DNA from: Hexactinellida sp. DTS-2022
Lineage: Eukaryota > Porifera > Hexactinellida
Assembly: GCA_028753945.1 (NCBI GenBank)
Contig: JAPNXP010000018.1
Coordinates: 3,225,643 to 3,289,642, forward strand
DNA: 64,000 nucleotides
Reading direction: 5' to 3'
The notes below the pieces were generated by a model. It had not been told where the DNA came from. It searched no databases and worked only from the letters and a program-made list of their open reading frames with translations. Made by a program: the position numbers and the translations under genes. Positions 1-64,000 of the stretch are shown here, piece by piece. Positions within the stretch are counted from its first letter, which is position 1, and each line of letters begins with the position of its first letter.

Positions 1-263
1 TACCCCTAGTCCTTTCCTACCCATCCCTATCAGGCGACCCGCGAGAACGGATTGGAACACACTATCATTACGTTTACCGTGACCTTCGTTATATAAGGCC
101 TTACTAATGAGTAGATTTATCTGGACCATGGATTACTTAAAGACCATTGATTATTAGCTAACATACCTTTATCTCAATAGCTAGTTTTGACAGACCTGAG
201 AAATGCATTATAATTATATAGGAAGTTAGGAACATGATATCAAGGCATACATAACACCCTTTA

Positions 264-660
264 GCATATTTTCCAACCTATAGCAAGTCTTTGGCAGGAC
301 GGAGGAATGAATTTTGGCGGGACATAAGGAAGCTTGGCGGGACAAAGAACATTAGTACATAAATAAGTGAAGTAGTATTACTATTTGTACGGATGTCCTA
401 GTAATTGTAATAATATTATTATCTCAACGGAAGGAACCTTGCTCCAATTGCATAAAACGAGACGTCCCGTCAATAAAACGGGACTCTAGTCAATTCTACA
501 GATTTATTACATAATTGGAAGAAGAAATGCTCAGATCTTTATATTTTATTGTTATTGTCACAAAAATGAAATACAGGGTACAAAAATCGGGACAAACGTG
601 TCTAAAAGCGGGACAATTCACAAAATCTTTGCCAAAAAGCGGGACGGTTGGCAAGTATGC
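264..660. mobile_element. 397-bp MITE with TTTA duplication
   Basis: The termini are GCATATTTTCCAACC and the reverse complement of GCATACTTGCCAACC, with GGCGGGAC-type subterminal repeats inside. TTTA flanks both sides (260-263 and 661-664). The two sister copies of R1 (near 48900 and 57835) carry a single TTTA at this point, so they are clean empty sites. The superfamily is not recognised. Confidence 0.8.
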
Positions 661-720
661 TTTAGAATTGTGATATATCACCATTGATTACGTAATCGTT
701 ATTTTTCGTGGCAATTATCG

Positions 721-1852
721 CACAGTGGGCCAAAAGACAGTTTAGCGGAAATAAGCATTTTGTTAGCAGATAGCCACTTGTGAAGTATTATTGACATATA
801 GGTTATTGATAGCAGGAAATTGAATGGCATCATCAAAAATTATGTATGCAGTCTCTAAAGTTGAGTTTTTGGGTAATTTGTTCTAATTTTATGAAAAACT
901 AAATTTTGGTTTGTTAACAATCTTTTATTAGTCACCCATGATATTTGATAAAAAACTTAGACAATGGGGAAAAATAATGAAAGCCTAATTAAATGCCTGG
1001 AAAACAATATATTACATTGGATACAAAGAGGATAGATGGTTACTGAGTGTAATTATCGCAAGTACAACTACTCTTTGGGACCTTAGATCGTTTTTTATAG
1101 CTTTGTTGTATATTGGGAATAATAGCTAGTTTATTAAATCCCTTCTGAATCTTATAAATGTTACTTACCGGAATTTCAAAAGCCTGGATGTGTTCATAGG
1201 TTGATGCGCTGAATGCTAAGTTTGTATTCAAATGATTAGATGCTTCTTCGTTGCTCATTATAGACCATCAGTTATTTGAAAATCAATTATTTTATTTTTA
1301 CTCATTTTTACGAGATTCATTAGAGGCCAATACCAAATTGAATAAATTATATACTTTGCGGCTTTGTAAATTATCTTAAACTAAAGCTAAGATGCTAAAT
1401 TACTATTAGAAAACATAAAATCTCCTACCCAAGAGCACCCAAGACACAATTTCCAACTATATTAGCAAATAAATTTGTGTCCGATCTTGAGTAAAGCGTA
1501 ACATTAGATATCGAATTATACGTGAATAGTATTCATAAGCATTTTAATTATAGCAATGAGATTAAGCTTGAATACTTAGAAAATTAAATACATATTCAGT
1601 TTCAATTACTACACTATGCAGAACGACTTTATAAATAGAATCTTTCCGATTGTAAAACCGCAATATTCAATCTCTAATTCCAATTATATCAAATCATTCA
1701 TTCAGACTCACCGTATTCAAAATATTGAAGTCATAGGACTTGCTAAACTTCGCATTCTAGGTTTTAGACAATGCTTAATTCGATGATAATAATATGCCCT
1801 ATATTCGTGAGTATGAAAAATACCCCTCCTTCCCCCTATTGGCCCACTGATG
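721..1852. mobile_element. Non-autonomous relative of the RAG1-like transposon
   Basis: This 1,132-bp element is inserted in R1. The left end is CACAGTGGGCCAA and the right end, reversed, is CATCAGTGGGCCAA. TATCG flanks both ends (716-720, 1853-1857), a 5-bp duplication as made by Transib/RAG-type transposases. Subterminal blocks match those of the transposon at 6370-9365 at the same distance from the ends: GTATTATTGAC about 64 bp in on the left, and TTTCATACT about 34 bp in on the right. A 72-codon minus-strand frame at 1040-1258 is not recognised and is probably chance. Confidence 0.7.
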
Positions 1853-2205
1853 TATCGTGTTTGTATAGCCAGCTTTTAACATAGTTAAACGCGTTATAAA
1901 TGTTCAAAATTGGAACATCAGGATGTCCATGACTAGTTGAATGAAATATATCGAAATAATAAATGGAATGTTGACACATTACTCGGTTGCCAGGGAAATG
2001 TATATTTCCTAAAATGAGCCATGACTCAAAAACTATCGATTTTATGTAACTATGCTAGTACTGATCTATCCGCAATTGGTAACTTCCTATTCATTGATAA
2101 TACATTTTCTAGGCCTAAGTTCAAAGATTATTGAAGTTAGGCCTAGAAAATGTATTATCAATGAATAGGAAGTTACCAATTGCGGATAGATCAGTACTTT
2201 ACTCC

Positions 2206-2848
2206 CATCCTACCAACTTCCCGCTTTTTTTGAAATTGTTTATATATTCAGATTTTATGATATCTAAGTAAAATAACTGCATTTTTTGCTAAATTAGTCA
2301 AGATAAAGTGCCAAGTTTTGTTCTATTCATATACTCATAAGTTAGTTAAGATTATTTAGCCCCCTTATCAATACACTTACTATTATGCTGTAATTCGAAT
2401 TTGGAAGACATTCTTAAAAATATCCCGGTGGATTTGTGCCTACATCGTCCAGACAGTTGTTATACTAGACACGATGCTGAATTTCTTCTCGTTTAGTTTA
2501 TATGTCGATCTACGCACCACGAGTGGAATAAGCTTTACAACACATTTTACAAATTTGATGGCCTATCGTTATGAAATTCCTAGAAATCTCAAAAAAATGT
2601 CCCTAAATCACGAAAACTTTGAGGATATTTAAATCTGCCACATATGTACATCCACGTACATCTAATTTAAAAACTACTTTGTAGAAAAATACAATTCATT
2701 AATCTAGCTATTTCGTGTTTGTTATATTATCGCATACATTAGGTGAATACTAGATACTCGCGAAGAAATTTGATGGATAGAACTAGAAAAATAAGCGTTT
2801 CCTAATTGTAGATATCCAAACATAAAAAATAATCATATTATATTGTCC
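2206..2848. other. Intergenic, nothing recognised
   Basis: AT-rich sequence with no long open frame, no clear terminal repeats and no match noticed elsewhere in the window. Confidence 0.5.
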
Positions 2849-4717
2849 GGGATACCGACATTTCGTTACACGACATTTCGTTACAGACATTTCGTTACAC
2901 GACATTTCGTTACACGACAGTTTGTTACACGACACTTCGCTACTAATTTGATTCGTCAATTTTAAACACTTGATGCCATTGATTTAAATCAGACTTTTTT
3001 TTTAAAAATCATGATTTTTATCAACCCTGTAAATTAAGTAGGGATCAGTCCAGTGATAGGGACTAGACCACTGCGCGGGACAATAATTAATTAATTAATT
3101 AATCAATTAATGCGGGTCGCGGAACCCACAACCCGCGGGTTCATGCGGGAAAAAGGATCTGAATATTTTGCGGGCGGGAGCGGCACCCGCATAGGACCCG
3201 CGCAGAGGACCCCATAAAATATTACAAATATTATTAGTCATACTAACTTTAGTGTCGCACTCAGGAAGGAGGGCAGTGATACAATGTGCATTTTACAACG
3301 AGAGTTATCATTAATTAAGGCTAAGTGCACCTCTGGAATTGGAAAACCTAACTATCTTCCTTAGTTTGTATTCTATTTACTCTCTTTATTATCTATCATT
3401 TAAAAACGTATGTAAGTTCCTAAACACTAAGTATGTATAAGTGACACATGTCGGACGTGTATACTGTAGACAAGGTGGTATAGCTACCACCTTTACCAAA
3501 TGTTCTCACGCACGTACGCATTACATACTGATGTAATCTGAGTTCACTACCAAATTGAAAGTCCAACTAATACCACTCCTGTAATGTATTTATAGATAGG
3601 GTTCCGGTATTTAAATTGCTAATTTATGTACCTGAGCTGGGATAAATCAACTAAAGATTGATTAAACCTATAACAATATACTTAATCTATGCAAAACGCG
3701 GGTCCCTAAATCGCTAGCGATCTAGGGCACCCCTAGAACACAATAGGTTAGTTATTTCGGCCACTGGGTCCCTAAACGCGCTTACACCGGTTTGTTTCAT
3801 TTTATCTTGATAATTTAGCACATTTAGTACAAAATAGTATATCAGAATGCAAGATCAAATGTTGTCAAAGTATATAATAACTAGGGATGCACCGGATCCA
3901 CTTTTTTGGATCCGGATCTCACCGGATCCTGAATTTTCGGAACGGCCGGAACCGGATCTTACCGGATCCGGATCCGCTTGGAAAGAAAATACAGTTATAT
4001 TAAGTTTGTAGTAATTGATATATGGTAAAGTAAAACTTCGTTAGTATGAAGACATTAAAATTGTCTCAATCTGTCAATCAGAGATATTTAATTAATTTGT
4101 GTCTCCTATACTTCATGAAAATTATATTAAATTTGAATTGGCGTAGAGTATGTCACTATTGAATAGTTTTTGTAAGTAATTAGAGGTTACTTGGATTAAT
4201 AGAATCAATTAAATAGTTGATACACATACAGATTCGGATCCGGTAACCTCATCTCGGATCCGGCCGGATCCCGGATCCTCCACAAATGGGGAAATCCGGC
4301 CGGAACCGGATCCAGGATCCGGTGCACCTCTAATAATAACCAATACCTTGGGGGTCTAACCTGTTCCGTAATTTAGGTACTTAAATTTCCCGGAATGGTA
4401 CCGTTCCGTAATTTAGGTACTTTGATTTTCAGGAATGGTACCTTTCCATACCGTCCCGTCCCAGAAATTAGGTATGTCCTTAAATTTCAACAAAGGTAAA
4501 CATGACCTTATTCAATAACATTCTAGCAGCTAAAATATGATTAAAATCAATGGCATCAAGTGCCATTGATTTTAATCATATTTTTCAAAATTGACGAATC
4601 AAATTAGTAGCGAAGTGTCGTGTAACAAACTGTCGTGTAACAAAATGTCGCAGTAACGAAATGTCTGTAACGAAATGTCGTGTAACGAAATGTCGTGTAA
4701 CGAAATGTCGGTATCCC
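2849..4717. mobile_element. MULE-like non-autonomous element with repeat-built terminal inverted repeats
   Basis: Both ends begin GGGATACCGACATTTCG and run inward for roughly 110 bp as head-to-tail copies of a 15-bp unit CGACATTTCGTTACA, closing with GCTACTAATTTGATTCG. The flanks are ATATTGTCC (2840-2848) and ATATCGTCC (4718-4726), a 9-bp target duplication with one change, as expected for Mutator-like elements. The interior has no transposase. It holds a nested hAT MITE, a GC-rich block of GCGGG repeats (3110-3210), a duplicated AATTTAGGTACTT stretch (4370-4480) and a 19-bp-stem hairpin at 4537-4579. Confidence 0.8.
3882..4332. mobile_element. hAT MITE nested in the MULE-like element
   Basis: The ends are TAGGGATGCACCGGATCC and the reverse complement of TAGAGGTGCACCGGATCC. 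The 8-bp duplication ATAATAAC is at 3874-3881 and 4333-4340. GGATCCGG-type repeats fill both subterminal regions. Nesting shows it is younger than its host element. Confidence 0.88.
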
Positions 4718-5014
4718 ATATCGTCCTAATCATGATAAATTTTTAAATATAGCGTATATTTTAAGTCTCCCGCTTTTTTGGTAAACTCCCGCCAAAAATG
4801 GCAAAACCTCTTGCTTTTTGGTTTCCAGAGGTTGGCATCCCTGGTATAAATAGGATATACACGTGATGACAGGCGCCAGTAGTGCATTTAGGGCGGTGCG
4901 AGGGAGCACCTGTTGTGCAAATAATCCTGAAATTTTGAGATCTCACAAAAATTGATGTCAGACTAAATGTTCCCAGTGTCTGGAATGGTTAGATTGCTCA
5001 AAGTTTACATTTAG

Positions 5015-5943
5015 TCTGGTCGTTGGAAGGTTGAACCTAGAAAAAATTCATACAAAGCGTATTTTAGTATCACTAGAAGCGGAATTTTTCGTGGAATAAC
5101 ATATCCAAAATCCGCTAAAATCCGCTTTGGGGAAAATTTTTTACTCGGGTGGCAGTGTCGGCCATTTCATAGTAAATCGCCGACATTTCCATAACTAACT
5201 TTCTCAAATCAAATCTAATCAACTTATGATCATCATATTTGTACTCAGCGTTAAATTTCCAGCAAAATGATATATCACATGACAATATTTGGAGGATTTT
5301 TTCCATAGCAACGCTGGAATGTATCAAAAATATGTCAGGAATGTGCGAACATTCCATTCTCAAATTGTATGCCTATCCAATCTAGTGACCCCTCGTTCAA
5401 CTCCACTTGTATAATTATACACATATCAACCCTCTAAAATGGGATTTGTCGAGATTATTCGAGATAAACCCAAAATTGAAGATTTTCTGATAAATCTCGA
5501 CAAATCCCATTTTAGGGGGTCAATATGTGAATAATTATACGAGTGGAGTTGAACGAGGGGTCACTAGATTGGATAGGCATACAATTTGAGAATGGAATGT
5601 TCGCACATCCCTGACATATTTTTGATACATTCCAGCGTTGCTATGGAAAAAATCCTCCAATATTGTCATGTGATATATCATTTTGCTAGAAATTTAACGC
5701 TGAGTACAAATATGATGATCATAAGTTGATTAGATTTGATTTGAGAAAGTTAGTTATGGAAATGTCGGCGATTTACTATGAAATGGCCGACACTGCCACC
5801 CGTGTAAAAAATTTTCCCCAAAGCGGATCTTAGCGGATTTTGGATATGTTATTCTACGAAAAATTCCGCTTCTAGTGATACTAAAATACGCTTTGTATGA
5901 ATTTTTTCTAGGTATGACCCATTTTTGGATTTCAACGACCAGA
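5015..5943. mobile_element. Foldback element, about 0.93 kb hairpin
   Basis: The arms run 5015 to about 5440 and about 5500 to 5943, nearly identical in inverse. The outer ends are TCTGGTCGTTG and CAACGACCAGA. The flanks are TTAG and TTAA, so a 4-bp target is possible. Each arm carries the core shared with other foldbacks (TTCCATAGCAACGCTGGAAT, then ACATTCCATTCTCAAATTG). The matching frames at 5115-5363 are a by-product of the hairpin, not genes. The short stretch 4718-5014 before it has only a small hairpin (ACATTTAGTCTG type) and GGCGGGA-like fragments. Confidence 0.8.
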
Positions 5944-6082
5944 TTAATTCATTGTTATCTTAATGTACTAGCTATCATTTAAAACAAAATTGCGAGTCTC
6001 TAGCCATTATAGCTTTTTTGAAGAAAAACCTAGTGATTGAAATCCGCAGACTAGTAAACCCGTGAGAACGGCCAACCTAGAC

Positions 6083-6216
6083 GGTACAACTATAGTATTA
6101 TACCCGGAATATTATGTGCATATTGAAAGACTCGTCTTTTTTAGTGTGTATTATGGTTCATTAAGAAAGAATCGTCTTTAGAAAGTGTCTATCCGGTACA
6201 ATACTATAGTTGTACC
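6083..6216. mobile_element. Short MITE with 8-bp duplication
   Basis: The terminal repeats are GGTACAACTATAGTATT and its inverse. The flanks ACCTAGAC (6075-6082) and ACCTAGAA (6217-6224) match at seven of eight bases. A hAT origin is likely from the duplication length only. Confidence 0.7.
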
Positions 6217-6369
6217 ACCTAGAAGCATAGACTGGTAAGGATTAAGTTAGATTCTAAATTTCCTCATTCCGGACTTTACCCAGGAAGAGAAAATTCATAA
6301 GAAAAGAATGAGGTATTACAGGGACGGGGTCTTATATGAATTTCTTAGCTACTACTGATTTGATGTTTG

Positions 6370-6381
6370 CACAGTGGCACG
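6370..6381 (+). repeat. Left terminal inverted repeat of the RAG1-like transposon
   Basis: CACAGTGGCACG, opening with the heptamer CACAGTG. It lies about 200 bp past the transposase stop. Confidence 0.75.
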
Positions 6382-6587
6382 AAACTGCAATTTGGTGGTA
6401 TTGAGTATTTATGTAAACTTTAAGGCTATAAAATGTATTATTGACCGATAGGTTATCGAACCAAAAAAATCGATTGACATATTCAGATAATTTATATAAC
6501 TCATGGTTCACAAGTTATGACGTCATGGGAGTTATGCTACAATTTCCAAAAAGTGTTAAATACAACATATCCAATAGATGAGATTTT

Positions 6588-8743
6588 TTAATCAAGTTCT
6601 GGTAACAGAAGTGAATTAACAAGCAGTTCTTGATCACTAATATCTTCTTCTAACACGCAATTATCTGGTACTGGTTTCTTCAGCTTTCTATTGAGTAAGA
6701 GGACTGGATCGCTTTGACATAACATTCGAGTAAAAACATCCTTAATATTATCTTCAAAACTGAACTTACGTGATAAGCGTTCTCTATATCTACGGATTAA
6801 CTTATTACTCGCCTCAAGTCCTTCTTCAGATAGTTGTTCCAACCCTAGTCCATTATTGAAAGCTGGGATTATATTAGGTGCATGTGCCAACACTTTGTGT
6901 AACGTAGGCGTAATATTTCCCAAGGAAAAGAATTCAAATCAAGATATATAGTTTCTGGCAAACTACCGTTAGTTCTTCTGTGTCTATTCGTATTCCACAA
7001 TTATACACTCTCAAGATAGCTCCGAGGTAGGTATGAATGTCAAGTATAGCATCTTTGGATTATGTCGGTATTGTTGACAGCACCCAGTATAAGAAATCCT
7101 TTTCGCTGTTATTTTTTCGCACTAAACATCGCCTAGCTACATTTCCAGTGGTTGAAGTTCCGCCTTGTGAAGAAGCAAAATCAATCATGATAATTAACTT
7201 TTCTTTTAGTAATCCACAGAGAAAATTCTTCGCACCATGGATTTTCGGTGAACTAGGTGACCATTTGCTAACTCCGGCACTCAGATGACCTAACAAGTGC
7301 ATTAACCAACTAAAACATCGAAGATATGCGTGTAGGGGTGAACTGGGAATTATATCTATGTCAGATAATGGGACATGTGTGAGATTAAAACGTTGGTCAG
7401 TAGTTAGCGAGAGGAATTGTTCTTCGTCTACTTCTTGGAATAAAACTTTAGCATCACTTATAAACCTATTAATTTGAAAACCATCTCTAACGATATCTAC
7501 ATCATGAATCTGTTTGAATGTGGCAGTACAAAACTGGCAGGACGCACTTCCAGCACCGCTAAGAATTCCGGCCATTTACCATCCAACTGTGAACGTAAGA
7601 TCACTACGCTAGCATGATGACAGTTAATTAAATCAAGTCCATTTGCTTCAATATCAGCAGTTTCTTTGTTGATAATAGTTTTCATAAGAAAACTGACATT
7701 TTCTTTATTTTCTGGAAGAGCGAGTATCGATTTTAGCCTAATTGAGAAAGGAGAATTAGGTAAGTATTTTTCCAAAGAGTATTATTCTGATTGTCTGGAA
7801 TAGTAATCACTTTAAAACCAAATAGAAGAAAAATTTTAGTTGAGACATCAGGGTGAGATGTTACTTGTTCGTATACACGATGTGATCCTGACCCATCTAG
7901 TCCATCTGAGACACGAATTTTGAGTGGTTGTCCTGAACATCGATGGAGATATTCAGTAAAATTCTGTTAATTATTTGAGTGAGTATTTTTTTGTAGGAAA
8001 TTCCGATACCAATTGGATAGTCTCTCTCCACTAAATGGATATCGTCGGCTAGAATGATTTGACTAAGGTGAAGAGCTACACGATTATATCCAGGGAGGGT
8101 AATTGATTCTTCCAATAATACACGCCTCAAATCAATGTATTTTAACTTTCCTATTTCGAGAGAGTCCAATAAGAAAGCTGGAAGCGTCCAGAGATAGTTT
8201 GTTTTTGAGTTGTCCGAACTTTCCTGTATTGATAATCTCTTTAATCACATTAGCTGTGCTGTTATCGTGTTCCTCCAATGAATACAATTTGACTAGGTAC
8301 ATAGCTATCATTTTAGGAGTACAATCTTCATGTTGAGCAACAGCTTCAACATGAGACCTAAGTTCAGCTAGTCGGTTACGAATAGCCCTATTCTGTAACT
8401 GGCTAATGTGCTTTTGAGGTACTCGGCTGATATTCTCTTCTAATTCGATTGTAGACTGAGATGCTTGCAATTTTTCTATTGTGAAATCTTCATAGGAACA
8501 TTGAGGGAGCTCACTATGTGATGGATTTATAGGTGTACAAAAGTACAACTGGTTCCATGTTGTTAGGTCATTCCTTTTCAAATAGCTTAATCTCTCTTTC
8601 TTCATCTCCGAGAATTTTCGTCGGTAATAGTCAAATTTACCTTCGTCTATATGATATTTACCAAGAAAAAGACGAGAAATATCACTAAAACTTTTCTCAG
8701 GATTAGAGGTGCAGAAATGAAACGCTTCTTCGTTATTCATCAC
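6588..8743 (-). pseudogene. RAG1-like DDE transposase, broken by frameshifts
   Basis: Five overlapping or adjacent minus-strand pieces read N to C from 8743 to 6588. The RAG1-core landmarks appear in order. The first acidic residue is in SDGLDGSGSH (Asp codon 7904-7906; RAG1 D600 context). The second is in QLDGKW (7581-7583; D708). A zinc pair follows in SCQFC (about 7529-7543), then GNVARR, matching GNFARK in RAG1. An H-x4-H pair sits in HKVLAHAP (about 6880-6900), and the catalytic Glu in EEGLEASNK (6813-6815; E962 of mouse). After it, NKLIRRYRERLSRK resembles the RAG1 tail. The first about 200 residues have no clear RAG1 counterpart. Frame changes near 8150, 7890-7780, 7540 and 6920 make it inactive as read. 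A Transib or insect-type RAG1 relative is the main alternative name; homology to the family is firm. Confidence 0.9.
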
Positions 8744-9353
8744 GATTGTAAGTAAAAGTGCTAGACAACCATAATATAATATTCGCTAAATTATTAGAAA
8801 AAATTATTAAAATTTCACAACAGTCAATTGGAAAACATGGGAAATGACCATTTGGGAAAACTTGGGAATAGCTAGAAATTATTTTAATTTATCTATAATA
8901 TGATTTCCTTCCATATAATATCAAACTTTCAACTCGCAACAATTAGCAATAATAGTAGTTACACTTTAAACGCGGCGAAATAATAGAAATTGAATTTTTA
9001 GAACCTTACAAATTTCAAACTAGAAAATATTTATGATAATACTGAATATATTCTGTTTATATTTATTGAATCTTAAATAGCACTAAAAATTATATCTACT
9101 TATAGCTAATAACATACCATTTACCCCAAATACTGATAATAAAGTTATTGAATTCCTAACCTGATTTTGTGAAACTATGATTTTCTATTAATAACTTTAG
9201 TGGTTACTTGAGTATTGTATACGAAATTTAGAAAACTATGAATGTCTACGGTGATAGTTATGATCCATTTCTAGGTTCTCAAGTACGAAGAATAAAATTA
9301 AACTAACTATAGAGCAATTGAAAAGTATGAAATTTCATGCTGAGGCAAGCTAC

Positions 9354-9365
9354 CGTGCCACTGTG
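9354..9365 (-). repeat. Right terminal inverted repeat of the RAG1-like transposon
   Basis: CGTGCCACTGTG, a perfect inverse of the left end over 12 bases. It lies about 610 bp upstream of the first transposase codon, leaving room for a promoter or a lost 5' exon. Confidence 0.75.
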
Positions 9366-10570
9366 CTAGGGTCGCCGCCAATTCGCTTATCTGATATAGG
9401 AGTACTCAATGATAATGCGGAAATGCTATATGCCTGGACAGGGAGTCCATAATTAGCTGTTTTGCAGAGATGCCTCACCGAATATTATAATAGGACAGAT
9501 TATTTAACTAAGTTTGTCATTAAAAATATCGATTTCGTTTCAATGTCAATTTTTGGAATGTTTACAACTATTGGGTTTGCCCCTCCAGTGCATTGGTCTG
9601 CCCCCTTTCGCCCCCCCCATGGAGGCTGTACTGGCGCCGCACCTGCCCAACAACAATGGCAAAGTCCCACTCATTGATATTCATATTCATTATTGTTCTA
9701 ATATTTAGAGACGGAGACGGGGGGATAGAGAATTATTTAATATAATAACCATGGCCTGATCCAGGCGGATCGTATGAGAAAATGTTGAATTAGCATCGGT
9801 TTTTGCGAAATGTATTTGTATTTGTAATTAAATACATTCCAAAGTATTTGTATTTGTATTTAAATACATTGTCATTCAGGAGTATTTGTATTTGTATTTG
9901 TATTTAAGAATTTCACAGGTAATTGTATTTGTAATTAAATACTTTTCAAAGTATTTGACCCCATGTCTGACTACCTACATTCCAAAAAAATTTATTTTAT
10001 CTTGCATATTTCTCTTAAAGTTCTGCATTTTATATGTGTCACTTCAGGTATTTTGTGTCGAGAATTTCACTTAACAATATTAAAACCTTCATTTCCCAAA
10101 ACATTATTTTTCATCGGCGAAAAATCCAAAACTCTGGCATCAGTAGTCGTATAATCGAAAACTCAACGGTTTTGGAACCAGCTCGAAGAGATCTCAAGGA
10201 TTAGTGTGGAAAATAAAGTGTTCTAATGGAAAAAAACTTAAATTAACTTCAATAATAGAATTATTCACAAGTGATTTTTCAATATCACATATCTATGATT
10301 AAAAAATAGATTTTTTCTATCATGTCTTTCTTGGATCTTTCTACTTTCATACTGAACGTTCATTTTGAATGGTTTTTACATGTGTTGATAGAAAAAAAAC
10401 TTAAATTTGGATTTTTCCCTGGTATTGACGGAAATTCATTTTTTTTGCAGGAATACGTTGTTATTGCATAATTCAATAGATCTTGAGCGTCCATATCGAC
10501 CCTGAAATTTTTAACAAAAACTAAACGACACTTTTTTCGTATTCAGGCCGGTATACACAGGCCTTAATTA
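9366..10570. other. Intergenic; simple AT-rich repeats
   Basis: Holds a GC-rich patch at about 9580-9660 and a degenerate GTATTTGTATTT tract at 9810-9955, with inverted TTTAAATAC segments that recall MITE ends (a similar AGTACTTAAATAC stretch is at 25760-25815). No credible gene. Confidence 0.5.
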
Positions 10571-11043
10571 TTTATATGTAAAGACTTCAAATGATTAAAT
10601 TAATTATAGATTAATTATTACTAATTACAATATGGAGAAGATGGCTGATTTACAAAAAAAACTGTTATAAAACGTAGAATTGATTAGCGACCTAATAATT
10701 TTAATTGTTATATAGAAAGAACATCCTTAGGAGAATACAACCTCTATATTTTCAATCGATAATACGAATTATTAGAGTCAATGGACAAGAATACAAATTT
10801 CAATATAGCTGAAGAACAAAGCGAAATTGAGAAATCGGGCTTCGAGGTGATCATCTCCAGGAAATTCTATATCTCCTGTCTAAATTTATATCTCTATCAC
10901 CAATGGTCTAGCCAGGCCATCGCGTACGCCCGGCCGGACGGAAGTCCGACAGAGGTAATTTCAATACTGTGCACTTATAGTATAAAACTATAGTAGGACC
11001 CTACTATAACGTTTTACTAGAAGAAGCACACTAAAAATTATCG
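10571..11043. repeat. Dispersed repeat R2, copy a
   Basis: Collinear with 24898-25740, running from GAAGACTTCAAATG-like sequence through ATATGGAGAAGATGGCTGAT to AGAAGAAGCACACTAAAAAT. It includes a GC-rich spot near CCGGCCGG (10930-10942). A 70-codon frame (10781-10993) is not conserved as a frame in the other copy, so it is not called as a gene. The class is unknown. Confidence 0.75.
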
Positions 11044-11894
11044 GATTTGGAAAATTACAACTACTTGTATTTATAATTGAAATGTACACACAGTTTCGCC
11101 CACGTTCAAAGAATGGATAATAAAACAAATAATGTTTACTTAAGATAAGATTAATAAATTTCGAAGGTTCTCCCGAAAAAAGAGCATTAGCTTAAACATG
11201 ATTCTGTTGTTTCCACTTTAGATGATTGTATTGATTCTCCCATGGTTGTAAACATCAATTTACTGTGCCGACTATACTATACTATACTATAGTGTCCCAG
11301 TTCTAATCACACTGTCTTGGTTATAGTCCAGCAATATGGTGCAAGATTGTGCATTTTCGAGATAAAAGTGCCAAATTTTGCACAATTGTAGTATTATAGG
11401 TTCTGATCAACTTCAGCTATGGCACATAGCAGAATTTTTGGAAGTACAAATTTTTCAGGGGGTCCAAAATTGGTGCCCAATCGAAATCGCCGACAGTATA
11501 AATACAGGATAGCTCATTCAAATGAATAATTAACGACTTTATATTGTCAGATTCGTGCTCACACTTAATTTACAGCATTTTGATAGGTATATTGACTATA
11601 TTTGGTGAGAATATTTTTTGGTTTTCCATAGCAACGGTAAGAATGTGATATCATTCCGATCTCCCAATTTGAAGTAACCATATCGAGTGACCCCTTGTTT
11701 TTCTCGGGTATGCGTACTGAGAGCGAATATACTATTAGAAACACTCTAAATATTAATTGTCGATCCAAAAGTATGTATATATCATATTCCTGCTCAAAGC
11801 CAAGATTTATCCAAGATCAAAAGTAGTAGTTGCTTGGACCGGCCATAGTTCCATAGTGCAATGCACATGCTCCCCCATTTGTACGTCCTTGTGT

Positions 11895-12313
11895 CAGGCC
11901 AGTAGCTAGGGGGAGGCTCCCCGGCTAGGTTAACTTATGTCATATATCTGAAACATTTGGATTTGTTGTTGAATTGTATATTATTGGAGTTTCAATTTCC
12001 TCATGCTCACATTTTGTATTAATACTGTACCTCGAATAATCTAGTATCGCACTTGTTCGTATGTATTGAAATTTCGGTGAATAGTACTAGTAGCATTGTA
12101 TCTGGCTTCCAAGGGCTTCGCCCTGGATACAACTGGGGAGCTAACTGCTCTCCCAGACCCCATGCTGGCGATGCGATGTTTTAGAAACCACAACTCCCCT
12201 TATAGCAAATCCTAAATCCACCCCTATCCAGCGTCTTCATATTAAATTATTATACTCAGCTCCCCTGCAATCCTCATTGTCTCACCCACTACTACTTTCT
12301 GGCTACTGGCCTG
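11895..12313. mobile_element. hAT MITE (CAGGCCAGTAGC ends)
   Basis: The ends are CAGGCCAGTAGCTAG and its inverse. The 8-bp duplication CCTTGTGT is at 11887-11894 and 12314-12321. Confidence 0.88.
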
Positions 12314-12686
12314 CCTTGTGTAATAGTGATTTGTTAACCTGCCCCAACCTCCTAGTCAGTTAATGGCACCACCCCAAAGAGAGGGGACTCCGATCCTGAT
12401 TCTAGGTAAATGATAGGCTCTTTCAGTCCCAACCAACATTTTCATTACTATTTCCACTCATTTTACTCACAATATCGTCAAAATATTGGATGTTGTAACA
12501 TATGCATATTTTTTTCTTGAATCAAATGGACCTTTAGTTTTTATTAAGTATCTATAGGTATGAGACGCATTTACTCCAGTCCAAACAATAATTCGAACTA
12601 CATTGACCCATTTACACTAATTAGACAATAAAACTTGCATTAAAAAGCGCACCAAGGGGAGGCTAGCTAGGACCATGGCACCCTTT

Positions 12687-12812
12687 CAGGGCTGTAGATG
12701 GGGCTAACACCGCATGTGGAGTGATATAAATAGTACGAGTATATAGTTTACATGTTGTTTATAAAAATCTGGGAGGTCTTAAGACCCCTAGCTCCCCAGA
12801 TCTACACCCTTG
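12687..12812. mobile_element. hAT-like MITE (CAGGGCTGTAGAT ends)
   Basis: The ends are CAGGGCTGTAGATGGGG and the inverse of CAAGGGTGTAGATCTGGGG. The flanks CACCCTTT and CCCCTTGA only partly match, so the duplication is eroded. Confidence 0.6.
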
Positions 12813-13150
12813 CCCCTTGAGATACTCTGGCACTACCTCTGACCCAACTTGGCTTCCCTCCATTTAATTACTATTAAGCTAATGATGTCTAAGCATTCTA
12901 TTAGTACAGTAGTGAAAACTCTTTTCACTACTGTACTTATAATATATTGAAATGATAAAATTCGACCTAACTCTGGATTCAATTCTAGTTTTTATACAGA
13001 ACTTCCTCCAATTCAAGCGATGACCCTTTGTCTATGAATCGCCCAAAGTCCGCAAGTCTCTCATCTCTCATAGTCGTTCTGAGGTTGGTTGTTCAGCTAT
13101 GATTCAAAATGGAATTTGTAAATACGAAAATCGGATTCAGTATACATGAT

Positions 13151-13295
13151 CAGTGGCGGCGCCAAGGGTGGTCAGCTGACCATCCTATCAAAGTGTTGAC
13201 CACCCTCCTGACTATACTATATTTGGTGTTTGACCCAAAAATATCCATGCTGAGTGTTGTGCCATGCCTAGTGGTGGAGCACACGCCGCCCACTG
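13151..13295. mobile_element. hAT MITE (CAGTGGCGGCG ends)
   Basis: The ends are CAGTGGCGGCGCCAAG and the inverse of CAGTGGGCGGCGTG. The 8-bp duplication TACATGAT is at 13143-13150 and 13296-13303. Confidence 0.9.
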
Positions 13296-13854
13296 TACAT
13301 GATTACTTCTTATAACATTGGAAGTGAGTCTCTATCTTAATTATAAATCCGTTCTATATCGACCTATCACTCTAATATAATCGGGAAAAACAAACAAACA
13401 AGCAAACAAAAAAAAGCACAACAATCGAATTTTAATAATATAAATTTATCGTCCCATGCAGCCAGAAAGAGCGAGATATCTCACTAATACATTTGTTCGA
13501 TAAAAAGAGAGAAGCGGCTGCGTCAGTTTTAACACTAATATCTGATGCCGTTACAACAGCATAAATACTAGTTATAATTGTGACTAATTATAACAGTCTA
13601 ATAACTAAAATGGTAACTATTTAAAACCACATATAAATATTTGCAGGGTGACGCAACCCCACATATGGAAGTAAGTTGGCAGATCCCTCCAAATAGCAGG
13701 CTTATGGCAAGCTCACGAACAAAACGGCCCTACCGACAGTGCCCTTGGAACTGTCTCAGTCCGCCCTAGTTGCATAAATACAATTACTGAAATGGTTCAC
13801 TTATTTTTGGACAAAATATTGAGGGATCAAGGTATTAAAATGGCGAATCAAATA

Positions 13855-14004
13855 CACAGTGTTCTCTCTAATAGTCCACCAGTGGGAAATTTGCCCAAAG
13901 TGGACTATTAGAGAATATGGACTATTACAAATAAATAAATAGTTGATTTGGAGAATTATATAAGTGGACAATTAGAAAAGTGGACAATTAGAGAAAACAG
14001 ACTG
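13855..14004. mobile_element. Mariner/pogo-like MITE
   Basis: The inverted ends share TTCTCTAATAGTCCAC (or ATTGTCCAC) next to CAGTGTT/CAGTCTGTT, and TA lies at both borders. Related sequence lies near 58975-59012. Confidence 0.6.
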
Positions 14005-14846
14005 TAGCAGGATATGAAAATGCATACTTTTGGATAGACAATTAATATTTAGAGTGTTTCTAATAGTATATTCGCACTCAGTACGCATACCCGAGAAAAA
14101 CAAGGGGTCACTCGATATGGTTACTCCAAATTGGGTGATCGGAATGTTATCACATTCTTACCGTTGCTATGGAAAACCAAGAAATATTCTCACCAAATAT
14201 AGTCAATATACCTATCAAAATGCTGTAAATTAAGTGTGAGCACGAATCTGACAATATAAAGTCGTTAAGAATTCATTTGAATGAGCTATCCTGTATTTAT
14301 ACTGTCGGCGATTTCGATTGGACACCAATTTTTGACCCCCTGAAAAAATTTGTTCTTCCAAAAATTCTGCTATGTGCCACTGCTGAAGTTGATCAGAACC
14401 TATAATACAACAATTGTGCAAAATTTGGCACTTTTATCTCGAAAATGCACAATTCGACCATTTCCTGCACCATATTGCTGGACTATTAGTTATTATTATT
14501 ATTTATCAGTATCCTCTCCACAGAAGAGTTTGATTAACTAAAAGCCAAATTTTCAGTACAGGTGTCTCATGAGTTACAGATGTGCATCTGTGGTCACGAT
14601 TTTAATTACATTTTTCGACACATTTTACAAATATTTAATTAATGTCACAACCGGAACAACAAATAGTGCCCTAATATATAATTTATTTGCATTTTGGCTT
14701 GTTCATTCACCATGTATCTGAAATGTAGTTCGGAAAATAGATACATTCGATCAGTTTCGATCAAAGTACAATACTAAATTTAGTTCACTGCTTGGTGTTA
14801 ATTAACTTGACTTGATTGTAATTATATAGATCTGAGATACACGAGG

Positions 14847-15140
14847 GTGATGAAATTCTGTATACTACCCAAATTAAAGAAAATGCCTAATACTAAGCAA
14901 CAGGAGAAATATATCGGTCCATTTACTGCCTCGCGGCTAACAGATAGCCATGCCTTCATTCCAAACACCAAAGGTTTGAAAAAGGACAAGAAAATTCCGA
15001 TCGATCTAGTTCGACCTTACCATCAACGCGAGAATACCTTGAGTCGAACTACAACATCACGTAAAGAAAGTCGGAATTTTCTAAGGATCAGCCAGCAAGC
15101 AAGAAGTCACAAATGGTATTTAGATTTAATGTCGGAATGA
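14847..15140 (+). pseudogene. Gypsy-type integrase C-terminal fragment
   Basis: The 97-codon frame contains KYIGPFTASRL...IPIDLVRPYH, the SH3-like tail that follows the catalytic core of Ty3/gypsy integrases. The reverse transcriptase, RNase H and DDE core are absent upstream. It stands just before the OTU gene, and gypsy-derived integrase plus OTU combinations are known in animals. Whether the two were one gene is not settled: a GT donor at about 15115 exists, but no consistent splice path was found. Confidence 0.55.
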
Positions 15141-15623
15141 AATGTGATGACTACTAGTTGACCTATATTACAAAAATATTTCATCTCCTTTTAGGACAAA
15201 CAGCAACTGTTTGGGTTCTCGAGGCAAGTAATACTTTCAAAACTTGATGAATTCAAGGTATTTAAAACACTTGTCGTTTCGTAATCTTTACTGTAAACAA
15301 TTGTTCAATCGACTTCAAAGCATACTCACAATTCGGTGTTTTACACTATTTGCGACACCAATGAATAATTAAGTAATTGTCTTTTATCTCCCTTAAAGGT
15401 AATTCTACGAAGAAATGTATAGGAAAACACCTTTATGACACCACTCCATGAAGAATTGCACAATAAGCTCCAAAAATATCAGAGCACGTGCCAAACACTC
15501 ATATTGAGTTTTCTTCAAGATATACTGAAGAGACAATGGTAATAATTATATTTGAGAATTATGTTTACTAGCAGGTAGTTACTACTAGATCATGCCTCAT
15601 AATTAAATCAACTTTATTCCTAG

Positions 15624-17084
15624 AAAACAGAGATCAGGGAACTCTTACTGAGTTGGACAACTGATCTCTACCCTGCGTTCGGGGACATTCTTGCAGCTAA
15701 ATTTACCTTTAAAGTATTGTATGCAGTGGTAAGTATAGTACAGTTATTATTTGATATACAATCAAATTACAAATATTTTACATTGTAACTACCTTTTGAT
15801 ACGTATCAATCTGATAATATACAATTTCGATAATTATACTAGCTATTATTTAAAAGTTATTAATTAAATACAAGTGATTAAAATTACTTCTAAAATTCTA
15901 AGCAGCATGAGGTTACATACAAGCACGATATTTTAGGCAATCCAATCAGAGCTGCAAATGGGTCAGTGACCCATGGGTCATATGGGTCACGTTTTTGGGA
16001 TGGGTCAATGGGTCATGGGTCACACGCCATGGGTCATGACCCATCAATACTTTGATTAACTTTGATTAATTAATTATATAGAAGTAAGAGAGATCATTAG
16101 ACTTGTAATAAGAGATCATCAGAGAGCGTGAGGCATTTTAATACGTTTAATGCTCTACATATAGTAACGTCTCAACGTAATTCAATGTTACCAGAGACCA
16201 TCGAAGCCGTATCTGTAGTGCTAGAAGGTTATAAAAACAACTTGATATCATGATTGTGTGAGACTAAATTATATTTACATTATAGTTACTTCTAAGTTCA
16301 AATATTGGATATATAATTGGTCAGATAATAACATGAATGGGTCACTCCTTCGATGGGTCACATGGGTCATGGGTCACTGCTCGTGACCCATTTGCAGCAC
16401 TGAATCCAATATCTCAACACGATACTTTGGGGCATCTTTCCAGAAGGCTGGCCGAATAGTGCTCCGGAGTTAGTCTCAGAAACCACTAGTATCGCTGTTA
16501 TTGATGAAAAGTGGCAGAGAGAGAAATGTACTCTTTTGGGGCTGACTTTTCACTCAGCCATCAAGCAGCCGGAAAGCCTGAAAGGAAAGCCTCTGTGTCA
16601 ATACGAGCCATCGGAGACAGAGAGTATTGTTGGAGGTGGAAACTGTCTCTTTCGGTGCTTATCGAAGATAATCACTGGAAGTCAAGAGAGCTATTTACAA
16701 CTTCGTGATATAATATCTATATTTATACCAAGTGAGGATACAACTCAATTCCAGTGGTATTTTCGCCAGAAACAGATGTATCCATCCAACTACTTACTAG
16801 ATGAAAACCTGGTTAGTATAGAAGGAACCTGGGCAGGAGATGTAGAAATCATGGCGGCTGCTTGTATCCTCCAGGCAGATATATTTGTTGCGAACAACGA
16901 TTACATACCTGAAGGCTCATTAATTCGTGAGGTACGGTGGAGCATGCTCAGAGCTAATGATAAATCTAACACATCCATCTACATTACCAACTATTTGAAC
17001 CATTACGAATCTGTAATTTCAATGCTTAGTTCCTCAACTCTTATCTATGGTACGACATCTACTAACTTCATTAAGATCGAATAA
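15624..17084 (+). pseudogene. OTU-domain gene, spliced, interrupted by a hAT MITE
   Basis: The exon at 15624-15729 opens after TTCCTAG and closes at a consensus donor GTG|GTAAGTAT. The next exon begins at 15937 after TATTTTAG in the same phase and stays open to the stop at 17082-17084, except that a MITE (15947-16402) lies ten bases into it. The second exon encodes WGIFPEGWP and then an OTU cysteine-protease domain: GGGNCLFRCLSKIITG (nucleophile Cys), WAGDVEIMAAA, IYITNYLNHYESV (His). The usual Asp of the DGNC box is Gly here, so proteolysis may be lost. OTU proteases remove ubiquitin. An open stretch at 15423-15539 may be an earlier exon, but its phase does not join. It could be transposon-derived or a host gene. 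Confidence 0.6.
15947..16402. mobile_element. hAT MITE with ATGGGTCA repeats, copy 1
   Basis: The ends are CAGAGCTGCAAATGGGTCA and the inverse of CAGTGCTGCAAATGGGTCA. The 8-bp duplication AATCCAAT is at 15939-15946 and 16403-16410. The subterminal regions are strings of ATGGGTCA. The interior matches 60956-61444 in inverse. It sits inside an OTU-gene exon. Confidence 0.92.
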
Positions 17085-17436
17085 CGACTATCCACAATAT
17101 CTCAATCCTCAGAATAATATTCGTTTAAACATCATTGATTTTCGAAAGCGCTCAAAGGCAAGGTACATCGAACCTTGTAGGGACCTCTGCTCGAGGTTAT
17201 TCAGGCAGCGTAATCCCTATCATGGTGAGCCCAGATAATGGAAGCGCGACCTGCAACGGCACATCCCCAGTGGCGAATTATCAAGTAACATTCAACCAAC
17301 ACTCCTTCATCTAAAGTGTATTGCGGGAAAGGCAACGCAACTGACGAGTCCAAGCCGGGACGAAACACAAAGAATATCAGTTGAGTTGTAATTAATTAAT
17401 TGTTTTAGTTGTGAGTGTCTGTTTAAATTAGAGCTG

Positions 17437-17925
17437 AAACGAATATTCGAATATTCAAATATTCATTCGTTTAGATGGCTAAGCAATAATTATATCAATT
17501 CAAGACTCTAAATACAGAGAAAAATAGTTATTTGTTTATGTTACAATAGTTAATCTTAGCGATAAAATATTAGACACAAGTTTGTTATTACAAAGGTTAA
17601 TTTAGGTAGGAAGTATATTGACGATCTCTCCAATCTAAACACAAGTCATGTTGTTATCGAAAAGTAGTTAATGAATATCCGGTTCAATCTAATATTCTTT
17701 CAAACAAAATATTCGTTCAATCATTTCGAACGAATATTCGAATATTTGGTATATTCGTTTCAGCCTTAGCTTAAATACAGTCGACTCCGCTTAATTGGGT
17801 AACGAATGTTCGAATACATTTGTATTTGGTATATTCGTTTCAGCCTTAGTTTAAATACAGTCGACTCCGCTTAATTGGGTAACTTTCCGAGAATAGTTTG
17901 ACCCAATTCAGCAGAATCGACTGAT
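17437..17925. mobile_element. Two adjoining MITE remnants
   Basis: 17437-17763 has inverted ends GCTGAAACGAATATTCGAA / ATATTCGTTTCAGCC. Its right half recurs at 49850-50015. Next to it, CAGTCGACTCCGCTTAATTGG (from 17779 and again from 17859, in a short tandem duplication) pairs with CCAATTCAGCAGAATCGACTG near 17905-17923, a mariner/pogo-like MITE. Confidence 0.6.
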
Positions 17926-17947
17926 GTAAGTGTTTTGTCTGAGTTGT

Positions 17948-18747
17948 GTCTGGTTTATATAGTTTAGATTATAATTACAATAGTTACGCTATATGAGTAC
18001 GTGTACCTGCTATTTGGAATTCACCACCAGCTTAGGGTTAGGAGAGTAATTTATCAGCTAGGTTATAGCGGTACTGGCATAGTGTAGCTATTGTATTGTA
18101 TGTGTCTGATTTATATAGCTTAGTATTATAATTACAATAGTTACGCTATATGAGTCCTGCTATCTTGAATTCACCACCAGCTTAGGGTTAGGAGAGTAAT
18201 AATATCAGCTAGGTTATAGCGGTACTGGTATAGTGTAGCTATTGTATTGTATGTGTCTGGTCTATATAGTTTAGTATTATGTAATTATCATATTATACAG
18301 CCATTTGTAAATACGCTCCTAATCCTGTCCTGAACAAATATTAATACGCCTAAATCACAAATTAATGCTACGGTATAGGATAGGATTCACTATTTATGCG
18401 CTCCTAATTCAAATCTTCCAATAAATAATACTCCAAAAGGAGCGCCTCACGCTCCTGGATAAATTCCTGGTAATTACAATAGTTAGGCTATATGAGTACC
18501 TGCTATCTGGAATTTACCACCAGCTTAGGATTAGCAGAGTATATCAGCTAGGTTATAGCGGTACTGGTATAGTGTAGCTATTGTATTGTATGTGTCTGAT
18601 TTATATAGCTTAGTATTATGTAATTACAATAGTTATGCTATATGAGTACCTTCTATCTGGAATTCACCACCAGCTTAGGGTTAGGAGAGTATATCAGCTA
18701 GGTTATAGCGGTACTGGTATAGTGTAGCTATTGTATTGTATGTGTCC
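17948..18747. repeat. Tandem array of four units of about 150 bp
   Basis: Four copies of a unit containing ACAATAGTTACGCTATATGAG, CACCACCAGCTTAGGGTTAG, TCAGCTAGGTTATAGCGGTA and GTAGCTATTGTATTGTATGT, starting near 17948, 18104, 18258 and 18603. The third is split by about 165 bp (near 18300-18465) that ends CTCCTGGATAAATTCCTG, like the hAT ends at 20682-20894. Copies are highly similar, so the expansion looks recent. Confidence 0.85.
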
Positions 18748-19051
18748 TGTCTAAACTGTGTCTATGTATTTATATGCTAACTAATAATTCTTCCCTCTAG
18801 TCATTAATTTGTATATACTTTTTGTAAATTGTATCAAAAATATAGCGTATTTTGCAGTCATTTCCACTGATTTTGCATTGCAAACCCTGTTTATATGTAT
18901 ATGTATATATTGTATTGTTTTATCTATTACTTGAAAATATATTGTTGATATTTTTCAATGAATTATTGACTATATCTTCCTCAATTACACATTAGAAGAG
19001 TTTAAGTCATAACTATATAATGCATAATGGGAAGATTTCGTTTACATTGTA

Positions 19052-19203
19052 CAGTGATACCTCTAAGTGGCTGAAGTTGGGCCAGCGAACATTCTAGTAT
19101 CCACCCATTCTCCAGTTAGTGGTAATTCCCCACTTATAGAGGTGTATTTCAATGAAAATTGAAAAATATTGTCTCGAATATCCCCACTTATAGAGTTCCA
19201 CTG
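19052..19203. mobile_element. Mariner/pogo-like MITE
   Basis: The ends are CAGTGATACCTCTAAGTGG and the inverse of CAGTGGAACTCTATAAGTGG. TA flanks both sides. Confidence 0.85.
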
Positions 19204-19308
19204 TAGTACCAAATTTCATAGTAAGTAACATACAACAATATCCAACTACAACTGAATCTCGAGATTAACTATAGAATCTCAAGATTCTATGGCGAATCTC
19301 AGAATTCT

Positions 19309-22030
19309 ATGCTACTATTTCGTCGATGGTTTTTTAGTACAGGAATCTCAGAAATCTACGCAACAGAACTACCAAACGGCTGGATAACTAATGTGTCTAA
19401 TAGCACCCCTTTATTTTTTATAAAAATCGTTATTTTAGAAACCGGACCATTCATCGACCGATCTGTATTAGTTAATGATGATTTGTACATCAAAGCATTT
19501 GATAATAAAAACGGCACCATCCCGATCTCGCGAATTTTTATTAATGACACTCGCCAAGTTGAGACCATCCACGATGAAGTAGATACATTTTCACTCTTAC
19601 TTCAAACTATTAACCCCAAACTGAATGTTCTATTAACAACCATATAAAACTTGCTATCCATGAACTCGAAAGTGCAATTAAGCTTGTTGATGGATCTCGA
19701 TAGACCTAGATATAGATGATTTACATTGCAGTAGCGAATCTCTGAGTATTTCATTCCACTTTTTAGTTGGGCAACTGAGAAATTTGATAAATGCTAAAAG
19801 TCGTCGACGGTATAATATTTTAACTCAAGTATTTTCACTAAAAATTCATGGAATATCACCTGCATGTTACCGACTTATTCAATCATCCAATTGCTTAATC
19901 TTGCCTCACGAGAGAAATTTGATTGGTATAAAAAACACTCTGGGTATTGAAGGTGATTACTTTCAAATTCTAAAGGAAATAACTTCCAAATTTAGCCATA
20001 GGGAACGCCATGTGATACTTCAAATGGACGAAGTTCACATCCGTAGTGATGCTTCATATAAAGGAGGTAAAGTTTTGGGCGCCATCGACAACCCTAGCGA
20101 CCCACCCACAACTGTGTTTTCAATGATGATTTCTAGTCTTATGAAAAAGTTTGCCACCATTGTTCGTCTGATTCCGATAGGGTCTTCCTCCGCGGCTGAT
20201 TTATATCCAATTATTACAAAAAGAAATGGTGATATAGAGAGTTGTGATTTATTTGTTGAGGCAATATGTACCGATAATTATCCTTTAAATGACAGTGTAT
20301 TTAAATTATTTTCATATGACGAAAATATTGCAACCGCGAGTTGTACATCCATGTAACAAAACGCGAAACCTTATTTTATTCTTTTACATAGCCCACATTA
20401 TGAAATCAATTCGCAATAACTGGTTAAATTTATAAGAAAACTTGTATTTTTCTGATTTTGAGACTTGGACCGATGATATTCCACTACCAGTAATTATACC
20501 ATCTACCAGCTTAAAGTTTATATACCTGTTGCTAATACTATTTTGGATTCGAGGGTATTGACTAAGTCAAAATACCCTCCAATATGCTTTGCAACATTTG
20601 ACGGCTTCAGAACCTTATTTAAAGCTGACAAATTTTCCATAATTAAGAGAGCCCCCAAATTAACATCAAAAGCATGTTGGCCAGGCTTTCATCCAGGAAA
20701 AAATTACCCCGCTCCTAGATTTTGTTAGAGCTCGTTCAGTTTTTATTTTGTACGCCTAGATTAGTCATCTTGTATTCAGTCTATGGGAGCATCTCTCGAT
20801 ATTGTAGGCCTAGAATCGATTTTTGTACGCCTAGAAAATATCCTGCCAAATTGCGCTCCTTTAGGCGCGCCCAGCACGCCTGGATAACACCCTGATGTTG
20901 GCCATCTCATTTAGAGCGACAAAATGTAAACGTAGCTATTAAGATCTTTCATGAATCTAGAGCTGCGGGGCTCTGTAGTTTATATAATAAGAATACAACA
21001 AATGAAAATCGCCATATAGTCAAATTAATACATTTGATAAATAAAATCTGAACATTTTCAATGTTAATTGGGTCGGAAATATATTCGCTTCAACAATCCA
21101 AATTTTGCTCCGCTTCGCTTGAACGATCCGAGATTATCCTTTTTGGACCATGTAGTTAAATGGCTGAATTGTTGGAAATTACTTCCCACGTCTAGAGGGA
21201 AGCTTACACCACAAACATTCACTATTTTTAGACATACTTGTATTGCCCTCCCTCTCTTAGTACAGAGATTGACCCTTGAATGCGGTTTTGAATATTTGCT
21301 GACGTCTCGAATACAAAATGACCCATTAGAACATCATTTCGGGCTATATCGTCAAATGACTGGTTCGAACAATAATATATCTTACTGTCATATTTTGGAG
21401 AGTGAACGTCGACTTCAATTATCTAATCTCCTAAAAGTTTTTAACATAAATCAACTGTCTGATAAAACATCTCTTAAAGAATATTTGAAAAAATTTACAC
21501 AGGAGGACGATGAAGAAATCCATCCAGAGTTTGATTTTGAGTATGTTACAAGTGAAATACTTAACATTGCTAACCCTCTATTTGATAATTTGCAAATTGA
21601 ATGCCTAAATACGTGGCTGGGTATGCAATCTTTTTCGTACCTTAAAAATTCTAAAGAATGTCGAGAGTGCGAGGATTTTTTAACATCTCCCAAAGATATT
21701 CAAATTTTTAACGACACAGGATTTTCAATCATTGAATTCCTTGATAGAGGCTCACTTAAGTATCCATCTGAAATTATCTACCAAACTCTCATCGTAATGT
21801 ATGAAATATTTTTGAAAATCGATAACCATTCACATTTAAGTAAACTATGTTACGAGGGATCCTGCCGTCGAATTTGGTTCGTTTCTCACTTATTATTGTA
21901 GAAGAAAAGTATAGTGTAATATGGAGGCAATGGTGTGTTTGTATCATTCCAAAATGGGAAGTTGTAAAAAAGTTTATACCACTGCACTGTAGCTAATTGT
22001 ATTTATCGAAGAAGGTTAGAAACTTTAATT
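19309..22030 (+). pseudogene. P-element (THAP9-like) transposase 1, broken
   Basis: Pieces in order: 19309-19647 (LPNGWITN...SVLVNDDL); 19784-20356 with the RNase H-like core segment QMDEVHIRSDASYKGGKVLG and the block CDLFVEAICTDNYPLN; a shifted continuation at 20356-20460 reading IMKSIRNNWLNL, a hallmark of this family; 20543-20680; and 21068-21901 with LLTSRIQNDPLEHHFGLYRQ and a CREC zinc-type tail. A last shifted piece runs to about 22030. Frameshifts near 19645, 19760, 20345, 20460 and 21895, a hAT MITE at 20682-20894 and the absence of a THAP domain upstream show it is dead. Terminal repeats were not found. Confidence 0.85.
20682..20894. mobile_element. hAT MITE inside P-element 1
   Basis: The ends are CAGGCTTTCATCCAGG and the inverse of CAGGGTGTTATCCAGG. 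The 8-bp duplication ATGTTGGC is at 20674-20681 and 20895-20902. It splits the transposase frame. Confidence 0.88.
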
Positions 22031-22148
22031 CGATAGTTATTGGTCGAAATAATAGCAAACTTAAAAAATTCAGTACATAATTCTTATAATCTTATAGATG
22101 CTTCCTGACATGCCGATATACCAGTGCGCATCTTCTACCATCATTTGA

Positions 22149-22385
22149 CTGTATTCTCTACATTACTATCATTTAGACGAGGTCACGAGGAGCTCCACTA
22201 ACACCTACAATCAAGCCGCTCATTCAGGACACATCGTAACCACATTCCCTCCCCCAGTCGTCATAGATGTACTACTGCTTAACTGCTCTTCTAGTAACTC
22301 AGACCACTATTCTATTAATTTACCGTCATACTATGTATTATCTTTGATTGTTGCTTTTATACTTATTTTATGTTATGGTTCGTAA
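22149..22385 (+). other. Open frame ending in a predicted membrane segment (doubtful)
   Basis: 78 codons without a stop, no ATG, ending in a hydrophobic stretch (YYVLSLIVAFILILCYGS) and TAA. A TTTAG acceptor lies at 22172-22176. The length is within chance in a region like this, and no family is recognised. Confidence 0.15.
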
Positions 22386-22635
22386 TCTTCGTATATTTAT
22401 ATATATATATAATACATTAAATATAAATATATCCTTTCAATTCGTAATTTTCTTATAAGGGTGGTGGATTATCAATTATTTCCCTTCACATTGATAGTCT
22501 ACATTAATTTAGAGCTGTATAGGGATTTAGATCTAAAACCAAAGTAACTGACCAAACCAATCCCTGGTCCAAGTCCATCAATCAGCAACATTGCCTTAAG
22601 TATAGAATGCTATGATACAGCCTTGTGTTATAATA

Positions 22636-22762
22636 GTACGAGCCCTTCGGTCTCGGTCGCTTTGCGACGGATCACTCTCTCACAAAAGTCGCTTCGCAAC
22701 TTTTGTTCGTTCGTGTTAGACAAACGCAACACAATTAATTAACGGCCGCTTCGCAGCCTTAC
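22636..22762. repeat. GC-rich hairpin array, type 1
   Basis: Successive small stem-loops in otherwise AT-rich DNA: CGAGCCCTTCGGTCTCG, GTCGCTTTGCGAC, AAAAGTCGCTTCGCAACTTTT and GGCCGCTTCGCAGCC. It recurs at 24009-24130 and, shortened, at 42868-42944. The function is unknown. It is probably the conserved part of a dispersed repeat. Confidence 0.75.
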
Positions 22763-22989
22763 TCTCCTCAAATATCACTCATATTAAATAAATTAAACCT
22801 GCGACTTGTAAATTACACGTACTCAATTCAGTATGCTGCTATTTGGGACCCAAGTATGTCAACTAATTAATTAATTAATTCATGTTATTTACTAACCCAG
22901 GATTTACTGCATAGTAAATTGTTTGTAAATAGTTGAATTACTTTGATAGTAATATTGTGCATGCTTATGTGATTGACGTAAGCTAAATA

Positions 22990-23451
22990 CAGTCCGCTAC
23001 CAAAAGTATTCGTACACCCAAAAATTCCCATTGGAAATAGTACTATATAAGTATAATATTATTTGCTAATGCATTCAAATCATATGAGATGTGGTCATCG
23101 TATTCAAAGAATCCGAATTAACCTTTGTAGAAGCTTTCATCTGAATAACATATTCAATAGTTTGGAAATTATCATCCGGGGGCACCATGTACCATTCTTC
23201 CAATTGCCAACATGGTATAAGGTAGGAACAAGTGGCACATAGTGGCAAAGGATGATAATTTCCAACCTAATCAGTAGCTTTCAGAGGTGAAGCCATCTGA
23301 AATGGATATATCGAATGCGTAGAATAAGAATCTAGCATCAAAATTGCAATATCCCATATATTACGAATACAATGTACATTTTTCTAGACACACTATATTT
23401 CAATTGTATATGGGAAGTTTTTGGTGTACGAATACTTTTGGTAGGGGACGG
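22990..23451. mobile_element. Tc1/mariner MITE
   Basis: The long ends CAGTCCGCTACCAAAAGTAT and the inverse of CCGTCCCCTACCAAAAGTAT continue with TCGTACACCAAAAA, and TA is at both borders. It contains an inner inverted pair TTGGAAATTATCATCC / GGATGATAATTTCCAA (about 23162-23270), probably a nested MITE. Confidence 0.82.
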
Positions 23452-23679
23452 TACATCACGAATAGAAATAAACTGATGGAAGCCAAACTGGATTAATCCA
23501 GTATGCAATTTCGGAAATAATATAGGTGAAGATTAAATCACCAAACCTCAATATGTGCAATGAGGCAACAATTGGAAGTTACATTTTTGTTATTGCCTGG
23601 CTCAGATTAAATGCGAATATTATAAAAATTTCTAGAGACATGCAATACATTCTGTTTTATAATGTGACAAAATTAATTG

Positions 23680-24130
23680 TCGATTGAATCAAAATAGTAA
23701 GAGGTGAATCCAAATTAGTTCCAAAGTGACGTCACAATCCCATATATCGGTATACGTGTGTCTCATTTCATGTTGTCTTGCATCTAAAATTGTGGGCGAA
23801 TCGGATAAAAACTGAAAGAGATATTCCCAAATATGTGCGTCTATGACGTCATAATCCCATTATTTCGCTTAGAAAACCAATAGATCGTTGTCGCAGTACA
23901 AAATTACCCCTAGATGCCAATTTTCACCATTATAGGACTCGTAGTCTTTCCTATTAATTCTGGACAAACACACAAACAAACAAACAGACAATAATTCCGC
24001 TTTAAATATACGAGCCCTTCGGTCTCGATCGCTTCGCGACGGATCACTCTCTCACAAAAGTCGCTTCGCTACTTTTGTTCGTTCGTGTTCGGCACTACGC
24101 GATACAATTAACGGCCGCTTCGCGGCCTTT
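23680..24130 (+). repeat. Dispersed repeat R3 with CAAA tail and hairpin array
   Basis: Body with GACGTCATAATCCCAT, GTCGCAGTACAAAATTACCC and GGACTCGTAGTCTTTCC, then an ACACACAAACAAACAAACAG tail (to about 24005) and a type-1 hairpin array (24009-24130). A shorter copy of the body and tail is at 24420-24565. The simple-sequence tail suggests a retroposon-like history, but no protein was seen. Confidence 0.65.
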
Positions 24131-24897
24131 CCCTCCCCAAAGCAATCACATTAATAATGAGTTTTAATAGCTCAATAAATTTCAGTTGCACGATAAGAAA
24201 GCTCGAGTCAAAATAATACTAAAAGAAAAACAGCAATAGAATAGACAAATGATTGATTGGTTAAATGAATTTATTTTCAATCAATCAAATTGGAGCCTCA
24301 GAAAATATTTCTATTATGCACAATCTATTTATACTAATTGATGAAATCTGCTAATCCATACTAACAAACCCTCGAATTTAATTGGCCAACATATTTTGTC
24401 ACCTTCAAATGTAAATATTTCTCTTCAAAAACCAATAGATCATTGTCGCAGTGCAAAATTACCCCTGTATACAAATTTCAGCTTTCTGGGACTCGTAGTC
24501 TTTCCAATCAATTCTGGACAAACACACACACACACAAACAAACAAACAACAATTGCGCTTATAATATATAGATAGATAGATATTCATTAGTCTAACAAAC
24601 CAACTCTTACAAATAATTCGACAGATCAAATTAGGTACGAAATGTCGGAGTTCCTCAACAATAGCTTGTTCATTGTTTAATAGTTGACACCTTAATTAAG
24701 TATAATAACTTCTATTTCTTCTAGCAATTATACATAATGTGTTGGAAATATATTAATGCAAATATAAAAACCCCTTACAGACGGGATGGGAGTGTGCTCC
24801 TTCTGATTACACTTCCCCAATGTTTAATTTAACTAGAATTTCAATATTCAAATTACATTTCATCTTAGTGTAATACAATTTAATTAATGTTTGAATT
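24131..24897. other. Intergenic with partial R3 copy
   Basis: Contains the partial R3 copy at 24420-24565 followed by ATAGATAGATAGAT, then AT-rich sequence with no gene seen. Confidence 0.5.
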
Positions 24898-25740
24898 GTG
24901 AAGACTTCAAATGTTTAATTAAATTAATTAAAGATTAATTATTACAAATGTAAATTAGGAATACGTGCTAGTATTTACGTTACTATTATGAATAATAAAT
25001 TGACATCATCATCAACTTGTAAATTATTCCAACTTCCAAGTGTTTTAATTGCACTTGTATGAAACACATATTCACTTACAAACCAATCAATAACAGTCAT
25101 TATCTAGCTCAGTGGTTCTCAACCTTTAATGCTCCGTGGCCCCCCTACCGAGACCTTCAGTACCCGTGGCCCCCTACCCTTCAATAAAAAGCCTCGTGGC
25201 GAAGGGCTCGTGGCCCCCCAGGGGGGCCACGGGGCCCGGTTGAGAAACGCTGATCTAGCTGATTCTAGCAGATAGTAGGATGTAATATGTTCTATTGTAT
25301 TGAGTATACTATAGAGTAATTACAATATGGAGAAGATGGCTGATTTATGTAAATAATCGTTAATAAAACGTAGAATTGATTAGCGACCTAATAATTTTAA
25401 ATGATATATAGAAAGAACATCCTTAGGAGAATACAACCTCTATATTTTCAATTAACTAATTCGAATTATTAAAGAGTCACTGGACCAGAATACAAATTTC
25501 GATATAACTGAAGAACAAAAGCGAAATTGAGAAATCAGGCTTAGAGGTGATCATCTCCAGGAAATTCTATATCTCCTGTCCAAATTTTAAATCTCTATCA
25601 CCAATGGTTTAGTCAGGCCATCGTGTACGGCCGGCCGGAAGTCCGACAGAGGTAAATTCAATAGTGTGCACTTATAGTATAAAACTATAGTAGGACCCTA
25701 CTATAACGTTTTTTACTAGAAGAAGCACACTAAAAATTGA
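24898..25740. repeat. Dispersed repeat R2, copy b (interrupted)
   Basis: Matches 10571-11043, with about 365 bp of extra sequence near 24950-25315 that includes a hAT MITE. The right part (25316-25740) is about nine-tenths identical by eye to copy a, including ACTATAGTAGGACCCTACTA. Confidence 0.75.
25110..25252. mobile_element. hAT MITE (Charlie-like ends)
   Basis: The ends CAGTGGTTCTCAACC and the inverse of CAGCGTTTCTCAACC have the classic hAT form. The 8-bp duplication ATCTAGCT is at 25102-25109 and 25253-25260. Confidence 0.93.
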
Positions 25741-26202
25741 CAGCGAAGTACATTGGAAAATGTCAAAAGTACTTAAGTACAATTATTAAAATATTTAGTA
25801 CTTAAATACATTTGTAATTAAGCCTACCCTGGTTCCAACTCAAACAGCAGATTAACTGGAGTAAATATGGTTTGAACCAAGTGAGTTCTCCTCTATACAA
25901 TACTAGTCCATATTTGTGGGATTTAAGACGCTCTGTGATGATATCTATTCCACTCCGAATGCTACGGTTGTGACGAGTTGGAATTGTTAGAGCATAGCAA
26001 TCTATATACTAAGGCAATGATAGTCCATTGAAAATATGGACCATGGACAGCGATGTATAGCTAATTTCAAAATATATTTTCATGGCTATTTTAACTTTGT
26101 CTACTGATTTGATTTATATATTTATACTCAATTCATCCTCCTACCTCATAACATTACTTAGGAACATTTTTTGACGAATATTAAATTTTGCATTATTGAG
26201 TA
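25741..26202. other. Intergenic, nothing recognised
   Basis: A short AGTACTTAAATAC-rich tract at 25760-25815, and a stretch at 26010-26070 (ATTGAAAATATGGACCATGG) that recurs in inverse around the hAT MITE at 30051-30205. No gene. Confidence 0.45.
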
Positions 26203-26357
26203 CAGTCGAAATCGGGGTTTTTTTCCTCTCCGGGTTATTTTGCCTCCTTGCTTCTCCTTGTTTCTTCATAGCCTCATAGCACTGTATAATGTTAAATACG
26301 GGGTTTTTTGCCTCTTTTTCCAGCATTTAGGGGGCCATAAAAACCCGATTTCGACTG
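26203..26357. mobile_element. Mariner/pogo-like MITE
   Basis: The ends are CAGTCGAAATCGGGGTTTTT and the near inverse AAAAACCCGATTTCGACTG. TA is on both sides. Confidence 0.88.
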
Positions 26358-26732
26358 TAGCTGGATTTTAAATTTAAAACTGATCATGTATCCCCTATAA
26401 ATATGAGCGAATGAATGTTCTAATAAACTTATATCATCTTCAGGTACTACTATTATATTTGCAGATGTAAATAGCCCTGGTTAGCGTGCTATTATCTGAA
26501 TACATACACACTTATTATCAAAGAAACGTGTAATAGTTGTCACATTATAACCACCCAAAATTATTGTTTACAAAATTGATTATAAGATAACGAAATTATA
26601 AATAAATTATGAATCTACTACAATTTCAACAATATCAATCATACTTGTATTCTCTATTACTATTAATCATCGTTTCATCGACTTTTAGTCATTATCTCAC
26701 TTTTATCATAGTTTTACGATTTTCTTTTCAAC

Positions 26733-26869
26733 ATGACATGTGTGGTGCCAGGTTGTAAATCTAATAATCATTCTGAGAGTGGATTTACTTCAGTTTCTCT
26801 TTCCCAATTGATGAGGATATTCGTGAGAAATGGTTCCGGGCTATACCTAGGCCAAGAGAAGATTACTAG
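26733..26869 (+). pseudogene. THAP zinc-finger fragment
   Basis: Starts MTCVVPGCKSNN, the first Cys pair of a C2CH THAP finger. It shifts frame near 26805 and continues as FPIDEDIREKWFRAIP with the conserved Trp, then stops before the second Cys-His pair. THAP fingers bind DNA and head P-type transposases. It may be left over from a transposase related to the one starting at 27652. Confidence 0.7.
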
Positions 26870-27135
26870 ACGCACAAACAGTTAAAAGTGAGATTGAAGA
26901 TAGCCTACTCTATATATGGCCTGACAGTAACCTATAAAATATGGGCCAAGGATGAAGGAGAAGATGGTAATATTTATCCAACCACAATATTTAATTTCAA
27001 AAATAATAATCATAATCAACCACATTAATTAGAAAAATTCTTGAAATATATAATACTATTGATCAGATTTTATTACAAACTCTTCTATTGACGTAAATCT
27101 CATCCTTTTAATTTCGCTTTGGTATTTAATTAATA

Positions 27136-27610
27136 CTAGCGCGCTTCGCTTGCTAGGTCGCTTCGCGGCAGAACACAACGACATACCAACCGCTTCGCGG
27201 TTGGTGTGTGGTCTATATACTCCTAATATTGATTATAAAGCGTAAATAGGCCTAAAATGTCAAATTTAACAATGAAATTTTAGTGATTACGTCATCATGC
27301 GATAATGAGTAAGCATATTGGCAATCTGGTGTGACCAACGTGTCCGCATCATTAATGTCCATGTTCTATTAAATTTTCAGATTTTTATCTCTTAGAGGGC
27401 GCGAATTCTGTGCGATTAAGTGAATTTTCCGGGTTCTCGAAATGTGACAAAGACGTCATAACTTGTCGAGGTGTGAGAAATTTGGAGTGGAAACCTCAAC
27501 TTGTTGGCGGGTGCCAAAAGTTACCCCTATATGCCAAAAATCAGATTTAGAAACCGTCCACTTTCTTCAATCAACTCGGAACATACAAACAAATATATAT
27601 ATACCCACCC
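27136..27610 (+). repeat. Dispersed repeat R3b with type-2 hairpin array
   Basis: Begins with the hairpin array TAGCGCGCTTCGCTTGCTA, GTCGCTTCGCGGC and CCAACCGCTTCGCGGTTGG (27139-27211), then a body with GATTACGTCATCATGCGATA, CCGGGTTCTCGAAATGTGAC and AAAGACGTCATAACTTGTCG, and ends in a CAAACAAATATATATA tail. A full inverse copy is at 55055-55480 and a truncated one at 36608-36800. Confidence 0.75.
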
Positions 27611-27651
27611 ACCCAAGCTTGTGTTTTAATGGTATAGATTAGCTTCTATTC

Positions 27652-29656
27652 ATGCCTAACTCATGTTCTGTCCCCGGATGCAAGAGCAACTACAACCCGG
27701 ATGACCATGTTGCTGTTTTCAAGATGTCTCAAAGTACACCAACCCTGAATAATGCCTGGCCATGCGCTCTTCGTCGCGAGGATATCGGTGACCTGAAGGT
27801 GGTCTATGTATGTATCAACCATTTTCAGAAAGAAAACATAGACTACACTTTCAAAGTTCCAATATGAGATGATACTTTTACTGAATTACCGCGGGCGAAG
27901 CCAAAGCTGAAGACGCTGTACCAAGTTTGCTGCCCCCAGCATATTACTCATCCTAACCTAACAAACGGAATTGCTTGTCATACGATGCAAAAGAGGAAGC
28001 CTTGATGAACCAAACACTACAACTGCGCTTGAGATCCGAGAGTCAAGAGAAAGAGAAGTTTGTGGTCAACTCTCTACAGGACTTGAAAGATAAGTTAACC
28101 TTGATTTCTTTACCTAATAGTTGGTTGGTGTGGTTCCGTAGTGAGAGTAACATAACGTTTGTTCTCGGGCTGAAAAAAATATCTCCGTATATTTGTACCT
28201 TGAAATCAATGCTTATTTATCCACCTCATCCTATTTTAATAAACAGAGTATATCCGTTCCCATTGCTGCGATTAGTGACATCCGAGAAATTGAATCTGTT
28301 TTGCAGGAACTTGCTTTAAAAAACAACTCTAGTTCTTATTGTGATTATCCTCTTAAGTTCGGTTGTGCATCCTTTGAAGATGTATGTCAATTATACAATT
28401 CAGAAAGAACAAGTTTAGCCTAGTTAGCTCCTCATTTGACTATGGAGTCATGTTTTCCGTCTAACCATGACCTACTTAATATACGGTTATATATGTCGCC
28501 GAGAAGGCCATAAAACCAAGGGGCCAGTTTCTAATTTTCATTCTAGGATAAACTATGCCTTCTATTGTTGTTATTTGTGTTGTATATGGGTAATCAACCA
28601 TTTCGAGTCCATTAGAATCACTTTTGAGAATCTCAGATTTGTGGTTAAGCTATTTAGGCGCCATTTAATGATGACGGTAACAATTTTGCAAATGAAATTT
28701 TTGTTAAATATCATAAATTTCGGTTATTCCGACTTTTTAATAATTTTATAATAGGAATACTAAAATAGGGATATATTTCATACCCCAAAGGCTACTAAAT
28801 CACAAAATGGCGACATTCTAAAAAATTAAAAATTATTAAGCAACCACATGCTAAATTACAAGTGGTATCCGAATTAAAACTTACTATTTTCGTCCATAAA
28901 ACGTATATAATTGCTGGTTTATATATATTCATTCTCATTATATATTCGTAAAATGTATTCTAAGTATATTAGCAAATTATTTTCATTTTCTCGCAGTTCT
29001 TTAGACTCGAATTGTATATTTTTGTATATTTGTGGTGTCATCATTAAATGGCGCCTAAACAGCTTAACCACAAATCTGAGATTCTCAAAAGTGGTTCTAA
29101 TGGACTCGCAATGGTTGATTACCCCATATACAACCCAAATAACAACAATAATATCTAGCCGTATATTAAGTTGGCCATGCTCGTATATATTGCAGGCTAT
29201 GCAGTATTCTCTTATCTTAAAAAATCTAATGGTTGTCCATATTGTCAAGATTTCTTAACGATAGACAAATCACTTGAAGTAAACAATGATGTAGGTTCTC
29301 AATATACGTTGATAGATTTAGTGGATAGATGCTCTCTCAAATATCCGTTTCGTTGTGTAGTAGATGTGTCTGTATCCTGTTATGAAATTTTTATCAAGAT
29401 TGATAACTGTAGTACTTTGAACAAAGAATTTTATTTGGGACAATGTCGAACCAAGTTGGTACAACTTTCTATTAATATGATTACAGATAAATATAGTGAT
29501 ATGTGGAATGATTGGTGTCGGTGTAATGTTTGGAACTGCGATGTCCTAAAGAAGTTATGCGTAACATGGTCAAACTGCATCCTATCGAAGCAAGTCCAGA
29601 ATTATAATACTGTAGTTCTGAAGAGAGATAATACGAAACTGAAAAAATACAATTAA
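27652..29656 (+). pseudogene. P-element (THAP9-like) transposase 2, internally deleted
   Basis: A 71-codon THAP finger opens the gene: CSVPGC, Trp36, and CINH at residues 54-57, spacing as in C2CH. The region shifts frame after 27867 and continues at 27975-28423 (SLQDLKDKL...LPNSWLVWF, matching the LPNGWITN block of transposase 1). The C-terminal piece is 29171-29656 (AGYAVFSYLKKSNGC, CPYC, DLVDRCSLKYP, WNDWC). The catalytic middle (about 1.5 kb in transposase 1) is missing, and an inverted-repeat insertion at 28563-29150 sits at the junction. Drosophila KP elements are also internally deleted and encode THAP repressors; such a role here is only a possibility. Confidence 0.82.
28563..29150. 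mobile_element. Inverted-repeat element at the P-element 2 deletion junction
   Basis: About 115-bp arms, 28563-28678 and 29034-29150, mirror each other (TTGTTGTTATTTG...GGCGCCATTTAATGATGA). The spacer is AT-rich and non-coding. A target duplication is not clear. The alternative is a rearranged part of the P element itself. Confidence 0.65.
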
Positions 29657-30050
29657 CTTTTAAACCGTTCATTTTATATAATTCAACCTCGAAAGTTAAG
29701 ATGATGGCGAGATACTTAGTATACAAGTCCCGGAGTCTCTAATATTCTAGTTGTTACTTCAGTCCAGTAGTTTGTTTACAAGTCTAATGTAAAGAGATTA
29801 ATCTACAAGTCCAGTCCAGGAGTATTCATACTCACTTGTATTTCTTTGTTATGTATTCACGTTTACCTAAATTATGAATCTAATGCTCATTACAATATCA
29901 ATTATCTACTAATATATATCTAGAACACAGCTCAGATTTGCTTAAGGTGTAGCACCATCTTTAGTTGAACTAGAATAGAAAGTATAGATAACGAGTGTAT
30001 GCGTTATAAATTTAGTATTTTGAAATTAGCTATACATCGCTGTCCATGGT

Positions 30051-30205
30051 CAGGGGCGTACTGGGGTTGGGGGGCCCATGCGGGATTCCATTCAGAAAGT
30101 AATCGCAGTGGGGGCCTGCGGTCCCACAAGGGGGCCCCTAAGACGGCTCCCAAAGGGGGGCCCGAGCGGGAATCCCGCATCGATTGTATGGCCAGCACGC
30201 CCCTG
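30051..30205. mobile_element. hAT MITE, GC-rich
   Basis: The ends are CAGGGGCGTACTGG and the inverse of CAGGGGCGTGCTGG. The 8-bp duplication TCCATGGT is at 30043-30050 and 30206-30213. Confidence 0.92.
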
Positions 30206-30377
30206 TCCATGGTCCATATTTTCAATGGACTATCATTGCCTTAGTATATAGATTGCTATGGTTAGATACAGTAGATGTCGGATATAAGCACACCGGTTAT
30301 AAGAACATATCGGATATAAGCACACTATGTTGGCAAACGGTTGCCATATACCCTGTAGAATTTATGTCGGTTATAAG

Positions 30378-31122
30378 TAGGGGTCTCAATCCCGGAGCCT
30401 TTTTCCAATCCCGGGATTCCGGGATTGGAATCATGTTCAATCCCGGGATCCCGGGATCCCGGGATTGATCAAATAATTTATTGACACTTGACCAATCATG
30501 CAAATATGTTGAATTAATGTAATTGTGTATTGATTGATGACTCCATTACATAATAAATAGAGCATAAGATCGTAGTATAGTAATAATAATATTTTAATTA
30601 AGATTTTTCTGATTATTCCTGATAGGAATTTAAATCTATATTTATATGAAATGGTTCAAGATTGTTGTTAATAAACAAAGCATCATGTTATCAAAAATTC
30701 ACCTAATGACAAAGCCACACGTAATTGAACAAGTAACGAATAATTGTTACCGAGAAATGTAAGCGATAAAAATGAATTAAAGAATATAATTACAGTCAGG
30801 TTCTTTTATTGTGAACAGTCAAGGGACCAAAAATTGTGTTCATAATAGAGAGACTTCATAATGAGCGAACTCAATTTAATACAACCCCTATGTAAGTTGT
30901 TAAATTGGGACTGTAGGGTTTTTGTTCATAATAATAAATCTTCATATTATCAGACGAAATCTTGTTCATAATAAGCAGACCTGACTGTATATGTCATGCG
31001 AGAAGATAATATTCACATCAAGCTTCACTATCATTGCTATACTCATAATATATCTGGATCCCGGGATTGGAAAGTCTAATCCCGGGATAAAATGGACCGG
31101 GATCCCGGGATTGAGACCCCTA
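30378..31122. mobile_element. hAT MITE nested in the pogo MITE
   Basis: The ends are TAGGGGTCTCAATCCCGG and its exact inverse. The 8-bp duplication GTTATAAG is at 30370-30377 and 31123-31130. GGGATCCCGGGATT-type repeats lie near both ends. It is itself host to a third MITE. Confidence 0.92.
30793..30987. mobile_element. Mariner/pogo-like MITE, innermost of three
   Basis: The ends are CAGTCAGGTTCTTTTATTG and the inverse of CAGTCAGGTCTGCTTATTA. TA flanks both sides. Confidence 0.85.
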
Positions 31123-31180
31123 GTTATAAGCACATTAAGTGCAGTTCCCGACGATGTGCTTATAATCGGCATCCACTGTA

Positions 31181-31680
31181 TTAAGAATTTACAAAACTTC
31201 CGAATCGTCATGTACACGCAAATCGAGCATGGAGCTTTCTTGAGTATATTCCACCCTAATTTATATTATTAAATCTGTTTAAATTAGTAATTCAAACGGT
31301 ATGCAATATGCAGTGGTTATATTATTGACTACAGGCGGGGCGAGTGGCGGATTAAACACCTGCCAAGGTCAAAAACGAGTTGTTACTATAATGGCATGGG
31401 GCATGCCCAGTGTTGACTAAAGAGCGTTATTCAACTTGTTTCATATTACCTAATAATTAATAGAACATCATATTTGAGTAATTTGGAATGAGTATTTAAT
31501 AATTTAATTGTCTTGAGTTTGTTTTCCATGTCTTCAAATAAATCAACCCCAATCGGATACACATAAGCAACGACTTTTCAGCCAATCTAACTTTCTCGCT
31601 GACAAACACCGAAATCGTTTGGCGAACACAACTCTGGAGAATACATTGATCTATAGGTAGTTACTCATACATATGGGTTC
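31181..31680. other. Intergenic, nothing recognised
   Basis: AT-rich sequence without open frames of note or repeats matched elsewhere in the window. Confidence 0.45.
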
Positions 31681-31950
31681 AAGTCCGGACTGGAATTAAG
31701 ATTTATATTTAAAATCCCAATCCCAATCTGAATGGGAATGGAACTTAAACCCTGAATTCCCGAAATTGAAAGACTGCGACTAGGAATTAAGTCCTATCCT
31801 AGGGAATGGGAATGGGACTTAAGCCCTGAATTCCAGGATTTGAAAAACTGTGAATAGGAATTAAGTCCTATACTAGGGAATGGGAATGGGAATTAAGTCC
31901 TGAATTGACGAAAATCAAAGACTGCGAATAGGAATTAAATCAGGGAATCC
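31681..31950. repeat. Three tandem units of about 80 bp, GGGAATGGGAATGG type
   Basis: Units contain AATTAAGTCCTATCCTAGGG and GGGAATGGGAATGGGA. With the stretch at 33876-33919 they form the outer parts of an older inverted element (ATGGGTTCAAGTCCGGA / TCGGAATTGAACCCAT) into which the TTAA element inserted. Confidence 0.7.
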
Positions 31951-31952
31951 CA

Positions 31953-33875
31953 TTAAGGTCCAGGTATACTCTAGAAAAATGGAAAATTTCGAAAAAAACC
32001 CAAAAAAGGTCTTTTTCGTTTTTATTGTATTTTTGGATTGTATTGATATCCATGTGTACTCCCAAGAAATTTCTAAGAAAAACTCCATATATCTTTCAAG
32101 TTTGACACATTTTCGTGACCTCGTCTCTGATAAATAAAAAAATCAAAAAATTAAAAAATTAAAAATTAATAAAATATTAAAGGGAAATTGCTGTTGGCAC
32201 AGGTGTAATTTTTGATTTTTGTTAGTTAAATATAGGATTTATTTTAGAATAATTGCAAATACAAATAAAATTGCCTTTGGTACAGGTGTAATTTTTGATT
32301 TTAGGTAGTTCAATATAGGATTTATATAGGAATAATTGCAAATACAAATATAATTGCTTTTGGTACAGGTGTAATTTTTGATTTTGGGTAGTTCAATATA
32401 GGATTGATATTAGAATAATTGCAAATAAAATAAAATTGCTTTGGTACAGGTGTAATTTTTGATTTTGGTTAGTTCAATATAGGATTTATATTAGAATAAT
32501 TGCAAATACAAATAAAATTGCTTTTGGTACAGGTGTAATTTTTGATTTTAGGTAGTTCAATATAGGATTTATATAGGAATAATTGCAAATACAAATATAA
32601 TTGCTTTTGGTACAGGTGTAATTTTTGATTTTAGGTAGTTCAATATAGGATTTATATAGGAATAATTGCAAATACAAATATAATTGCTTTTGGTACAGGT
32701 GTAATTTTTGATTTTAGGTAGTTCAATATAGTATTTATATTGAAATAATTGCAAATATAAGGGAAATTGATGTCGGCACAGGTGTAATCTTTGATTTTTG
32801 GTAGTTCAATATAGGTTTATAGTGGAATAATTGCAAATATAAAGGATTTTAATGTCGGCACAGGTGTAATTTTGGTTTGGTAGGTAAATATAGGGATTCA
32901 TATACGAATAATCAAAATACAAAGGGAATTACTGTCTGCACAGGTGTAATTTTAGACTTTTGGTAGTTCTATTTGGAAATTCTATGGAAATAATTGCAAT
33001 TACTACGAAAATGCTCTCGGCACAGGTGTAATTTAGAATTTTTTGTTCAATATAGGGATAATTGAGGAATAATTTCAAATTTAAATTGAAATGAACACTA
33101 TTGAATGCGCAGGGCCGTGGTTATTGGGTGGAGAATTAGATTGGGATCCCAATAGTGCTCCTAACAATTGTGGGGTCACGTCAACTTGGTGTTGGGTGAA
33201 GAGATAAATACCAAACTGGGAGGGAGAACGGAAGTGGCTTTGGAGGTGCAAGTGGTTGTGGCGGCGGCTAATTCACTTCAATACACCTAGTGATTTAGAA
33301 TTTGAATGAACAACGTGAATTTACTAGTTTACCTCCTCTATACTTTACCTAAAATTTTATATTCATATTTCAAAAGCCTATATCTCAAAACTAACATTTT
33401 CAGTTTTGTGTAATAGGTCATTTTGTCAATTTTGGTCGTGGAATCAAAAGCTCAACGGTTTCGGATAGATCTCGTGAAGATACAACTTATGAGTGCAGCG
33501 ATTTATTCTATTATGGATAGTTCATGTGCTTTTTGGATTTTGGATCAGGAAAATCTTCATTTGAAAGTCGACATCACATAAAAGTATTTGAAATCCAGAA
33601 AAATCCAGATATTCACAATTCCTGCACTCATTAGTTTTATTACATCCAGCTAAACACATTCAATCAATAATATTATTGGTCTTGTTCATCTTTGCTGATT
33701 GATCTTCTACCCAATAGTTGTAAAATTAAAAAAAAGATTTTTCCTCTCTTAGTATATATGCCAATATTATTGTATTTTTGGCATCCTGAAGAAGAAGTAT
33801 ATACGCTGTAAAAAATTGAGTTAAATTGGGTAAATACTTTTGGTAGAAGTGCTCTAGAGTATACCTGGACCTTAA
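31953..33875. mobile_element. TTAA-flanked element carrying a minisatellite
   Basis: The ends are TTAAGGTCCAGGTATACTCT and the near inverse TCTAGAGTATACCTGGACCT followed by TAA. A TTAA at each border is typical of piggyBac-type insertion, though no transposase is present. The interior is the 83-bp minisatellite plus about 800 bp with no gene seen. Confidence 0.6.
32180..33080. repeat. 83-bp minisatellite, about 11 units
   Basis: CACAGGTGTAATTTTTGATT recurs at spacings of 80-83 bp (for example 32281, 32364, 32445, 32528, 32611, 32694, 32777, 32859). The central units are nearly identical and the outer ones are diverged. The period is not a multiple of three, and the matching minus-strand frames are artefacts. 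Confidence 0.92.
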
Positions 33876-34519
33876 GATTGGGAATTCAGGGAATTAAATC
33901 GGAATTGAACCCATGTATAATTTATTATTAGGTACTCACTTTTATATTAATACAAATTGGTGATTTATCATACCTATCCTAGTGTTCAGAAAAATCTCGT
34001 AAGTAGGAAATGTGTTTATTGGGTGCATGCGAATCGCGGACGCGCTAAGATAGTGTATGTGAAGTATATATTCAACGCTGATACAAAAAGGTATACTCAG
34101 ATGCTTTTGTGTATAACACGAGTGGGAGAGGGAGTTTAGCGCTCCCGATCGCTACTAGCCTCCATATTCCCGCTCCTGATTAGCGCTCGCGAGGAGGAGC
34201 GCGGAGTCCCATTCTTGGGAATCACTGTGCATACCCCGGATTAAACTAAAACTCCTCCCCTACCGATGCTGTGATCGCCCATTGGCGCGGCACATTGATT
34301 CGTAAAGTGCTCGGCAGAAGATTTTAGTAGGTCTATAGCCGCGTTCGATAAATTGTATCAAAAATAGCCTAGTGATACCGTACCATTGATAATTACCTAT
34401 TACATCACTCCCCCCTATGCTAACAGCCTTATCCTGTTTCTCCATACTTTAATTTACAGACAACATGAACACTAGAATGCGCTCGTCCTCGCAATACCTG
34501 TCACACCTGTTGTTTCCTC
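33876..34519. other. Intergenic; small GC-rich inverted stretch
   Basis: Contains GGAGCGCTCCCGATCG-like inverted sequence around 34138-34205. Short frames on both strands are not recognised. Confidence 0.4.
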
Positions 34520-34835
34520 CAGGGGTTTATCTAGGATTTCGTGGCTGGCACCTTATTATGGAGGTAGAAATTTTCCGGCACCGTAGAGGTATTAGTCATA
34601 ATACAAAATCAATATAATACAATGATGCGGCACTATTATAAAGAGGTAAACTGCTGAGGTGCACAAACTGTTGTTTATCCAATCATTTCTGGACCAGAAA
34701 ATCTGGCCATACACCCGGCACCTAATTAAGTGCCAACCCGGCACCTAAATCAAATCGAAAATCACGCAATTTTTACCACAACTGATGCCTGGCCGGCACC
34801 TAAAAGTGCCGGCCAGGCACCTAGATAAACCCCTG
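34520..34835. mobile_element. hAT MITE (CAGGGGTTTATCTAGG ends)
   Basis: The ends are CAGGGGTTTATCTAGG and its exact inverse. The 8-bp duplication GTTTCCTC is at 34512-34519 and 34836-34843. Inner repeats read GGCACCTA and TGCCGGCC. Confidence 0.93.
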
Positions 34836-35096
34836 GTTTCCTCCATGGACTAGGTATAAATCAATATATAATAATCTAACTGTCGCGAAGAATATGGTAT
34901 TAATAATCATACAATGAATGCTATAGAAACATTTCCATGAGTTTGCGAATACATGTACCTTTATTCAGTGTACAATCTCAAATAATGCATAGGATAAATA
35001 TTTGGAGAGTAATTAAGTGATGCGATAGTAAAAAATTTAAGCTTAAAATGAAATTGAACATGTGAATGATAAATTAACGCCCCCAATGTCTATTAA

Positions 35097-36239
35097 TTAA
35101 CCTGAATGAAAGAATTTTGGGCTGAATGATGGAGCGTTAGGGGATTGAGTAAAATCAATCAAATCAACAAGAAGTGACATTGTTTCGTGCTGTCCTAAAC
35201 CAGTAAAGTGGCTGGCTTCAATACCAGATAAAAGTTGCAATATTAAACAAATATTATTACTTCCTTTAATACTCGTAGGTACGTGGTATGTAGGTACGCG
35301 AAAAGAAACTACAAGATTAATTTCCTTCTGATTACTTAAAATTAGAGATTCATGTGCAATGAAAAGCTGTTTTTCTTCTAGGTTTTGGTGTAGTGCTGCT
35401 GCTTGCTGTGCACGGGACAAATTGTCAACTATCACAGCAACAAATAAGTTAATAAAAATGAAGGCTTCACTACCCATATAAAGGATAAGATAAATATATA
35501 AATCTACTGTACGGTCTGGTCTATTCTCAGTTACACCATGGAATATTGAAGCCCAATCATCCAAAGTAAGGAGTTGGAAAGTAGTAACAAGAGCCCGGAA
35601 AAGACTTCCAAAATAATTTGGGGCAATTTCACCATAAAATCCGCGCCCAATTACGGCAAAATTGAACGCAACCAAACCAATAAGAAGAAAAAGGCTGCTA
35701 AATGCTGGTACTGATCTTAGAACAGTAGTAACAATAATTTGAAGCTTCTTCAGAAACCTTATAGCTCTGAGAGCACGAATTGCTCGAGTGGCTCTTAGTG
35801 CTCTAAGAAAATTAAAAATATGAAAAATTTCAGACCCATTAATTTGTATATACATAGTTATAACTAGAACAAAAAATTCAACGTTAGCTGCGACAACAAT
35901 TATTAAATCAAATATATTCCAAATATCACCAAAGAAACGAAACCTGTAAGCAAAAAACTTGAGAAGAATTTCTATAATATAATAGCTGAGAAAAATACTG
36001 TCAGTAACAGCGATATACCACCCAATTCTAGCTTTGAAATCGGGGATAGATTGAAGAGCCAATAATAATGTATTTATTATTATTATAATTAAAGTTACTA
36101 AGTTAAATATTCGGCTCATTGCCAAACTTCGGAAAAATCCAGCAACCTGAGATATGTTATAAGTAAGTTGAACTCCATTATTGTTATTATCATTGTGTTT
36201 TTGAAGGTAATCACTAAGGGAGAAATGAACACGTTTCAT
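35097..36239 (-). CDS. CatSper1-like: CatSper1-like sperm cation channel, single exon
   Basis: A 380-residue six-transmembrane, one-domain voltage-gated channel subunit. CatSper channels admit calcium into the sperm flagellum as tetramers of CatSper1-4. S1 lies about residues 43-64, S2 80-98, S3 104-127. S4 has six Arg at exact three-residue steps (146-161). S5 is about 178-198, the pore loop carries TTFQLLTLDDW (219-229) with the T-x-D-x-W filter of CatSper, and S6 is about 245-275. Two-pore channels and Nav/Cav have two or four such domains. The pore loop is closer to CatSper1 than to CatSper3/4. The N-terminus is short and lacks the His-rich region of mammalian CatSper1. The first Met is taken because stops lie upstream. 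AATAAA on the minus strand at 34960-34965 can serve as the polyadenylation signal. No intron is needed, which is unusual for this gene. Confidence 0.9.
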   Translation of the reverse strand: MKRVHFSLSDYLQKHNDNNNNGVQLTYNISQVAGFFRSLAMSRIFNLVTLIIIIINTLLLALQSIPDFKARIGWYIAVTDSIFLSYYIIEILLKFFAYRFRFFGDIWNIFDLIIVVAANVEFFVLVITMYIQINGSEIFHIFNFLRALRATRAIRALRAIRFLKKLQIIVTTVLRSVPAFSSLFLLIGLVAFNFAVIGRGFYGEIAPNYFGSLFRALVTTFQLLTLDDWASIFHGVTENRPDRTVDLYIYLILYMGSEAFIFINLFVAVIVDNLSRAQQAAALHQNLEEKQLFIAHESLILSNQKEINLVVSFRVPTYHVPTSIKGSNNICLILQLLSGIEASHFTGLGQHETMSLLVDLIDFTQSPNAPSFSPKFFHSG

Positions 36240-36607
36240 AATAAGTCTTGAGAATGAGCAATAATAAATAAAAATCTAGAGCTATATTAAATTAATGATG
36301 AAATTACAGCTGTGTAGACAGCAGGTACTCTGGCAGGCACTATAATTTGTTGAGTAGTTGCGTGATAGTGCCTCCAAAAGAAAATGCTATATGCACATCT
36401 GTAATTTCAGAATTTTTCCTCAAAAAGAATTTTTCGTTAAACCATTCTATCGGATACCGACAATTCGCTACACGACAATTCGTACAGCGACAATTCGTTA
36501 TACGACAATTCGCTACTGATTTGATTGGTTGATTTCCACTTTGTATCCACCTATATAAATATATTTTAAAGTTTGCTTATTAACTATTTTAATCTCTTTT
36601 AATTAAC
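36240..36607. repeat. Solo MULE-like terminal repeat near 36454-36535
   Basis: GGATACCGACAATTCGCTACA with four CGACAATTCG units and GCTACTGATTTGATTGG, clearly the same design as the ends of the element at 2849-4717. No inverse partner is nearby, so it is a remnant. The rest of the interval is the 5' flank of the CatSper gene, with no distinct promoter element. Confidence 0.7.
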
Positions 36608-36800
36608 AACTAGCGCGCTTCGCTTGCTAGGTCGCTTCGCGGCAGAACACAAACACACACCAACCGCTTCGCGGTTGGTGTGTGGTTTATATACTCCTAA
36701 TATTGATTATAAAGCGTAAGTAGGCCTAAATAGTCAAATTTAACAATGTGAAATTTTAATTACGTCATCATGCGATAATGAGTTAGCAATAACAATAGTC
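36608..36800 (+). repeat. Truncated R3b repeat with type-2 hairpin array
   Basis: The hairpin array at 36610-36683 and the adjoining TACTCCTAATATTGATTATA and TACGTCATCATGCGATAATG match 27136-27310, then the copy ends. Confidence 0.75.
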
Positions 36801-37377
36801 ATGAAATATCATATACATCGAGCAAAAGAACACTTATTGAGGCTATTTGTGATATAAACAAAATGACGGGGTTGAAATACGTTCTTCGACTTAGAAAAGC
36901 TTCAATTTATAATTTGTCAAAATAAAATACAATACAATTACCCAAAAAACAGACGAAGATATAATGTAATTACAAAAATAATGGCCGTTAAGACTCATCT
37001 CATATCTCCTGCTAGCTATAGATATCATCAGGGTGAGACAGTCTATCTCTACCACATGTTCATGCATTTGAAAAGCTATATTCATCTTTTGGTCTTGAGA
37101 ATGATTTATGTGCATATCTTAGACAGGAAACTTAGTCCTTTACTCCTCAGGAAAGGAAAGAATTATTCAAATGGATAAGATACATGTCGAATAGGAAATA
37201 TCTTACAAAGGTGGAAAAGTATATAGGTCACAACTTAAATCCTCAAAATTCAACGAGAACAGGGGGGGGGGGGAGGAACTCTGGATAAAGCTAAAACAAT
37301 TTTTTAATTACATTTCATAGTTGGCTATTGTTCGGTCTTCAGTACGTTATAACTGACAATTTTATGTTGTTCTTAGC
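36801..37377. other. 5' flank of the hAT transposase pseudogene
   Basis: AT-rich, with a 12-base G run at 37262-37273. Small frames on both strands are unrecognised. A hAT terminal repeat was not found here. Confidence 0.4.
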
Positions 37378-38333
37378 ATGGATATTACTCCCAAATCACT
37401 TCCTGTTAAGTTTCAACCACCCAAATCGTTCCATTTTCCTAAGCGACTATTCGGATCAAAGCTGGAGGCGTGTTCTTTCCAATCAGATTGGTGTGACAAA
37501 TTCGACTGGCTTCATTATGATGTCTCTTGTGATGCTGCGTTCTGTTATCTCTGCATGACTACCGAGTTTGAGAATAAGTTTTTGGTAAGTACGAAGAGAG
37601 CGCCTACCTTTATTACGACCGGGTTCACGTCCTGGAAGGATGCAATGAGTGCTTTTAATAAACATTCGGGAAGCGCTTGCCATTCTGAGACGATAATGGC
37701 AATTAAAGTTATCCCAGGTCAATTTCATGATGTTGGAGAACTTTTAAACACTCAGCATGAAAAAGACAAATCAGTAAATAGAGATATGTTTCTAAGAATT
37801 CTGCAGAATGTGCGATTCCTTGCACGTCAAGGTTTGGCCCTACGAGGACATGATGGTGGCGAAGATAGTAACTTTAGTCCGCTGCTACTCTTACGATCAT
37901 TTGACTGTTCAGACGTAATGCAATGGATGCATAAAAAGGCTAATACATATTGTTCACCTGAGATTCAAAATGAGTGTATTCAGTTGATGGCCCTTCATAT
38001 CCTTAAAAAGATCAGTTTTAGCATCTCAACAAGTTGATTTACACCATTCTGGCCGACGAGTGTACGGATGTAGCAAACAAAGAGCAACTTGTAGTGTGTA
38101 TTAGATGGGTAGATGACGCGCTCATCGACCACGAGGATGTTCTCGGATTATATCATGTTGGTACTATTAATGCTGATCGTTTAGTTGCAGCTATCCAAGA
38201 TGTTCTTCTCCGTATCAATTTGAAGATTACACAATGTCGTGGGCAATGTTATGATGGAGCAGCTAATATGACTGGGAGCAAGCGAGGTGTTGCAACTCAA
38301 ATCCAAACGGAGGAAGGTCGTGCCACATTCATA

Positions 38334-38575
38334 GGCGCAAAAACCGTGGGTGCCCTGGGTGCCAGGGCACCCACGACAGATTTTTTTTTGATATTTTTAG
38401 TTAATAAATACAATTTCTTAACAAATTTAATCGATAAATTTTAATGTCACAGAATAGAAATCATCACTTCGACCTTTTCTCATTCCTTTCAACAGCTGCC
38501 TCATGTCTTCTCTTCAACCTTACCACTGCTTCGGGTACCCACGACAGTTCGGGTACCCACGACAGTTGCGCTGAA
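38334..38575. mobile_element. Short insertion in the hAT transposase
   Basis: Begins CGCAAAAACCGTGGGTGCCC, next to a hairpin GTGGGTGCCCTGGGTGCC... The far side has two GGGTACCCACGACAGTT copies ending TTGCG. The inverted ends are weak, and a target duplication was not resolved. Confidence 0.5.
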
Positions 38576-39315
38576 CATGAAAAACTTGCGCCAATGGCCA
38601 CATTGACTCACTATTATGGGCATGCACTCAATATGGCTGTAGGCGATACAATGAAACAGTCAAAGGTATGTCGAGATGCATTGGACATTGCGTTTGAAGT
38701 TAACAAGTTGATTCGATTTTCACCAAAGCGTAATGCTGCCTTTGACAGTATCAAGGTAGGAATGCAGCAACTGATGATGAACTTAGTGGAGGAATCAGAG
38801 CACTATGTCCTACAAGATGGACAGTTCGTGGTGACGCAATTGAGAGTTCATCGACAACTATACTACCCTTCTCCAGCTCTGGGACGAATGCATGGATACA
38901 AAACTTGTTCCAGATATCAAGGCAAGGATAATCGGTGTCAAGACTCAAATGTCCCAATATTTTATTCTCTTTGGTTTATGTCTTTGTAAAACAGTCTTAA
39001 AATCACGGATAACCTAAGCCGAACACTCCAGAAACATTCATTATCTGCAGCTGAAGGTCAAAGTTTTGCAGAGTTAACTGTGAAAACTCTCAAAGGCATG
39101 CGAAATGATGAAGGGTTCTCCCAATTCTTTAGTTTAGTCATGCAGTTGACTAAAGAAACAAATACAGATGAACCAGTTTTTCCTCGCAAGAGGAGAGCAC
39201 CTCGCGAATTTGGAATAGTATGAGGAGAATCTTTTCACCACACCACAGTTGAGGAATATTACAGGTCTCAATACTTTGAAGTAATCGATTTAGCCATTTT
39301 GGGAATCACTATGTC

Positions 39316-39807
39316 CAGGAGGGGGTCAATCGGCCGATACTTGACCCATAGCCAGGTGGTGGGTCCCATTTTGAAAGGTACATCCATGAAGTACCTGGTA
39401 CTTCATGGAGGGTACGAATCAATATTATTGCGAAATTTTGCAGCAAATTATCAAGAATTTAAACTAAGGGTAATTTTTTTAAATCTTATCACACCTAAAG
39501 GTGAGAATTGCTGACTAATTAAAATTGTAAAAAAAATTAAAAAGTGTGTTTTGGGAAAAAATGCTCATAGGAGGACTTCGGGGACCAGATGTAATTAACT
39601 TCGTATCAATCGATGTTAATCTGACACAGGTGACAACTCCACAGAGTGTCACTTATTGCAAATACTGAATGGGTGTAGGGTCAAAAAGCAATAAATTCGT
39701 TAAGTACTTGGTACTTCGTGAGGGGGGGTGGGATGGGTATGCCCTAAAAATATATTTTTCCATGAAGTCACCTATGGGTTAGTATTCTTAAGATTGACCC
39801 CCCCCTG
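39316..39807. mobile_element. MITE with G-rich ends, copy 1 (in the hAT transposase)
   Basis: The ends are CAGGAGGGGGTCAATC and the inverse of CAGGGGGGGGTCAATC. The seven bases on each side (CTATGTC, GAATGTC) match at five. A near-identical copy lies at 62177-62676. The interior has TCCATGAAGTACCTGG...TACTTCATGGA hairpins. Confidence 0.78.
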
Positions 39808-40325
39808 GAATGTCTGCTTGTGAAAGCAGCTAACAATCAGGAATACAGAAATCATTTTGAACAGGTAGTATCATTTTACAGTAGCGATATCAAAAAATTG
39901 GCATTGGATGCACAGTTGAATATCCTTGGCACTCATTTTCAGTGTGAGAAACCAGAATTAGTGTCGTTACAAGATTGCATCGACTACCTAAGAAGCTTAT
40001 CAGCTGCGCAACGATCATTTTTTAGTGAGGTTTGCTGCATTGCTCGCCTCATTCTAATTATGCATCAACTAATGCTGTAAGTGAACGTAGCTTTTCTTCA
40101 ATGAGACGACTCAAAACTTATCTCAGGAGTACAATGGGTCAGGCTAGACTCAACCACCAATTACTATTGAACATCAACAAAGAAAAACTAGATAGCCTCG
40201 ATTTGGCTATTATTGCCAATGAATTTGTGCAGGGGAGTGAGCACCGCATAAAGATTTTTGGCAAGTTTTAGTTGAAAGGCGAAAGAATTAGGTTCCTTAA
40301 ACATTAGTATCCATTAACTAACAAC

Positions 40326-40497
40326 AGTCGAAACCGGTTTATTCTAACTTATCGGTTTATTCTAACTATTAGTAATGCAATCTTTTGTAAGAAATTCCAA
40401 CTATACTGTATTTTTCATCGTTTTTTTCTAACTATCGGTTTTTTCTTACTATTTTTATCTGAGAAGAAATGGTTAGAAAAAACCGGTTTGAACTGTA
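40326..40497. mobile_element. Mariner-like MITE
   Basis: The ends are CAGTCGAAACCGGTTTATT and the inverse of CAGTTCAAACCGGTTTTTT. The right border is TA, while the left is mutated to AA. Confidence 0.7.
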
Positions 40498-40779
40498 CTG
40501 TTGATTTAGTAAGCATAACAAACACTCAACTTATATTATGAACATTATTAGACTTGAAACTGCTTAATTATTTCTACAAATTCTAAGATTTGCATTTGAT
40601 TAATTAACAGTAAATAATTATATTAATATCACCAGGAAGTAGTAGTAATGGCGCATAAATCTTTATAAATCATGCATATGCATCCGAATGCATTTTTCTA
40701 GGTTTCATGTTTTCCAGGCACGAAGTGGAAAACCCGCCGGACGAATCGGTTATAGCTTCCTACGCCCCTGGAAATGTAT

Positions 40780-41516
40780 TATTGTCGTATAGGAAGTCAT
40801 ATTTGCGAGTCCAACGGTCATATTGTTTTTTCGAAAATATCTGTGGAATGTAAGTTATGCGATGTTCACACCTTTCCCCATATATGGTTATATTGTTAAA
40901 ATCTCGAGATTACTTAACTTTATCCATATGAAATTTATTATTGGCGAATGGGAAATGGGAATTCATATTTATGGACTCAGTAGATCACATTGATTTACCT
41001 AAGGCGTTCCCATTAGCCTATATTATTATTTGGCACTCTCCACAGGAGGATTGCTTGATAAGTTTCTTTCAAATCTATTCCTTTTTATTCTGACTAATCC
41101 TAATGATTATGATAAATAAATTCCGAGTATGGGACTATGTATGGGATTATTTATTATCTTAATTTATTTATCATAATCATTAGGATTAGTCAGAATAAAA
41201 AGGAATAGATTTGAAAGAAACTTATCAAGCAATCCTCCTGTGGAGAGTGCCAAATAATAATATAGGCTAATGGGAACGCCTTAGGTAAATCAATGTGATC
41301 TACTGAGTCCATAAATATGAATTCCCATTTCCCATTCGCCAATAATAAATTTCATATGGATAAAGTTAAGTAATCTCGAGATTTTAACAATATAACCATA
41401 TATGGGGAAAGGTGTGAACATCGCATAACTTACATTCAACATGATATTTTCGAAAAAACAATATGACCGTTGGACTCCCAAAATATGACTTCCTATACGA
41501 CAATAATACATTTCCT
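40780..41516. mobile_element. Foldback element, about 0.74 kb near-perfect hairpin
   Basis: Arms about 40780-41130 and 41160-41516 begin and end GGAAATGTATTATTGTCG and its inverse. The frame at 41290-41511 is the hairpin read through. It lacks the GGAATGT...ACATTCC core of the other foldbacks. A target duplication is not clear. Confidence 0.8.
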
Positions 41517-41937
41517 GTGTCTAGCATTAGCGGATTACGGGATATCAATAAGTAACAATACTGTTTTAGGCCTACGCTAATTTTACCGTTAAACGAAGTT
41601 TACAGTCCCTATATTAAAGAAGTCCCTGCTTTCACACGGTTAGATTACTTTTAAATGATCAATTTGGTATCGAAAAATTCCTACATACCACACTTAACAG
41701 AGTTGACCTAGCACCTTTGGTACTACGTATTAGTAAACATATCATATAAGTATATCAGTGTGATCAGTGGTTAATCCACTAACCTTAGTTTAACATTAGG
41801 CACCCACTCTCAAAAGTCCTAAATTTAACAATCGGTGCACTAAAAGTGTAGAATCTCTTTAGAAAATATGTCTCTTGCATATAGAAGCTGACCATAAATA
41901 GGCATGCAGTGTTGCCATATATGATTACAGTAGAACC

Positions 41938-42422
41938 CCGCGTATCGGGGCAGTCGGTTGGGAATTTGTTTTTTTCCCATTAAAAATAACCCCGCGTATC
42001 GGGGCGCCATTCACTTATCGGGGCACTCCACCGAAGATTATTTCTCTTGAATAACATGCTTTTTACTTTTGAGCAGCTTAGTATTCTTTGTAATGGCCGC
42101 TAAGCGTCACCCACTCACGCTAGAGACTCGTGCTGAGGTAATCGGGGAAGTATTTCAAAAAGAAAAATCCGTGAATATCATAGATTTGTGACTCCTAGTG
42201 TAGGTAAAGTATAATGTGAAATTGTAATGTGTAATACTGCTTAAATATCAGCTTTAACTCTAGGTTTTGACTATATGTGCATGATTTGTTGTGTAGGTGC
42301 TAACTTAATTGTTTTAACCAAACATATTGGAGTTCTTTTCGAACCCCGCAATTCGGGGCACTCCCTCGTATAGGGGCGCTGAGCGCTTGGACGGAGGTGC
42401 CCCGATACGCGGGGTTCCACTG
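41938..42422. mobile_element. Pogo/Tigger-type MITE with transposase remnant
   Basis: The ends are CAGTAGAACCCCGCGTATCG and the inverse of CAGTGGAACCCCGCGTATCG. TA is at both borders. Inner GGGGC repeats alternate with AT-rich sequence. Confidence 0.9.
42093..42191 (+). pseudogene. N-terminal fragment of a pogo-type transposase
   Basis: A 32-codon frame reads MAAKRHPLTLETRAEVIGE and ends at TGA. The KR-x2-LTLE-x-R-x-EVI pattern matches the start of the CENP-B/pogo N-terminal helix-turn-helix. The position inside a TA-flanked element supports an internally deleted copy. Confidence 0.55.
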
Positions 42423-42548
42423 TACGAGGTTTTTTCCCCAATTTACTGCCCTTTTCCGGGGTGGTCTTTTCTTGCAAACACTGGTATATAGGCATGCATG
42501 TAAAGATCTTATCCATGTTTTAATATAATCAAAAAATACTGTGTATTC

Positions 42549-42678
42549 CAGGTTTTTTTTAAGGTTGCAACCTTGGTGTAACTCAACAATGCAGCGGCCG
42601 CGGCCGATCCAAATTGTGGTGTAACTCCAAAACATTTTGGTGCAAAATTTACACCAAGATCGGCCTTAAAAATACCTG
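42549..42678. mobile_element. hAT MITE (CAGG-T8-AAGG type), copy 1
   Basis: The ends are CAGGTTTTTTTTAAGG and the inverse of CAGGTATTTTTAAGGC. The 8-bp duplication GTGTATTC is at 42541-42548 and 42679-42686. Sister copies are at 45246-45399 and 46884-47037. Confidence 0.9.
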
Positions 42679-42867
42679 GTGTATTCTATTTCCTGAAAAT
42701 AGTGGATCCTATACTATAAGAAAAAATATTGTAAAGTCTGCGCCGATTGAGGACTACATCCTCCAGGTGAATGGCTCGTACGCCCCTGCCATTCGAGTTA
42801 CCCAGTGATAATCGATTATTAATAGTTGCAGTTATATACTCTTCTAGTTGTTATTTATTAAATAGGA

Positions 42868-42944
42868 GACTTCGGTCTCGGTCGCTTTGCGACGGATCGG
42901 TGCTACGCACCTCAAGTTAACTGCCGCTAAGCGGCCTTACTCCT
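42868..42944. repeat. GC-rich hairpin array, type 1 (short)
   Basis: ACTTCGGTCTCGGTCGCTTT, GTGCTACGCAC and GCCGCTAAGCGGCC stem-loops, as at 22636-22762. Confidence 0.7.
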
Positions 42945-43824
42945 CACTAAACAATTGATGATAGAGTTAGTAAAACATCCCTTCCTACAATTTCCATACT
43001 TTTAACTTGTTTAGCTATAATAGCCGTGAAATAAAACTTCTAGGGTGATTTTGAATTTTCATTAATTTGTTACCTTTTTTGTAAACAACTACAATTAATA
43101 TTAATATTAAAATAAAAAATTGAGAAATTTGAAATCAGCATACGTACTTGTCTACCTATTATAACATTTTGAAGTTAGTTTCTATCTTGTATATAAATGC
43201 AGTTTATATTCCCCAATCACTTTAATGCAACCTGACAAACACACACACACACAACAAACAACAGTCGAGTTTTAACAATATGGATTCATCAATAGTTTCT
43301 TAAAATCCTTAGCCCCTGAATGTTCGCGCCTAAAATATTATTGAGTGCTTAAACAAAATAAATCCTAATTAAATCAAAAATTGAAATATACAATATAACC
43401 TCATTAGTACGAACACGGATAATGCGAATTTCCGGTTACTATGAACACAATTTTTGGACGCTTCAAAGAATCTTCAATTCGAATAACCCCGGTTGATACC
43501 AATTGATATCATGAACGTGCAAATAGGCTAGGGCAAAAAATCCGAAATAGAAGACACCGAAAGTGATTATTTAAATTATACAGTACTAACTGACTTTAAA
43601 TTATATTGAGATATATATAAATTTACTAATTGGTTAAAAAAATTGTACCTACTAAGCCACTAACCTAGTCATACTGTAGTACATATACATATATATATAT
43701 ATATATATACATAAGCAAATTAACTTTGCCAAATGAAGTTTAATCAATGTTTAATGCTGATATTCGTAATCAACATAATATTTCCAGTCTTCATAGGGGT
43801 CACATGACCATGTTTGGGAGGGAG
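42945..43824. other. Intergenic with R3-type tail and TA microsatellite
   Basis: An ACACACACACACACAACAAA tail at about 43235-43260 and a (TA)n run at 43680-43710. A stretch with TTAGTACGAACACGGATAAT (43403-43422) resembles mariner MITE ends but lacks a partner. Confidence 0.5.
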
Positions 43825-43960
43825 GACATTCCTTGACAACGCTGGAATGTACACATTCCATTCTCAAATATAGTTTCCATCCTATCGAGTGACCCCTCTT
43901 TCATCATCGCACAGTCATTTGAGAATAACTATGCGCATATAAACACTCTACGAGGTCATT
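43825..43960. repeat. Solitary foldback core
   Basis: ACAACGCTGGAATGTACACA followed by CATTCCATTCTCAAATA and CCTATCGAGTGACCCCT repeats the core of the foldbacks at 5015-5943 and 11333-14486 without a second arm. GC-rich hairpins of type 2 (GGCTACGCTTGCTCGGTAGC) follow at 44189-44225. Confidence 0.65.
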
Positions 43961-45245
43961 TAACAAGTAATCGCGAGAGCGGGCTTTTGTCCGACACTTT
44001 CCGACAATCTTTGGCCGCCATCTTGAAAATATTAAAATTTTGTGATGCCTCCATATCCATATCTTTTTATAATATATTTATCTATGTCTGTGCCAATTTT
44101 CATGCCTGTATCAAAAATTGAACAATTCCAATATGGCTGTTATGCTGCCCCACTAGCAGTCGGCATAGCAAATAATAATAATAACCAGCGGGCTACGCTT
44201 GCTCGGTAGCTTCGCGACGTGTGTTGTGTGTAGCACTCGAAATTTCTTGCCTCGCGAAGGACGGATAAAACTATTGATTTTTTCTAGATATAAGTATTTC
44301 TATTTTTTTTTTGTTTAATCTATACAGGGTAAAAACCCTAACCATCTAAGGAAGTGCCTAACCAAACTTTTTAAGGTTTTAATTGATACTTTAGGTCACT
44401 AGGAATAGTTTAAGCCCAGACAACATTTTTGAAAATTGTTGGTTTTCACACAAACGGTGACGTCATCACACGACTAATTTTTCACACTATCGGTAATAAC
44501 TATTGAACTATATGTCGCCATGACATGAAATTTATATATTTGAATAGGGCGTAAGAAAACCTATCGATTGATGTATAAATTGTTTTAATCAGACGTCATC
44601 TGTATTTTTGTTTATGACGTCATCATAAATTTACTTTCGAGAGATTCAGCTGTTTATCACGACAAACGTCACTTTACTCGATTTGAATTATTATGTTGAC
44701 CTTATGCATGTTATAAATAACTTCCGCAAAGGACGTACACACGTTTTCGCAATTTTCGGAACTATAATATAGACTAATACTTAGTAAATATACGACAATA
44801 ATCCACCGATACATATATTCCAATATGTCTGGTGAAAAGATTGTGCATTTTTTTAGATAAAAGCACCCAATTATGTACAGTTGTTGCATTCTAGCTACTG
44901 ATCACCTTTAGCTATTGCGCATAGCCCAATTTATGGAAAAATGAAATATTCAGGGGGTCAAAGATTAGTGCCCAATGGAATTCTCCGGCAGTATGAACCA
45001 AGGATAGACCATTCAAATGCATTCATAGCGACTGTATATTGTCAGATTCGTCCTCAGCACTAAATTTCCAGCATTTGAGGGCAATATTTACTATATTTGG
45101 GGAAATTATTCTTCGTTATTCCAGTGCAACAGTAGGAATGTTGTAACATTCCGATCTCAAAATTGCTACTAGCCATATCGAGTGATACCTTGTTTTCTCG
45201 GCTGTGGGCACTGAGTGCGATTTTGCTATTAGAAACACTCTAAAT

Positions 45246-45399
45246 CAGGGGTTTTTTTAAGGTTGAGACCTTGGTGCAACTCAGCGCGGCCTTGGCGTAA
45301 CTCAACACTGCAGAGGCTGCTGCCGACCCGAATCGTGGTGTAACTCCAAAAAATCTTAGTGCAAATTTTACACCAAGATCGGCCTTAGAAAAAACCCTG
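45246..45399. mobile_element. hAT MITE in the left palindrome arm
   Basis: The ends are CAGGGGTTTTTTTAAGG and the inverse of CAGGGTTTTTTCTAAGG. The 8-bp duplication CTCTAAAT is at 45238-45245 and 45400-45407. Confidence 0.9.
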
Positions 45400-45743
45400 C
45401 TCTAAATATTAAAAAGTATGCAGGATTTTATACAGAAAAGTTTCCCATGATTACTCATTAGCATCCTAGAAACAATCACATCGCCAACTGGGGGTCAGGA
45501 GGGCGCTGTTAGCCCTCCAGTGGGGTCCAGGGGCAAAGCCCCTGGAAGCCAGTAACAATACTAGAGTACTACTAGATCCAGCAGTAGAGTGCTATTGCTA
45601 TTCGCCAAGGAAAAATAGGGGCGATGCCAGGATGCCCCAACCTCTGTATAACACCCTGGTATGTATTGTTCCATATTCCTGCACAAGGCATAATGACCCA
45701 GAAATTTTGATTCGGTATTTTCAACACCTATAATGCTTCAATA

Positions 45744-45917
45744 CAGTAGATGTCGGATATAAGCACACCGGTTATAAGAACATATCGGATATAAGCACAC
45801 TATGTTGGAAAACGTTTGCCATCTACCCTGTATAATTTATGTCGGTTATAACCACATGCCTGTTATAAGCACCATAAGTGCAGTTCCCGACGATGTGCTT
45901 ATAACCGGCATCCACTG
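45744..45917. mobile_element. Pogo MITE, copy 2, in the left arm only
   Basis: Same ends as 30269-31178 and TA on both sides. The mirrored site in the right arm (about 46545) is empty, so it arrived after the palindrome formed. Confidence 0.9.
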
Positions 45918-46883
45918 TATTTTCAAATACAAGGTATTGTTTCAATAATATCATTTATGCAAGGTCCTTGTGTCTAATTAGCATCCATTGCTGAATTCTT
46001 TATCCAAAGTATCTATTTGCATTGCCGTAAATCCGTAAATAGTGGGAGGATTAAGTACCACACTTTATATTACTTATTAATAATGATAAAATTCAAAAAT
46101 AATATCAAAAGTAGACTGAAACTTCGATAGATTTTTCTAAGTATTTCAGATCTACTAGCAAATTCCGTTGCTAAATAATCAACGTCTAGCTTTCAAATGC
46201 TATAATAATAGAAAGTTACAAATGCTATAATAATAGAAATAAATTTGGCAATTTAATGCTGGAGATTTGTTTAGAAAGTAGTCGGAAGATACTCCATTAA
46301 GGCATCCTCTAAACACAAAATGGGGGTATGATTGTATGGAGCATCACCTCCACTCCAAAGGATGGGGATATATCCCCCACCAATCCCCCCTGGATATACG
46401 CCCATGTCTATTTGGCATAATAGGCATTTATTCTAGTTCAAATAATAATAAATTCTAACTACTTTCAGCAATTTATCGCTAATTAGACCAAGAACCTTGC
46501 ATTAATAACATCATTGAAAACAATCCCTTTTTTTGGAAATATTGAAGCATTATAGGTGTTGAAAATACCGAATCAAAATTTCTGGGTCATTATGTCATGT
46601 GCAGGAATATGGAACGATACATACCAGGGTTTTATACAGAGGTTGGGGCATCCTGGCATCGCCCCTATTTTTCCTTGGCGAATAGCAATAGCACTCTACT
46701 GCTGGATCTAGTAGTACTCTAGTATTATTACTGGCTTCCAGGGGCTTTGCCCCTGGACCCCACTGGAGGGCTAACAGCGCCCTCCTGACCCCCAGTTGGC
46801 GATGTGATTGTTTCTAGGATGCTAATGAGTAATCTTTGGAAACTTTTCTGTATAAAATCCTGCATACTTTTTAATATTTAGAG

Positions 46884-47037
46884 CAGGGTTTTTTCTAAGG
46901 CCGATCTTGGTGTAAAATTTGCACTAAGATTTTTTGGAGTTACACCACGATTCGGGTCGGCAGCAGCCTCTGCAGTGTTGAGTTACGCCAAGGCCGCGCT
47001 GAGTTGCACCAAGGTCTCAACCTTAAAAAAACCCCTG
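46884..47037. mobile_element. hAT MITE in the right palindrome arm
   Basis: Mirror of 45246-45399 with the mirrored duplication ATTTAGAG at 46876-46883 and 47038-47045. The insertion therefore predates the arm duplication or was copied by conversion. Confidence 0.9.
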
Positions 47038-47960
47038 ATTTAGAGTGTTTCTAATAGCAAAATCGCACTCAGTGCCCACAGCCGAGAAAACAAGGTATCA
47101 CTCGATATGGCTAGTAGCAATTTTGAGATCGGAATGTTACAACATTCCTACTGTTGCACTGGAATAACGAAGAATAATTTCCCCAAATATAGTAAATATT
47201 GCCCTCAAATGCTGGAAATTTAGTGCTGAGGACGAATCTGACAATATACAGTCGCTATGAATGCATTTGAATGGTCTATCCTTGGTTCATACTGCCGGAG
47301 AATTCCATTGGGCACTAATCTTTGACCCCCTGAATATTTCATTTTTCCATAAATTGGGCTATGCGCAATAGCTAAAGGTGATCAGTAGCTAGAATGCAAC
47401 AACTGTACATAATTGGGTGCTTTTATCTAAAAAAATGCACAATCTTTTCACCAGACATATTGGAATATATGTATCGGTGGATTATTGTCGTATATTTACT
47501 AAGTATTAGTCTATATTATAGTTCCGAAAATTGCGAAAACGTGTGTACGTCCTTTGCGGAAGTTATTTATAACATGCATAAGGTCAACATAATAATTCAA
47601 ATCGAGTAAAGTGACGTTTGTCGTGATAAACAGCTGAATCTCTCGAAAGTAAATTTATGATGACGTCATAAACAAAAATACAGATGACGTCTGATTAAAA
47701 CAATTTATACATCAATCGATAGGTTTTCTTACGCCCTATTCAAATATATAAATTTCATGTCATGGCGACATATAGTTCAATAGTTATTACCGATAGTGTG
47801 AAAAATTAGTCGTGTGATGACGTCACCGTTTGTGTGAAAACCAACAATTTTCAAAAATGTTGTCTGGGCTTAAACTATTCCTAGTGACCTAAAGTATCAA
47901 TTAAAACCTTAAAAAGTTTGGTTAGGCACTTCCTTAGATGGTTAGGGTTTTACCCTGTAT

Positions 47961-48725
47961 AATCATGATGACGTCATAATTTGACAATGACTAAGCATAT
48001 TTGTGATTTTTGGTGACACGCTGACAACAAACTATTGGTTTCTAAACGAATTAAAAGGATTATTACGTCATAAAGGCACATACAGTCAACTCCGCTTAAT
48101 AGGGTCACCTCGGGACCAGGTTGCTTTGACCAGATTAAGCAGTTAAATCTATTAATCGGGCTCTATTAAGCGGATTTGACTAAACTTGGCAATAACTCTT
48201 CAGTTTTATCCGATTCGCCCGCAATTTTAGATGACTTGATCATCAACATACAATTAAACACACGTATACCGATTTATGGGGTTATGACGTCACGTAGGAA
48301 CTAATTTGGATTCAGCTCTTACAATTTTGATCCACTCGTCAGTCGTCACACAATTTTGTCACATTTGTAAAATAAATTGTATTGCAGGTCTCTACAAATT
48401 TGAATAATTTTCACATTTAATCTGCGCAGGCACTTATAAAAATGTAACCACCTATTGCTTCCACATCGCGCATATTTAAGTTTGGTGATTTAATCTTCAC
48501 CTACATTGTTTCCGAAATTGCATACTTTGATTAATCAAGTTTGGCTTCCAATGCCTTCCATCATGTTTACTGTATTGATGAATGATGAAGTATCATAGAA
48601 TAGGTCATTCACATAAGTATGCGTATTTTACTATTAAAGTTATTAACGATTATATCTTCTGCATAATAAATGACATTTTGATGAGAATTTGGAACGAATT
48701 AATCAAACAATTTATTATGCAGGAG
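47961..48725. repeat. R3-like repeat flank with a mariner-type MITE
   Basis: ATGATGACGTCATAATTTGA and TGACTAAGCATATT resemble the R3b body. At 48083-48180 lies a MITE with ends CAGTCAACTCCGCTTAATAGG / CTATTAAGCGGATTTGAC and TA at both borders, the same family as 54585-54768. Confidence 0.6.
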
Positions 48726-49560
48726 CGTGACCTTCGTTATATAAGGCCTTACTACTACTCCGAACCATGGATTACTTAAAGTCCATTGATTATTAGCTGT
48801 CATATCTTTATCTCAATAGCTAGTAATGACAGCATTGAGAAATGCATTATAACTATATAGGAAGTTAGGAACAAGATATCAAGGCATACATAACACACTT
48901 TAGAATTGTGATATATCACCATTTGATTACGTAATCGCTATTTTTCGTAGGAATTATCTTGTTTTTATAGCCTTCTTTTAACATAGTTAAACGCTTTGTA
49001 AATGTTCAAAATTGGAACATGAGGATGCCCATGACTGGTTGAATGAAATATATCGAAATTATAAATGGAATGTTGACACATTCCTCGGTTGCCAGGGAAA
49101 TGTATATTTCCTAAAATGAGCCATAACTCAAAAACTATCAATATTACGTAAACTATGCTAATACTGATCTATCCGCAATAGGTAGCTTCCTATTCATTGA
49201 TAATACATTTTCTAGGCCTAATTTCAACAATCTTTGAGATAATGAGATTATTACCAGATAAAGAATTAAGTGCAAATAATCTCATTATCTCAAAAATAGA
49301 GCATCGAAATGTATTATCTTTGAATAAGAAATTGAGGACGGGCTATCAATTGGATCCATTAACTAAGCTGTAACTATATTTCTTCTCGAGATATGACCTC
49401 AAGCATTGAAATCACGTTTCCATAGCAACAGAGGAATGTGTCAACATTCCATAATTGATTCTGAAATATTTTATGTAAAATGACTCCTAGATGGGTTAGT
49501 CACAGCGATTTGTTTTAAAAAGCGAAATTGAACATTTTACATGCGTTCAAAGTTTTGGCA
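48726..49560. repeat. Foldback repeat R1, copy b
   Basis: 48726-49260 matches R1 copy a and is an empty site for both of its insertions. From about 49300 a diverged inverse half follows (TTCCATAGCAACAGAGGAAT, then GTGTCAACATTCC, at 49418-49450), so this copy is a full imperfect foldback. Confidence 0.78.
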
Positions 49561-50073
49561 TATTTGGACTATTAGACAATACAGTGACGTCATTTCGCCC
49601 AAGTGGCATCTCAAAAATATGCGTCTTGTACATGACCACCTTTATAAAAAACAATTACATAAGTAGAAGCACCCTGGATTAGTTATTTCGAAGAATAATT
49701 GAGTTGCATCTATTTAGTTGACTATACTAGTTAATCCCTGGTCCAGAAATTTGAGTGCGTACCATTGCCTTATGTATAGAATGCTATGGTATTTGTTAAT
49801 GTTACAATGTTTTAATAATAGTTACAAAGTGTATTAGACACAAATTAGCTAATAATCAGCTAGTTTAGGTAGGAATTTATATTTACGATCTCTCCAAGAA
49901 AAACAAAAGTCTTGTTGTTGTCCAAAAGTAGTCAACAAATATCCGTTACAATCTAATATTCGTGCAAACGAATATTCGTTTATTCATTTCGAACGATTAT
50001 TCGTTTCAGCCCTAGTTTTAATAATGTAGATGATAAAGGCAGTGATTTCAATACTGGCCGACTACATGTAGTC
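49561..50073. other. Intergenic with partial MITE
   Basis: 49850-50015 repeats the right half of the MITE at 17437-17763 (CGAATATTCGTTTATTCATT, TATTCGTTTCAGCC). No gene. Confidence 0.5.
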
Positions 50074-50088
50074 GTCACAGTAGAATGG

Positions 50089-50199
50089 CGGACACTTCGT
50101 CGCTTGGACACTTCGTCGCCGGACATTTCGTCCCGGACACTTCGTCGCTTGGACAATTCGTCGACGGACACTTCGTCGCTCGGACACTTCGTCGCCCGG
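50089..50199 (+). repeat. Left terminal inverted repeat of the MULE
   Basis: Eight head-to-tail variants of GGACACTTCGTCGC, including one GGACATTTCGTCC and one GGACAATTCGTCGA. Confidence 0.95.
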
Positions 50200-50291
50200 A
50201 TATTTGGTCCCCGAAGGTTATGTAAAAGAGATATATTTAATAATGAATACGAATGAAAACACATTGAGATAATAGGAAAGTATGAAATATG

Positions 50292-51704
50292 TTAGAATTG
50301 AAAATTATAAGCGATTCCTTTCAAGTAAGTGAAGATGTCCCTGTGCTCATAATCTGCTACTAGGCTCATTATTCTTTCATTTCTGCATTTGCTAAGTTTT
50401 GACATCTTTGGAATTTCCCCTGTTTCCCATTTTACTAGTATTGCTTCTTGTAACGACTGTTCTCGTTGAAAGTAACTTAAGAGCCTACCAATATTAGGAT
50501 GAGAACAGTTTATTCCAGAAGAGAATGCGTTATGCCATCCTTCAACTGAATTGTTGGTTCTGGCTGATCTTGATGTTGCTCGCTCATACATGTTCCATAT
50601 CCTTATAGGAAAGGGAGGTACCCTTCTGCTTTGGTCAGGGAGTTTTCTGCCGATATAGTTGATCTCAAAATATTCTGCTATACCTTTAGCTGATTCAGGA
50701 AAATCCGCCATAAGCAACGTAAAAGAATCAATAACATCGTGTTCGGGCACAAATGCAAGACTCGGAAGCATTTTCATTTGAATTGAAAATTCTTCATCTT
50801 CTAGATATCGTGCTGTCAACCCATTTGATTGAATTTGGCGGAAAACATTTTGCGCTAAATGGAAAAAACACCCAGAAATTACTGCAATGAAATTTTCTTC
50901 CAAAGCATTGTGCGTAGCTTTTTCAAAATCAACCATGATATGTGATGGGTTCAATCCGGGTTCAAGTTGGATTAATTGTTTGAAGAGTTTATCGTATGTC
51001 GATTCACGCTTGTCTTTCATTAGCGCATATATGCAGGGGATAGTATATCCATCCTTTTCGCAATGAATTGTATACATCTGGTAGAATTGGCTGGGTACAA
51101 CTTTAAAAGTTCCGTCAGCAAACCAATTGCTTGCATCACGCAATAGTGAGAGCATATTAGGACTCCCAAAGATCATGAGTCTATTTATATCCCCAATCCC
51201 TGAATCAAATAACAAGAATGGGTGTCCTTTTAGAGTATATTTGTATTTCTCTGGTATAATGATTTCTTCCAACAATGTAGTATTACTAACGTTATCTGTC
51301 GTAGAGGATTTTACACGGCGTATTGTACGTTTCACAGAATCGAATCTTGGTAGCGCAGCGATACTGGAGTTACTCATTGTTCCCACTCCACTGGCTAATA
51401 TTGATCTCGTACTGTCTTCAGAATTTGTAGCTCGATCTTTCATTTGAGAAATACTTTGAACAATTTCAAATCTTGTAGTATCTGGTCCATGTGAATGAGA
51501 TGAGTTGATATCAGCTATTTGGCAGGGTTTGACAACAATTCGAAGATTAGTAGTTAGACGGGCTTTACAAGTGCCTCGTTTTTCGCAAACCCAATGTGAG
51601 AGTTGGGAAGAACATTTGTTAAGAGTATACAAAAATCCTTCAATATAAGCTTTCTCTTTATTTTTGCTTGTCTTGGTAATCTGAATAACTAAAGGTGTAG
51701 CCAT
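50292..51704 (-). CDS. MULE transposase with FLYWCH finger, intact
   Basis: 470 residues, cutting and inserting the element that encloses it. Residues about 20-72 form a FLYWCH-type zinc finger (GFLYTL, HWVC at 39-42, Cys48, SHSH at 69-72), the usual DNA-binding head of animal MULEs. The MULE catalytic domain spans about 170-400: ADGTF (Asp197), MVDFEKA (Asp259), CFFH (Cys279-x2-His282) and NNSVEGWH (Glu388). This is the expected D-D-E order with the C2H motif. No frameshift or stop breaks it. Short relative to plant MURA but normal for this animal group. It lies about 225 bp inside the right terminal repeat, which probably holds the promoter. Confidence 0.93.
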   Translation of the reverse strand: MATPLVIQITKTSKNKEKAYIEGFLYTLNKCSSQLSHWVCEKRGTCKARLTTNLRIVVKPCQIADINSSHSHGPDTTRFEIVQSISQMKDRATNSEDSTRSILASGVGTMSNSSIAALPRFDSVKRTIRRVKSSTTDNVSNTTLLEEIIIPEKYKYTLKGHPFLLFDSGIGDINRLMIFGSPNMLSLLRDASNWFADGTFKVVPSQFYQMYTIHCEKDGYTIPCIYALMKDKRESTYDKLFKQLIQLEPGLNPSHIMVDFEKATHNALEENFIAVISGCFFHLAQNVFRQIQSNGLTARYLEDEEFSIQMKMLPSLAFVPEHDVIDSFTLLMADFPESAKGIAEYFEINYIGRKLPDQSRRVPPFPIRIWNMYERATSRSARTNNSVEGWHNAFSSGINCSHPNIGRLLSYFQREQSLQEAILVKWETGEIPKMSKLSKCRNERIMSLVADYEHRDIFTYLKGIAYNFQF

Positions 51705-51929
51705 CCGAAAAAAGTGGTGAAGAAAGTAGATTAAGAATTTTTGATTTGATTAAAAATTTTTGATTTGTTCCTATTTTATACTACTCTCAATTTCTCATTT
51801 TGAATCCATTAAAGTATTTATTAGCAAGACAAAACAAAAACAAATTTAGGTGTTTTCAATAAAGTTGCAGATTGACACCTGATATATCCAGCGAATGGAA
51901 TAATCAAATACTATCTGAAATTGAGTTTT

Positions 51930-52040
51930 CCGAGCGACGAAGTGTCCGAGCGACGAAGTGTCCGTCGACGAATTGTCCAAGCGACGAAGTGTCCGGGACG
52001 AAATGTCCGGCGACGAAGTGTCCAAGCGACGAAGTGTCCG
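51930..52040 (-). repeat. Right terminal inverted repeat of the MULE
   Basis: Reverse complement of the left repeat with unit order preserved and about one base difference (GCTCGG against GCCCGG at the inner edge). Confidence 0.95.
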
Positions 52041-52127
52041 ATTACCGTCACAGTAATCTTTATTATGGATCTATTATGAACACAATGAAAGAACCTGATG
52101 GAAAATAATAATAATTTTACTGTGCCG

Positions 52128-52235
52128 ACTATACTATAGTATAGTGGCCCAGTATTGGAATCATTATTATTTAATATTACGTAATATTATTATTACTGTG
52201 CCGACTATACTATAGTATAGTGGCCCAGTATTGGT
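52128..52235. repeat. Twin copies of a palindrome-centred motif
   Basis: ACTGTGCCGACTATACTATA...GTATAGTGGCCCAGTATTGG occurs twice (52131-52170, 52197-52235), separated by a palindromic AT spacer (AATATTACGTAATATT). A third, altered copy is at 11262-11300. The centre CTATACTATAGTATAG is a perfect palindrome. Confidence 0.7.
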
Positions 52236-52607
52236 CTTAGTGCCTTGTTATAATATTAATTATCATTATTAGCTAAGGCGTAGGTAATAATAGTCGAGCA
52301 GGAATTGTTTCGGATGATCTATTACTAAGTGCACTTTCATGGCTGCTAAACCAATCGTCAGGAAGATTTAGACTAGTATGAAAATAGTTAACATATCCAA
52401 GGCTACTTATAATCATAGTGAAGTAAGCCTCAACCAACTAAATTGCTCTAAAAGGAAGTGTATTGTATTACCTTACAAGAAAAAGTGCTTTTAGCTCACT
52501 TTTCTCCTAGAATATCCTAGATGGTTTATATCATGAAAAAGATTAATTTATTATTATTATTAAATATATCGTTAATATAATCTTTTGACAAAATTTCCAA
52601 TAAATAA

Positions 52608-54566
52608 TTAAATACAATAATAATTAAAATTGTTCCTAGTTAAGATAGATTTTGCCCAGTATAGGATAGGCACAGTGAAGAGAACAAGCGAAGTACTACT
52701 TAACATAAGTAGATGTATTTCTCTAGAAATGAAATGCATTCTCCTAGCTCTTGTACCAAGTAACATAACCAATTCAGAAATAGAACTCATTGCTAAGAGT
52801 GCCCTTGAATCGAATAGATCTGATCTCTCTAAATTCTTAGATTTGTAAAATATTAAATATTTAACTAATAAAAACACCAAAAACTTGAATACAAATAATA
52901 AACTGCTGAAAATCAAGATCAGTGTCAACTTATGTAATACAAAAGTAGGGAATATGTGAAACCCGACTGATGAGAAAAAGAAAATAGAGAAAAATTGCAT
53001 CAAGCTTTCGAAATTATACTTCAATCTATCAGCAATCATGATATTTTTATTGGAACTAATTCCTAACCCACAAAGCAAACAAATGATTTCGGTGGTGATA
53101 CCAATCGAATGGGCTAAAAGAGAAAATGCAAAGCAGAAGAAAAGTGAGTAAAACATTAGAGCATCCACTTGATGATCTTTTCTATGAAGTCTTCGGATAA
53201 TGTTTTCCATCAACACTTTGTTAACAAATTTAATGACGAACAATAGCAAGAAACATACAAAACAACACTTTGCTAGGAGGACAATAATCAATTTTCCGAA
53301 TCCATAAGATTTTAAAGATAATATTAGCGGCATAACAGCCATAAAACAACTAAATTGTATGTCTTGTAATATCAATATTCCGAGTAAAGTGTCTTTCATA
53401 GGAGAAACGTGCTGAGAGTTTGAATTATCTTCCTGGAATAGTCTCATTACTAGAGGAGTGCTAGACAAACTAAATGCCGCGAAAATAAAAACAATTTCAC
53501 CAATTGGTAGACCAAAAGCACTTGATAAGATACAGCCCATTAAGATAAAGAGAAAAGTTATCAAGTTAGAAGCCAGAAATGATTCGTGCCACACTTTACG
53601 TATATTATCAGGGGAAAACTGCAAACCTAATGTAAATAGAATAAAAAATATACCAAACTCCCCTAAAGTTTCTATCTGTACAAGTGAAGTGAGTATATCA
53701 ATACCACTGGGGCCCAGGATAATACCTGAAAGAATGGGGCCAAGTAGATGTGGAATACCTAATGTTAAAAATAATAAACTCAAAAGGGAAGAAACTATTA
53801 TAATTAAGAATATGTCGGTCACGAATAGCACATCTTCTCTTGAAATAGTAGGATCATCTGGCCGATTTAAAACATAGCGATCATTCTTTGTGTCAATTAT
53901 ATAATACATTGACTGTTCTAATTCATTTGTAGTTTCGTCACCACCAATTTTAATAACTGTTTCGACAGAATGACTTTTCTTATATCTCTGAAAAAGATCG
54001 TGATGCAATTCAACTTCTAATTGGTCAGCAGATAAGAACAGCTCCCCAAGTATTTGTTCAGATAAGTGTTGGCTCTGAATGAGGTTGTTAGCTTTGTGAT
54101 GTGATTCTATCAATTTTAAAAATTGATCAATCCCAACAACTTCAGCTTCACAAGCAAGAATATGATCTCTAAGTATGCTCAATCTATTCTCGCTTAATTC
54201 TTTTAGAAGCAGAACAGATTTAACGTTAGAGGATAATTCAATCATTGTATGTCTAAAACTTTTGATTGAAGCAGTTATTAATGATTCCCCAATGTCTAAA
54301 TGGTTTCTAACAAGCGAGAGAACTTCCATCTGATATCTGTCCTTATCGAATGGATTGCTCTTATCAAAATTAATAAAAGTATCTTTATCTTTTAGTTTTT
54401 CGTTTAATTTGGCAATATAATTGCTTTTAGTATCAAATATTTTGTTTAAATCTTCACAAAACAGGCTTGAAACAGGGCGAATTTCATAACATGAAATAAC
54501 AAGTAGGACATGGTACAAGGACAAATAAAATGTTAATGAAAAATGTGTTACTAGTAAATTATTCAT
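52608..54566 (-). CDS. TMCO3: TMCO3-like cation/proton antiporter, single exon
   Basis: 652 residues. A signal peptide-like N-terminus (1-27) leads to a soluble, helix-rich, probably coiled-coil part (about 28-240), then a CPA2/KefB-type exchanger domain of about a dozen membrane spans (250-640). Family marks: LGPSG at 285-289, QIETLGEFGIFF at 297-308, SLSSTPLVMR at 366-375, GILILQDIQ at 396-404, SVGFHIFPTFV around 533-543 and GTRARR at 604-609. The order and spacing match TMCO3 rather than bacterial KefB, which lacks the luminal coiled coil. Members exchange K+ or Na+ for H+ in endomembranes; substrate here is inferred. Start: first Met before the signal sequence. AATAAA on the minus strand at 52547-52552. 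Only 18 bp separate the start codon from a mariner MITE upstream, so promoter or 5' leader must lie in or beyond it. Confidence 0.93.
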   Translation of the reverse strand: MNNLLVTHFSLTFYLSLYHVLLVISCYEIRPVSSLFCEDLNKIFDTKSNYIAKLNEKLKDKDTFINFDKSNPFDKDRYQMEVLSLVRNHLDIGESLITASIKSFRHTMIELSSNVKSVLLLKELSENRLSILRDHILACEAEVVGIDQFLKLIESHHKANNLIQSQHLSEQILGELFLSADQLEVELHHDLFQRYKKSHSVETVIKIGGDETTNELEQSMYYIIDTKNDRYVLNRPDDPTISREDVLFVTDIFLIIIVSSLLSLLFLTLGIPHLLGPILSGIILGPSGIDILTSLVQIETLGEFGIFFILFTLGLQFSPDNIRKVWHESFLASNLITFLFILMGCILSSAFGLPIGEIVFIFAAFSLSSTPLVMRLFQEDNSNSQHVSPMKDTLLGILILQDIQFSCFMAVMPLILSLKSYGFGKLIIVLLAKCCFVCFLLLFVIKFVNKVLMENIIRRLHRKDHQVDALMFYSLFFCFAFSLLAHSIGITTEIICLLCGLGISSNKNIMIADRLKYNFESLMQFFSIFFFSSVGFHIFPTFVLHKLTLILIFSSLLFVFKFLVFLLVKYLIFYKSKNLERSDLFDSRALLAMSSISELVMLLGTRARRMHFISREIHLLMLSSTSLVLFTVPILYWAKSILTRNNFNYYCI

Positions 54567-54584
54567 TTCTAAATAAAAGAACTA

Positions 54585-54768
54585 CAGTAAACTCCGCTTA
54601 ATATAGGTAAATCGGGACCAGTTTGCTTTGACACGATTATGCGGAGAAATATATCAACCGAAAATATTTTAAACCAAAATGTAATTCCGTCCTATTAATC
54701 GTGCGAAATTTTGACCCGATAATCAGTGAAATCTATTAAACGGTGGTTCTATTAAGCGGAGTAGACTG
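54585..54768. mobile_element. Mariner/pogo-like MITE at the TMCO3 5' end
   Basis: The ends are CAGTAAACTCCGCTTAATAT and the near inverse TATTAAGCGGAGTAGACTG. TA is at both borders. It occupies the immediate upstream region of the antiporter gene. Confidence 0.9.
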
Positions 54769-55054
54769 TATGTAGAAAATGATAATGTAATGTAAACTTG
54801 TTTATTTCATAGTTTGATATTTGTATTGCAGTGCAATCGCGTACCCAGTGAGAACGCGGTTCTCACAGTTTCATTGTTTCGAACATGCGTCATTTTGGTT
54901 GACACCGGTATAAAGAATAATTAAAAAGATGAAAAGTATTGGGACCATAGACTCCTTAAGTAAAGGACTGGAACGTCGCGATCTCGGGGGTTTTAACTTG
55001 AGTCTGAGAGGCTCCAATTATAAAATTGATACAGCATTAAGTTTCCTGTCTCCA

Positions 55055-55480
55055 AATGTGATTTTTGGCATATAGGCGTAACTTTTGGCTCCCGTCAACA
55101 ATTGGAGGTTATCACTCAAAATTTCTCACACCTCGACAAGTTATGACGTCATTGTCACATTTCGAGAACCCTGAAAAGTCACTTAATCGCACATAATTCG
55201 CGACTCTAAGAGATAAAAATCTGAAAATTTAATGGAACATGCACATTAATGATGCGGACACTTTGGTGACACCAGATTGCCAATATGCTTACTCATTATA
55301 ACATGATGACGTAATCACTAAAATTTCACATTTTTAAATTTACTATTTAGGCCTATTTACGCTTTATAATCAATGTTATAAGTGTATAAACCATACACCA
55401 ACCGCAAAGCGGTTGGTATGTAGTTGTGTTCTGCCGCAAAGCGACCTAGCAAGCGAAGCGGACTAGTATATATAGATATA
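55055..55480 (-). repeat. R3b repeat, inverse copy, with type-2 hairpin array
   Basis: Reverse complement of 27136-27570. The hairpin array is at 55392-55466 (CCAACCGCAAAGCGGTTGG variant with an AAA loop on this strand). Confidence 0.78.
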
Positions 55481-55739
55481 CTGTAGAATCAATCTATATA
55501 GATACTAGCGTGCTTTGAAAATCATTACTTCACTTCCCTCTCCGATCTGGAAACTGCATAATGGTCAAAATATATTGATTTATTGAGTTTTCTAATACTA
55601 ATAAAATAAATGCATTTCAATTAAAAGTTAGAAGTCGATATAGTGTCGCTGTAATAATAAAATCAATTTCTAACGTTTTCCTATTTATTCCGCCGATCTA
55701 TGTAGTATTCAAAACCATCTACTATCTATAAGGCATATC
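55481..55739. other. Intergenic, nothing recognised
   Basis: AT-rich; no frame or repeat of note. Confidence 0.4.
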
Positions 55740-55823
55740 CATGGGCGTAGGGAGGGGGGTCAGGTGGGGGGGGGGGGGGGCAGTTGCTCCTACCCCCTAG
55801 ATTTTGGCCTGGCTACGCCCTTG
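55740..55823. mobile_element. Very short hAT MITE (84 bp)
   Basis: The ends are CATGGGCGTAGG and the inverse of CAAGGGCGTAGCC. The 8-bp duplication GGCATATC is at 55732-55739 and 55824-55831. Contains a long G run. Confidence 0.88.
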
Positions 55824-55831
55824 GGCATATC

Positions 55832-57334
55832 CAATATAAATTTAATGTCATCAGTTTCAGGGGAGAGTATACAGCCAGCACTGGGAACAAAACTACTCAT
55901 CCGATTCACTTGAAATTTTATGTGATTAGTACGATTTGAAAACGCCAAAACTACAATAAATTTGGTCTAACTATTAGGGGAATTTTTCAAATACTGAAAT
56001 TTGTAATGGAAAAATCTGGTCTCGAGAGGGTAAAATTCTAAAAAAGACGCCCTACCAGAATGGGTTAAGGTGCTGAAACTAAAAAGTTGCTCAGAAAAGA
56101 ATATTTATATTTTTGTTGTATAATTTGTAGTGATCTTAGTAATTACTATACTCAGTGGCGGACCCAGGGGAGGCATCCGTGGCAAATTTTCCAATTAAAA
56201 CTTTCTGCCCCCGGTCTCAGCCCAGGTTGTTCTTTAATTGGACAGGGTATGCCCGGATTTATAATAAAAATACCTCCCCTGCAGGGGGTAATGGCTGGCA
56301 ATGCAATATAAATCCAATAAATACGAATAGTGGGAGAATTAGTGAATTTCAAATATTTCACTGGTTATTGTAATCAAAGGTGGGGCAGATTACGAATACA
56401 AATTTCCTGTAATTGAAATTAAATATGCTATAATCACCAGCTTCAAGTGCCCGATAGAACGAGAATTTTGTATAGCTGGAAACGGATTTCGTCCGGAATG
56501 ATGCAAATTAAGTAACAATTTTTTTGAATAATTAATGTATAATTATTCAACTATTATGCTATATAGAATAAATAAGATGTTTATCGTTCTCGTCCGTCCC
56601 AATTTTATTATTATCTTATGAACATAATCGTACAAAAAATTAGCTATAAACTTGATCAAGTACTCCTAATCTATCAATTTTATAAATCGTATTTTAGAGC
56701 ATTAATTAAATTATTTGACCATTGTCATGTGATTTTATAATCTAATTAAATATGAATATTTATTGCTTGGCATAATATAATGTCATTTGCATATTCATGG
56801 AAATAAAATAAAAATCCCGTCAGCGTCAGTATTTTCTCCGAAAGAAAGACAACTAATTAATTTTACCTGAACTTAGAAAGCTGTGATTGTTGAAGTATTA
56901 TTACAAAAGACAGCTGTTTTGAATAATTATCTTCTATTTCATGGGACTTAAACAAATGCAAAATAAATTTTAAAACAATAGTTAGTACTAACCAGGTACA
57001 TTTATTGTATACGTAATCATAAACGAGGGAATAAAATTCATCAGAATCGTAATCGAGGAATAGTTTTGATCATAATCGCCGTAATCATATCTTAATCAAG
57101 AAAATCTGCGATCGCAATCGTAATTGTAATAATTCAAAAATGACCACCCCCACCCCGAAAACCAAAAATAAATTTTTGGTAACATTAAAAAAAAAAATCT
57201 TTGGAAATACGACAGTTGTGTACAGAGACATTTGTGACAAGATTAGTGCGCAGCGCGGCGCCAGAGGGGGCCATGGCCCCCCCCCCATCTTTTGAGACTG
57301 GTCCCCCTAGAATAACAATGATGTACAGTGTGGC
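55832..57334. other. Intergenic; one-ended hAT-like fragment
   Basis: CAGTGGCGGACCCAGGGGAGG at 56154-56174 is a typical hAT end, but its partner is not visible. The rest is AT-rich with a GC-rich patch at 57245-57300. No gene. Confidence 0.4.
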
Positions 57335-57488
57335 CAGGGCCGGCGTTAGGCACACGCAACATAAGCAACCGCGTGGGGCGCCATGATTTAGGGGGCGAAA
57401 AATTACATATTCAATTAGTATTTGATGGAAAACGCGGGGCGCCTAGATACTTTTTGCGTGGGCGCCGAAAGAGCTAAAGCCAGCACTG
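57335..57488. mobile_element. hAT MITE (CAGGGCCGGC ends)
   Basis: The ends are CAGGGCCGGCGTTAGG and the inverse of CAGTGCTGGCTTTAGC. The 8-bp duplication AGTGTGGC is at 57327-57334 and 57489-57496. Confidence 0.92.
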
Positions 57489-57657
57489 AGTGTGGCCCCC
57501 CCCTGCCCCTCCCCAGAGCTCCTCTAACTGAAAATCCTGGCGCCGCCTCTGCTAGTGCGACACTTGTGTATAACTTAGTGCGACATTTGTGTACGAAATT
57601 TGTGTACAGATTGTATAGCTGTAAATGGGTCATATTAAGTGATGGATAATGGCCCAT

Positions 57658-58172
57658 TCCGTGACCATCGTTATATAAGGCCATACTACTACTCCGAACC
57701 ATGGATTACTTAAAGGCCATTGATTATTAGCTGACATATCTTTATCTCAATAGCTAGTGTTGACAGACCTGAGAAATGCATTATAATTATAGAGGAATTT
57801 AGGAACATGATATCAAGGCATACATAATACCCTTTAGAATTGTGATATATCACCATTAGATTACGTAATCGCTATTTTTCGTGGGAATTATCGTGTTTTT
57901 ATAGCATGCTTTTAACATAGTTAAACTAGTTATAAATGTTCAAAATTGGGACATGAGGATGTCCATAACTAGCTGAATGAAATATATCGAAAAAATAAAT
58001 GGAATGTTGACGCATTCCTCGTTTGCCATGGAAATGAATATTTCTTAAAATGAGCCATAACTCAAAAACTATCCATTTTAAATAAACTATGTTAGTACTG
58101 ATCTATCCGCAATTGGTAACTTCCTATTCATTGATAATACATTGCGAGGCCTAACTTCAATAATCTTTGAGA
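57658..58172. repeat. Foldback repeat R1, copy c
   Basis: Collinear with R1 copies a and b, an empty site for both insertions of copy a, and carrying the core GGAATGTTGACGCATTCC and GTTTGCCATGGAAATG (58001-58036). It abuts the 3' end of the MULE 2 transposase, so it might be that element's long terminal repeat. No inverse partner was found on the other side. Confidence 0.75.
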
Positions 58173-60150
58173 TGTTGACTGAAAACACGCGATGCCAAGC
58201 TTCGACTGCATTCGTTGTCCTCGGGATTCCATATCGAACTAAGTGAAAGTTGTTCCAGATCTCGATTGGAAATAGTGGCGAATCGTAACATCCAAATTCA
58301 TCTATTCTCCCAACATAAGTACTTTCAAAGTAATCATATAGCGGTAGAGCTTCATGAGGAACTTGAGCTTTTAAGCTTTCAAAAGCGTCTACAACATCTT
58401 GAGGTGGTAAATAAGCTAGAGCAGGTAGCATTCTGAGGAGCAGGGGCGCCGAACTTTTAGAAGAGCACAAAACTGAGGGGGGGCTCGAAACCTTTAATAA
58501 AACTATATAGAAGTTTTAACAACAACAATGTATAATCGATGCTAAGACTAAAATTATGTACTGTATTTCTTCAAATAATAACCGGGAACATCATTGATTT
58601 TCCGAGGGTATTGATCATTCATAGGATACAGCTATAAATGCTAAATACTGTGAGATATAAACGCTGAAATTCATAAAATAATAAATGATTTACATAATAA
58701 CAAATCAGCATACGCAAGTTTTGAACTAAAAAAGTTCACAAATTGTGTAATTTGCCAATTTCAATTTGTGTATTTTTGTCGAAGTTAGGTGCCCCTCCAG
58801 CAGGGTAACCAGATGACTAGTTTAAAAGAAGGACACGTTTAAAATTAAAGACATCGCATGTTGAGAAACCCAGTATTAGATTAAGTAGACCATTTGAGAA
58901 TAAGGGATTTTGTACAAGGACATGGGCGAGTATACTTTAATAATTCTGAGTATGGTTGAACAACAAAGTTATTTAGACAGGTAGAGGTGTGGATTATTAG
59001 ACAGAACAGACTGTAAACAATCTTTTAAAATATACAAAAGGACAGTGTAAAAAAGCAGTTAGCCTGAGAAGGACTGTCGAACTAAAAATAGGACATTTGG
59101 TCACCCTGCTCGTCAGGTCCTTTGGCAAGAACCGCCCATCCCTCTGGCCCCCCTCGCCCCCCAGTTTGACACGAGGGGGGCTTGGGCACCCCCCTGCCTC
59201 CCGGGTTCGGCGCCTATGCTGAGAAGTAATGAAAATTCAAGATCATTTAGATAGCGAGTTTGCAACCCAACTTCCTGTATCTTTCTATCGACAGCCTGAG
59301 ATAAATGTAAAAACAGCCCTTGACATATGTTAAAGCCCAAATGGCAGCTTTCTCAAATCTACCAACAGATATTGGGAGGGATTAGAATTAGGACATAAGT
59401 CTTTTATAATCTCCCACATCTTTCGATAATATAATGAACTCTTGCCTGGGAGTAAATCATAAATACATGGAAGCAGATGTCCATCCAGGAAAGGGTAATG
59501 ACACCAGCTAACCCATGGATTGTGTAACGATGTGCAAATAAAGAATGAACAGTCTTGAATGTTCCATCTGCCAATCCATATCGAACATATAGTTAGTAGA
59601 TTTTTGTTTTCTTCTGTACCAAACATAATTATTCTATCTGGCCCAGAATTGTAGATCAAAAACTCTTACCCCCCTAGGGTTTAATATTTGGTCAATTACG
59701 AGATCCAAGAGGGTTGTAGGGTTAGCTCGAGCTGGCCTTACTCTTTGACAGGTTCTTTTCAGACTTTTTTTCAAGGGGTAAAAGGGTTTTAGCAATCTCA
59801 GACAAACTACCAGAGATTTCCGCAACTATTCGATGTGGATTATCGTGAGATTCTTGATCCCGTCTTTTAATACCTGCGCGGAAACAAGTACTTCTTCAGG
59901 TCCGATCTCTGGTCCATGACAGTGCTCGCCAATCATTTTAAGTTTATTTGTTGATTTTGTATATATACCCCGCCTACAGTTTTTCACTTGACAACGCCAC
60001 TGCTTCTTTATTATCACTATCTTGACGCTGAAAATTGTAGATGAATCCTTCGTGTGATAATTTATAATGTCCCTTAGAAGATTTTATCAATTTGTAGTCA
60101 CAATTGTCCCTGGGAAAATTGTCACTACTCAGAGTGACCGATGGAATAAC
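58172..60150 (-). pseudogene. MULE transposase 2, broken
   Basis: Reads N to C from about 60150. A FLYWCH finger (GFIYNF, QWRCQVKNCRRG, GEHCHGP) is followed by fragments matching the intact MULE: RIIMFGTEENKNLL, CIYDLLPGKSSLYY, QYLLVD, GLFLHLSQAVDRKIQ, MLPALAYLPPQDVV, DYFESTYVGR, TTNAVEAWH. The first catalytic block (ADGTF in MULE 1) is degraded to GRWNIQD, and several frameshifts are present (near 60010, 59830, 59640, 59335). A hAT MITE at 58441-59218 splits the DLEFSLLL-MLPALAY region. The second Asp and the Glu context remain readable. Confidence 0.88.
58441..59218. mobile_element. hAT MITE inside MULE transposase 2
   Basis: The ends are CAGGGGCGCCGAAC and the inverse of CATAGGCGCCGAAC. 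The duplication is CTGAGGAG / CTGAGAAG (58433-58440, 59219-59226), seven of eight matching. A second hAT-like MITE (CAGGGTAACCAGATG / CATTTGGTCACCCTG, 58801-59108) lies within it. Confidence 0.9.
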
Positions 60151-60155
60151 TGATG

Positions 60156-60955
60156 TTGATAAATCAGTAGAGGCATTCGAAAGAGAATCGTTGCAAGTAA
60201 TATTATTTTGAATTAAGTCAGTTTGTGGATATTCTAAAGTTATCGCTGGTCTAGTATATCCATTATTTCCTGCAAATCTAAGGCATTTTGCGCAGCTTCG
60301 CTATTTAATTGCACAATTTGTTGTTCTCTGCCAGGACAGTACAAATGAAATTCTGAGAGTAATTTGAACATGTCCTCATTGTTAATCAAAATAATACCAT
60401 CATCATCTATCCAGCTTAAAAATCCGCCATCTTCTTGTGCTGTTCCCCATTTCATCACGGCTACGTTCAAAAGGTAAGGCTTCACCCTTATTTTGTATGC
60501 TGCCTTCAGGAAAGGGTTACCAAGGTTTAAGAATATTTAATCCAAATAATGAGACTGATGTTCAAAAGTAGACTTAAAGTTTCGCTTTGGATATGTCAGC
60601 GCAATTAATACTTCCGACGGTAGATTTGTCAATTCAGATAAAATCATTTCTCAATATAACTTCGACAGTTTTACATAATTCATGGTTGTGTTGACTTAGT
60701 CAAATATTAATTCAATTGAGGATATCTTACCCATACACGCAAGCCCAGCTGAATACCCCAAAGGGATTCGATCATTTGCTGGAGGGACTGTGCAGAGGTC
60801 CTCCGCTGTCTTCCAATTGAGATAAAAATTGTAAACAGCTGGTAAATAGCTTTGGAACAACTTAGAATATGCCATCATATTGAATATCATGGACATCTGC
60901 CATTACATTGTAGATTTTTTCTGAGAAAAAGATAACCGCTCTCCGCTCATCTAAT
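60156..60955 (-). other. Unrecognised minus-strand frames
   Basis: Frames at 60240-60485 (81 codons, acidic, ends QEIMDILDQR) and 60696-60896 (66 codons) plus an open stretch leading into the MULE 2 finger. They may be N-terminal parts of that transposase or exons of another decayed gene. No family is recognised and no splice path was established. Confidence 0.25.
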
Positions 60956-61444
60956 CAGTGCTGCAAATGGGTCACGAGCAGTGACCCATGACCCATGTGA
61001 CCCATCGAAGGAGTGAGCCATGACCCATGACCCACTGACCCATTCATGTTATTATCTGAACAATTATATATCCAATTAATATTTGAACTTAGAAGTAATT
61101 ATAATGTAAATATAATTTAGTCTCACACAATCATGATATCAAGTTGTTTTTATAACCTTCTAGCACTACAGATACGGCTTCGATGGTCTCTGGTAACATT
61201 GAATTACGTTGAGACGTTACTATATGTAGAGCATTAAAGGTATTAAAATGCCTCTCGCTCTCTGATGATCTCTTATTACAAGTCTAATGATCTCTCTTAC
61301 TTCTATATAATAAATAAATAAAAGTTAATCAAAGTATTGATGGGCCATGACCCATGGCGTGTGACCCATGACCCATTGACCCATCCCAAAACGTGATCCA
61401 TATGACCCATTGACCCATGGGTCACTGACCCATTTGCAGCTCTG
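60956..61444. mobile_element. hAT MITE with TGACCCAT repeats, copy 2
   Basis: Inverse relative of 15947-16402. The ends are CAGTGCTGCAAATGGGTCA and the inverse of CAGAGCTGCAAATGGGTCA. The 8-bp duplication CATCTAAT is at 60948-60955 and 61445-61452. Confidence 0.93.
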
Positions 61445-61512
61445 CATCTAATTGATTGTAGCCTTTAAATCTATTGCAAAGTTTGTCGTTGGTAACATCT
61501 CGCAAAATTCAA

Positions 61513-61812
61513 TTACAGAATTAGGGATTTAGGCTGAGAGGCACATCTTGCTCTATACATTAGGGATTCACATTCTTTGAAAGTGATTTGATGAGATGAA
61601 GGGTCTGCCCTAGTAACATCGTTGAATAATATTTTTTCTCTGGAGAATTTTGCGATTTTCCTGTATTTAGCTTTTAGTGCAAAAACTTCCGAGGTGTTTG
61701 CTTCTACATCATCATTATGCTCTGACTTTGGAAATATTAAGTTAACTCTAGGAACGAATTTAGCAGACCCTTTGCAAGCTTTCCGAAAATCACGCATTTT
61801 AAGTAAATGCAA
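61513..61812 (-). other. Unrecognised 99-codon frame
   Basis: A basic protein (MRDFRKACKGSAKFVPR..., RARCASQPKS near the end). It could be part of a transposase or a chance frame. Nothing in the neighbourhood supports expression. Confidence 0.2.
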
Positions 61813-61952
61813 GTTGATGTCGGTCTGCTGTTCAAGAAATATTTGTATCCATCAGGTAGAAGCAATTTTACCTCCTTTGCGTCGAAACTCTTCAGTCTCG
61901 TATTCCATAAATATTTAGTTTTTTGATGTGTAAAATTACGATGCTTTTATAG

Positions 61953-62756
61953 CAGGTGTGTGCAACCTCTTTTAACCCTGGGCCGCATTGTGCTTCTCAG
62001 ATCCGTTTCACGGCCCGCGATTCGGAAAGTTTTCGAATCTTCGATCTAGATTAGAAGAAAACATTGTTTAAGTTTTGAATAATTAGAATGATTTTGTATT
62101 TTGAAAGAAATATTGTCACAAAATTATAATAATTGTTAAAAGGTGTTCCTTAGTCTGAGATCTGTTATTGTTAGGACAGGGGGGGGTCAATCGGCAGATA
62201 CTTGACCCATAGCCAGGTGGTGGGTCCCATTTTGAAAGGTACATCCATGAAGTACCTGGTACTTCATGGAGGGTACAAATAAATATTATTGCGAAATTTT
62301 GCAGCAAATTATCAAGAATTTACACTAAGGGTAAATTTTTTAAATCTTATCATACCTAAAGGTGAGAATTGCTGATTAATTAAAATTGTTAAAAAATTAA
62401 AAAGTGTGTTTTGGATAAAAATGCTCATAGGAAGACTTCGGGGACCAGATGTAACTAACTTCGTATCAATCGATGCTAATCTGACATAGGTGACAACTCC
62501 AGAGTGTCACTTATGGCAAATATTGAATGGGTGTAGCCGTGTAGGGGTCCAAAAGCAATAAATTCGTTAAGTACTTGGTACTTCGTGAGGGGGAGTGGGT
62601 GGTATGCCCAAAAAAAATATTTTTCCATGAAGTCACCTATGGGTTAGTATTCTTAAGATTGACCCCCCCCCCCCTGGTTAGAATTGCTTCGAGGGCCGCA
62701 GCACAGAGCGTTGCGGGCTGCATATGGCCCACGTTCCGCAGGTTGCACACCCCTTG
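61953..62756. mobile_element. hAT MITE (Charlie/Tip100-like ends) with nested MITE
   Basis: The ends are CAGGTGTGTGCAACCT and the inverse of CAAGGGGTGTGCAACCT. The duplication TTTATAG is on both sides. GGGCCGCA motifs near both ends are typical of this hAT group. The bulk is a nested insertion. Confidence 0.88.
62177..62676. mobile_element. MITE with G-rich ends, copy 2 (nested)
   Basis: Near-identical to 39316-39807. The ends are CAGGGGGGGGTCAATC and its inverse, with a longer C run on the right. The flanks GTTAGGA / GTTAGAA match at six of seven. Confidence 0.85.
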
Positions 62757-62969
62757 TTTATAGGTTGTATTTTGTATGTCAATAGATAATATTATTAGTA
62801 AACAGTTATATTTTAACACTCTTATTCTAACAGGTTCAAATTACGAACGTGACAACTTGTATACAATGAAACCAGACTGGCATATTAATAAGTTGTAAAA
62901 ATTATTTATGAATGGTAGGATTTTTGAATGAAGCCTAGTATTTTTGACTTTTGCCAATTTTAAATTTGG

Positions 62970-63136
62970 ACTAATATTCGGCCTAACGTAATTCGTCCTA
63001 ACATTCGGCCTTTCATTCATCCTAACATTCGGCATAACGTATTTCGGCCTTTCATCGGCATAACGTAATTCGAGCTGATGTAATTCGTCCTGACGTAATT
63101 CGGCCTAACGTAATTCGTCCTAACATTTGGCCTAAC
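62970..63136. repeat. Tandem CCTAACGTAATTCG units, possible element end
   Basis: About ten degenerate units of the form CCTAACGTAATTCGTCC / CCTAACATTCGGCC. The design recalls the repeat-built MULE ends at 2849-4717 and 50083-52046, but no inverse partner lies in the window. It may be the left end of an element that continues past the right edge. Confidence 0.6.
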
Positions 63137-63566
63137 AGTGGAGTACGAAATAAAAGGAGTGAGTACTCAATGAAAAACTGGAATTATGGATTGGTTAGAA
63201 GTCCCATGACAATTGAGTACAGCAATCATAAATAGATAATATATTTATATAATTAATAAAATTTCAATTTATGGTTATTTTTTAGGAAATTAATTTCTTT
63301 ATTATGCGACCATAAATATATTTCGAAATTTTTTACAATTTAGTTGCACTTCTTTCTAATATTGTTGACATATGATCGTTGTACCAGTTTTATTTTATTC
63401 ATTTTTCTTTAGCTAATTATAATTAGGGATCCTGTTTACACTCCTTATGATATACTACATTACTTCTACTTTTGATCCTTCAATCTATTTTGTTAGCTTT
63501 TTTCGTTAAATTATTTAATTTATTAAGACTCGACACCCAAGTTGATAATACTAAGTCACTCGGGTG

Positions 63567-64000
63567 CCAAATTACTGCTCTGCTCCTAGGTGCAGAAGTA
63601 ATTACAGAGGTGAACCTTATACTCCTGTATTCAAGCTTCCTACGGCCCCTCCAGAGTTGCGCATTAAAATGGTTGAATGCACTCCATCGTGACGACACTG
63701 ATGACTTGAAAAGTATTTATGTGTGCTTAAACCACTTTAACTCTACAGATATTGTCACGGTTGACAGAGTTATGCAAGCTGACGGAAATTTTACCGAGAC
63801 AATACGCGGGAGACCAAGACTTTGTCAAAATGCTGTGCCTTCCATCTTACTTGGTTGTCCTAGTTATCTTTCTTCGGAGCAATTACCAAGACCCACTCGA
63901 TTTATCCGCGAAACAAAGGGCGAAGAAAATTTTGCACGGGCTATCAGATCAAGCTTAGAACAGCAAGCACATGATAGTGAAAAGTTTACTGTACACAATT
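63567..64000 (+). pseudogene. THAP/P-type transposase, 5' part, cut by window edge
   Basis: The THAP finger reads PNYCSAPRCRSNY ... then, after a +1 shift at about 63669, WLNALHRDD and IYVCLNHFN (C-x2-H). The frame then stays open to the end of the window with the family pattern RPRLCQNAVPSILLGCPSY. No ATG precedes PNYC in frame (TAA at 63552-63554). So either a short first exon or start has been lost, or the copy is decayed. It is the least damaged P-type copy in view. Confidence 0.78.

Follow-up and report, generated by a model that had tools for sequence, protein, structure and literature searches.

Transib transposases are held to be relatives of RAG1, the enzyme that cuts vertebrate antibody genes. 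At positions 6370-9365 of the window (the whole stretch of DNA analysed, 64 kb), the remains of a transposase related to both lie between short inverted repeats, and the initial annotation had read them as a transposon of the RAG1 family. The question raised by this locus is whether it stands with RAG1 or with Transib, and whether the inverted repeats are its ends. With a probability of about 0.88, 6370-9365 is a fossil autonomous DNA transposon of the Transib superfamily, ~3.0 kb in length and with a single transposase gene.

A decayed transposase gene on the minus strand

The coding part of the locus consists of six overlapping pieces in different reading frames:

8132-8785, minus strand: piece A, N-terminal part, with a Met at 8740 and no Pfam match above cut-off
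7897-8244, minus strand: piece B, upstream of the catalytic Asp found in piece C
7733-7966, minus strand: piece C, with the context of the first catalytic Asp, SDGLDG (7880-7909; D600 context)
7497-7781, minus strand: piece D, with the context of the second catalytic Asp, QLDGK (7566-7592; D708 context)
7060-7575, minus strand: piece E, with the zinc ligands CQFC (7528-7539), a zinc-binding insert of RAG1 length and GNVARR (7129-7146)
6588-6938, minus strand: piece F, with HKVLAH (H-x4-H; 6882-6899), SEEGLEASNK (6783-6833; E962 context), the C-terminal tail and a match to PF12940

Taken in order, pieces A-F form one read-through protein of ~720 residues. The catalytic contexts of RAG1 (D600, D708 and E962 in RAG1 numbering), together with C-x2-C, H-x4-H and GN-x-ARR, had been claimed in this order for the minus strand, and all of them were located in pieces C-F. 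The three acidic residues, C408, both histidines and GN-x-AR are invariant among this protein, HzTransib (the species being presumably Helicoverpa zea) and mouse RAG1; one of the two zinc cysteines (C408) is thus found in an invariant column of the three-way alignment. Among the six pieces, the last (F) matched the Pfam RAG1 model PF12940 at 27.2 bits, above that model's cut-off of 25 bits, while the Pfam scan of the remaining five returned nothing above a cut-off and an NCBIfam scan of three of the six found no match. The predicted structure of piece E alone has a mean pLDDT of 41.3.

Successive pieces meet to within a few bases of each other: TLWKN (7766-7780), for instance, is followed by LPNSP from 7763 downwards, and QLDGKWPE, which ends at 7566, by LSGAGS from 7563; the frame changes therefore look like small indels rather than introns. 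In total, about 2.15 kb contain five frame changes and an in-frame stop; the stop terminates piece E, and homologous sequence continues beyond it. In its present state the copy could not yield a complete transposase and is a fossil. The same damage argues against domestication of the protein as a host gene, a reading for which nothing speaks beyond the presence of a long homologous region and which is extremely improbable.

Relationship of the protein to Transib and RAG1

When the read-through protein was searched with phmmer against PDB (177,635 sequences, with 18 distinct ones matched at E <=1), the best match was HzTransib (6pqn; 73.2 bits, E 1.2e-19, in two stretches), followed by RAG1 chains at 26.6-29.9 bits, for each of which the best stretch was the C-terminal 60 residues only, and by the lancelet BbeRAG1L (6b40) at 21.2 bits. 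Searched alone, the middle 298 residues found HzTransib at E 2.9e-8, with RAG1 absent even among matches of E <=10. With mouse RAG1 as query, BbeRAG1L scored 249 bits and HzTransib was absent from the 16 matches at E <=0.001. A profile built from this protein and HzTransib reached BbeRAG1L at 50.6 bits and RAG1 chains at 34-48 bits, as expected for one superfamily.

Pairwise comparisons gave the same order. In the three-way alignment the protein is identical to HzTransib at 120 of 421 positions (28.5%) and to mouse RAG1 at 88 of 422 (20.9%), with 75 of 350 shared between HzTransib and mouse RAG1. Local scores of the core were 230 with HzTransib, 116 with BbeRAG1L and 96 with mouse RAG1; those among the other three were 102 (HzTransib-BbeRAG1L), 84 (HzTransib-mouse RAG1) and 596 (BbeRAG1L-mouse RAG1), and each of the six was reached by none of 1,000 shuffles. 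The maximum-likelihood tree of these four sequences (of which one is the decayed read-through, pieced together by eye, and another contains 13 unknown residues) paired this protein with HzTransib and BbeRAG1L with mouse RAG1 (100/100); the two alternative topologies were 35.2 log units worse, in a topology test that warned of too few replicates. Moreover, the spacing ID-x(5)-[GS]-G-T-x(3)-GN-x-ARR is common to this protein and HzTransib and is not that of RAG1 or RAG1L.

The initial annotation thus holds as far as a transposase of the RAG1/Transib superfamily is concerned, and the four-sequence tree did not place the protein outside that clade, the outcome which had been named as speaking against it; the epithet 'RAG1-like' does not hold, given the two identities, the quartet and the lack of room for a RAG2-like gene. 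Likewise, the catalytic layout is indeed closer to RAG1 than to a generic DDE enzyme, and this is equally true of any Transib.

If the locus were instead a RAG1-like (RAGL) transposon, or a fossil RAG1L, whose RAG2L had gone by internal deletion, this would account for the match of the last piece to PF12940 (31.8 bits for the read-through, above the cut-off), for the resemblance of HKVLAHAP to mouse HKTLAHVP and for a zinc-binding stretch of RAG1 length. The length of this stretch and the PF12940 score do pull the protein towards RAG1 and against a placement with Transib. Yet PF12940 is not specific to RAG1, because the last part of HzTransib also matches it, at 20.2 bits (E 0.00018) and so short of the cut-off; the quartet and the pairwise scores favour HzTransib; and mouse RAG1 finds BbeRAG1L at 249 bits, while no RAG1 chain reached 30 bits with this protein. 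Together with the zinc-domain insert and the neighbouring ORFs described below, these results leave a RAGL origin quite improbable.

The features of a Transib are found together at 6370-9365, namely a D-D-E and zinc-ligand core, the grouping with HzTransib (among four sequences), a single gene and heptamer-like ends that start with CAC. Two features of RAGL and RAG1L are missing: the protein falls outside the RAG1/RAG1L clade in the quartet, and no linked RAG2L was found between the ends or among the flanking ORFs of at least 75 aa. The family, Transib, is already known, and this copy is a further member of it. With HzTransib (6pqn and five more PDB entries) it shares a RAG1-like DDE transposase with the order D, D, CxxC, GNxARR, HxxxxH and E; unlike HzTransib, it is dead and bears no target duplication.

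Inverted repeats and bounds of the element

The bounds of the element are given by the following features:

6370-6381, plus strand: left terminal inverted repeat CACAGTGGCACG, with the exact consensus heptamer of recombination signal sequences (RSSs) first
9354-9365, minus strand: right terminal inverted repeat, the same 12 bp, by sequence identity with the left end
6365-6369: left flank GTTTG; the right flank, 9366-9370, reads CTAGG and does not duplicate it

The perfect 12-bp inverted repeats reported initially are exact, and both begin with the heptamer CACAGTG, as had also been stated. At up to one mismatch, the sole two sites of CACAGTGGCACG in the 64 kb are the two ends (0.05 expected), and the match between the ends grows to 13 bp when the neighbouring G/C is counted.

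Perfect 12-bp inverted pairs 1-5 kb apart number 2,100 in the whole window, most of which are taken to derive from its repeats, and 48 of them start with CAC. In 1,000 first-order Markov simulations of the 2 kb adjoining the coding part on each side, any 12-bp inverted pair appeared in 541 and a CAC-starting one in none; a 12-bp inverted pair alone is therefore no evidence. When arms were sought in the 2 kb to the left and to the right of the coding part, a single CAC-starting pair of 8-12 bp emerged, the CACAGTGGCACG ends, which sit 0.2 and 0.6 kb from that part.

No 5-bp target-site duplication was found at these ends (left flank GTTTG, right flank CTAGG), and thus an insertion as bounded by 6370-9365 is not proven. 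A second copy of the element was not found within the 64-kb window, and when the 1-kb flanks were compared with the window only their outer parts matched (up to 6222 on the left and from 9811 on the right), revealing no empty site. The missing duplication, the frequency of 12-bp inverted pairs (in the 541 simulations and the 2,100 pairs of the window) and the failure of any second block shared inside the ends to exceed shuffles (see below) would all fit a Transib fossil whose original ends were others, or two recombined insertions, so that the unit never moved as such. This alternative denies the bounds only and is compatible with the classification as Transib; against it stands the sole CAC-starting 8-12-bp pair, which begins with the exact heptamer so close to the coding part, and we regard it as rather unlikely. 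The 12-bp repeats are very likely the true ends of the element.

According to Kapitonov and Koonin (2015, PMC4411706), autonomous Transibs typically exist in one or few copies, and old ones have lost recognizable termini. A lone decayed copy fits this picture.

Heptamer and RSS-like structure of the ends

The consensus heptamer of V(D)J recombination is CACAGTG (PMC8289069), and according to a review (PMC8355894) the heptamers and nonamers at some Transib ends match those of canonical RSSs exactly. The exact heptamer at the ends of a Transib is thus a close match with precedent, and the part of the match beyond CAC may be an accident. Compared with ProtoRAG/RAGL (BbeRAG1L, PDB 6b40; PMC7204232 and PMC8289069), the element has in common the superfamily of the catalytic core and the CAC-starting ends. 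It differs in the heptamer itself (CACAGTG here, CACTATG in ProtoRAG), in having no RAG2L and in a protein that lies outside the RAG1/RAG1L pair of the quartet.

The likeness to vertebrate RAG1 and its V(D)J signal comprises the exact heptamer, a segment resembling the nonamer-binding domain (NBD) and the catalytic layout; it does not extend to protein identity (88/422 with mouse) or to a nonamer. The nonamer ACAAAAACC was absent at 12/23-bp spacing, with at most three of nine positions matching at spacers of 11-13 and 22-24 bp. A 12/23 RSS-like structure built on AATTT, which is common to both ends at different distances, was rejected by shuffles: the best shared end blocks of 8, 9, 10 and 12 bp were reached in 184, 276, 298 and 294 of 300 shuffles, respectively. 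No second shared block inside the ends, within 60 bp, stood above shuffles.

NBD-like segment, zinc-binding stretch and C-terminal tail

Piece A harbours one further feature:

8267-8491, minus strand: segment resembling the RAG1 NBD, inside piece A (residues 84-158)

Its local score with the RAG1 NBD is 70, versus 30.3 ± 5.1 for shuffled sequences (reached by 0 of 2,000), while the RAG1 NBD alone (3gna) was matched by the read-through at E 0.91 among 177,635 sequences. Both Transib subgroups have an NBD equivalent (Tao et al. 2022, PMC9435367), and such a segment is therefore expected here.

The zinc-binding stretch is of RAG1 length. From C-x2-C to the LH motif there are 64 residues here and 63 in mouse RAG1, versus 29 in HzTransib; from C-x2-C to HK-x-L-x-H the respective numbers are 208, 206 and 164. 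The zinc-domain insert itself bears no similarity to those of RAG1L and RAG1, the scores being reached by 1,192 and 2,251 of 3,000 shuffles, respectively, whereas the inserts of RAG1L and RAG1 are similar to each other (0 of 3,000). Sequence homology of the insert with RAG1 or RAG1L is thus unsupported, which also speaks against a RAGL origin. Beyond the SDP motif, the C-terminal tail in piece F contains a single Cys and lacks His, and no Cys/His cluster that could be taken for CTT1 is apparent in it.

The alpha11-alpha12 region is kept in Subgroup I and bacterial Transibs and lost in Subgroup II (PMC9435367). Likened to Subgroup I by published description only, the element shares with it an NBD-like segment and a zinc stretch long enough for alpha11-alpha12, and differs in that a CTT1 tail is not recognized and the asymmetric bipartite ends of that subgroup are not apparent. 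The RAG1-length zinc-binding stretch may point to a relationship with the Subgroup I of Tao et al. (2022). A more specific reading, which we put forward tentatively and with considerable doubt, is that the element is a RAG1-proximal Transib, either within Subgroup I or sister to it, from the genome of an early-branching animal or another holozoan, representing a mixed type outside the scheme of two subgroups. Such a type would combine an exact V(D)J heptamer, an NBD-like domain, a zinc region of RAG1 length and a tail without a visible Cys/His cluster, and its zinc region would be the surface later used for RAG2 binding.

Space for a RAG2-like gene

The initial annotation had also proposed a search for a linked RAG2-like kelch gene. 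Inside the ends, 218 bp lie between the left end and piece F and 580 bp between piece A and the right end, and this spare space was judged too little for a kelch/PHD gene. Pfam scans of the nine flanking ORFs of at least 75 aa (four at 1-6369 and five at 9366-16000) and of one plus-strand ORF inside the element returned nothing above cut-off; three of these ten ORFs gave hits that fell well short of it, and no kelch family was among those. Beyond the flanks, the scope for kelch was nine long ORFs of the window. The absence of a Pfam match above cut-off in all ten ORFs (four left, five right and one inside) is a further point against a RAGL element.

Other features of the window

The window looks eukaryotic, with several DNA transposons and genes of animal type. 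To the left of the Transib, 5035-5913 is a long palindrome, with a 94% identical inverted match over 546 bp and its centre at ~5474. At 50089-52041, a MULE/FLYWCH transposase ORF (50292-51749, 485 aa) lies between inverted arms of 15-16-bp tandem repeats (CGGACACTTCGTCGCT) that are 99% identical over 112 bp; this is apparently a young MULE-like element with tandem-repeat ends. Similar inverted tandem-repeat arms (CGACATTTCGTTACA; 97% over 106 bp) bound 2853-4710 with no ORF of at least 75 aa between them, perhaps a non-autonomous relative. Transposase pieces, presumably P-element/THAP9-like, were found on the plus strand at 19225-21901 (with a TNP-like RNase H match at 19691-20356) and 29159-29656, the latter resembling, by eye, the end of 21068-21901.

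Two long uninterrupted ORFs occur on the minus strand. That at 35097-36275 (392 aa) encodes a channel of the six-transmembrane type, CaV/CatSper1-like, with CaV3 channels (170 bits) as the best PDB matches and CatSper1 scoring 126 bits; that at 52608-54581 (657 aa) encodes a cation:proton antiporter with Na_H_Exchanger and CPA2 matches, which we take to be TMCO3-like. The two genes suggest that the host is an animal or closely related to animals, and their uninterrupted frames hint at an intron-poor genome or at retrocopies. The 2-kb block with the strongest G skew and the highest A+T content in the window contains an 83-bp repeat in about ten tandem copies (32185-33034). One satellite pattern of the window found no match in viral contigs.

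Searches for relatives elsewhere

In collections of viral, prokaryote-genome, plasmid and phage sequences, which hold few eukaryotic sequences, so that their negatives say little, no relative was confirmed. Among viral contigs, four stretches matched the pattern with the read-through as query and 75 with the protein alignment, none of them confirmed, and the DNA motif found none; among prokaryote genome contigs, the protein alignment gave 51 stretches, again with none confirmed, and tblastn against plasmids and phages found no relative. The DNA motif for SEE..E..NK..R..R hit two loci of the prokaryote contigs, both taken as chance. In the first (L001) there was no tblastn match, and the motif lies inside a long ORF, presumably RNase E. 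The second (L002) has a weak HzTransib match at the motif (38.8% over 49 residues, E 0.023), while this protein matched elsewhere (E 0.51), and there is no long ORF on that strand there. PF12940 was found neither in genome G001 nor in any of 369 genomes of its class, of which little can be made as 14 control genomes also had none. Titles and abstract openings, from whose reach Repbase and most subscription papers fall out, yielded no published description of this element.

Proposed mechanism and implications

By analogy with the known biochemistry of Transib and RAG, a single DDE/RNase H-like transposase would have bound both CACAGTG-starting ends through its NBD-like N-terminal part and its core, nicked 5′ of the heptamer and made hairpins on the flanking DNA; the excised element would then have been inserted elsewhere by cut-and-paste with a 5-bp stagger. 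We infer binding, nick-hairpin cleavage and transposition by this transposase from that biochemistry.

As a single decayed copy with no target duplication, the element changes little alone. Transibs with RAG1-type domains matter in that they help to show which parts of RAG1 predate the acquisition of RAG2 in single-gene transposons, the parts in question being nonamer binding and the RAG2-binding part of the zinc domain.
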